The notes beneath the pieces are model-generated. The model was not told where the DNA came from, did not search any database, and was given only the letters and a program-made list of their open reading frames with translations. Shown in pieces: positions 1 through 36,430 of a stretch of 36,430 nucleotides of DNA. Source of the DNA: a virus; IMG/VR virus record IMGVR_UViG_3300032046_000103, positions 1-36,430 of that record; one strand, given 5' to 3'. Within the stretch, counting starts at the first letter, position 1. The number at the start of each line of letters is the position of its first letter. A program made the translations under genes and the position numbers.

Positions 1-25
1 CACCGTAGATCAGGTCTTCTGTCAT
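1..25 (-). CDS. Start of an unknown leftward early gene, cut by the window edge
   Basis: Only the first eight codons are inside the window (MTEDLIYG). The ATG overlaps the stop of the upstream gene as ATGA at 22-25, the same junction used throughout this phage. That makes it very likely that translation continues past the edge. Nothing can be said about function from eight residues. Confidence 0.55.
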
Positions 26-297
26 TGGTTTGGACGAGTGCGGAAACTCTTTGCGGCGTGCCTCAGCGGTTCGATGTTCGACCATGAATCCAAAGCGTGT
101 CCGCTGTCGAACCGATCCACCAACTTCTCGGCCGCGAGGGCCAGAACGTTCGACGTTCGCAAAAGGGTCTTGTATATCCCCATGACCTTGTCCCAGTCCT
201 GCGGCGAAACCGGCACCGGGACCGCTTCGATGTCGAACGGCTTAGGTGCGCTGCCGTCCGATCCCCCTGGCTGATACTTTCCTTTTTCTTCGCTCAT
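22..297 (-). CDS. Small unknown early protein (91 aa)
   Basis: I do not recognise the family. The ATG at 297 is chosen because GGAGG lies about seven bases upstream and the ATG overlaps the upstream stop as ATGA (294-297); the frame stays open further upstream but without such a signal. The N-terminus is polar and Gly/Pro-rich; the middle and C-terminal half (from about residue 33) looks helical, with LLRTSNVLALAAEKLVDRF as a likely amphipathic helix. It has no membrane segment and no cysteine motif. It belongs to the leftward early operon behind the Cro-like gene, where replication and accessory genes would be expected. Confidence 0.65.
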   Translation of the reverse strand: MSEEKGKYQPGGSDGSAPKPFDIEAVPVPVSPQDWDKVMGIYKTLLRTSNVLALAAEKLVDRFDSGHALDSWSNIEPLRHAAKSFRTRPNQ

Positions 298-536
298 CGT
301 CTTTTCCTCCCAATTGTGAGACGGCTTTCCAAGCGGTGTATCCGTCCCCAAAGTTCTTCTACGTGGTGTTCAAGGACGCGACAGCGAACTTGCAATTTCC
401 CCGCTTCGCGCATCAGTTGATTGACCACGCCACAATCAACGGACTTCATCTGTGACGACGCAATCTTTGCCGCCGACCGTTCGATGACCTTCATAAACTT
501 TTCGTATTCCTCGTTACACCGTTTGCAATTCGACAT
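294..536 (-). CDS. Small protein with N-terminal CxxC knuckle and coiled coil (80 aa)
   Basis: The protein begins MSNCKRCNEEYEKF, a CxxC pair, followed by a long helical region with further cysteines near residues 36 and 52 and a heptad-like stretch around EHHVEELWGRIHRLESRL. This could be a small zinc-binding dimer, but no family is recognised. The ATG at 536 has AAGGGG about six bases upstream; a GTG two codons earlier is in frame but sits too close to that ribosome site. The gene ends in an ATGA overlap with the next gene, so the two are probably translationally coupled. Confidence 0.65.
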   Translation of the reverse strand: MSNCKRCNEEYEKFMKVIERSAAKIASSQMKSVDCGVVNQLMREAGKLQVRCRVLEHHVEELWGRIHRLESRLTIGRKRR

Positions 537-540
537 GCTC

Positions 541-611
541 ACCCCTTCAAAATAAATAGCCCACGGTTGGGCGTGCGAACGGGAAATCCGGACACCGCCG
601 TGGGGTGAAAT
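541..611. other. Intergenic stretch with a 7-bp hairpin
   Basis: A seven-base inverted repeat (CCCACGG at 560-566, CCGTGGG at 598-604) closes a loop of about 31 bases between two early leftward genes. There is no T-tract on either side, so it is not a convincing intrinsic terminator. It could be an mRNA processing or stability element. Confidence 0.35.
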
Positions 612-839
612 TCATGCTGGCCGCTCAAAGTCTTCGGGCTTGAAAACACGGTAGTTTTTCACGTTCAGCGCCATCATCGCCCGGACCAGATCACCGGCCC
701 TCGGCTCGTGTTCAGCCGCTTCAAGGTCTTCCCATCGACCCGGCTTCATCCCCGATATTTTCTCGGCCTCCACCATAGTTAGGCCCGCCGATTGACGGAG
801 AGTTTTCAGTGTGTCCCCGAATTTTAGGGGTCTAGACAT
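612..839 (-). CDS. Cro-like XRE-family HTH protein (75 aa)
   Basis: A small protein with a lambda-repressor-like helix-turn-helix at about residues 8-42: FGDTLKTLRQSAGLTMVEAE, then the recognition helix region ISGMKPGRWEDLE. There is little besides the HTH, as in Cro-type regulators. The ATG at 839 has GGAGG nine bases upstream. It lies in the leftward operon divergent from the larger HTH repressor at 1514, so the pair resembles a cI/cro arrangement. Its probable target is the palindrome at 1442-1459. Assignment to the XRE fold comes from sequence pattern; the Cro role is inferred from position and size. Confidence 0.75.
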   Translation of the reverse strand: MSRPLKFGDTLKTLRQSAGLTMVEAEKISGMKPGRWEDLEAAEHEPRAGDLVRAMMALNVKNYRVFKPEDFERPA

Positions 840-1068
840 GTTTGTGTGCCTCCTTGAAAATGGCTTGAGGAAACTTAGGGGATGACAATGTCGTCCATTG
901 GATGACATACTTGGAGTGAGAAAGAAATCCGACGGGGAGGGTGCGCGACTCTATCACAAGTCGGCACCTTTGAACGGACAAGGCGACCGTTACCCCGCCA
1001 GCAAATAAAAATCCCGCCACCAAAAGAATGGTTGCGGGTTTGGGATGAGCGTGATAGTTGTCTTTCAT
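832..1068 (-). CDS. Small single-pass membrane protein (78 aa)
   Basis: There is one strong hydrophobic segment at about residues 10-31 (TILLVAGFLFAGGVTVALSV) after a short polar N-terminus, then a moderately polar tail. The ATG at 1068 is preceded by AAGG about five bases upstream. Its last codons overlap the start of the Cro-like gene by eight bases. It is the first gene of the leftward early operon, about 370 bases from the promoter. The family is unknown. A competing ORF in another frame across 875-1345 was judged a shadow. Confidence 0.55.
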   Translation of the reverse strand: MKDNYHAHPKPATILLVAGFLFAGGVTVALSVQRCRLVIESRTLPVGFLSHSKYVIQWTTLSSPKFPQAIFKEAHKHV

Positions 1069-1398
1069 AGTCGCCTTGTTTTGTTGTAAAATCGGGACAA
1101 CCATTCCGGGTTGCCCGTTTAAGGGACGGACGTTTTGTGTCCGCCCACTTTGAAATCGGATTGGTTGTTATGAGGGAGTGGCTTAGCCCTCTCAGGGAGG
1201 TCTTTATGTTAAAGGCCATTTTGAGAGAGGCTTGCTGACACCGAGGGGACTTGATACGGGAGCGCTTGATAGTGTTCCCCTTCTTGCCTTCCAATGTGGA
1301 GGGCCGGCAAGATATCACCGGTGTGTTGCCTGTGGCGCTTATCACGCCGTCGGCGGCACCAAGCCCTCTCTCATATCAACCAATCTTTGAAAGATCGC

Positions 1399-1434
1399 GG
1401 CCCCGGTTGTGTGCGCCGCTTTCGCGGTGGGGCC
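1399..1434 (-). other. Hairpin at the predicted 5' end of the leftward transcript
   Basis: GGCCCC (1399-1404) pairs with GGGGCC (1429-1434), and within the loop CCGC (1416-1419) pairs with GCGG (1424-1427). The leftward -10 box is at 1442-1447, so transcription should begin near 1435 and the RNA would start with this structure. It may protect the 5' end or take part in antitermination; neither can be shown from sequence. Confidence 0.4.
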
Positions 1435-1441
1435 TTGTGTT

Positions 1442-1459
1442 ATTATAGTGCACCATAAT
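1442..1459. promoter_or_regulatory. 18-bp near-palindromic operator
   Basis: ATTATAGTGCACCATAAT is a palindrome around a GTGCAC core with a single mismatched pair. Its left half is also the TATAAT -10 box of the leftward promoter, so a bound repressor would block leftward early transcription directly. I found no second copy of the GTGCAC core in the window. The likely ligands are the HTH proteins encoded at 1514-1957 and 612-839. Confidence 0.65.
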
Positions 1460-1473
1460 GATAACTTTGTCAA
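1442..1473 (-). promoter_or_regulatory. Leftward early promoter
   Basis: Reading leftward, a perfect TTGACA (1468-1473) and a perfect TATAAT (1442-1447) are present, but the spacer is 20 bases, longer than the optimal 17. The -10 box is buried in the operator palindrome. It would drive the Cro-like gene and the rest of the early operon. The long spacer suggests a weak or activator-aided promoter. Confidence 0.5.
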
Positions 1474-1494
1474 GGGTTTTTTAAAATATATTTT
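1467..1494 (+). promoter_or_regulatory. Candidate rightward promoter for the repressor operon
   Basis: TTGTCA (1467-1472) is followed after 16 bases by TATTTT (1489-1494) in an AT-rich stretch just ahead of the repressor ATG at 1514. Its -35 box overlaps that of the leftward promoter, so the two would compete. The resulting leader is very short, and AGGGGG at about 1496-1500 is the likely ribosome site. Confidence 0.4.
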
Positions 1495-1513
1495 TAGGGG
1501 GATTTTTCCGACG

Positions 1514-1957
1514 ATGACCTTCAACGAATACTTAAAGAAATGGAACGGTGGTGTGATGCGTGGGGCGCAAACTAAACTGGCCAAGCGCATCCATGTTGTT
1601 CCCAGCACCATCGCTCATTGGGTGCGCGGTTCTTCCATGCCAAACGAAGATGTTCGGCAGCGCGTTGCCAAAGAGTTTGGTATATCTCCTGACAATTTAA
1701 TGAGTTCGTTTTCGTCCGCCGAGATGCCAGGCGGGGTGGTGCGATCCGGCGAACAAATGAGACCAACGCCGCCGAATCTCATCCTCGGACGCCTTGAACA
1801 ACTGACCTTCCAAATCGCTCAGTTACAAGGACAATGCGCGATTATCAGCAGGGACTTTGAAGAAGTGAAGGGCCGACTGAACGCGGTCGAACAAACGTCA
1901 AAAAAAACACCACCATCGAAACCCTCTGGAGAGAGATCGGCGGCGACGAGAGGTTGA
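1514..1957 (+). CDS. Phage repressor, XRE-type HTH with C-terminal coiled coil (147 aa)
   Basis: An HTH of the lambda-repressor type covers about residues 17-60 (AQTKLAKRIHVVPSTIAHWV, followed by RGSSMPNEDVRQRVAKEFGI). A coiled-coil oligomerisation helix follows at about residues 90-127 (LGRLEQLTFQIAQLQGQ). There is no S24/LexA-type peptidase domain, so induction by self-cleavage is unlikely and derepression should work another way. The ATG at 1514 is chosen because the domain begins there and AGGGGG lies about 12 bases upstream; the frame is open further upstream through the promoter. It is the first gene of the rightward immunity operon and the probable ligand of the operator at 1442-1459. 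Confidence 0.8.
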   Translation: MTFNEYLKKWNGGVMRGAQTKLAKRIHVVPSTIAHWVRGSSMPNEDVRQRVAKEFGISPDNLMSSFSSAEMPGGVVRSGEQMRPTPPNLILGRLEQLTFQIAQLQGQCAIISRDFEEVKGRLNAVEQTSKKTPPSKPSGERSAATRG

Positions 1958-1958
1958 C

Positions 1959-2432
1959 ATGAGAAAAACGGTAACAATGGCCCTGTTCGCCGTCGCTTTT
2001 ATAGTTGTTGGATGTCGCGGCCAAAGAGGCGAAAAGGGAGACGCAGGAGTCAAGGGCGACGCTGGAACTGCGGGCGAACGCGGAATGAATGTCTATGAAT
2101 CCACCGGAACAGCTACGTCGGCTGGCAATTTGGCTGTGCCCATCACCCAAGTAGCTTTCACAACGGCAACGGCCGTTGTTGCTTACTTCGCTTTGCCCTC
2201 TGCACCGAACACCTACATGCTTATGGCCGACCAACCAACCTCTGGGACCTTTATCAACGGCACATGGGTTCCGGGACAAGCCACGAGATATTTCACCGTC
2301 GATTATTCCACAAACAAAGTGGGTTTAATGAACATGCAGTCCGCCGATTCATATAAGATTCTCGTGTTTGTTCCATCGAGTTCTCCGTCGGCGTATCGGT
2401 CATACGCAAGCCGTATCATAGGAGACAACTGA
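1959..2432 (+). CDS. Collagen-like phage lipoprotein (157 aa)
   Basis: The N-terminus is a lipoprotein signal: MRKTV, a hydrophobic core, then the lipobox VVGC with the acylated cysteine at residue 19. Right after it come seven Gly-X-Y triplets (residues 21-42; GEKGDAGVKGDAG is representative), enough to nucleate a short collagen-like trimer. The remaining 115 residues are Ser/Thr-rich and look beta-structured. GAGAGG upstream serves the ATG, one base after the repressor stop. Expressed with the repressor, it should be displayed on the lysogen surface. A role in superinfection exclusion or lysogenic conversion is inferred from position, not shown. Confidence 0.75.
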   Translation: MRKTVTMALFAVAFIVVGCRGQRGEKGDAGVKGDAGTAGERGMNVYESTGTATSAGNLAVPITQVAFTTATAVVAYFALPSAPNTYMLMADQPTSGTFINGTWVPGQATRYFTVDYSTNKVGLMNMQSADSYKILVFVPSSSPSAYRSYASRIIGDN

Positions 2433-2569
2433 TTTCACCCGACATCCATTTCAAAGCACTCGGCTTGATCCTTGCTTGCCTGTCGGGAGTGTTTTTGTTT
2501 TTACACCGATTTTTCGTATGGAGAAAATTACAGTTACCAAGACAGATGGGCATGTACGGAGGTTCTTCG

Positions 2570-2797
2570 ATGATGAACAATCCAGCATTTGAATCTCTTA
2601 AAAAAAACGGGCGCGTCGTCCTCGCACTCGTTTTTGTTGGCCTTGGTTACACAATAAACCGCCAAGCACCTGATAGGGAATGGGAGAACCTCCAATACTT
2701 TTTAGGGACTATGGCGAAGTGGACTGGTTTTTGGCTCCTTGTAAAACCGATTATCTCTATGGCGCGTGAACTCTTGAATAGGGGAAAAGATGTCTAA
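2570..2797 (+). CDS. Small membrane protein (75 aa)
   Basis: Two hydrophobic segments are visible (VVLALVFVGLGYTI near the N-terminus and WTGFWLLVKPII near residue 50), suggesting a two-pass inner-membrane protein with a short hydrophilic link. The ATG at 2570 has GGAGG seven bases upstream; an in-frame TTG at 2465 would add a further hydrophobic stretch but lacks a ribosome site. The region 2433-2569 otherwise holds no gene. The end overlaps the next gene by eight bases. Function is unknown; the immunity-operon context fits exclusion or a holin-like role, without evidence to choose. Confidence 0.6.
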   Translation: MMNNPAFESLKKNGRVVLALVFVGLGYTINRQAPDREWENLQYFLGTMAKWTGFWLLVKPIISMARELLNRGKDV

Positions 2798-2987
2798 AAA
2801 CATTCGGTTTGGTGGTGGTAGGATAACGAAGGAACATCGCGGGTGGTTGGACAAGGTCAAGCGCGAACAGTTGCGCATGACCGACACTGACGCGATTGTC
2901 TGGCTTTTGTGGTGCTACGTGAACAGGTGGGTCAATCCGCCGGCAGCGGGATCCGCAAAACGACGGGCGCGGAGGAAAGAGCGTTAA
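2790..2987 (+). CDS. Small basic protein (65 aa)
   Basis: A short protein with basic ends (KNIRFGGGRITKEHRGW at the start, AKRRARRKER at the end) and a central helix-like stretch TDTDAIVWLLWCYVNRW. The family is not recognised. AGGGGAAAAG precedes the ATG, and the gene starts inside the end of the previous one, so it is probably coupled to it. The basic tail suggests nucleic-acid or membrane-surface binding, but this is only a composition argument. Confidence 0.55.
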   Translation: MSKNIRFGGGRITKEHRGWLDKVKREQLRMTDTDAIVWLLWCYVNRWVNPPAAGSAKRRARRKER

Positions 2988-3275
2988 ATGTTTCCGAAAT
3001 CACTAGAGGAACAGATTCTAGAACTGGAATCGATCGGCGAGACACAGGTGCGCTACCTGCGTTCTCAATACAAAAATCCATCGCCCGACTCTGACCCACG
3101 AGTCGTGGACGAGTGGTTGCGACAGAAAGAGGCGGAACGCACCGCAGCCTCTGCCTCCGAACGCGCTATGCGAGAAAATTCAACCCTCTCAATAGCAAGG
3201 CGAGCCAATATCATTGCAATTACGGCGGCGATCATTACGGCCGCATTCACAATTATCAGCATTATATTAAAATGA
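2988..3275 (+). CDS. C-terminally membrane-anchored coiled-coil protein (95 aa)
   Basis: Residues 1-70 are charged and helical (LEEQILELESIGETQVRYL and a Glu/Arg-rich stretch around residues 45-65), followed by one C-terminal transmembrane helix at about residues 72-94 (IIAITAAIITAAFTIISIIL). The ATG directly follows the previous stop. It closes the rightward operon; the converging leftward block ends two bases away. A tail-anchored small protein in an immunity operon could be an exclusion factor, but no homologue is recognised. Confidence 0.6.
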   Translation: MFPKSLEEQILELESIGETQVRYLRSQYKNPSPDSDPRVVDEWLRQKEAERTAASASERAMRENSTLSIARRANIIAITAAIITAAFTIISIILK

Positions 3276-3276
3276 C

Positions 3277-3450
3277 TCATAACACCTGTTTCCGGTAATG
3301 AACTCGCGGAAGTTCTTTCGGGACGAATATCTCAGGGCGAGGTGGTTGTTGAGATACCGCTGCCCCCATCAATGACCGAAATTCGAGGATTTCGTCCGTA
3401 TTCAAAGTCTTCAAAACAGCCATAATCTGCCTGACCTTTTCCGACTTCAT
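3277..3450 (-). CDS. Small terminal ORF of the leftward block (57 aa)
   Basis: An uninterrupted frame starts with ATG at 3450 and ends with TGA at 3277-3279: MKSEKVRQIMAVLKTLNTDE and on to a C-terminus RVHYRKQVL. The start overlaps the preceding stop as ATGA (3447-3450), the junction used by many genes here. It fills the space exactly up to the converging operon. It resembles a short helical protein with a Pro-rich middle; no family is recognised. Its shortness makes it easy to miss. Confidence 0.55.
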   Translation of the reverse strand: MKSEKVRQIMAVLKTLNTDEILEFRSLMGAAVSQQPPRPEIFVPKELPRVHYRKQVL

Positions 3451-4049
3451 CCCTTAAAATCCAATCCGCACCAAAGCGTCCTGATCTCACACGCCTCCGG
3501 GTGGGCCTCCGCGTATTCCTCGATGTCCCATGGGGCCGTGTCGACGGGCTTTAGGTCGGACAATTTCACGCCTTGCGTTAAAAACAATTCCGCGACGTTC
3601 TCCGAACAGAAGTCTTTCTTGCTCGGTTGGAGAAACCGCATTCCGAACCGCAGGTAATCGGTAAAGGCATAATCCGGCAATTCCAAACCAATCCTCGGCA
3701 CGCTGGCATCCAGCACGGCCGCGTCACAGAGCGCGTTGCGCTTGTCGGCGGGGATGTCCTTGAAAACGACAACGTCGATCCGGCGGGCGGAACGGAACTC
3801 ATCTTTGAGCAGTTGCACGGTTCGGAACTTCCCGACGTTCAGGAACAGGCCCCGGCAGATGTAGAACGCCGCATGGAACGCCGGCGGCTTGTAGGGGTGG
3901 TTGTAGAGACGGTTGCCGATCAACTCGGTGAGGTTGTTTCCCCCATAAAACAAAATCGCCGACGCGGGCGGGATGTCGGCAAGTTTGATGAACGGATAGT
4001 TCGGGAGGCGCTTGGTGACGGGCTTCTTAAACAATTTTAAGAGGTTCAT
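3447..4049 (-). CDS. Permuted papain-like cysteine hydrolase (YiiX/YaeF-like) (200 aa)
   Basis: The arrangement fits circularly permuted NlpC/P60 enzymes: an N-terminal segment IPPASAILFYGG, the histidine in the FHAAFYI strand (His59), and only later the nucleophile in DFCSENVAELF (Cys148). In canonical NlpC/P60 proteins Cys comes first. Such proteins act on amide or ester bonds of cell-wall or lipid substrates. GGAGGAGAT precedes the ATG at 4049. It overlaps the canonical NlpC/P60 gene by 23 bases, so the two are made together. A lysis or entry role is inferred from this pairing and the position after the tail genes; the exact substrate is unknown. Confidence 0.65.
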   Translation of the reverse strand: MNLLKLFKKPVTKRLPNYPFIKLADIPPASAILFYGGNNLTELIGNRLYNHPYKPPAFHAAFYICRGLFLNVGKFRTVQLLKDEFRSARRIDVVVFKDIPADKRNALCDAAVLDASVPRIGLELPDYAFTDYLRFGMRFLQPSKKDFCSENVAELFLTQGVKLSDLKPVDTAPWDIEEYAEAHPEACEIRTLWCGLDFKG

Positions 4050-4431
4050 ATCTCCTCCAACCGGCGAACATTTTTTGAGTGGACCACTGTTTCAAGTCCT
4101 GCTGCACGACTCCGAAGTTGGTGCCCTTCGCGTGGACAACGGTTTTGTCGTCGAGGCAGATACCGACGTGGATGATGATCCCGCTGTCCAGATTCCGCAA
4201 AAAGCCCAGGTCGCCGAACTGAGGCTTTCCCACAGGAACACACGCTTTGTATTGGTTCGCCGCGCCGTCCGTGATCTTCACGCCAACATAAAAAAAAGCG
4301 CTTTCAACGAGTTCGCTACAGTCCCACGCTTCGGCATCAATGTCGCCCAATCTGTTCTCGACGCCAAGCCGATATGGCTTGCCGATCTGTTTGAGGAGGA
4401 ACGTCTTGAGTTTTTCAGCGTCTATGGTCAT
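4027..4431 (-). CDS. NlpC/P60-family peptidase, candidate endolysin (134 aa)
   Basis: A single-domain NlpC/P60 protein with family motifs in canonical order: DCSELVESAFF (Cys38 nucleophile), FGDLGFLR, IIIHVGICLDD (His88) and VVHAKG (His100 as likely third residue). Such enzymes cleave the D-Glu to diaminopimelate bond of stem peptides. It has no signal peptide, so release would need a holin or a virion route. It starts in an ATGA overlap with the gene before it (4428-4431). It is the best endolysin candidate in the window; it could instead be a virion-associated hydrolase. Confidence 0.8.
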   Translation of the reverse strand: MTIDAEKLKTFLLKQIGKPYRLGVENRLGDIDAEAWDCSELVESAFFYVGVKITDGAANQYKACVPVGKPQFGDLGFLRNLDSGIIIHVGICLDDKTVVHAKGTNFGVVQQDLKQWSTQKMFAGWRRYEPLKIV

Positions 4432-5810
4432 TTCGTGTTTTTACCGTTGACGATGACTTTGAGCGTCAGACCGCCGCCGGTTCCCGCGTCCACGTTCACG
4501 CGCAGGTATCGGTAGTTGGTGGTGGAAAAGTCCCACCCATACGTACCCGGGGCGGAGTAGGTCACGCTGGTCACGCTCAGGTCAAAGAAGTTCGTGCCGT
4601 CGTTGGACGCTTGCCACTTGAACGCATAGGTCCCGGCAAAGGCCGTCGGATGAACGGTGAACGTGTTGCCGGGCGTTGCGGAGGATGACGTGAACGTGAT
4701 GTAATTCCCCGCAATGGCGCCGGTGGACGTGTCCGACAGTTCGAAGTTGTCGGCATCCACTCTGATGGCGTAGTAGGTCGTCCCACAGACAAGCGGGCTG
4801 AGCCCTACGGATGACGACGTGCTGAACCAGACACCCAAGCCGGTCGCCAAGCCATGCGCCGACACATGCACGTTGGCGGCGCTCAGCACGTAGGCGGAAG
4901 ACAGACCGCCATACATCCGGGCGGCAAACACGGACAGGGCCGCCGGGGTGGAACTGGCAAGGCTGTAATTCGTCGAACCTCCGGTGGCTGTGGACGTGGC
5001 GGAAACAACCCCGGCCGCCGTCCAAGTGGTCTGGATCAGGTTGCTCAACGATGCTCGGGCCATGATGGCGGCGGAGATGGATTTGGCGGTCCCGCTGGCC
5101 GTGGTGGTCGCCGTCCATTCCACGCCGTTTCGAAGGAGTTGCCCGTTCAGGGTCAGATAGGCGTTGTCCTGCCCTCCGGAGAAGGCGGCCGCACCGGCCG
5201 CAAGGGCGGCGGGCGTCGAGGACACGATGGTATAGGCATTACCGCGGGATCCGCTGGCCGTCGCTGTGGTATAAACCACACCCCCGGACGTGAACGTTGC
5301 GGTCAAGATCGAGAAGTTATTCAAGATGGCCCGTGAAATGGATTTGGCGGTCCCGCTGGCGGTCTGAACGTTGCTCCAATCTTTCCCCTCGGTCAACACG
5401 ATACCGTTAATCGTCAACGTCGCGCCGGTCAGTCCATTAGTGGAAACGACGGTGATGGTGTTGTGCGCCGCAGAAGCGGAGAGCGGGGCCGTGGAGACGA
5501 CCGTGATGGTGTTGTGGGCAGCGGCGGCGGCAAGCGCGGCCGTGGAAACGACCGTGAGGCTCCCCGTGGAAACGTGGCCGTCCGTGAAATCAACGGCAGA
5601 GACGGTCGGCGAGGAATAAACCGCCTGAGCCGATATTGCGTCGATGTCGGAAGTGTCCGGACCGGCGGTGTTCAGGTCGATGTCAAACGTCTTGTCATAG
5701 GTGAGGCATGCCTCGTTGGCGACGTTGCCATTGTAAACCGCCGACATGGCTTTTGATACGCCCGCCAGGGTGAGGCACAGAAGGATAAAAATAAATAATT
5801 TCTTGTTCAT
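4428..5810 (-). CDS. Exported repeat protein with FCCH-like domain (460 aa)
   Basis: The ATG at 5810 has AAGGAGA upstream and opens a clear Sec signal peptide (MNKKLFIFILLCLTLAGV, likely cut after residues 20-24), very unusual for a tail-region phage protein. Residues 86-119 are two 17-residue repeats. Residues 131-307 are two copies of an about 87-residue beta domain sharing LTxNG, TASGTAKSIS and SSTPAAL. Residues 311-390 resemble the HGL-x-TG / NFELSDTSTGA repeat seen in phage tail proteins. The C-terminal 70 residues look like a beta-sandwich binding domain. It lies between the membrane coiled-coil gene and the NlpC/P60 gene, coupled to the latter. A surface-displayed adhesin or receptor-masking role is possible; function is unknown. 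Confidence 0.7.
   Translation of the reverse strand: MNKKLFIFILLCLTLAGVSKAMSAVYNGNVANEACLTYDKTFDIDLNTAGPDTSDIDAISAQAVYSSPTVSAVDFTDGHVSTGSLTVVSTAALAAAAAHNTITVVSTAPLSASAAHNTITVVSTNGLTGATLTINGIVLTEGKDWSNVQTASGTAKSISRAILNNFSILTATFTSGGVVYTTATASGSRGNAYTIVSSTPAALAAGAAAFSGGQDNAYLTLNGQLLRNGVEWTATTTASGTAKSISAAIMARASLSNLIQTTWTAAGVVSATSTATGGSTNYSLASSTPAALSVFAARMYGGLSSAYVLSAANVHVSAHGLATGLGVWFSTSSSVGLSPLVCGTTYYAIRVDADNFELSDTSTGAIAGNYITFTSSSATPGNTFTVHPTAFAGTYAFKWQASNDGTNFFDLSVTSVTYSAPGTYGWDFSTTNYRYLRVNVDAGTGGGLTLKVIVNGKNTK
4890..5420 (-). repeat. Duplicated ~87-residue domain inside the exported protein
   Basis: The two copies cover about residues 131-217 and 218-307 of the 460-residue protein. Aligned landmarks (LTxNG, TASGTAKSIS, GVV, SSTPAAL, GGxxxAY) recur with an offset of 87-89 residues. 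The copies have diverged, so the duplication is old or under diversifying change. Confidence 0.7.
5454..5555 (-). repeat. 51-bp tandem repeat, two copies
   Basis: Residues 86-102 and 103-119 of the exported protein are TVVSTAALAAAAAHNTI and TVVSTAPLSASAAHNTI, followed by a partial third TVVST. The DNA copies are also closely similar, so this duplication is more recent than the domain duplication next to it. Confidence 0.75.
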
Positions 5811-5835
5811 TGGAATAATCTCCTTTTGGGAAGTA

Positions 5836-6249
5836 TCATGCACCCTTAAATAGTTTTTTGTGAACTTCATCCACCTGATAACAGAGTTTCTGCCTATCGA
5901 CGATGAAGTCCTGCCAAAGCCGCTGAAAATCTCTGTGCCCCTGGGCGAGGCTGCCAAGGATCGTTTTTTGCTGTTCGGTGACTTCCCAAAACCGCACATA
6001 CCTCTCCGCCTCCGCTTCGGCGTGTTGCGTCAACCGCAGGAGCGATTGCGATATCTGCACCAAATTGGTCTCGACAGTGCGCGAACATTCCTTTACGACA
6101 CGGTCGTTGTTGGAGTTGAAAAATCTTTTTGTTATCAGGGGGATGAACGCGGTGAGGACCTGCCCAAACACGACGAGAGAAAGAACGCCGACCGCGTAGA
6201 CGAACCACTTTGCGTTCCGACCCATTTCGATGATTAGTTGGGAGTCCAT
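5836..6249 (-). CDS. N-terminally membrane-anchored helical protein, holin- or spanin-like (137 aa)
   Basis: A transmembrane helix at about residues 12-38 (WFVYAVGVLSLVVFGQVL) is followed by about 95 helical, charged residues without cysteine or Pro interruption (SQSLLRLTQHAEAEAERYV). This topology suits an inner-membrane spanin (Rz-like) or another lysis accessory. No overlapping Rz1-type lipoprotein frame was noticed. The start is the weakest in the block: no ribosome site is seen at 6249, 17 bases after the tail-fibre stop, so re-initiation is likely; an ATG eight codons later is an alternative. It sits between tail fibre and lysin genes. Confidence 0.55.
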   Translation of the reverse strand: MDSQLIIEMGRNAKWFVYAVGVLSLVVFGQVLTAFIPLITKRFFNSNNDRVVKECSRTVETNLVQISQSLLRLTQHAEAEAERYVRFWEVTEQQKTILGSLAQGHRDFQRLWQDFIVDRQKLCYQVDEVHKKLFKGA

Positions 6250-6265
6250 AAAATCACAATCGACG

Positions 6266-8260
6266 CTAACAAAAAAGTTCGCCGTAAATTCCCGATTGAC
6301 AACGTAGCGGGAATCCAAGGTCACCAATCCACGTTGTTGTCCCTGTTGCAGCAGAATATTCAAGCCAAGCCAAATAGTGTCTCCCGATTCCAACATATCC
6401 CTTCCATGTTGCATGGAGACCTTGCATCGACGACGCCGCAAGAATTGCTACGGCTCCATGTAATTGCCCGCCAGCAAACGCGTTTGTGACATCTAACCCG
6501 ACACCAACCGCAATCTCGACACCCACGGATTGACTTCCAGCCGCCCCAACCACATCAGCGGCGACAATGTCTTCACTGACACCAATTACCATATCTAATT
6601 GATTTGCTGCATTCCCGTTTGCCTGTCGAATAGTTGCCGTCGTGTAATTCCACGTGTCCGTCGGTTCATTGACTTCCATATATTTTTTTACTCGATTGTA
6701 ATAATTCCACAGATAACGCTTCGCCGACGAATCTTCCGTCTGACCCGATGCGGTTGTCGTTCTGAATGAACCAACATATCTCCGAGTGGTCGCGCCCGTT
6801 TTAACTAAAACGCCGTCCTGTGTTGTCAATGCGGTGGCTCGCGTCGTATCGTTCGTCCATGCCAACAGTTCCAACATCAACGTGCCAGCGTTGCTATAGA
6901 CAAAAATGTCATACATCGTCGATGTTGTTGCCGGGACAGCGATAGATATTTCAGCAAGCGCATAAAGATTCCAAATACTGCCGTCAAAAAGAGCAACCCG
7001 ATTCCCACGGAAAGGCGTCAGATATAAAGTTGTTTTTGCCAACTGGTCTGTTGTCGTAACCGGAACGCCACTTGCTAGTGTCGCTCGTGCTTGAAACACT
7101 GGGGTATAAGTGATGTTAGCCGCCGAAGCCGCCGCATCCGCCGCGTATTTCCTCGCAGAGTATTCGACGTTATCGACCGTGGCTCCTAACAGTGTGGCCC
7201 AATCCTTTGCCGATCCGCCACCGGTCGCGCCCCGCGTGAACGTCCCGATGGCCCATTCTTTGGCGGAGCACAAAGCCTCTGTCACATAGGCCCCTACTGC
7301 CTGTGCCCAATTCTTCGCCGAACCGCCCGCTCCCGCCTGTGAACCCTGCGCGTATTCCTTCGCGCTGTAATCGGTAGCCGCAACAATAGCGTCTGTTTTG
7401 ACAGCCCAATCTTGAGCAAGGTTTTTTGCTGTCACGGCATTGGTCTCGGCAGTTTCGGCGTTCGTCTCCGCAGTCTCGGCATTTGTTTCAGCCGTCTCAG
7501 CGCCGGTCTTTGCGGTCTCAGCCAACCCCTGCGCCGTCTCGGCCAAACCTTGGGCCGTTTCAGCCCCGGTCTTCGCGGTTTCAGCCAACCCCTGCGCGGT
7601 TTCCGCGTTCGTCTCCGCCGTCTCCGCATTCGTCTCGGCGGTCTCAGCACCTGTTCTCGCGGTCTCAGCCAAACCCTGCGCCGTCTCGGCAAGCCCTTGG
7701 GCCGTTTCAGCACCGGTCTTTGCGGTCTCAGCCAAACCCTGCGCGGTTTCCGCGTTCGTCTCCGCCGTCTCCGCATTCGTCTCGGCTGTCTCAGCAGCAG
7801 TCTTCGCGGCCAACGCATCTGCTTTATAACCGACAACAGTTTCCAAAAACGCCGTCGAGTCTTGACTTGACGGAGAGGACGACACCGGCCAAAGAACGGA
7901 CCTGTCGGTCTTCTCATTCACCTGCTGAATGGCCATCATCGCCTTGTCGTCCGCCGCTTCGATCACTTCGGCGGGCAAGGGGCCTTGGTTTTTCAAATCG
8001 GTTTCTTGGGTGAGCGGGACTTTTCGGAGGAGTGTGATTTTCCAGCCAGTGGGGAGAGGGTCGCCGGTGGTCGGATAGACCACGCGCAAATTGTTTTCGT
8101 CAACGGTAAAATTGGTTGTTTGCTCGGTTTCAACAAGCGCCGGGCTGGTGAGATAAACCTTGATGTCTGTGTTTGAGATTATCGGGAAGGTGTAAGGCCA
8201 GTTGACGGTTGTGTCGTCGCCGTTGTAGATGTGCTTGTTGCTGGTGCTGGCAATGGTCAC
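6266..8260 (-). CDS. Tail fibre protein, T7 gp17-like N-terminus (664 aa)
   Basis: Residues 1-130 match the T7 tail-fibre attachment domain: an N-terminal TSNKHIYNGDDTTVNWPYTF, then LLRKVPLTQETDL and NEKTDRSVLWPV. Residues 156-281 are AETA-type heptads forming a long trimeric coiled-coil shaft. Residues about 285-380 hold repeated YSAKEYAQG / SAKEWAIG / SAKDWATL units typical of fibre shafts. The C-terminal 270 residues should carry receptor binding. GTG at 8260 is the start, with GGAGG seven bases upstream. It follows the ejection proteins and precedes the lysis genes. The identity of the N-terminal domain is confident; the receptor is unknown. Confidence 0.88.
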   Translation of the reverse strand: MTIASTSNKHIYNGDDTTVNWPYTFPIISNTDIKVYLTSPALVETEQTTNFTVDENNLRVVYPTTGDPLPTGWKITLLRKVPLTQETDLKNQGPLPAEVIEAADDKAMMAIQQVNEKTDRSVLWPVSSSPSSQDSTAFLETVVGYKADALAAKTAAETAETNAETAETNAETAQGLAETAKTGAETAQGLAETAQGLAETARTGAETAETNAETAETNAETAQGLAETAKTGAETAQGLAETAQGLAETAKTGAETAETNAETAETNAETAETNAVTAKNLAQDWAVKTDAIVAATDYSAKEYAQGSQAGAGGSAKNWAQAVGAYVTEALCSAKEWAIGTFTRGATGGGSAKDWATLLGATVDNVEYSARKYAADAAASAANITYTPVFQARATLASGVPVTTTDQLAKTTLYLTPFRGNRVALFDGSIWNLYALAEISIAVPATTSTMYDIFVYSNAGTLMLELLAWTNDTTRATALTTQDGVLVKTGATTRRYVGSFRTTTASGQTEDSSAKRYLWNYYNRVKKYMEVNEPTDTWNYTTATIRQANGNAANQLDMVIGVSEDIVAADVVGAAGSQSVGVEIAVGVGLDVTNAFAGGQLHGAVAILAASSMQGLHATWKGYVGIGRHYLAWLEYSAATGTTTWIGDLGFPLRCQSGIYGELFC
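7439..7795 (-). repeat. Seventeen 21-bp heptad repeats with a 147-bp super-period
   Basis: Residues 156-274 of the tail fibre are 17 consecutive AETAxxx heptads. The variable triplets run ETN, ETN, QGL, KTG, QGL, QGL, R/KTG, and this block of seven occurs twice before a final ETN ETN ETN. So 21-bp units are nested in a 147-bp unit. The repeat opens long spurious reading frames on both strands. Confidence 0.9.
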
Positions 8261-8287
8261 GGGAACGCCTCCAAAACATCATGACTT

Positions 8288-8305
8288 TATCCCGTTCGCA
8301 TTGTC
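8288..8305 (-). promoter_or_regulatory. Leader motif ahead of the tail fibre gene (copy A)
   Basis: On the leftward strand this reads GACAATGCGAACGGGATA. A near-identical copy (one base shorter) lies upstream of the gene starting at 26787. Both are 27-33 bases ahead of the start codon and upstream of a GGAGG site. This 90-bp gap (8261-8350) also has a TATAGT hexamer further upstream. It may be a phage promoter element or an RNA processing/protein-binding site. Confidence 0.45.
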
Positions 8306-8350
8306 CTTTGGATGACACGTAAACTATACAAAATTATTTAATTCTAAACC

Positions 8351-11300
8351 TCAGTTTTTTGTGCGCCGCGACAAAATATCTTTCCACGTCAATTCGCCCT
8401 CGTCTTGCAACCAGTCGAGAAAATTAAAGATGATGTGATTGGCGGCCAGCGGGAAACCTGAAAGCATTGACGCGGCATTCACGCCCTCATCAAAAACCTT
8501 TCTCCCATCCTTGGATTCAACTCCGGGGGTGACAAGTTTCACGGCATCCACCCCCGCTTCAATAACAGTTTCCGCCGCGCTCAAAAGAGGGATCCTGATG
8601 TTGGTTCCCGGCTGTTTCTGCGCGTAATCAATGGCCATTCCCCACAGATCGCGCACAAGGGGTATGTAACTAAGAGGTTGGGCCAGTGCCCGGTTCAACA
8701 TCCTTTTCTTCCGCGCTTCAGGATCGTCGTGTTTGGCGTTACGCACCAGTTCCCGATAGAAACATTCCACCAACGACGGCAGCACCCACGAGTAGAATGC
8801 GCCTTTTAACATGAGCATTGAAGCCGGACCGTAGTTCCCTTTGTTCCATTCCAGTTGTGCGCTCTTGCTCTGAAGCCACCAACGGTTGAACATCATGGAG
8901 AGCCACGAGAAATACATGGTGAACATTTTTTTAAATTCGCTACCGCGCATGAAACCGGCTTGGTCGAGAATCGACCCGCCACCCAGAGTCCGCGTGATTA
9001 AATCGTCAGCCAGGTCAATCGCTGTGGCCTCGTCGTTTGTTTTAAGGGCACGGTTGTATGCCTCCATCCAAAGAGGGTAGGCCAATGCTTGGTCGGCCAA
9101 AGACTGAAGAATGAACCCATTGCGCTGGAACACACCAACTTCTTTTCCCAGTTTGCGGCTCATGTCGTTCAGGTCGCGCTCCCGCATGGTCGCCCGGAGA
9201 GTCATTCGTTTTGATTTTGAATCAACAAAATTCTTTGTGCCGGTTGGATTCATGGCGAACTCGGCCACCGCGTGGCGCAAGCGTGTCGGCCCGATTTCCC
9301 CAAGGGCGATGAACGCATTTGTCACCACGTCCATAAGTAGAAACTTGAACCTGTAGGCCAGCGTGGCGAACGTCACCTTATAGCGGAACCACCGGAGTGC
9401 CTTGTCGAACCCGGTTAGGAATTCTCCTTGATCCGATGCCACGGCCTTCAGCGTATTCTCGATACTCCTATACCCTTCAAGCCCCGTGGCGTTCTGCACG
9501 GCCATCTTGAAATCACTGTTCCGCATCAGACGGCTAATGTCGATGACGGCCTCGCGGAATGCCAGGTCATGTATCACGTCCTCAATATGGGCGAACATGA
9601 CGCGCATCTCCGGCAACACTTGACGATCAACCTTCATCACGCGGGATTGCGTGTGTCCGTGATCCGTATGTGCTTTCACCGCACTGAACTGTTTGTAGAG
9701 GGCATTTCGTTGTTCGGCGTTCCTGAAAGCCTCGGCTGACTTTTTCGGGTCAAACGCTATCGGGTAATACCCGCCGCGGTAGTTTCCATACCGGGTGGCC
9801 AGCGCCACAGGAGAAACTTGGTGCGGTTCCATCCCGGCCACCTTCATCTCAAACGCCTTGATCTGCGGCCAATAGGTGTCCAAATAGTCCCAAACATCTT
9901 GGATGTAATCCAAGTCTCGCTTGGTCAGGTGTTCGTCGATGATCCTCATACCCTGATGCTCTTGCAAGCGGTAGCCATCCATTATCCGGGCCTTGTTCCC
10001 GGCGTTTCCCCAGTTCAGGCCAACGACGACGATCTCTTCCATTGTCATGTCCCGGCCAACGGCATCTACATATTTCTTGTCCGACGGAAGTTTGGCGAAC
10101 TCTTCCTCGGTGTAGTGCTTTTTAATTATTTCATTCAGGGCTTTAATTGCCTCAGACTGCATTTTGAGTTTATTGTCTTCCGACCGCTTTAGGATCGAAT
10201 AGACAAACCTGAACATCGGCCCGTTGTCTTTGTCACCGTCCAAGTATCGGCACAGCGTCGAAAGGTTGACGAGGTTTTCAAACGCCGCCTTTCCGGGTGA
10301 CTGCCACATCAATAGCAGTCGCTCCTTCAGTTTGGTCATGCCGGGTTTATGAAACGGAATGAAATCTTCCGCGTAGGGACGGCCCACATTTTGAGTGATG
10401 GATACAGCACATTCCTTTCCTGCCTGTTTTATCCCCACCTTGATGAAGTCAGACGTAAAGCGGTCATGGTTACGGCCCACGGTGTAGATTGCGGTGACAG
10501 CATCCCGCAAGTTCTGCAAATCGCCCATGGAGATGTTTTTGTAGTCAACGGGCTTGTCACCAAACAGCGTGGGCGCGATGGTGATGGTGTAATAATTGTC
10601 GTTCACGCGCTCCTGAAACTCAGCCAGCGTTTCTTGCCGCCATGTCCCGTTCTCCCTGATGAGTCCGGTGGCGTTCACAATATCGTCTTCGCTCTGCCGC
10701 GACTGCATCATCCCTGTGGCGATCTGCAACAACGCCGTCATGTCCTCTGACTTGGTTTCGGCAAGGCCGTGTCTCGCCAATAAAATGTCGATGTGCCGGA
10801 TGAAACCGTAGGGCATATCCATCAAATCGTTCCCGCGCATGGCTAACTTGTGAAAATACCGCAGGTGCCTTTGAATTATGATCTTATTCTTGATGGCCTG
10901 TTGCGCCAAGGCACTGTTCAGCCTTTGTTTCTCTTTCAGGTCGGCGGCTTTCTTCAGTTGCTTGGCATAGTTGGCCTTTAGAGATTCCAACTCTACGGGG
11001 TCTTTTGTCTTGTCCATCCTGTTCTTGATTTCGACAGCCTTGGCGACGGTCCGGCTGAAGTTGACCGCCGCGTTTCGGGACTCTGTCACATAATGGAAAT
11101 AGTCGTCCGCCGCGTACACCGGTCGCTCCGCCATGATTTCGGCAACCTTGCTCCGGATGACATCGATGCTGACGTTGGCCATGTTGTGTATCCGCTGGGC
11201 CGTTGACATCTGCATGTCCTGCGCATCCCCCTTGGCTTTCAGGGCCAGGTCCATGTATAAGGACTGCTCAAGCGCCAACAGTTCTTCAGCGTGTTCGTTA

Positions 11301-14300
11301 AGGACAGCCTCCATAGCCGCCTCTTTGATCGCCAATGTATCTTTCAGGTCGAGCATCTTGGACATCTCGGCCTCAACCAAAGAATCTATCTCGGATTTCA
11401 TATCAGGCGTCTTCAGTATTGTCTGAGACAATGCGGACGCGGAACTAAACCCGTTGAGAGTTGCGACTTGTTCAAGCATACCCACGTCGCCCTTGGTTCT
11501 TCCCCGCAGTATTTTTTCCTCAAATGCCTGAGCCACATAAGCCGCTGAATGATTAAAGTAATTTTCCACGCTTGTTATGGCCCTATAGATTGGGCGGGAC
11601 GAAACCTCTGCCGTTGCCGCCTTTGTGGCATTCCGTCGGGCCTCTCGCACGTTTTCATCATGGCCATCGGTTATTTCGGCCATCTGTTGGCGGACAAGCT
11701 TCTCAACGGCCGCCTCGTGAGCCTTCTCTCGGAGCGCGTCCAGTTCCTTGGCGAGGTCGGGATCCATCCCGTCCGCGTGTTCGTCAACCAAAACACCGGC
11801 TCCGGTCGCCTGTTGGGCGGCGTCAATCTCCGCCTCTGTGGCCAACATACGTGTCATTACTTCACGCACAGGATCGGATAGTTCCACGTTCAAGGCGGCC
11901 GCGCTCTTGTAAATCCGTGTCAACCATCCTCGGTAACGTTTAAACCACTTCTTCATCTCAAATGTGGGGACGTAGTCAACCCTGCTCCCCACAAATCTTT
12001 GGGCCTCTTTCTTCGTCTTAAATTCACGGACAACCTCATCACGGCCAACGACATACACACCCCATCCGTCGCCTTTCTCCCGAACGATGTAATCCTCCCC
12101 GCGCAAATACAATTCAAACCCCCGCGCGAACTTCTCTTGTTGCTCGACCGACACTTTTTCTTGCTCACCCTTGATCCCAAGCCAAGCCGCCAGCGCGTTG
12201 TAGTCCCTCATGTATCCGGCGCTGGCCTGTCCGGATTTGACGTGGTTGAATTTCTCTCTAAGAAAGTAGTGCGCCATCTCGTGGATGAACGAAGAGGCGT
12301 CCGGCTTCAGAAATACAAGACGGGCTTCTTTGTCTCTGAACTCTAAAAACGCACGGTCCTTTTTGGAAAGCGATTTTTGGGATTCTGCTGTATCATCTTG
12401 AAACAATGTCTCTTGTCCTTTTTCACCAGTGCCAAACCCCTGAACGCCGTCGGCGGCGAACTGGCCCTGAGTGCCAGTCGCTTGATCTGATTGCGTTTGC
12501 TTCTGTCCGATCTGCCGCATACGTTCAAAAGTCAGTTTTTTGGCTGTTACCTTGTCGATTCCCTGCCGTATCAATTCGCCTAAAATCCTCTGATATAATT
12601 GGATCGGGTCCTGTTTCGTGTTATCGGAAAACAGGTCGCCGGATGTCTGGGGAAGCGTGTTGTTTTCCGCCTTGACAATTTCAGCTTTTGGGGCTATATT
12701 ATTAGTGGCTAAGGCCCCCCGCCCAGAAGAGGGGGCCGTTGTATTTCTCCCCTCTCCCCATATATCGAAAACGCTCAGAAACCTTTTACCGCCTTGGTTT
12801 TTCTCTTCAACAACAACCCGCAAAACTGTCCCGTCGCTCATTTTCCCAACAAGTCCGAACCTTTTAACTCCGTCCGATTCTTCCCTCATTTCGTCAACAT
12901 ATTTCGTGGTTTCAAGTATTGTTTTCGCATTCTTGAACTGTTTTAGTCTGCGGAGTTGATTCGATTCTGTCCTGTTCTTTTCCCCTGCATATCTAATTGC
13001 ATCTTCTGTAATGTGAACGATCTGTCCACTGAATGCGGGGCTTGGCTTTTCGTTGCCGCTCCATTCGGCCACAAACTTCTTTGTGTTCACCAAAACAGAC
13101 TGATAATCGTTCCCTTCCATCGGATTGTTTTCTATTTGGTCGTATCCCTGAAGAAGAAGTCTGACACGCTTGTTTTTCCCGATGTCTTCTTTTGGAGTTG
13201 CCAAAACGGCACCGTCTTCCGTAGTTTTTACGTCAAATATTTCCTGCATGTTTGCACTCTGAAACAACGGCTCGTTCGCCATGTTCGGTTGTGTTTGGAT
13301 GGCATCTGCCGCCGTGAGTTCAGCCGGCAATCCCTCCCGCGCTTTTTTAACATCATCAAAAAACGCATTGGCTACCAGTTCGGCCTTGGCTTGGGCTGCA
13401 TACGATTCGACAGAACCGACACGCGATGTTCTCCTCTTCGTTTTCTCATCGTGCCCAAAATAGTTTTTAATCTGTGCCAAAATTTCGGATTCCGTGACGT
13501 TAAATTCTTGGGCGTATTCGTCCAGGCTTTTCCCGCCTTCTCTGTCTGTAATTATTTTTTTAACGTTATACCACTTCAATTCGAGGTCTTTGAGTTCGGC
13601 GTAATAGGCGTCCCCTTTGCTCAGTTTTATCTTGCTGGAAAGTATCTCCTTCATCAGTTCTGGGGTTTCGTTAACAACGGCGGCCCTCTCGGCTTCGGCT
13701 TGTTGTTTTAATGTTGCGGCGTGGCCCATTATTTCCTTATCCGTTATCCCGTGACTTTTTTGTATAGCGGCAATGCGCTGTGGCGTTAAGTGTTGGACGA
13801 CGGACGCCGCGTCTTCGTGGTCGATAGGCAACCCTGATTTAGTCCACAACACGGGGGATTCGGTTGTTATCATGCTTTCGGGGATCCCCAGTTTCGCCGC
13901 AACGTCCTTGTGAACCTGCATCCCTGAATCGGGGAACGCGAGGTTTCTTCGTCTGTAAAGATGTCCATTCTCAATAGACACAGGCAACCTGTTCCACAAA
14001 TCCTGAACCTTGATGTTCTGCTGGGCCGCCTCAACGGCAAACATCTTGGCCACCATGCGAGACTGAACCTTGGCTTGGCCGTCGGGTGTTCCAGAGTTCA
14101 GAAGTCCTTGATATAGGTTCTGCTCGATGTCCGCTGTTTGTTTTTTGTTGTCTGGATTGGTCTTTTGGTTTTCCCTGATTAGTTCTTCAATTTGAGCGAT
14201 GGCCGCTTTCTCAGAGGACAGGCGCTCGTTCTCTGTTATCCCGTTCTTCTCAAACGTGAAATCTTTGGACAGCCCGGCGAAATGCGGTGTTTGTTGAACC

Positions 14301-15817
14301 TTGGCCAACCATGTCGAATAAGGGATGGCGACCATCTCGTCTTTGGCGAACGCTTCGGTGTATTCTTTCTCAAGGCCGAGTTCCGCCATGGCTTCCACAG
14401 GGTCTTGGTTCTGCGATTGAAAATAAGTTTCTATGGCCTGTGTGGGGAAATAAACGGTCCCCGCCGGTGTTCCCTTCGTCACCTCTTCGGCCAGACCTTG
14501 CATCTGCTCCGGAGATCGGCCGGCCAACTTCGATTTGGCGTATGCTTCACCGGTCTTCTGATACAGTTCCCCGGCCTTGCGGGACTCCGCCATTTCGTTC
14601 ATATATCCCTTGACGTGCATTCCACCACCCAACAACCCAAACGCCAACGTGGCATAAAACGTCTGTTCCGCCGTTTGCATCTGCTCCGCACCCGACGGCA
14701 ACATATTCAAGAGAACAGTGTGTCTGTTATCGGCCAGCGCCTGAAGATACTCTTTGCCTATGGCCGGAGCTACGTTCTGCGCCAACTCCGTTGACACTTC
14801 CGCGAGTTCCGACATCATCACGATTTTCCCGGCCTCTTGGATCGCCCGGCGGACGCTGAATTTGGCAAATACCTCTGGACTGGCAATGACCTTTCCAAGA
14901 ACCTTTTGAATAAACGGTGACGACGATCTGGCGGCGACAGACCCGGCAAGTTTAAGTGCGGCTTTTCCGGCAAGCCCCGCCACGATCAAATCGCCTGATG
15001 CCTCCAACAGTCCGTTAACGGCACCGATCCGGTCGGCATATTTCCGGGCCGTTGCCCAATCGACACCCTTTATCTTCATGTATTCACGGTAAGCCAGTTC
15101 GCCCTCAAGCTGCGCCGCGCCCTCAAATGCGCCGTACGCCACACCCAAGCCATATCCGGCGCTGGCCGTTGCCGGGTTCCCGAACATAGCCCCTGCGGCA
15201 AGGCCAACGGCGCCGCGCTTTTGTCCTTGTAGCAACACCTTACCCATGATGGGCAGTTGGTTGGCTCCGTATGCGACAACTTTATGGACAAAACCCCCGG
15301 GAACTTCGTCGGGAATTGCTCCCATCTCCTTCTCTGCGGCTAAAATCTCATTTTCAAACGCCTTGCTCTGACGACCACCCATCCACTTGGACCTTTCGTT
15401 TTGCTGGGCGCTCAAATCCGCAATCTTGTTCATCAGCATTCCTTTACGAAACTGCTGGGACACGTCTCTGAACAGGGATTCAAAATATCCAAGGTTCTCA
15501 ATATCGTCCTTGGCCACGGCCATGTTCTCGTTGTTTTTCAGGAAGGCGCTGGTCTTCGGGTATCGCGCTTCGATGTCCTTAAAGATTTGGCTCGGAGGGA
15601 TGGATGCCGCCAATTTGGCGGAGTCAAGATTGTCCGCAATCAGCGACGGTGGTTGGTTTAATTTCTTAGACAGGGAAAAAACCTGCGCGGCCGTGTCTGG
15701 CTCAAAATCAAGTGTCCTTCGATAGGAATCCTCAAGCTGACTTGGCTGGTCAGGCAATGTTTTGGGGTCTATCTTTAGCCCTTCAAAAGGATTGAGTTGT
15801 TGCGTGTTGTTTTCCAA
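8351..15817 (-). CDS. Giant polyvalent / DNA-ejection protein with zinc-metalloprotease motif (2488 aa)
   Basis: This gene takes up a fifth of the window. It follows gp14- and gp15-like core genes, the place of T7 gp16, so it is probably packaged and ejected with the DNA. The N-terminus (SAFLKNNENMAVAKDDIENL region) is typical of podoviral large internal proteins. A Gly/Ala-rich hydrophobic stretch lies at about 200-235. Residues about 865-1010 look like a small nuclease-like or accessory domain of polyvalent proteins. A metalloprotease motif FIHEMAHYF has ligands His1179 and His1183, and a likely third ligand in the downstream EQQEKFARGFELYLRGE. Long helical regions follow, and the last 400 residues (MDVVTNAFIALGEIGPTRL; MFTMYFSWLSMMFNRWW) look like the C-terminal LPD-type module. 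Start is TTG 15817, with GGGA six bases upstream; no ATG is available. Confidence 0.82.
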   Translation of the reverse strand: MENNTQQLNPFEGLKIDPKTLPDQPSQLEDSYRRTLDFEPDTAAQVFSLSKKLNQPPSLIADNLDSAKLAASIPPSQIFKDIEARYPKTSAFLKNNENMAVAKDDIENLGYFESLFRDVSQQFRKGMLMNKIADLSAQQNERSKWMGGRQSKAFENEILAAEKEMGAIPDEVPGGFVHKVVAYGANQLPIMGKVLLQGQKRGAVGLAAGAMFGNPATASAGYGLGVAYGAFEGAAQLEGELAYREYMKIKGVDWATARKYADRIGAVNGLLEASGDLIVAGLAGKAALKLAGSVAARSSSPFIQKVLGKVIASPEVFAKFSVRRAIQEAGKIVMMSELAEVSTELAQNVAPAIGKEYLQALADNRHTVLLNMLPSGAEQMQTAEQTFYATLAFGLLGGGMHVKGYMNEMAESRKAGELYQKTGEAYAKSKLAGRSPEQMQGLAEEVTKGTPAGTVYFPTQAIETYFQSQNQDPVEAMAELGLEKEYTEAFAKDEMVAIPYSTWLAKVQQTPHFAGLSKDFTFEKNGITENERLSSEKAAIAQIEELIRENQKTNPDNKKQTADIEQNLYQGLLNSGTPDGQAKVQSRMVAKMFAVEAAQQNIKVQDLWNRLPVSIENGHLYRRRNLAFPDSGMQVHKDVAAKLGIPESMITTESPVLWTKSGLPIDHEDAASVVQHLTPQRIAAIQKSHGITDKEIMGHAATLKQQAEAERAAVVNETPELMKEILSSKIKLSKGDAYYAELKDLELKWYNVKKIITDREGGKSLDEYAQEFNVTESEILAQIKNYFGHDEKTKRRTSRVGSVESYAAQAKAELVANAFFDDVKKAREGLPAELTAADAIQTQPNMANEPLFQSANMQEIFDVKTTEDGAVLATPKEDIGKNKRVRLLLQGYDQIENNPMEGNDYQSVLVNTKKFVAEWSGNEKPSPAFSGQIVHITEDAIRYAGEKNRTESNQLRRLKQFKNAKTILETTKYVDEMREESDGVKRFGLVGKMSDGTVLRVVVEEKNQGGKRFLSVFDIWGEGRNTTAPSSGRGALATNNIAPKAEIVKAENNTLPQTSGDLFSDNTKQDPIQLYQRILGELIRQGIDKVTAKKLTFERMRQIGQKQTQSDQATGTQGQFAADGVQGFGTGEKGQETLFQDDTAESQKSLSKKDRAFLEFRDKEARLVFLKPDASSFIHEMAHYFLREKFNHVKSGQASAGYMRDYNALAAWLGIKGEQEKVSVEQQEKFARGFELYLRGEDYIVREKGDGWGVYVVGRDEVVREFKTKKEAQRFVGSRVDYVPTFEMKKWFKRYRGWLTRIYKSAAALNVELSDPVREVMTRMLATEAEIDAAQQATGAGVLVDEHADGMDPDLAKELDALREKAHEAAVEKLVRQQMAEITDGHDENVREARRNATKAATAEVSSRPIYRAITSVENYFNHSAAYVAQAFEEKILRGRTKGDVGMLEQVATLNGFSSASALSQTILKTPDMKSEIDSLVEAEMSKMLDLKDTLAIKEAAMEAVLNEHAEELLALEQSLYMDLALKAKGDAQDMQMSTAQRIHNMANVSIDVIRSKVAEIMAERPVYAADDYFHYVTESRNAAVNFSRTVAKAVEIKNRMDKTKDPVELESLKANYAKQLKKAADLKEKQRLNSALAQQAIKNKIIIQRHLRYFHKLAMRGNDLMDMPYGFIRHIDILLARHGLAETKSEDMTALLQIATGMMQSRQSEDDIVNATGLIRENGTWRQETLAEFQERVNDNYYTITIAPTLFGDKPVDYKNISMGDLQNLRDAVTAIYTVGRNHDRFTSDFIKVGIKQAGKECAVSITQNVGRPYAEDFIPFHKPGMTKLKERLLLMWQSPGKAAFENLVNLSTLCRYLDGDKDNGPMFRFVYSILKRSEDNKLKMQSEAIKALNEIIKKHYTEEEFAKLPSDKKYVDAVGRDMTMEEIVVVGLNWGNAGNKARIMDGYRLQEHQGMRIIDEHLTKRDLDYIQDVWDYLDTYWPQIKAFEMKVAGMEPHQVSPVALATRYGNYRGGYYPIAFDPKKSAEAFRNAEQRNALYKQFSAVKAHTDHGHTQSRVMKVDRQVLPEMRVMFAHIEDVIHDLAFREAVIDISRLMRNSDFKMAVQNATGLEGYRSIENTLKAVASDQGEFLTGFDKALRWFRYKVTFATLAYRFKFLLMDVVTNAFIALGEIGPTRLRHAVAEFAMNPTGTKNFVDSKSKRMTLRATMRERDLNDMSRKLGKEVGVFQRNGFILQSLADQALAYPLWMEAYNRALKTNDEATAIDLADDLITRTLGGGSILDQAGFMRGSEFKKMFTMYFSWLSMMFNRWWLQSKSAQLEWNKGNYGPASMLMLKGAFYSWVLPSLVECFYRELVRNAKHDDPEARKKRMLNRALAQPLSYIPLVRDLWGMAIDYAQKQPGTNIRIPLLSAAETVIEAGVDAVKLVTPGVESKDGRKVFDEGVNAASMLSGFPLAANHIIFNFLDWLQDEGELTWKDILSRRTKN

Positions 15818-15828
15818 TTTATTCCCAA

Positions 15829-17487
15829 TTATTGCTGAGGAGAGTTACCACGACCGTTGCCGACTTGCTTGAGGGCCGCGTTACGTTGTTCTTCAATCAC
15901 CTTGCCAATGTTTTTCGGCGTGGGGTCCATTTTAAGAACACTGACAACATAGTCGGTCGCCTGAGAAACGATCTCGTCGCCATAATTCATTTTCAACTGG
16001 CCCATCGCGGCGGCAACCGCGTTCCGGCTTGCGGCATCGCGTGTCCATACCGGGGACATCTTGTCAAAGAAAACCCACTTCTTCCCAACGGGTATGGTTT
16101 TAATCTTCTCTTGAGCGATGGCCCACATTTCGTCCGGCGATTTTCCGATAAGACTTTGCTTCATTTCGCTGACAAACAAGTCTTTCATGTTGACCTTGTT
16201 TGGGAACCCCTCAACTGCGATATCGCTTTCATTGCCGTAGGTAGAAGGTGCGAGTATTTTTTCAATCCTATCCATTACCGCCTTCTGTTCCGGCGATGCT
16301 TTCTCCCATTGCCTTTCAACAAAAGCAGTTTTGTCTCCCGTGTAAAGGTCGTAAAGTTCTTTCTCTTTTTCCACCTGATTTTTGGAATCCCACGAATAGG
16401 CCGGGACAAGTTTCTGCGCTTCCGCGTATGGCATCCCCTGTTTGTGTGCGTCAAGGATGGTGTTCGTGAACGTCCGGTCCAGATTGTTCCTGCGGTCCCG
16501 CGTGTTCGCGTCTTCCACACCCGCCATGCGTAAGGAATAATTGACCAACGCCTCCTTGCGGTCCGTGGGAATGTTCGGCAGCGCCATGATAGCGGCACGT
16601 TGTTTCTCATTGTCGTAGAAACCGTCCGCCATCCTGAACTCCGGACCGCTGACGCGGGTCCACGCGCCCAACTGTTCATCGGACAGGGCCTTTCCGTCTA
16701 CCTGCGCTTGCAGTTTCGCGGCCAAGGGTTCAGGGATGGCCTTTCTGAAAGTGTTCAATATCTTCCGCGCGGAGTTGTAGTCTTTCTCCAAATGGGCCGT
16801 TACGGCTGATTTGACCATTCTTCCCGCTTGAATCTGAGTGGCCAATGCTATTGATTTATCGTCGGCTCCGAAATGCTTCTTGGCCACCGCCAGCGTTTGT
16901 TGTGCCGTGGCGATTTCCTGCGCCAATATTTTCGGGTCGGAAATGAGCGCGGCGTCAGAAACGCTTTGCTCCAAATTTGACTGCGCCACATTCGTAAAAT
17001 CCTGTTCTCTCTGCTTCGCCTCATTCTGAATGACACTGTCGCGGGCGGCCAAATAGTGGCTGTCCATCCGGCCCATCAATGCGGTCTTCTGTCCGTTCGA
17101 TGAAACATTTTTAAGATACTTTTCCCGCAAAGGTTCGTAGGCTTTGTCGAACTCAACCGTCGAGTCTTTCGCCTGGCCGAGTTGCCGGACAAGGAACCCT
17201 TTCGGGCGGTCTTTCTCGTCCGGGGTCTGGTCCGTCAAAATTCCCTGCATTTCCCTTCGGAACGCAACGTCATTGAGAAGGACCTGCTTATCGTCCTCCC
17301 TCTGTTGAAGTTCGATACCACGCCTGACAACCATATCCCCTATTTTATTGACGGTATCCATGAATCCAGACTTAGCATTGGCCACATTGGCACCAAACGC
17401 CTCCACCGGCGGGCGCGGGGATCCGCTGGTTGAGACCGGGGCCGTTTTTGTCTGGACCTGATTATCGAGTGTCGGTACGCGTGGCAT
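15829..17487 (-). CDS. Internal virion protein, gp15-like (552 aa)
   Basis: Mostly alpha-helical, without signal or membrane segments; Gln/Lys/Ala-rich helices run throughout (VAKKHFGADDKSIALATQIQ). Its size and place between the gp14-like gene and the giant protein match T7 gp15, which with gp14 and gp16 forms the ejection conduit across the envelope. AAGGGAG precedes the ATG at 17487. Sequence similarity to T7 gp15 is not obvious by eye, so the call rests on composition and gene order. Confidence 0.65.
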   Translation of the reverse strand: MPRVPTLDNQVQTKTAPVSTSGSPRPPVEAFGANVANAKSGFMDTVNKIGDMVVRRGIELQQREDDKQVLLNDVAFRREMQGILTDQTPDEKDRPKGFLVRQLGQAKDSTVEFDKAYEPLREKYLKNVSSNGQKTALMGRMDSHYLAARDSVIQNEAKQREQDFTNVAQSNLEQSVSDAALISDPKILAQEIATAQQTLAVAKKHFGADDKSIALATQIQAGRMVKSAVTAHLEKDYNSARKILNTFRKAIPEPLAAKLQAQVDGKALSDEQLGAWTRVSGPEFRMADGFYDNEKQRAAIMALPNIPTDRKEALVNYSLRMAGVEDANTRDRRNNLDRTFTNTILDAHKQGMPYAEAQKLVPAYSWDSKNQVEKEKELYDLYTGDKTAFVERQWEKASPEQKAVMDRIEKILAPSTYGNESDIAVEGFPNKVNMKDLFVSEMKQSLIGKSPDEMWAIAQEKIKTIPVGKKWVFFDKMSPVWTRDAASRNAVAAAMGQLKMNYGDEIVSQATDYVVSVLKMDPTPKNIGKVIEEQRNAALKQVGNGRGNSPQQ

Positions 17488-17498
17488 GATTTTCTCCC

Positions 17499-18062
17499 TT
17501 ACCGATTAAGATACATGGCCCAGTTATTCGCCACGGTGGCGCCGGTCCCCAGAAGTGTCGAACGGGCCTCCCATCGGGATGCCTGATACGCATTTGCTCC
17601 ACCCATCCGGTTTAAGATGGCGTTGGTTTTCAACTTCTTCGCTTCGTCGGAGGCGGATTTCCGCGTGGCCCAAGACTGCGAATCGGCGTTAAACCGTATC
17701 GCCATCGCGTCTATCTTCGCCATGTCAAACGTGTCCCTCGTGATGTCTTCCGCCGTGACGGAATCCAGCGGTACCCCGTTCGCGGCCAACGTGGCTTTCT
17801 GCGTTCCCTCTACCCGTTTGACGCCTTGCGCCAGCGCGTGTTGTTGGCGTGACGCATCGGCCTGAATGCCGGAGACGTTCGTTTCGGCGTCGGTCAAAAC
17901 TTGGGCGGCGTCCGATTCGTTCTGTTTGGCGAGATATTCGTAATATTTTTTAGACGCCTTCCCTGCCTCTTTCTGATACTTCGCCGACTGCAACCCGCCG
18001 TAGGCTTGCATTCCGGTCCCTACGATCATCATGCCGACAGGTATTGCCGCTGGGCTACACAT
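17499..18062 (-). CDS. Internal virion protein, gp14-like (187 aa)
   Basis: The N-terminus has a hydrophobic Gly-rich segment (AIPVGMMIVGTGMQAYGGLQ) followed by long Ala/Gln helices and the motif GVPLDSVTAEDITRDTFDMA, as in gp14-type core proteins that insert in the outer membrane during ejection. The ATG at 18062 is chosen because AGAGGTG lies about six bases upstream; a GTG three codons earlier is too close to it. The start overlaps the end of the gp13-like gene. Confidence 0.78.
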   Translation of the reverse strand: MCSPAAIPVGMMIVGTGMQAYGGLQSAKYQKEAGKASKKYYEYLAKQNESDAAQVLTDAETNVSGIQADASRQQHALAQGVKRVEGTQKATLAANGVPLDSVTAEDITRDTFDMAKIDAMAIRFNADSQSWATRKSASDEAKKLKTNAILNRMGGANAYQASRWEARSTLLGTGATVANNWAMYLNR

Positions 18063-18576
18063 GGGGATCACCTCTCTTTATGGAAAACCGCCGGAACTCC
18101 CTCCGCTCGATTCCGTATGCTTGCGGTTCATCCAGTTCCGCGCCACACCATTTCAACCAGTCGATGGACTCCGTATTCCATGCGCCGACGTGGTTGTAAA
18201 GAAACTCGTATTTTTCCAAAAGGTTCTGGACACATTGGCGGCTGAGACGGAGAAACGCTTGCCAGTTCTTGCGGATGTCGTCCGTCCCCAACAGCCACGC
18301 CACGGCGGCGCTATCGCATTCCACCGGGACCGCCCCGAACATGGCGATGGGCGACCCGTTGACCTCGACGGTGAAACAAGGCGCTGAATTTCTGAACCCA
18401 ACCATGAGCGCTTGTTTGGCGCTTTGGTGGTGGCTGGCCCATATTTCCTCACGGTCCGCGTCACGCAAGCGGTTTTCCAAAATGAATATGTCACGGATGC
18501 GCGAGGGCACCACGGTCATGTTTCCTTGCTGGAATAGGGTTGTTCCCATCGGCAGGGCTTCGGCCACGGCGTTCAT
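18055..18576 (-). CDS. Gp13-like protein with GNAT-like fold (173 aa)
   Basis: The pattern resembles the T7 gp13 family found between nozzle and gp14-like genes: RDIFILENRLRDADREEIW, CFTVEVNGSPIAMFGAVPV, then a C-terminal LYNHVGAWNTESIDWLKWCG. The middle strands recall an acetyltransferase (GNAT) core, but the usual acetyl-CoA loop is not clear, so enzymatic activity is doubtful. In T7 this family is needed for virion morphogenesis. The ATG at 18576 overlaps the nozzle stop as ATGA, with GGAGG only just upstream, so translation is probably by coupling. Confidence 0.7.
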   Translation of the reverse strand: MNAVAEALPMGTTLFQQGNMTVVPSRIRDIFILENRLRDADREEIWASHHQSAKQALMVGFRNSAPCFTVEVNGSPIAMFGAVPVECDSAAVAWLLGTDDIRKNWQAFLRLSRQCVQNLLEKYEFLYNHVGAWNTESIDWLKWCGAELDEPQAYGIERREFRRFSIKRGDPHV

Positions 18577-21221
18577 CCTCCGATCTCGATTCGCGGGATG
18601 ACGGCCAAAATCGTCACCGGCAGGGGGTCTATCTGACGATAGAACACGCTGGCTCCGTTTTCAAAAGTCGGCGTGATGCTTTCCTTGTCATCGCCTGTGA
18701 AAAGTTCAATGGGCGACCCCAGTGATTCGGTCGTCCTCTGGTTTATTTCCGTCAAATTGTCCGCGTCCGGACCGACCCATCCGCCGCGCGAATTCAGGAA
18801 CCGGATCGTCAATTCGGCGACGCGGGCCTTCCGTCCTTGGAGCGTTCCGTCCCGCATCTGGATTTCCGGTTTGAGCGTTTCAAAATCGGCCGTGTAAGCC
18901 AGGCCGACGTGTACGATCGACGCGGCGGCGTCCAACGTGATAGCGCCGGCGGAAACGGTCTTTTCGGCCTGAACGCTTCCGTTCGCCAAGACGGCAACGG
19001 TGAACCCGTTGAGATGGGCCAATCCCGTCACCGTGTCGATAACCTTCCGGACCCCGCCGCCCGAAACGTAGGCCGTAAAATCCGAACCGTCCACATACTC
19101 GCCTGATTCCGCGTCCTTCAACTTAAAGGTGTGCGTCGTCTTATCAGAAACGATAAAGCGCCGTCCGTTCAACTGGCTTTCTCCGTCGGCGTCTTCCATT
19201 CCCACAACGTCAATGATGTCCACATGGTTGCCGTCCGTGAATCCGTGGCTTGTGGCGGTAACGACAACGGGATCCGCTTTGGTGGCCCCCGTGATGGTTT
19301 TCGGCGCGTCGAGGGAAAGTCCGGCGTCAACAAAGAACTGTTTGCGCGGGTCCGTGGAGACAAGGCGCTGTTCCATTCGCTCAACAAACCGGGACGAACC
19401 GCGCTTCACGGCCAGCCACAATTCGTCGTAACCGTCTCCGGGGATGCAACAGATGGATTCAACCGTGCCGTTCGTCTCGTGGCGGGTCCACGCGATAACC
19501 TCGTGTTCGCGCAAATAGGTCATAGACAAAAGAATTCCATCGTCTCGGATGGCCCATACCAGGCTGTCCGGCTCCTGCTGGTAGGCCAATTCGTCGATCT
19601 TGTGTCCGGTGAACAGATGGTTTGAGAGGATGCTGAGATTGTTCCCGACAAACCCGCTGACGTTGAAGTCATACCCGATGTCCACCACCACGGACCCTTG
19701 GGGAAGAACATAGATAGCCCTGTTTCCGACAACAACAGGTTCTGTCTTGGAACTGCCGCGGTATCCGTATTGTTTCGTCCGAACAGTCGTAGGAGCAAGA
19801 ACATCAGAAGCGCCGGCGCCCACGCCCCATTCGGCCCCGGAAGTCAAAGACAGGATTTCGGACAGCGGCACAAGGTTTCGGATTCCGTTCATTTTCCGGC
19901 TCGCCAAGTTGACGGTGATCCCGTCGGAATCCACCAGCGGGTCGCTCCGGTCATAACTCGTATAGTTCCCGGTCTCCGTCATCCATTCGGTTTGCGGTTC
20001 CGACACGGTATTCGCAAATGTCAGTCTGTCCTCGTAAAAGGTCACACACGACGGGTATCCCCGGTAATCCGACCACGACCCCTCGGCCCAGTCTGCCGTG
20101 GCGCTCGTTGCCCCAAGCGTTGTCTGGACAGTCCCCGTCACCACTGTCCCGCTGGTATAGGCCGTGATTTTCACAATCCCGGTTTGCTCGAACGGATCAC
20201 ACGACAAATCAATGACACCGGACGCGGAGCTCGTAAACGCGGAACAGTAAGCCCGGATCAGGCACGGTTCCGTAACTTCGCCGTAGGTGTTGGCGTTGAA
20301 ATCCCCAGTCGCCCCGCCGGACGAGAAGGCCCTCACTTCAATCCATGTCGAACCGGCATCCAGTGACTTTTCAACACGAAGATTGGCGACCCATGCCCCA
20401 TGCGTGATGATCCGCCATGTAGACCCGCATTTAAGGGACGCCGTTGCGCCGACGGCGGTTATGGGGGTTGTGTTTGAACTTCCAGGCACCGAATGGCGCA
20501 CACGCCACAGGGACCCGATGTGCAGGACGTTAAAGATGGACGCGCTGGCCGTCAGTGTAACGCCGCTCCCCGTGGTTGCGCTCGGCGTGATCGTCGTCGC
20601 GGCCACATTGGAAGGCATGAAGGGGCCGCCCGTGTAATCATAGGCGACCAAATCCCAATCGTCGTGCGCGGTCCGAACCAACGTCTTTGGCGCATGTTCC
20701 GGGTGGCAGATGTAAAGCACGTCCGCCGACTGCGCGAATTTAAGGTCCGGCAGGTCGGCCTCCGTGTAGGGGGTGGCGATTTCATAGATTGTTTGGGCTG
20801 TCCAATAAGCGGTTTCCGTGTTCGGTGTTTTGTTCGTTCCGTTCTGGATGCACCGATACACGACGGAGGAATAGGTGACGTAATCGCTGACCACGTAGGC
20901 CGTCCCTGAATTATAGGCGGCCGGGCTGGACGCGGCGATCTGTCCGCCGTCCTTATAGAATCGGCAGTAAAGGTTCCCGAACTCAATGACGTAGGCTTGT
21001 TCCGTGGAGAACTCAAAGGAGACGATGCGGACCTTTTTCGTTGAATCTTTAACGGTGGCGATATACTTGGTACCCGGGCGGTTGCTGGCCCCGCCGTGCG
21101 GATGGATGAAGAAGTTCTTGGCCGTTTTCAGGCCCGTCGCGTATTTTTGGAGGTCAACGCGGGAATGAAGGGAAGGGGCGAACTCACCGCCGGCGAATGT
21201 GGGTTGGATGGACGACGGCAC
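18573..21221 (-). CDS. Tail nozzle protein, gp12 (tubular B)-like (882 aa)
   Basis: The N-terminal signature (FAGGEFAPSLHSRVDLQKYA, then NFFIHPHGGASNRPGTKYIA) is that of podoviral nozzle proteins, which form the tail tip below the adaptor. Two insertions stand out. Residues about 102-143 look like a small carbohydrate-binding module (YNSGTAYVVSDYVTYSSVVY, with conserved Tyr and W140). Residues about 655-710 look like the phage FCCH-type repeat (SHGFTDGNHVDIIDVVGM; TTHTFKLKD). Start is GTG 21221, overlapping the adaptor stop by one base, with GAGGG about five bases upstream. The insertions may bind cell-surface glycans. Confidence 0.85.
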   Translation of the reverse strand: MPSSIQPTFAGGEFAPSLHSRVDLQKYATGLKTAKNFFIHPHGGASNRPGTKYIATVKDSTKKVRIVSFEFSTEQAYVIEFGNLYCRFYKDGGQIAASSPAAYNSGTAYVVSDYVTYSSVVYRCIQNGTNKTPNTETAYWTAQTIYEIATPYTEADLPDLKFAQSADVLYICHPEHAPKTLVRTAHDDWDLVAYDYTGGPFMPSNVAATTITPSATTGSGVTLTASASIFNVLHIGSLWRVRHSVPGSSNTTPITAVGATASLKCGSTWRIITHGAWVANLRVEKSLDAGSTWIEVRAFSSGGATGDFNANTYGEVTEPCLIRAYCSAFTSSASGVIDLSCDPFEQTGIVKITAYTSGTVVTGTVQTTLGATSATADWAEGSWSDYRGYPSCVTFYEDRLTFANTVSEPQTEWMTETGNYTSYDRSDPLVDSDGITVNLASRKMNGIRNLVPLSEILSLTSGAEWGVGAGASDVLAPTTVRTKQYGYRGSSKTEPVVVGNRAIYVLPQGSVVVDIGYDFNVSGFVGNNLSILSNHLFTGHKIDELAYQQEPDSLVWAIRDDGILLSMTYLREHEVIAWTRHETNGTVESICCIPGDGYDELWLAVKRGSSRFVERMEQRLVSTDPRKQFFVDAGLSLDAPKTITGATKADPVVVTATSHGFTDGNHVDIIDVVGMEDADGESQLNGRRFIVSDKTTHTFKLKDAESGEYVDGSDFTAYVSGGGVRKVIDTVTGLAHLNGFTVAVLANGSVQAEKTVSAGAITLDAAASIVHVGLAYTADFETLKPEIQMRDGTLQGRKARVAELTIRFLNSRGGWVGPDADNLTEINQRTTESLGSPIELFTGDDKESITPTFENGASVFYRQIDPLPVTILAVIPRIEIGG

Positions 21222-21817
21222 TATGCCCTCGCGTCAAGATAGGAAGAAGTCTTTTTGGCGGGGACGTTCTTTTCCCCGGCGTTGTGCATTTTGGCGTCGC
21301 TGATGGAAACCAGATAGGCGTTGAAAAACTCTTTGGCCTTGTCCAGACTTCCGATCAGCGCGTGCGCCAATTCGTAGGCCAGTTTAAGGGCGAAGGCGTC
21401 AATGAACTTCGGATCGTAAAGGTTGGGGTCCTCCACGTCATAGGTATATTCCGCATACGCGGGCGAAATGCTCGCGGCAATGGCTCTCTGTTGTGATGTC
21501 TGCGACAAGACTTCCTTCCATTCGACCTGGTCGGGTTTGGGGTCTTCGGTGTTCTCAAACACCTTTCGGATTTTCAGGCACTTCGCGGGGTATTTATAGA
21601 GGTAGTCCCATCCGGGCACAGTCTCGTCGGAAATCTGCGCGAGGGTTTCCGTGATCCCGGCGAACCCCCAGTGATGGTCCCGCAGGACGGTGGTGCGAAC
21701 AGAATCATAAATCATGTTGCACCGGCGGCCCTGTTCGGAACTTTCCGTCAGAGACGTTATGGACTTTGTGCCCAGAAGATTGAGGGCTTTGTTGCAGATG
21801 TCAACCTTTGAAATCAT
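21221..21817 (-). CDS. Tail adaptor, gp11 (tubular A)-like (198 aa)
   Basis: The N-terminus (ICNKALNLLGTKSITSL) with RTTVLRDHHWGFA and the PGWDYLYKYPAKCLKIRKVF segment are hallmarks of the gp11-type adaptor that joins portal to nozzle. Length is normal for the family. GGGGAGA precedes the ATG at 21817. It leads the tail module and is directly followed by the nozzle gene. Confidence 0.88.
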   Translation of the reverse strand: MISKVDICNKALNLLGTKSITSLTESSEQGRRCNMIYDSVRTTVLRDHHWGFAGITETLAQISDETVPGWDYLYKYPAKCLKIRKVFENTEDPKPDQVEWKEVLSQTSQQRAIAASISPAYAEYTYDVEDPNLYDPKFIDAFALKLAYELAHALIGSLDKAKEFFNAYLVSISDAKMHNAGEKNVPAKKTSSYLDARA

Positions 21818-21856
21818 GGGAATCTCCCCGGCTTCTTAATTTCACAGCAAATCGTA

Positions 21857-21900
21857 GGGGTGTGGCGACCGCTGGTTTTCACCAACAGCCGCCACACCCC
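21857..21900. other. Perfect 11-bp stem hairpin between head and tail modules
   Basis: GGGGTGTGGCG (21857-21867) pairs exactly with CGCCACACCCC (21890-21900) around a 22-base loop that can itself pair (GCTG 21871-21874 with CAGC 21886-21889). Neither side carries a T-tract, so it is not a classical terminator. Its place between the last head-region gene and the tail adaptor suggests an RNA processing, stability or attenuation element. Confidence 0.65.
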
Positions 21901-21908
21901 ATATCGGT

Positions 21909-22133
21909 CTACTTCGGCTTCCGAGACTTCACCGGCTTTGGGCCGGGGCTCTCAATGAGTTCCCCTTGAGGAGAACCGTCATTTGAGGGCTTACCTTCCG
22001 GGACACTATCGCCCTTGACGGGCTCAAAATGTTCCGGCGGTTTTACGTTCGCTGGGAGGTCTGGTGTGACTTCGTCCTTAAACCAGTACCGCCCCATGAA
22101 GCCGAAGCAATTACGTTTGACCCTGTAAATCAC
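21909..22133 (-). CDS. Small head-region protein (74 aa)
   Basis: The protein starts MIYRVKRNCFGFMGRYWFKD followed by PPEHFEPV, then a long Pro/Lys/Gly-rich tail ending KSRKPK. Small proteins of this layout are common between the capsid cement and adaptor genes in podoviruses, but their role is not known. Start is GTG 22133, three bases after the previous stop, without a clear ribosome site. Confidence 0.65.
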   Translation of the reverse strand: MIYRVKRNCFGFMGRYWFKDEVTPDLPANVKPPEHFEPVKGDSVPEGKPSNDGSPQGELIESPGPKPVKSRKPK

Positions 22134-22136
22134 GAC

Positions 22137-22547
22137 TTACAGGCCCACATCCGTGCTCGGCACCAAAAAGGCGTCGAACTTGCCGGCGGTCAGGTTCTCG
22201 TTCGCCACGGTGTAATACACCCGCAGATAACGCTCGGCCCCCACAGGCAATTTCACCTTGCAGAGGATGCCGTTCGCCGTCAGTTCGGCGCTGGCAATTG
22301 CGAACGCCCCCGACGTGAACAACGTCTTTGCCGAATTGAAGCTGGAATTGTCGTCTGTCTGCAACGACACCGTCACGGTCGCCGCGTCGGTCGCGGAATC
22401 CGCCGTCGTGGCGCAACGGACCACGAGGGTGAGTTCCTTCCCTCCCAACGCATCGCCCGCCGCACCCTGGTCGATGTGACTCACTGACGCCTCTGATGCC
22501 GTGACCGTATTGGCGGCGTCCATCTCAAGTTCTTTGTCGATAATCAT
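22137..22547 (-). CDS. Bbp16-family capsid cement protein (136 aa)
   Basis: The sequence follows the BPP-1 Bbp16 pattern: N-terminal MIIDKELEMDAANTV, the HIDQG turn, GGKELTLVVRC, SLQTDDNSSFNSAKTL, and KLPVGAERYLRVYYTV near the end. Such proteins decorate and stabilise the capsid. GGAGG lies five bases before the ATG at 22547, and the gene directly follows the major capsid gene, as in BPP-1. Confidence 0.85.
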   Translation of the reverse strand: MIIDKELEMDAANTVTASEASVSHIDQGAAGDALGGKELTLVVRCATTADSATDAATVTVSLQTDDNSSFNSAKTLFTSGAFAIASAELTANGILCKVKLPVGAERYLRVYYTVANENLTAGKFDAFLVPSTDVGL

Positions 22548-22577
22548 GATATCCTCCTGTTTTCTTCCCTTTCGGGT

Positions 22578-23570
22578 TTAGGCGAAACTGACCGCGTCTT
22601 CCGTGCTGAGAATCTGGTCCACGCGACGCACCGGGACACCGCCGAACATCATGACGGGTTTCCCTCCGACCTGTTCCATCGTCAGTTGAACGTTGCTCTT
22701 GTTCATGATCTGACGACGCAGGAACGATTTGATGGTCCGGTTGCAATAGAACACCGGCTTGCCGCCCATCAGCGAAGGCGGAAGTTCCAGCGCTTGGGTC
22801 ATCAGGTCGATGAGGTCCGCGCCGGTGGCAGCCGCTTTCGTCAATGTGGCAACGTCGATGTTGCAGATGCGAACCTGGTGACGCCAGTCGCGCACCGTCA
22901 AGCCGCAGTCCCATTGGAAATGGGAACGGAGGACCTGAAACAGTCCGCCATCGGCGTCGGTTTTCGTCTGTTCGCCCAAGTCCTGCTGGTCGATGCCGGC
23001 CTTGCTACCTTTCGGGTAGATGCCGTAGGCCATGTTCGGACCCCAGTTGACCAACCACACAGACGTGTTGGTCGATCCGGAACCCGCGCCGTTCAACATG
23101 TTGGCGAAGGTCGCCGCCGTCTTGACGTTGAACCGAGGCGTGAGCCCCATGATCTTTTCCGGGTCTTCCGAACTGTCGCCGTAGAACAGCGCGGCCGCCA
23201 ACTGTTGGTTCATGGCTTCCAAATGCGCCATGGCTTCGGACAACAAAAAGTCCGATTTGTTTCCGTTCAGTTCGGCCAGCTTTTTGTCCACTTCGGAGTA
23301 GGCTTCCAGCATCCCGCACGAATCGGTGATCTGTTTCGTCAGGGATTTCGTCGGCACGACGCCGTAATTCAGTTTCCGCCATGTCGCGGTGGGCAAGCCT
23401 GTCCGCACGGTGGTTTTCTCACCGGTCGTCAAATTGCCTTCCTTCCACAACATGTCTTCCAGAATCTCGTTGGACTCCGCGAGGAGTTCGACGATCTTCG
23501 CCACTTTGTCATTGGGATCAAGCCGTTTGGCGAGGTCCAACAATGTTAAGCACGTTCCGATTGCACCCAT
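22578..23570 (-). CDS. Major capsid protein, BPP-1 (Bbp17)-like (330 aa)
   Basis: An HK97-fold capsid protein by context and pattern: KIVELLAESNEILEDMLWKE near the N-terminus, the GLPTATWRKLNYGV segment, and FYGDSSEDPEKIMGLTPRFN in the middle, all typical of this podoviral capsid family. Length is normal. AAGGAG precedes the ATG at 23570. It lies between scaffold and cement genes. A 287-residue frame opposite this gene is a shadow. Confidence 0.9.
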   Translation of the reverse strand: MGAIGTCLTLLDLAKRLDPNDKVAKIVELLAESNEILEDMLWKEGNLTTGEKTTVRTGLPTATWRKLNYGVVPTKSLTKQITDSCGMLEAYSEVDKKLAELNGNKSDFLLSEAMAHLEAMNQQLAAALFYGDSSEDPEKIMGLTPRFNVKTAATFANMLNGAGSGSTNTSVWLVNWGPNMAYGIYPKGSKAGIDQQDLGEQTKTDADGGLFQVLRSHFQWDCGLTVRDWRHQVRICNIDVATLTKAAATGADLIDLMTQALELPPSLMGGKPVFYCNRTIKSFLRRQIMNKSNVQLTMEQVGGKPVMMFGGVPVRRVDQILSTEDAVSFA

Positions 23571-23601
23571 GATAGTTCTCCTTTTCCCTTACGGGGCTTT
23601 A

Positions 23602-24261
23602 TTACCCTTTGGCCGGATACAACACTTCGGCGGCGGACTTCGTCGCCTTGGCGTCTTTTCCGTCCGGCAGGGTGTCTTCGCTCACAGCTTTCCCGACTTT
23701 GAGGAAGAAACTGACCAACTCCGGATGGTTGCCCAGTCCGGATTCTTCCAACACTTCACGCAGTTTCGGCGTACCGAAGGTGCTCATCGCTTTGGCCGCG
23801 ACGGCGAGTTGCTTCTCCGGCTCGTTCCCCAACAGTTTCATGGATTCCGTCTTCCATGTTTCTTTCAACTGTTTGAAGTTCGTGTCGGTCGCGTCGTATG
23901 CTTTGGCGACTGCCTTCAACTGAATGTCCACCAGCTTTTGGGCTTGCTCCTGAGTGAGGTTCATCTCCTTGGCCGATGCTTGGAATTCCGTGAGGATTTC
24001 CGTGTCCAAGGCGGTGCCCTCCGGCAATGTGAAATCGCCGTATTTCTCAGGTGCGCCCGGCTTCGCGTCAGCCGGTGGTTGGTCTTTTTTATCTCCTCCT
24101 GCGCCGGGGTCCGTGGCGTCCTTCTTGCCTCCGTTCGGGTCGTCAACCTTGCCAGCATCGACGCCTGTCCCATTGGGTTTGGCATTCGGAGCGCCATCGC
24201 CATTGGCCCCGCCAGCGTTCGGCGGGGTCAAAATCGTCTCGTCCTTGTTTACATCAGTCAT
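23602..24261 (-). CDS. Scaffolding / head assembly protein (219 aa)
   Basis: The first 75 residues are Gly/Asp/Pro/Lys-rich and disordered; the remainder is helical (EFQASAKEMNLTQEQAQKLV; VAAKAMSTFGTPKLREVLEE) and ends in a short basic tail. This layout, directly upstream of the major capsid gene, is that of podoviral scaffolding proteins, which fill the procapsid and are lost on maturation. GGAGGACAAGG precedes the ATG at 24261. Confidence 0.8.
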   Translation of the reverse strand: MTDVNKDETILTPPNAGGANGDGAPNAKPNGTGVDAGKVDDPNGGKKDATDPGAGGDKKDQPPADAKPGAPEKYGDFTLPEGTALDTEILTEFQASAKEMNLTQEQAQKLVDIQLKAVAKAYDATDTNFKQLKETWKTESMKLLGNEPEKQLAVAAKAMSTFGTPKLREVLEESGLGNHPELVSFFLKVGKAVSEDTLPDGKDAKATKSAAEVLYPAKG

Positions 24262-24598
24262 TGCCTTGTCCTCCCCTTGTTTTTTTGGCTTCCTCGACCA
24301 ACTTGTCCGAGACAGCCTCGCGTTGTATTTTCGTGAATGAATCCGGGCTTGCGTTCAGAACCGCATTGAACACGAACAATCCGATGTCCCGTTTTCCTTC
24401 ATTGAAATTCGTCCGTTCATCTCCGGTAAAGGAACCGCGAAAAATACCCGCTTCACTTAACACCATCCAAACGAACCGGCGTCCTTCCGGCATCTCCAAA
24501 ATCTTTTTGAGGTCGCTGCTTTTCCGATCACGCAGACGCTTCTCAATCTCCGCAATGCGTTTCTTTCTGGCATCTAAATCGAACACGTCTTCACTCAT
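24254..24598 (-). CDS. Bbp19-family head protein (114 aa)
   Basis: The conserved block LKKILEMPEGRRFVWMVLSE, then AGIFRGSF, FNEGKRDIGLFVFNAVL, and the ending around FTKIQREAV matches the Bbp19-type proteins located between portal and scaffold in BPP-1-like phages. Their function is not settled. The start overlaps the portal stop as ATGA (24595-24598). Confidence 0.8.
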   Translation of the reverse strand: MSEDVFDLDARKKRIAEIEKRLRDRKSSDLKKILEMPEGRRFVWMVLSEAGIFRGSFTGDERTNFNEGKRDIGLFVFNAVLNASPDSFTKIQREAVSDKLVEEAKKTRGGQGND

Positions 24599-26244
24599 CG
24601 CCCTGACCCCGCCACAAGAGCGTCCAGGGCGCTTCCCTGCCCGATCTTCGTCTCCGAAAGCAGTTTTGCACCCTGTATGGCCAACCCCGTCCCTTCGGCG
24701 TTCTTTTGCGCTTCCGCCGCCTTGGCGCGTTCTTCTCGGATTTTGTCCACCTGTTCACGGCTGCGGAGTATCTTGGGGGACACGCCGACCAGGTCGCTGT
24801 ATTCGCGCACCGCGGAGTCCGCGTCCAAAACGTCTTTAACCTCCGGGAAAGCGCCCATAAGATTCCCCGCGAAGACGACCGTTTGTTCAATAGCCGTCGT
24901 TCCGACCATCTTTTGCGCTTGGGCAAGCATGGAGATGTATTCGACTTTCAAATCTGCGCCCTGCAATTCTTCCGGCGGTTGCGGAATGATGCCCGCGCGA
25001 ACCATGATGTTGAACGTGCGCTCAATCAGCGGGTCGAGGAGTTCGCTTTCCAGCCGTTCCAAAACAGGGCCGAGCATCAACAGTTTTTCTTCGTGGCGTT
25101 CCACGATCTCACGGGCTGTCATGTTGGCGCGGTCGGCGTTGGCAATCATCATGAACAGGTCGGAATAGAACGTTTGGGAAATGGCCGCCCTTGTTTTGTC
25201 GATGCTGTTTTCCAATGCGTTGAAGTCGGGATTGATTTGGTATATGGCCTTCACGCCAGCATTTGGCGCGGTAGCGGAGGAGCGGGAGAGGCCGCCGGGC
25301 AACGTGTTCGGATCACCGTCAACGGAGGAATCGGCCTGAACGGGCGGGTCAACAACTTTGTCCAAAGCAATCAGTTTGTCCCTCTGCATTTTCTGCAACA
25401 TTTTGATGTCGCCAAGGCCGTCCCATCCGGGGGACCGGCCGTAAACGTCATACGTCGTTGCGACATCCCACCGGGGGGCCAATATAGGGAAATCGTTAAA
25501 ACCACTGACACGTAAAAACACACCGGGACCCGCGCTTTCTTCCCAATAGGCGGAACGGTAAGGCATCCCCTTGAAATCAGCGCGGTCAATAATGCGCGTG
25601 TCGTTCACTTCAATCAGGCAAAATACCTTGACCCACTTTTCAATATTTCCGCCGTCGTAAAGCGCCTGTGTCGCCAGTGACAGTTTCGATTTTCCGAACT
25701 CGGCGACAAGCTGGCCGACGGTCATGTAATACCGGCGGGCGAATCCGTTGACGCGGCCGTCGGGTCCGATGGATAGGTAGTATTCGCCAGTCGTGTAGGA
25801 ACGGCATCGGATCACATCTTTGAAATCCTCCAACAGGATTGCCGACGCGGTCCCGAACGCGCCGATTTCATAATAAATGGAGTGGAGAGCGCCGTAGATG
25901 TTGGACCGCGAAAAGACGGCCATCATGCGTTCCTGAACGGTGTTCAGCCAGAGTTTTACGGTGTTGAAGTCGGAGAGGTCGTTGTCGGCCAAGCCGATTT
26001 TGAACCAAGGGCGAGACGGTGAAGTTAATCCGGAAGTCATCCCGGACGCGAGAATGTTCAGTGCGCGGGAGGCGTGGCCGTCGATGATCGTCTGGTGGTC
26101 GATGGCTTTGCCTTTGTTCGGTTCTTCGTTGAAATTACCACGGGTGGGCGCGAGATACTTCTTAATGTCCTTCCAAGCCGATTGCCAGCTTTCGGCTTCG
26201 GTTTGGAGATTTTTGAAACGCTGTTCGAATGGTTTGCGTTCCAC
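24595..26244 (-). CDS. Portal (head-tail connector) protein (549 aa)
   Basis: T7/P22-type podoviral portal: RFKNLQTEAESWQSAWKDIK followed by YLAPTRGNF near the N-terminus, the HASRALNILASGMTSGLTSP signature with PWFKIGL, and GRSPGWDGLGDIKMLQKMQR in the middle are all family landmarks. The C-terminus is Ala/Gly-rich. Start is GTG 26244 with no strong ribosome site, four bases after the previous stop, so re-initiation is likely. The dodecameric ring takes part in packaging and joins the gp11-like adaptor. Confidence 0.9.
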   Translation of the reverse strand: MERKPFEQRFKNLQTEAESWQSAWKDIKKYLAPTRGNFNEEPNKGKAIDHQTIIDGHASRALNILASGMTSGLTSPSRPWFKIGLADNDLSDFNTVKLWLNTVQERMMAVFSRSNIYGALHSIYYEIGAFGTASAILLEDFKDVIRCRSYTTGEYYLSIGPDGRVNGFARRYYMTVGQLVAEFGKSKLSLATQALYDGGNIEKWVKVFCLIEVNDTRIIDRADFKGMPYRSAYWEESAGPGVFLRVSGFNDFPILAPRWDVATTYDVYGRSPGWDGLGDIKMLQKMQRDKLIALDKVVDPPVQADSSVDGDPNTLPGGLSRSSATAPNAGVKAIYQINPDFNALENSIDKTRAAISQTFYSDLFMMIANADRANMTAREIVERHEEKLLMLGPVLERLESELLDPLIERTFNIMVRAGIIPQPPEELQGADLKVEYISMLAQAQKMVGTTAIEQTVVFAGNLMGAFPEVKDVLDADSAVREYSDLVGVSPKILRSREQVDKIREERAKAAEAQKNAEGTGLAIQGAKLLSETKIGQGSALDALVAGSGR

Positions 26245-26247
26245 GAT

Positions 26248-26787
26248 TTACTGACCGAGTTTCATTTTCGTGGCTACGCCGTAAGCGACGGGGGCAAGAA
26301 GATTGGGGGCGTCGGGTATGCCGGTCGGGGTCGTTCGGATCGTGCTAAGAAGTCCGAAGCGCAAAGCGCGGAGACGCTTGCGCCGGTCTATTTCGCCAAA
26401 AAGGTCTGTGGGATTCGGAGATTCAGGAGTGGGCGGAGGTTCGGGCGGAGGTTTGGGCGGCGTGACAGTTCCTCCGCCGGTATCGGTTCCTGTTCCGCCT
26501 CCGCCATCACCACCGCCACCAATCCCGCCGCCGAACAGGCCGCCAATGAGCTTAAGCCCTGCGCCGCCGGCTCTGCTTAACTTGTCTATGTTCTCGTTAA
26601 GATTTTTGGTAGTCGCGGAGATGTTCGCATTGAGTTTCTTTGTGGTGTTGGAAATGTTTTCATTGAAATTTTTGGAAGTGACTGCGATGTTCTGTCCGAG
26701 GTTTGCTGTGCCTTGAGATATGGGGTTCCTAACGTTGCGGGTCCACCAACCACCGCCACCACTGACCGTTTTGCTCAACCAGCTCAT
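26248..26787 (-). CDS. Repeat-containing protein between terminase and portal (179 aa)
   Basis: It has an N-terminal Gly/Trp segment, four 11-residue repeats (residues 26-69, TTKNLNENIDK type), a Gly-rich run, a Pro-rich run, and a conserved-looking basic C-terminus (RALRFGLLSTIRTTPTG). Small proteins with the RR...R.G..ST...T tail occur beside portal genes in related podoviruses, but their function is not known to me. GGAGG lies seven bases before the ATG at 26787. The leader carries the motif at 26821-26837. It may be a minor head protein. Confidence 0.65.
   Translation of the reverse strand: MSWLSKTVSGGGGWWTRNVRNPISQGTANLGQNIAVTSKNFNENISNTTKKLNANISATTKNLNENIDKLSRAGGAGLKLIGGLFGGGIGGGGDGGGGTGTDTGGGTVTPPKPPPEPPPTPESPNPTDLFGEIDRRKRLRALRFGLLSTIRTTPTGIPDAPNLLAPVAYGVATKMKLGQ
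26581..26712 (-). repeat. Four 11-residue (33-bp) repeats
   Basis: Residues 26-69 read as GTANLGQNIAV, TSKNFNENISN, TTKKLNANISA, TTKNLNENIDK. Hydrophobic residues recur with an 11-residue period, which favours a right-handed coiled coil or a membrane-surface amphipathic helix. Confidence 0.75.
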
Positions 26788-26820
26788 GGGATAGCCTCCG
26801 ACGTAAAAGCATTTTCCAAC

Positions 26821-26837
26821 TATCCCGTTCGCTTGTC
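26821..26837 (-). promoter_or_regulatory. Leader motif ahead of the 26248-26787 gene (copy B)
   Basis: On the leftward strand this reads GACAAGCGAACGGGATA, differing from copy A at 8288-8305 only by one missing base. It lies in the 85-bp gap after the large terminase gene. A short inverted repeat (GTCA/TGAC, 26834-26846) flanks it on the upstream side, as TGTC/GACA does in copy A. Confidence 0.45.
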
Positions 26838-26872
26838 ATCCAGTGACTTCCTTCGCTATCCACTGTTTGACT

Positions 26873-28354
26873 TCACTTAAATATATCATAGTCACGCTTA
26901 GCAAACAAAAGGGTTTTTTCAGTTTCTTTTTGTTTGGGCCGGACAGGGAACGCGAACGTCAACGCCAGCGCGTCGGCGCGGTTGGGGCTGGACACTCCGC
27001 GTCCCTTCATGTCTTCTTTCGATTCCAAAACTATTTTTCCCGCGTTTGAACCTGTCGCAACGATGTAATATTCCGGCGCTTGGAGTTCAGCGACCATAAC
27101 AGGATCGTCGGGGATACACCCGCCGTCCCTCAGCCAGTCCTTCATCAGGCCCCACATCTCGGCGCGTTTGTTGAGATACTGCGCATCGGAGGACGCTCCG
27201 CCGAATTCAATCAACCGCCACTTTCGCCCCATGCTTTTGCCAGCGGAGTAGACGCCTGTTCCATAACCGAAATCAATAAACACGGCGTCGGCTTTTTCTT
27301 CGTCCTCAAACTTTGCCAGATAACCAGCCAACGCCATGTCGTCGTCGTTCTTCTGCAACTTCATCAGAACGCGGAACGCGAGGCCCTGCCGTATTGCGAT
27401 AACGATTTCGTCTCCGCCGGTCCATGCCGGTTCGCACACCAGAATCTTTGCCGCGAAATTATACTGGGCCGCATTGACGTGGCGACCACGGGCCGCGTCC
27501 ACAAAGGGCGTCGGTATGAACTGCAAATCCGAACTGGCCGGAAACTCGCCTTTGACGTGGACCTTCACCCAGTCCGAGTCTTCGCCTTTGGATTCAATCC
27601 ATTTCTTGATCTGTTCCTTGTTCGTGATCCTAACCGTGCGCGAATCAATATGTCCGGTATTCCAGCCCAACGTTTTGTCGCTGAAAATGTTGAAGAATTT
27701 ACCGGACCGCCTGGTGGGGTTTCCGAACGCCAGCCAGATGATCTCCGTGTCTTTGTCGGTGAGCGCACCCTCAGCGGTATCCCAAATCACGTCGTCGATG
27801 GCGCTGGCTTCGTCGAAAATGATGACGACGCGCTTGCCCTGGTTGTGTAGCCCAGCAAACGCTTCGGGGTTTGTTTTCGACCATGGGATTCTATCGAACC
27901 GCCATGTCTTCTGATGTTCGGGGTCTTTGGCGTGGATGGATGTGTCGGAGAGGACGAACCAATCTTTGGCGATGAACCTTCGATACCACTTGGCCAGTTC
28001 CGGCCATGTTTTCGTCCGCAGTTGATTCTCGGTGTTCGCGGTTACGGTCCCGCGCGTGTCTTCCTTCGTGGAAATGCTCCAAAGGATTATCCAAGCGGCG
28101 AACGCACTTTTGCCGACACCGTTCCCCGCGGAACGCGCATATTTAAGTGCTTCCGACGGGGAAATGAGCCCGTCGCGTATTTCTTTTAATAGGTCGGCTT
28201 GCCACTCCTCCGGCCCTAACACGTTTGCCAGTTCGCCCTCTCCCCATTCAAAAGATTTTAGGACAAACTTGTAAGGGTCGGTGGACAGGCTGGCCATCAG
28301 GTCGATAAGGTCGGCGTCAATCTCCTCGTCTGTTTGTTTCGCCGCCTCGACCAT
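26873..28354 (-). CDS. Terminase large subunit (493 aa)
   Basis: The ATPase/nuclease packaging motor. Walker A is ARSAGNGVGKS (residues 73-83), Walker B is RVVIIFDEAS with the catalytic Asp-Glu at 181-182, and FGNPTRRSGKFF is the typical coupling motif after it. The nuclease domain follows, with the acidic strand AVFIDFGYGTG. AAGGA precedes the ATG at 28354, a few bases after terS. Length is normal for podoviral TerL. Confidence 0.93.
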   Translation of the reverse strand: MVEAAKQTDEEIDADLIDLMASLSTDPYKFVLKSFEWGEGELANVLGPEEWQADLLKEIRDGLISPSEALKYARSAGNGVGKSAFAAWIILWSISTKEDTRGTVTANTENQLRTKTWPELAKWYRRFIAKDWFVLSDTSIHAKDPEHQKTWRFDRIPWSKTNPEAFAGLHNQGKRVVIIFDEASAIDDVIWDTAEGALTDKDTEIIWLAFGNPTRRSGKFFNIFSDKTLGWNTGHIDSRTVRITNKEQIKKWIESKGEDSDWVKVHVKGEFPASSDLQFIPTPFVDAARGRHVNAAQYNFAAKILVCEPAWTGGDEIVIAIRQGLAFRVLMKLQKNDDDMALAGYLAKFEDEEKADAVFIDFGYGTGVYSAGKSMGRKWRLIEFGGASSDAQYLNKRAEMWGLMKDWLRDGGCIPDDPVMVAELQAPEYYIVATGSNAGKIVLESKEDMKGRGVSSPNRADALALTFAFPVRPKQKETEKTLLFAKRDYDIFK

Positions 28355-28358
28355 GATT

Positions 28359-28988
28359 TTATTTTCCTTTTCCGGCGCGGCGGGCGGCAGCGCGTTCTCT
28401 GGCCTTCTTCAACCGCTCCGCCAGGCTGCTCTTGTCGTGGAGTTCGAACTTATCCGTGAACAGCTTCCGCCAGCGGCCCAACATTTCCAGCGCCTTAGTT
28501 TTGTCCCACAACTTCACCTTCTTGGTTTCGCCGATCTGTTCGCGGTCCTGCCCCTGCCCGTCAAACAGGGCGTCGATCTCCACAGACGAAACAGCCCGCC
28601 GCAGTTCTATCGGCCAGTCCTTCACGTTTTTTAGGTTGTTGTCATCATCAAACAATCCGCCAATATCCGTGAACGCCAGACGGCCGATCTCTTGGATGAT
28701 CTGAGATACCGTGATCTCCGCGTGCTTCTCGGCTTTGTGCATGTGGGATTCGATGAACTTGCGGACCTTCGGATTCTTCATCAATTTGCTGGCCTGAACC
28801 GCCGCCGCCTTGGGGGAGAACCCGGCCTTGATGGCCGCTTGCTTGCCGTTCGGGTCTTTGATATATTCGATGCAGAATTTGAAAACCTTCCGGGTGAACC
28901 CAAGCGCCAATATCTGCTCGATGTCGCCGAAAAGCAATTTGTCCAGATTGGGGAGTTTTGGGGCTGAATCTGTGTCTTTGGGTGTCAT
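28359..28988 (-). CDS. Terminase small subunit (209 aa)
   Basis: Terminase_2-type protein: FCIEYIKDPNGKQAAIKAGF and SPKAAAVQASKLMKNPKVRK form the N-terminal DNA-binding helices, followed by ITVSQIIQEIGRLAFTDIG, LWDKTKALEMLGRW and a basic C-terminal tail. It recognises packaging sites and feeds DNA to TerL, whose gene follows at once. The ATG overlaps the integrase stop as ATGA (28985-28988) with GGAGGGTCGC ahead of it, so it is translationally coupled to the integrase gene. Confidence 0.88.
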   Translation of the reverse strand: MTPKDTDSAPKLPNLDKLLFGDIEQILALGFTRKVFKFCIEYIKDPNGKQAAIKAGFSPKAAAVQASKLMKNPKVRKFIESHMHKAEKHAEITVSQIIQEIGRLAFTDIGGLFDDDNNLKNVKDWPIELRRAVSSVEIDALFDGQGQDREQIGETKKVKLWDKTKALEMLGRWRKLFTDKFELHDKSSLAERLKKARERAAARRAGKGK

Positions 28989-30727
28989 GCGACCCTCCGA
29001 TGATTATAGGGTGGTTTGAGAATGTGGCTTTTAACGGTGAGATGCGGATTTATCTTGGGTACAAAACCGGCCCCCGCAATAGACCCTAGTGATAAGCGGC
29101 TTCCGCTTAAAGCTAGGGTCTCTTGCGCCCAGGGTATTTTGAATAGGGAAACGTCGGCTTTAATTTCCGTCGGGGAATGTGTCACTTTGATTGACTGAAC
29201 AAATTGGTGGATAAACTCCTTCTTTTCTTCCATGTTGCCGCAACGCTCCCACAGGTCGTCAAAATTCTCCCCGATGCTGAGCATCTCCGCCAATAGAGCG
29301 TCCGGGTCGTTTACGGTTTTGGCCATGTTCTCCGCTTCTTCCAATTGCTGACGCACGTCCTCGCGCTGAGTTTCCAGCCGCAGGAGTGATTCGGAAAGAG
29401 ACTGGGCCGCTGTCCCACCCTCAATAGCCCTCACGATGTTTTGTATTTTTCGTTCGATGCCTTTCAAATGAGCGCGTAAATCGTCCGACGGGGTTTCGAT
29501 GCTCCCGCCGAATCTTTCCTCAATCATGGCTTGTAACTGAGGAACGAGTTCTTTTTTCCAGCCGGGATCCGCCAAGTGCCGGCGCACAGACTGAATGGTG
29601 ACAGATTCGATTTCGTCCCTCCGCACGTTCACGCTACGACAAACACTTTTACCGCTCCTCAAATACCCCGAACAGGTATAGGTGTAATACAAATGTCCAT
29701 TGCCTTTTTTGGGTTGGCCGATCATCTTATAGCCGCAGTTCCCGCAAACGCAAAGACCCGTCAATAAATACGGACGGTGGAACGTCCGTCCCTGAGTGAT
29801 GACCCTCGTTTTCAATCTCTCTTGCACACGGTCGAACACTTCTTTCTTTACGATTGCCTCGTGGGCATTTTCCTTCACAATCCACTGATCGCGCGAATTG
29901 AAAAGAGAACCCTTATCACCGCGACGGTATGCTTTGTAACTGCGCTTGTTGTATATCCTCTCTCCGATATAGGAACGGTTTCTCAGCATGTAATGAACCA
30001 TGTTCTTGACCCAATGGCGGCCGCGCGGGGGTTGGACCTCCCGCTCATTCATATTGGCCACTATTCGGTTCAGTCCGTTCCCTCGCAGGTAATAATCGAA
30101 AATCCATTTGACGACGGTTTTTTCATTCGGCGATGGCGTCCAAACTATCCTTTGCATCTTATCGGCCTTGTGTTCGCCTGGTTTCAGCACCTTCACGGGG
30201 GCGCCGGCGGAATCAATCAAAAGCCTGTCATACCCATAAGGGGCCTTGCCACCCGCGCTGTGGCCCAGTTGCGCGTGGCTTTTGCATCCACGGAGCGTCG
30301 TCTCGGACAGTTTCATACTGAACTGGTGGGCCTCCGAGTGTTTAACAACTCTGGAAAGCACGTCGCCGATTGACCCGTCATTCTTAAAATCGTCCTTCAC
30401 GTAGACGATCTGGATTCCGCCCTGCTTCTTGAGACGGCGTTCCCAGTAAATCTTGTCCTCCGGTTGGAGGCGTCCGAACCGGCTCACGTCGTAGACGACA
30501 AGAAAGTGAACGTCGTGTTTTCTGGCTTCGGATAGGCGGATCATTTCTAGAAATACCGGGTCTTGGTCAATGGTGAGGCCGGAACCCCACCCTTTGGCGG
30601 GCGCGAACTCACGAACGATAGACCATCCCATCCGGTCAGCGAACGCCTTGCAGTCTCGGCGCTGATCCTCGACGGACAGTTCTTGCTTATCAGTAGACCT
30701 GCGGTAAAATGCCCAGGCTTTTTCCAT
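28985..30727 (-). CDS. Large serine recombinase (phage integrase) (580 aa)
   Basis: The N-terminal resolvase domain has the nucleophile in FYRRSTDKQ (Ser11) and the arginine motif YDVSRFGR (about 79-86). The recombinase domain includes GGKAPYGYDR, followed by a zinc ribbon (CVCGNCGY with two later cysteines, around TCSG and SVCRSV), then a long coiled coil (LRLETQREDVRQQLEEAENM). ATG 30727 is chosen because AAGG lies nine bases upstream and the family N-terminus begins there. The last 45 residues run over a 41-bp palindrome. Its place between a methyltransferase and terS, coupled to terS, is unusual. No attP core could be identified. Confidence 0.92.
   Translation of the reverse strand: MEKAWAFYRRSTDKQELSVEDQRRDCKAFADRMGWSIVREFAPAKGWGSGLTIDQDPVFLEMIRLSEARKHDVHFLVVYDVSRFGRLQPEDKIYWERRLKKQGGIQIVYVKDDFKNDGSIGDVLSRVVKHSEAHQFSMKLSETTLRGCKSHAQLGHSAGGKAPYGYDRLLIDSAGAPVKVLKPGEHKADKMQRIVWTPSPNEKTVVKWIFDYYLRGNGLNRIVANMNEREVQPPRGRHWVKNMVHYMLRNRSYIGERIYNKRSYKAYRRGDKGSLFNSRDQWIVKENAHEAIVKKEVFDRVQERLKTRVITQGRTFHRPYLLTGLCVCGNCGYKMIGQPKKGNGHLYYTYTCSGYLRSGKSVCRSVNVRRDEIESVTIQSVRRHLADPGWKKELVPQLQAMIEERFGGSIETPSDDLRAHLKGIERKIQNIVRAIEGGTAAQSLSESLLRLETQREDVRQQLEEAENMAKTVNDPDALLAEMLSIGENFDDLWERCGNMEEKKEFIHQFVQSIKVTHSPTEIKADVSLFKIPWAQETLALSGSRLSLGSIAGAGFVPKINPHLTVKSHILKPPYNHRRVA
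29081..29121. repeat. 41-bp near-perfect palindrome in the integrase 3' end
   Basis: AGACCCTAG (29081-29089) pairs with CTAGGGTCT (29113-29121), and inside them TAAGCGG (29093-29099) pairs with CCGCTTA (29103-29109). The only unpaired parts are a symmetric 3-base internal bulge and a CTT loop. It lies in codons about 535-549 of the integrase. No T-tract follows. It could be a protein-binding site, an RNA control element before terS, or a remnant of an insertion. Confidence 0.85.
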
Positions 30728-30881
30728 GTCGTTCATCCTTGCGCTTTTCGTCGAATACCTGCAAAATCCATTGGCTATACATCCGAAGTGCCCTTGCCTT
30801 TGACGCGGGCGCTTGGATGACATCCCCCGTGGAAACGGTTGGGTTAAATCTTACCTCTTTTTTGCTACCTAACTCAATCAT
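30690..30881 (-). CDS. Small protein between methyltransferase and integrase (63 aa)
   Basis: The ATG at 30881 overlaps the methyltransferase stop as ATGA, and the frame runs 63 codons, ending 38 bases inside the integrase gene. It fills a gap that would otherwise be empty. The sequence is mixed and basic at the C-terminal half (SKARALRMYSQWILQVFDEK; RKDERHGKS). No family is recognised. A small basic protein next to a serine integrase could be a recombination directionality factor, purely by position. Confidence 0.5.
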   Translation of the reverse strand: MIELGSKKEVRFNPTVSTGDVIQAPASKARALRMYSQWILQVFDEKRKDERHGKSLGILPQVY

Positions 30882-32308
30882 GCGGCCCTTTCTTTGCGAA
30901 TCGGCTGAAAGTTGGCCTTCACGATTGCCGTCACTTCCGGCGGAGGAACGCTGTTTCCAATCCGCGCCACCTGGCTGGTATTGGTCCCAGTAAGTATGTA
31001 GGACGCCGGGAACCCTTGGCCCAGGGCCAATTCGCGGGGGTTTAACATTCGCAGACCGATGTCCACGATGATGTAAGTCTCGCCGTTGATTTGCACCGTC
31101 ACCACCCCGAACCGGTCTTTCCCTGTGACGGTGTGCAGCGGATCGTCAACGGCCTGTCCGATGGCCGTGCCAAAGTATTTGACGAGGAAACTGTAAACCA
31201 CGGCCGCATGGAGACCGTCGGACATGACGGTCCGCATCGGTTCGTCTGCCGTCTGTGCCCCCATTGGTTCATCCGCCGATTTTGGTTTCCCTGAGTATAC
31301 CGGGCCTCCGGCACCAACAATGAACGGGCGCGGATTGTCCAGAACGTAACGCTTGATGCCCATGGCGATCCGCCGCATGGTCGCCTCTGCCAGTGGCCTC
31401 TTGCGCTCAAAGATTGACGGGCAGGGGATTGACCAGTCAATACACTCCGCCGCCGTGCGCCACGGCTTCAACTGGGCGCTGAATAGGTCCTTGCCTATTT
31501 TCTTTGGGTCGGAATGCGTCGGGTCCGGCCAGACGATGGGCTGTCCGTCCCGCCGGGCGATCAGGAACAGACGCCGCCGGCAGGTCGGGGCGCCAAAGTC
31601 TGCCGCATTGAGAACGCGGTGCTCCACTTTGTAACCAAGTCCCCGCAACCGCCCGGTGAAGCGCCGGAACGTCAGACCCTTTCGGTCCGGGTCCGGTATT
31701 AAAACGGGTTGACGTGTTTTACTGTCGATCACCCTCTGGATTGATCGTGCTCGTTTCCGCCTGTGGATCAGCGGCTCTCCGAGAAGAATGTCGCCACGCT
31801 TGTTTCGCTGTGGTTCAAGACCACGCCCATCGCACCGCGGGCAAAATCGCGCTCCGTGGGGCCGCAATAGCTTCGCCTGTCCTTCCGTGCCTTGCCAGTC
31901 GCATTCCGGGCAAGACCATCGCGGGACCAGTGGCCCCCATTCCTCGAACTCCCGGACGTTCTCCAAGATGATGACGCGCGGCCGGGACTGGTCCGCCCAC
32001 TTCACGACCACCCACGCCAGACTGCGGATTTTCTTTTCGACCGGCTTGCCGCCCTTGGCGCGGGAAAAGTGTTTGCAGTCCGGCGAAGCCCACAGAAGGC
32101 CGACAGGACGGCCGTGTGTGACCTCGCGCGGATTGACCTTCCAAACGTCCTCGGTGTAGTGTTTCGTCTCCGGATGATTCGCCTGGTGCATGATAATGGC
32201 GTCCTCGTCGTGGTTGATGGCTATGTCCACCGGAACGCCGACAGCGTCCTCAATTCCCTGCGAAGCACCACCGCCACCCGCAAAACTGTCAACGATCAGT
32301 TCGTTCAC
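30878..32308 (-). CDS. C5-cytosine DNA methyltransferase (476 aa)
   Basis: Motif I is DSFAGGGGAS (residues 7-16), motif IV is SPDCKHFSRAKGG with catalytic Cys78, motif VI is ENVREF (116-121), motif VIII is CRRRLFLIARRDG, and the C-terminal motif X region contains ARIGNSVPP. An inserted zinc ribbon (CPECDW at 133-138, CPRCDGRG at 156-163) separates motif VI from VIII. It transfers methyl groups to cytosine C5, most likely on phage DNA to evade restriction; no partner endonuclease gene is seen. Start is GTG 32308 with AAGGAGG upstream, inside the end of the radical SAM gene. Confidence 0.9.
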   Translation of the reverse strand: MNELIVDSFAGGGGASQGIEDAVGVPVDIAINHDEDAIIMHQANHPETKHYTEDVWKVNPREVTHGRPVGLLWASPDCKHFSRAKGGKPVEKKIRSLAWVVVKWADQSRPRVIILENVREFEEWGPLVPRWSCPECDWQGTEGQAKLLRPHGARFCPRCDGRGLEPQRNKRGDILLGEPLIHRRKRARSIQRVIDSKTRQPVLIPDPDRKGLTFRRFTGRLRGLGYKVEHRVLNAADFGAPTCRRRLFLIARRDGQPIVWPDPTHSDPKKIGKDLFSAQLKPWRTAAECIDWSIPCPSIFERKRPLAEATMRRIAMGIKRYVLDNPRPFIVGAGGPVYSGKPKSADEPMGAQTADEPMRTVMSDGLHAAVVYSFLVKYFGTAIGQAVDDPLHTVTGKDRFGVVTVQINGETYIIVDIGLRMLNPRELALGQGFPASYILTGTNTSQVARIGNSVPPPEVTAIVKANFQPIRKERAA

Positions 32309-33131
32309 TTGACGCCTCCTTCGGGTATTCTCTCGCTACAATTCTGGCAGGTCGCGCCCACTGGGATTGAAACTTCATCCACCACCTGTCGCGTTCTCCG
32401 TGTTCGTCTCTCCACAACATTGCCATCGGGAGAAAACCGGCTTCCATTGTTTCGCGTAGACGCTTTTCTGCCTTTTCCATGGTGTCGTTCGGGTATCCCA
32501 TTATCACGTAGGCCCTGAGCGAATGACTGGCTACTGTAAATCCGCCCTCAATCAGCATTTTTCCGGCATGTCTTAGCGGCTCAAGGTCGTCCGGCGTGTC
32601 ATAGGCGAAAAACAAACTGTGCGGTTTGCAATCCCGCAACCCATCAACATGCCACCCTTTTAACCGCGCCGCCTCCAATCCCCCTGTAAATTCAGCACGT
32701 CGGTTTTGCCGCTTCACCATGGCGAACACGGATCGGATATGTTCATCCGAACACGCCAGAAGGTTGTCATCAAGAACGTTCCATCCGTCGCGGACGGGCA
32801 ATTCTCGCACTGGCCCCTCTCGCTTCCACACCGAACAGAACCAACACCGATTCGGGCACCCTCTTGAAGTGATGGTGTATCCGTGTCGCAGGTATTTGCC
32901 GGGCGTAAATGCCTCCCCGCGCCCGCCAAGGGCTGGGCCACCGATTGAAACCGGGCCGATTGCCTTCCACGCCTTTGCCAATTTTTCGGCTCTCGGCAGA
33001 TCGTAGGTGAATGCAACAGACACATGTATGGCATCCACGTCGGGAGGGAATAGATCGGGAGTGTCATAAAACGCCAAATCATCAATCGGTGTTGCTTTGG
33101 TTCGACGTGGGAACACCCTGGCTATTTTCAT
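32289..33131 (-). CDS. Radical SAM protein (280 aa)
   Basis: The 4Fe-4S/SAM motif is GCPNRCWFCSVW, with Cys92, Cys96 and Cys99 in CxxxCxxC spacing. The N-terminal 80 residues (DAIHVSVAFTYDLPRAEKLA; VSIGGPALGG) look like a reduced Rossmann-like domain similar to the B12-binding part of larger radical SAM enzymes. The remainder is a TIM-barrel-like fold (LFFAYDTPDDLEPLRHAGKM). Substrate is unknown. It is coupled to the upstream gene by ATGA (33128-33131) and lies between two DNA methyltransferase genes, so nucleic-acid modification is a reasonable but unproven guess. Confidence 0.82.
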   Translation of the reverse strand: MKIARVFPRRTKATPIDDLAFYDTPDLFPPDVDAIHVSVAFTYDLPRAEKLAKAWKAIGPVSIGGPALGGRGEAFTPGKYLRHGYTITSRGCPNRCWFCSVWKREGPVRELPVRDGWNVLDDNLLACSDEHIRSVFAMVKRQNRRAEFTGGLEAARLKGWHVDGLRDCKPHSLFFAYDTPDDLEPLRHAGKMLIEGGFTVASHSLRAYVIMGYPNDTMEKAEKRLRETMEAGFLPMAMLWRDEHGERDRWWMKFQSQWARPARIVAREYPKEASSERTDR

Positions 33132-33424
33132 CGCGGGAACTCCTCATAATTAATCGTAAGTTCTTCACCTGCTCGGATATAACGCAGGGTCGTCCATGTC
33201 CTCGTGTCCACGTTTGGGCTCTTTGAGTGATTCAGACCCGGGGGAAGGCGTTTCGGCATGTTGAACGTCTGGGGCGATGACCGCACGACCTTGGCCGGGT
33301 TCTGACCGTATCGCTTCTTGTCCCGGAACATGTAGCAGTTGTCGCACCCGGCGCTGACCTTCGTGCAACCCTGCCAGGGGTTCCACGTCGCGTCAGCCCA
33401 CTGGATTTTCGTGGTTTCGCTCAT
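33128..33424 (-). CDS. Chimera: truncated Gp37/Gp68-like N-terminus joined to a SET-like tail (98 aa)
   Basis: Residues 1-58 match the start of phage Gp37/Gp68-type proteins (TKIQWADATWNPWQGCTKVS, AGCDNCYMFRDKKRYGQNP), which normally run past 200 residues. From residue 64 it changes to the last part of a SET domain: NHSKSPN (65-71) and AGEELTINYEEF (85-96). The first half of SET, with most of the SAM site, is missing. Both ends are ATGA overlaps, so the gene sits cleanly in the operon. It may be a recombination remnant or a real small protein; function is unknown. Confidence 0.7.
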   Translation of the reverse strand: MSETTKIQWADATWNPWQGCTKVSAGCDNCYMFRDKKRYGQNPAKVVRSSPQTFNMPKRLPPGLNHSKSPNVDTRTWTTLRYIRAGEELTINYEEFPR

Positions 33425-33753
33425 GGCTTCTCTCGGCCCTCGGCGTGTTTCAAAAGGGCCGTAAACCCATCAACCAGTTCCCGCAGTTCTCCCAAATCCA
33501 CATAGAGACAGGCCCCGCGTCTTCCCTTCCTTACATCTCGGTATTGGAAAAATCCTCGTTCGCCCTTGTAGTATTTGCTCGTCTGTTCAGGCACACCAAA
33601 GATGAAATCGTATGCCGGCCATCGAACCCATCGTAGAACAGCGACTTCCTCACCCTTAATTCCGTAAGCCAATGGCTTTTTCCATTTTCGCTGTCGCACG
33701 TTGAACTTGCCGGGGATAAACTGAACAATCTGCGCCGTCACTCGTTTACGCAT
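33421..33753 (-). CDS. Unknown protein (110 aa)
   Basis: A basic, beta-rich-looking protein (VTAQIVQFIPGKFNVRQRKW; GEEVAVLRWVRWPAYDFIFG) ending in a helix (LRELVDGFTALLKHAEGR). No family is recognised. AAGGAGA precedes the ATG at 33753, inside the end of the upstream gene, and the stop overlaps the next start as ATGA. It belongs to the accessory cluster between the two methyltransferases. Confidence 0.65.
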   Translation of the reverse strand: MRKRVTAQIVQFIPGKFNVRQRKWKKPLAYGIKGEEVAVLRWVRWPAYDFIFGVPEQTSKYYKGERGFFQYRDVRKGRRGACLYVDLGELRELVDGFTALLKHAEGREKP

Positions 33754-33994
33754 CTCGTTTCTCCTTGCCGATTTGGATAAAACCCTGTTCTTGGAGTTGA
33801 ATCAAGGCGCTGACCATTTCGCTGTCTGTGGGTTCAAACTTTTCCTCGACCAGCTTTTTGTATTGGGTGCGGCCTTTTTTCGTTAACGGGGATGGCCCGG
33901 TCCGCTCCAATACTCCCCTGTCAATCAACTGATCCATCGTCGCAAGAACGAATACAACCGCTTTTCCCATCCTTGTTTTCACGTGTTCGCTCAT
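33746..33994 (-). CDS. Small winged-helix-like protein (82 aa)
   Basis: Predicted helices with a repeating logic (AVVFVLATMDQLIDRGVLER, then EMVSALIQLQEQGFIQIGKE) resemble a small winged-helix, though no family is certain. Two ATGs are possible. The one at 33994 has GGAGG seven bases upstream and is preferred; the one at 34000 overlaps the previous stop as ATGA but has the ribosome site too close. Confidence 0.6.
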   Translation of the reverse strand: MSEHVKTRMGKAVVFVLATMDQLIDRGVLERTGPSPLTKKGRTQYKKLVEEKFEPTDSEMVSALIQLQEQGFIQIGKEKRDA

Positions 33995-33996
33995 AT

Positions 33997-34338
33997 TCAT
34001 CCCTCCGCCTTGATCTGCGCCACGCGCCCGGACGTGATGCCGTATCGTTTCCCGATTTCCGTCTGCGTCATAATCCCGGCCCTTGCCAACTCCGCGACCT
34101 CTTGGTGCTCGGTGTCGCTCAACCGCTTGCCCTTCCGCGTCGGATCAACCGGCACCGCCGGAAGACAGTCGTCGGCCAACTGGACGTTGTAGCGGGACCA
34201 AAGTATTTTTAGTTCGATGAAAGTGTTTCGCGTCCGGGAACTTGCAGTCGGGCAAATGGATTCCGGTGTCGGAAGCGCCCAAAAGCGCCTTTGATATTTG
34301 TGCAGTCGTTTCAGTGTTTCTGTTAAGTCGTTTCTCAC
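33997..34338 (-). CDS. Helical protein with C-terminal HTH (113 aa)
   Basis: The C-terminal 40 residues form a clear helix-turn-helix: LSDTEHQEVAELARAGIMTQ, then TEIGKRYGITSGRVAQIKAEG, similar to resolvase or sigma-factor region 4 type HTHs. The N-terminal part is helical. A GTG at 34338 with AGGGGGTATC just upstream is preferred; an ATG at 34386 would overlap the methyltransferase end by 40 bases without a ribosome site. It may regulate the accessory or late genes. Confidence 0.65.
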   Translation of the reverse strand: MRNDLTETLKRLHKYQRRFWALPTPESICPTASSRTRNTFIELKILWSRYNVQLADDCLPAVPVDPTRKGKRLSDTEHQEVAELARAGIMTQTEIGKRYGITSGRVAQIKAEG

Positions 34339-34346
34339 GATACCCC

Positions 34347-35726
34347 CTATGCCAGCATGAGTGATGGATGTGTTCCGACGGGACAAATCCGCCGTGTTGC
34401 CATCGGTATGTTTTCCGGTTTCAGGTCAATCCCGATGAACCGGCGACCGTGACCGGCCGCCACCTTCCCAGTCGTGCCGGACCCCATGAACGGGTCGGCG
34501 ACGATACAGGGAACCGTTTCTTTGCAGTTGCACTTGCACGACGGACGCCAGCCGATGGTTTCGCGTTTGTATGTCCCATCCATGCCTTTGTCTTTCCGCG
34601 AAGTTCCGATGCTTTTCTTCCCTGTTACTCCCTCGTTGGAGTGGTCAAACATCGTCTGCCCAATAAGGCCACCTGTGGCCTTAACAATTCGCACCCGTGG
34701 CGCTCCGCATTTTGCACAAGCCCCCATCGCGCTTGTCCCTGCCAACACGCAAGGCGTCACCAACTTCTCCGGGAACGTCGCGTAATGGGCCTCGTTAAAC
34801 GGCTGAGTGGCTATCTTCCACCATGACGGCATGAGCGCCCCTTCTTCCAACGGCTTGTCGAACATCCGGTGGACGGCCTTCGGGTTCTGTGCGCCGGCGC
34901 GGGAGTAACCGTCTTTGGCGTTGTTGGGAGTGGAACCGCTCCGGTGGCGTGGGTCGTTCTGATATGACGTTGAGTAGGGAACGCGGACAGCCTCCGCGTC
35001 GTAAAAGTAGTGCGGCCGTTTGGTGAGAAGGAAAACGTATTCGTGGGCGTTGATGGGCCGGTCCTTCACGCTCTCACGCATGGGGTTAGGCTTGACCCAA
35101 ATCTGATCCCGGCGAAGCCACCAGCCGGTCATTTGCAGGGCCAGCGCAACGCGCCACGGGATACCGACAAGGTCTTTGGTTTTTAGGCCGGGGCCGGATG
35201 CGCCTCGTTTATCGCGCCCACGGTCACCGTGGGCGCACCGTTCCTGTTTCGGCCATCGTTCGCCGTCTCTTGCGCCGGGCTTGGCGGAGATGAAGGAATC
35301 TCCCAAGTTCAGCCAGACCGTCCCTTCGGGACGCAGAACCCGCCGCACTTCTTGAAATACATCCACCATCTTGCAGACGTAGCACCGACCACAACGCTGT
35401 CCCGTCGCCCATCCAAGGCAGTCGGCCGCCGGTTCAAGGCCGATCTGCCCGTCAATTCGCTTCGCCCCACAGCGCCGACAATCCCCGGCAAACCGCCCGG
35501 CATGGGTCTGAACGTTTCCCTTGTTGCCTGATTTACCGCCTTCTATCGGCGCACCGTGGTCGCACTCAGCCGAACCGCCTTCCCATGTTGCCGTTCCGTA
35601 ATCCCTCAATCCCCAATACGGCGGGCTCGTCACCACGCAATGAACAAAGTCCGCCGGCCACGACCGCATCACGTCGATGCAGTCGCCCTGGTAGACCTTG
35701 TTCAGTTGCGGGATGGGATGGGTCAT
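34347..35726 (-). CDS. Beta-class DNA methyltransferase (N4-cytosine or N6-adenine) (459 aa)
   Basis: Catalytic motif IV is TSPPYWGLRDYG (33-44) near the N-terminus, and SAM-binding motif I is DPFMGSGTTG (411-420) near the C-terminus; this order defines the beta class. SPPY favours N4-cytosine, but N6-adenine cannot be excluded. The segment between holds many Cys (CRRCGAKR; CGRCYVCKMV; CAKCGAPR), suggesting zinc knuckles. RRDQIWVKPNPM is another family landmark. It starts with an ATGA overlap (35723-35726). No endonuclease is seen, so it is probably an orphan, protective enzyme. Confidence 0.88.
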   Translation of the reverse strand: MTHPIPQLNKVYQGDCIDVMRSWPADFVHCVVTSPPYWGLRDYGTATWEGGSAECDHGAPIEGGKSGNKGNVQTHAGRFAGDCRRCGAKRIDGQIGLEPAADCLGWATGQRCGRCYVCKMVDVFQEVRRVLRPEGTVWLNLGDSFISAKPGARDGERWPKQERCAHGDRGRDKRGASGPGLKTKDLVGIPWRVALALQMTGWWLRRDQIWVKPNPMRESVKDRPINAHEYVFLLTKRPHYFYDAEAVRVPYSTSYQNDPRHRSGSTPNNAKDGYSRAGAQNPKAVHRMFDKPLEEGALMPSWWKIATQPFNEAHYATFPEKLVTPCVLAGTSAMGACAKCGAPRVRIVKATGGLIGQTMFDHSNEGVTGKKSIGTSRKDKGMDGTYKRETIGWRPSCKCNCKETVPCIVADPFMGSGTTGKVAAGHGRRFIGIDLKPENIPMATRRICPVGTHPSLMLA

Positions 35727-36247
35727 TGGTCAGCCTTTTTCGGCCAACATTGAACATCAACAATCTCGTTCGTTAGGCCGTTTGTGAGGTAACGCGACGC
35801 CATCTTGGCTTCTTCACACTGACGACAGGCGGCAATGACCTGTTCACGATTCATCGCCTTTTGGCACCCCGACAGGGCCATCACGGCGAACAAAAACCCC
35901 ATGGCCTTGACGGGTGTGAACAATCGCTGGACGGTCGCCCTCTGCCGTGGAGCGAACGTCTTGCCGTAGGACCGCTCCGCCCGCCGGGATTCCCGTTGCT
36001 GGATGACGGACAACGTGCCCTTCTCAAACCCGACGAGGCTTTTGACCCAGTTCCAGAACCGGAGGCCCCAAGACTGCCGCAGGCGCGACACCAGAGAGCG
36101 TCGATACTGATGCCTTTCGCCCCGAACACCGCGGCGGTGGTCCATCCCCATCATGCTGGTGTATCCGCCGATCTGCCGGCGCCGGGATATACGGCGTCGT
36201 TCCAAGTTGTGGAGGCCCTTGTCGTCGAACTGGTTGCCAGAGGTCAT
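35723..36247 (-). CDS. Protein with internal lipoprotein-type segment (174 aa)
   Basis: The last 59 residues look like a small phage lipoprotein: MGFLFAVMALSGCQ with lipobox LSGC, then NREQVIAACRQCEEAKM and VDVQCWPK. About 115 Arg-rich residues precede it in frame. The ATG at 36247 has GAGG about seven bases upstream and overlaps the previous stop as ATGA, so translation of the long form is well supported. An internal start at ATG 35902 (AAGG just upstream) would give the bare lipoprotein. Two products, or a decayed fusion, are possible. Confidence 0.6.
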   Translation of the reverse strand: MTSGNQFDDKGLHNLERRRISRRRQIGGYTSMMGMDHRRGVRGERHQYRRSLVSRLRQSWGLRFWNWVKSLVGFEKGTLSVIQQRESRRAERSYGKTFAPRQRATVQRLFTPVKAMGFLFAVMALSGCQKAMNREQVIAACRQCEEAKMASRYLTNGLTNEIVDVQCWPKKADQ

Positions 36248-36430
36248 TTCTTTTCCTCAAACAATTCCTCTTGCACATACCTCAGCGCGTAGCCGTTGCG
36301 CTTCACGGCCTCGATGCAGACCTCTTGGGTCTGGTCCTTCACATACATCAGCGCGTCGCCGTTGCGCTTCACGGCCTCGATGCAGACCTCTTGGGTCTGG
36401 TCCTTCACATACATCAGCGCGTCGCCGTTG
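36244..36430 (-). CDS. DUF4116-like repeat protein, 3' end only
   Basis: The C-terminal part of a gene that enters from the right edge. It consists of 22-residue units EVCIEAVKRNGDALMYVKDQ plus TQ, repeated, ending NGYALRYVQEELFEEKK. The pattern (hydrophobic helix, AVKxNGxALxYV) is that of DUF4116 repeats, found in proteins of unknown function. The stop overlaps the next start as ATGA. Confidence 0.7.
   Translation of the reverse strand, partial: NGDALMYVKDQTQEVCIEAVKRNGDALMYVKDQTQEVCIEAVKRNGYALRYVQEELFEEKK
36283..36430 (-). repeat. 66-bp tandem repeats in the DUF4116-like gene
   Basis: Units begin at 36283, 36349 and 36415 (cut by the edge). The first two differ in one base (tag versus tcg near 36290). 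Such near identity indicates very recent expansion, so copy number may vary between isolates. Confidence 0.85.

Follow-up and report, generated by a model that had tools for sequence, protein, structure and literature searches.

The window, which is the whole stretch of DNA analysed here, is a virus record of 36,430 bases. It contains a giant open reading frame next to a series of virion genes on the minus strand:

8351-15817, minus strand: giant ejection-type protein, whole open reading frame (2488 aa, TTG start; phrog_9880, E 1.9e-181)
15829-17487, minus strand: gp15-position protein (552 aa; assigned by position only)
17499-18071, minus strand: gp14-like internal virion protein (Pfam T7_gp14, 6.1e-7; phrog_418, 1.6e-22; homologues in relatives)
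18055-18576, minus strand: gp13-like protein, called internal virion protein A in relatives (comparison with relatives)
18573-21221, minus strand: tail tube or nozzle protein (phrog_376, 9.8e-226)
22578-23570, minus strand: major capsid protein of the GP7 family (Pfam PF20911, 2.1e-138)

The 2488-residue frame had already been described at these coordinates in an earlier, sequence-only reading of the DNA, which left the strand unstated; it runs from 15817 to 8351. In the window as well as in its relatives the genes follow the order tail tube, gp13-like, gp14-like, gp15-position and giant protein, as parts of a late operon, usually with a tail fibre or spike gene next. The gp14-like, GP7-type capsid and tail tube genes are syntenic with those of the relatives. 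This shared order supports the earlier placement of an ejection-type giant protein in the position of T7 gp16, and the two matches to T7_gp14 and phrog_418 back the gp14-like neighbour. For the proposed gp15-like neighbour the position holds, but homology at the level of families or BLAST was not found. The equivalents in relatives have 700-758 residues (720 in BPP-1) and are mostly annotated as structural lysozyme, whereas the protein in the window is shorter with 552 residues. In several relatives it is this gp15-position gene that carries the muralytic annotation. The giant protein probably serves a short-tailed phage similar to BPP-1 as its third ejection protein and is probably injected together with the DNA. 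Judging from the gene order and from the T7 and N4 models, it would be packaged in the head and leave it before the DNA.

Elsewhere in the window, the tail fibre encoded at 6266-8260 contains numerous AETAKTGAETAQGL-type repeats, and an NlpC/P60 protein, the likely endolysin, is encoded at 4027-4431. A large serine recombinase (28985-30823) adjoins the terminase genes and suggests a temperate phage. A C5 cytosine methylase (30878-32308), a radical-SAM-like gene (32289-33131) and an N6/N4 DNA methylase (34347-35726) are located close together, possibly as a DNA-modification cluster.

The family to which the giant protein belongs is listed in PHROGs with unknown function, and the phrog_9880 match covers the N- and C-terminal modules described below. 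With the giant protein as query, tblastn matched 41 phage records, including Bbp10 of BPP-1, Caulobacter phage Jess A, Cobetia phage Carin1, Xanthomonas phage CP2, the Pseudomonas phages AF, HU1 and PfDIW6, and phages of Vibrio, Nostoc and Microcystis. Bacterial genome assemblies with loci of the phrog_9880 family come from many phyla. Phages YA3 and Ab31 are absent among the relatives listed for the giant protein; for YA3, virion mass spectrometry is available. In the literature found on family members, neither cleavage nor zinc binding nor presence in virions is reported.

The sequence-only reading had pointed to a metalloprotease motif, FIHEMAHYF with His1179 and His1183, and to a downstream glutamate as third zinc ligand. 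The motif is exactly as described and is the sole HExxH in the whole protein, and the glutamate corresponds to E1235, which is identical in all 70 aligned relatives. The relevant features are:

11798-12352, minus strand: zincin-like domain, residues about 1156-1340 (alignments; AlphaFold2)
12269-12283, minus strand: catalytic motif HEMAH (HExxH), H1179-H1183 (invariant, 70/70)
12113-12115, minus strand: E1235, predicted third zinc ligand, in FARGFELY (invariant, 70/70)
11972-12091, minus strand: 40-aa insert, residues 1243-1282 (gap in 69/70; DSSP beta-beta-beta-alpha; Pfam DUF2188, E 0.035)

No row of the alignment of 70 sequences deviates at H1179, E1180, H1183, A1231, E1235, P1284, F1292 or Y1303, and HExxH occurred in 15/15 family proteins in the context STFLHExGH. 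The first 80 loci from IMG/VR were found through sequence patterns located after the motif, none of them on HExxH itself, and all 80 contain it. A second set of contigs was found by the far C-terminal module alone in order to avoid bias; here HExxH is present in 69/69 loci with enough upstream sequence. A strict regular expression for the third ligand matches 47 of these 69, and some of the misses, e.g. L188 and L190, do show a glutamate at this place by eye. In one locus (L104) the motif reads HELGH and is located further downstream. The conservation of the zinc-site residues is far beyond chance.

Structure prediction around the zinc site had been suggested as a check of the motif, and the predicted local arrangement is the right one. 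In an AlphaFold2 model of residues 1069-1464, HExxH falls within one helix and E1235 within another; local pLDDT exceeds 90 at both places. The first of these helices (108-126 in model numbering) holds H111 and H115, the second spans 156-171 and contains E1235, and two strands lie just before. A second model covering residues 1153-2350 has a mean pLDDT of 84.9 and is almost all helix after the zincin. Neither model matched a solved structure at E <= 0.001, including any solved zincin, in a Foldseek search of the PDB; hence, the site is assigned to the zincins on the basis of the motif, the placement of the helices and the conservation. A weak profile match was obtained to the Spartan protein SprT (E 1.7). 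An intact zincin-type metallopeptidase site is supported, for which zinc binding and proteolysis are predicted. The DUF2188-like insert sits between the helix of the third ligand and the next zincin helix and is unique to the protein in the window. Matches of the model in BFVD are phage proteins of the large-polyvalent type and small proteins, the latter probably matching the 40-aa insert.

Outside the zincin the protein divides into two modules common to the relatives and a region of its own:

13967-15817, minus strand: N-module, residues 1-617 (BLAST to relatives L187-L191 ends at about 617; N-module HMM)
15446-15721, minus strand: LPD22 domain, residues 33-124 (Pfam PF18834, E 9.5e-15, above cut-off)
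12398-13966, minus strand: orphan cargo slot, residues 618-1140, about 520 aa (no homologue found)
13259-13267, minus strand: LFQ junction motif, residues 851-853 (motif scan)
12794-12976, minus strand: BrnT-toxin-like stretch, residues 948-1008, a lead only (Pfam PF04365, E 0.13, sub-threshold)
12398-12406, minus strand: LFQ junction motif, residues 1138-1140, 41 aa before HExxH (predicted disordered linker)
8354-11797, minus strand: C-module, residues 1341-2488 (almost all helical, constant length)

LPD22 is the single Pfam domain above cut-off in the giant protein. A C-terminal module typical of polyvalent proteins had been postulated; the module exists and is conserved in phrog_9880, but it carries no Pfam name, and the sole LPD domain is N-terminal. 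HExxH and the C-terminus are separated by 1246 +/- 55 aa in 67 complete IMG/VR proteins (1245 +/- 88 in the set found by the C-module), whereas the length before HExxH ranges from 628 to 2522 aa with a standard deviation of 429. Thus, the family consists of a constant chassis, formed by an N-module of about 600 aa with LPD22, the zincin and a helical C-module of about 1,200 aa, and of a middle part that is exchanged. Among 56 relatives, this slot contains ART-PolyVal in 17, PBECR5 in six and GGDEF in four cases; GNAT, ddrB-ParB, MuF_C, PBECR3, Zeta toxin and other domains were also found. Five relatives (L028, L120, L123, L142 and L165) combine a complete N-module with hardly any cargo; their HExxH is at residue 622-677, and the site is intact. 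Since the motif is kept in proteins with almost no cargo, the zincin belongs to the chassis.

A cargo segment of Pseudomonas phage AF (L005, 5292-11933, residues 657-837) is about 40% identical to a segment of internal virion proteins of F116-type Pseudomonas phages, which match the AF protein in this segment and nowhere else. A cargo segment common to AF and F116-type phages fits a swappable slot. In one phage the F116-type counterpart is annotated as putative internal virion polymerase. The AF segment also contains a second HExxH.

Similarity of the protein in the window to its nearest relatives, with up to 41% identity, covers residues 6-617 and resumes at residue 1168 to continue up to the C-terminus; the stretch in between has no match. 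No homologue of its slot was detected by tblastn in phages, in scans of IMG/VR and GTDB genomes or by BLAST against the fetched relatives, and Pfam gave no match there, while the slots of relatives carry ART, PBECR, GGDEF and other domains. One might consider an RNase toxin of the BECR fold, since the slot occupies the same position as PBECR1, PBECR3, PBECR5 and MuF_C in relatives and residues 948-1008 match BrnT weakly (E 0.13). No profile or BLAST match of the slot is significant, and this assignment is rather unlikely.

Both LFQ motifs of the window belong to a short tag, L[FYN]Q, that was seen in loci L016-L178. It is about 4-fold enriched in slots and 1.1-fold in other open reading frames of the same contigs, and near or below expectation in the C-module; all counts of the tag given here were made on the same sequences in which the motif was first noticed. 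Most zincin-proximal occurrences (58/63) fall 25-45 aa before HExxH. Of the shortest proteins 8% carry the tag, of those with the largest cargo 59% (p = 5e-5). The tag may be a processing site, a scar of domain joining or a conserved domain edge. That it is a leftover of domain shuffling, i.e. a conserved tail of cargo domains or the edge of the zincin, rather than a cleavage site, has in our estimate an even chance. ART cargo is often preceded by a similar Q-[S/P/T] tag at its start, and some upstream segments have recognisable tails in common, as such leftovers would. Against this, the motif occurs in 22 of 62 sequence-independent upstream clusters compared with 0-3 for motifs with single substituted residues or permuted order, it is found in front of domains that are not related to one another, its frequency follows the size of the cargo, and the LFQ at 1138 of the window lies within a predicted disordered linker. 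From these patterns L[FYN]Q is a candidate processing site.

The closest known system is Bbp10 of BPP-1 with its phrog_9880 relatives. N-module with LPD22, zincin and C-module are all shared, as are the order of the genes and the type of capsid. Its HExxH and third-ligand glutamate align with those of the window protein, and the matched part is about 26% identical. The slot differs, with PBECR1 in BPP-1 and the orphan stretch in the window; the 40-aa insert is absent from BPP-1. The kind of protein is already known from the polyvalent zincins described by Iyer et al. 2017 (PMC5512222), which are likewise large multidomain proteins in a virion-gene setting with LPD and HExxH zincin domains, and whose relatives carry ART, PBECR and ParB domains as do those of the window. 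BPP-1 and Bordetella are not mentioned in that text, nor is LFQ (PMC5512222). The measured anatomy is new: beyond Iyer et al. 2017 go the measurement of a constant chassis with a variable slot, the L[FYN]Q tag and the retention of the zincin in proteins with hardly any cargo.

T7 gp16 is comparable as a giant internal protein placed after gp14 and gp15, but sequence homology is lacking (HMM scores near zero), and its N-terminal transglycosylase domain is absent from the window protein according to Pfam and NCBIfam. Likewise, no family match to a single-subunit RNA polymerase domain was obtained with Pfam, PHROGs and NCBIfam, in agreement with the earlier remark that no motif of either enzyme was noticed in the giant protein. 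The layout nevertheless resembles that of the N4 virion RNA polymerase (gp50), which is also a third ejection protein with an N-terminal part, a middle part (enzymatic in N4), an HExxH domain and a large, helical C-terminal domain that is almost as long as the one here. The two proteins gave no homology in HMM comparison (hhalign probability 0.1-0.2%), and N4 did not appear among the fold matches of the model, although the fold library may not include N4 entries.

For the zincin itself we propose that it is a processing protease built into a chassis protein of three parts and directed at the phage's own ejection proteins; we assign this reading a probability of about 0.5. The zincin would cut ejection proteins in cis or in trans, after assembly or delivery. 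Cleavage might take place where the junctions are flexible, perhaps within or close to the L[FYN]Q tags. Membrane part, cargo and C-module would thereby separate or become active in the cell. A precedent for processing is DdrB of P1, which has a C-terminal zincin-like domain and is cut before packaging (PMC5512222). The main argument against an obligatory self-cleavage comes from the N4 polymerase, which is undegraded when purified (PMC12633501). Release of cargo cannot be the sole task, since the zincin is kept in proteins with almost no cargo. In general, zincins favour a hydrophobic residue after the cut, which a site of the type L-F-Q-S/G would not supply.

The N4 comparison also bears on a role of the HExxH domain that is structural or regulatory, in which a zinc-stabilised fold serves packaging or inhibition of the cargo with little or no proteolysis. 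In the N4-type polymerases of nine Schitoviridae, N4 and eight others (L098, L179-L186), HExxH is located 1,229-1,307 aa from the C-terminus, compared with 1,246 +/- 55 aa in the family studied here. A preprint on N4 describes an HExxH subdomain and, after it, a large helical domain with an inhibitory effect on the polymerase (PMC12633501). The polymerase is packaged unprocessed (PMC5512222), and its C-terminal region is needed for packaging and remains uncut (PMC12633501, PMC5512222). This parallel is weakened by the missing sequence and profile homology to N4. Moreover, the catalytic E1180 is as invariant as the ligands, although it would be superfluous in a zinc site with a structural role alone. 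We regard such a role as doubtful.

According to the sequence-only reading, an injected protease disarms host defences. More generally, the zincin would be an effector that cuts host proteins, e.g. defence proteins, early in infection. Zincins act in this way in polymorphic toxin systems, the option is kept for polyvalent zincins by Iyer et al. (PMC5512222), and the adjoining slot carries effector-like domains. A domain targeted at the defence of one host, however, should come and go with the host, as the slot domains do. Across phages whose hosts differ greatly, no part of the protein varies less than the zincin. In no case is it exchanged or missing, even where there is hardly any cargo, and it keeps a fixed distance from the C-terminus; the cargo domains of the same proteins that look host-directed (ART, BECR RNase, GGDEF and others) behave oppositely and are found in the variable slot. 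This argues for a chassis function and makes the effector unlikely, so that disarming of host defence is not the leading reading. We judge self-processing or maturation of the ejectosome the likelier role.

It is quite improbable that the podophages with this very widespread protein family inject a modular polyprotein from which a constitutive zincin frees exchangeable cargo, either toxins or host-modifying domains, by cuts at L[FYN]Q after delivery, in the manner of RNA-virus proteases and with a cargo type in the window that is unprecedented.

The observation of a giant ejection-type protein with an intact HExxH site holds and is stronger than the sequence-only reading had it. The interpretation should change from a defence-disarming protease to a conserved chassis protease with swappable cargo. 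Consequently, the question shifts from which host defence is cut to the task of a conserved protease inside the ejection machine, and this question is testable in culturable relatives. The variable slot is the place to seek injected effectors, with L[FYN]Q as a concrete and falsifiable candidate for their release. The match in layout with N4, for which a cryo-EM structure was recently described, may mean that giant ejection proteins which look unrelated share one plan.
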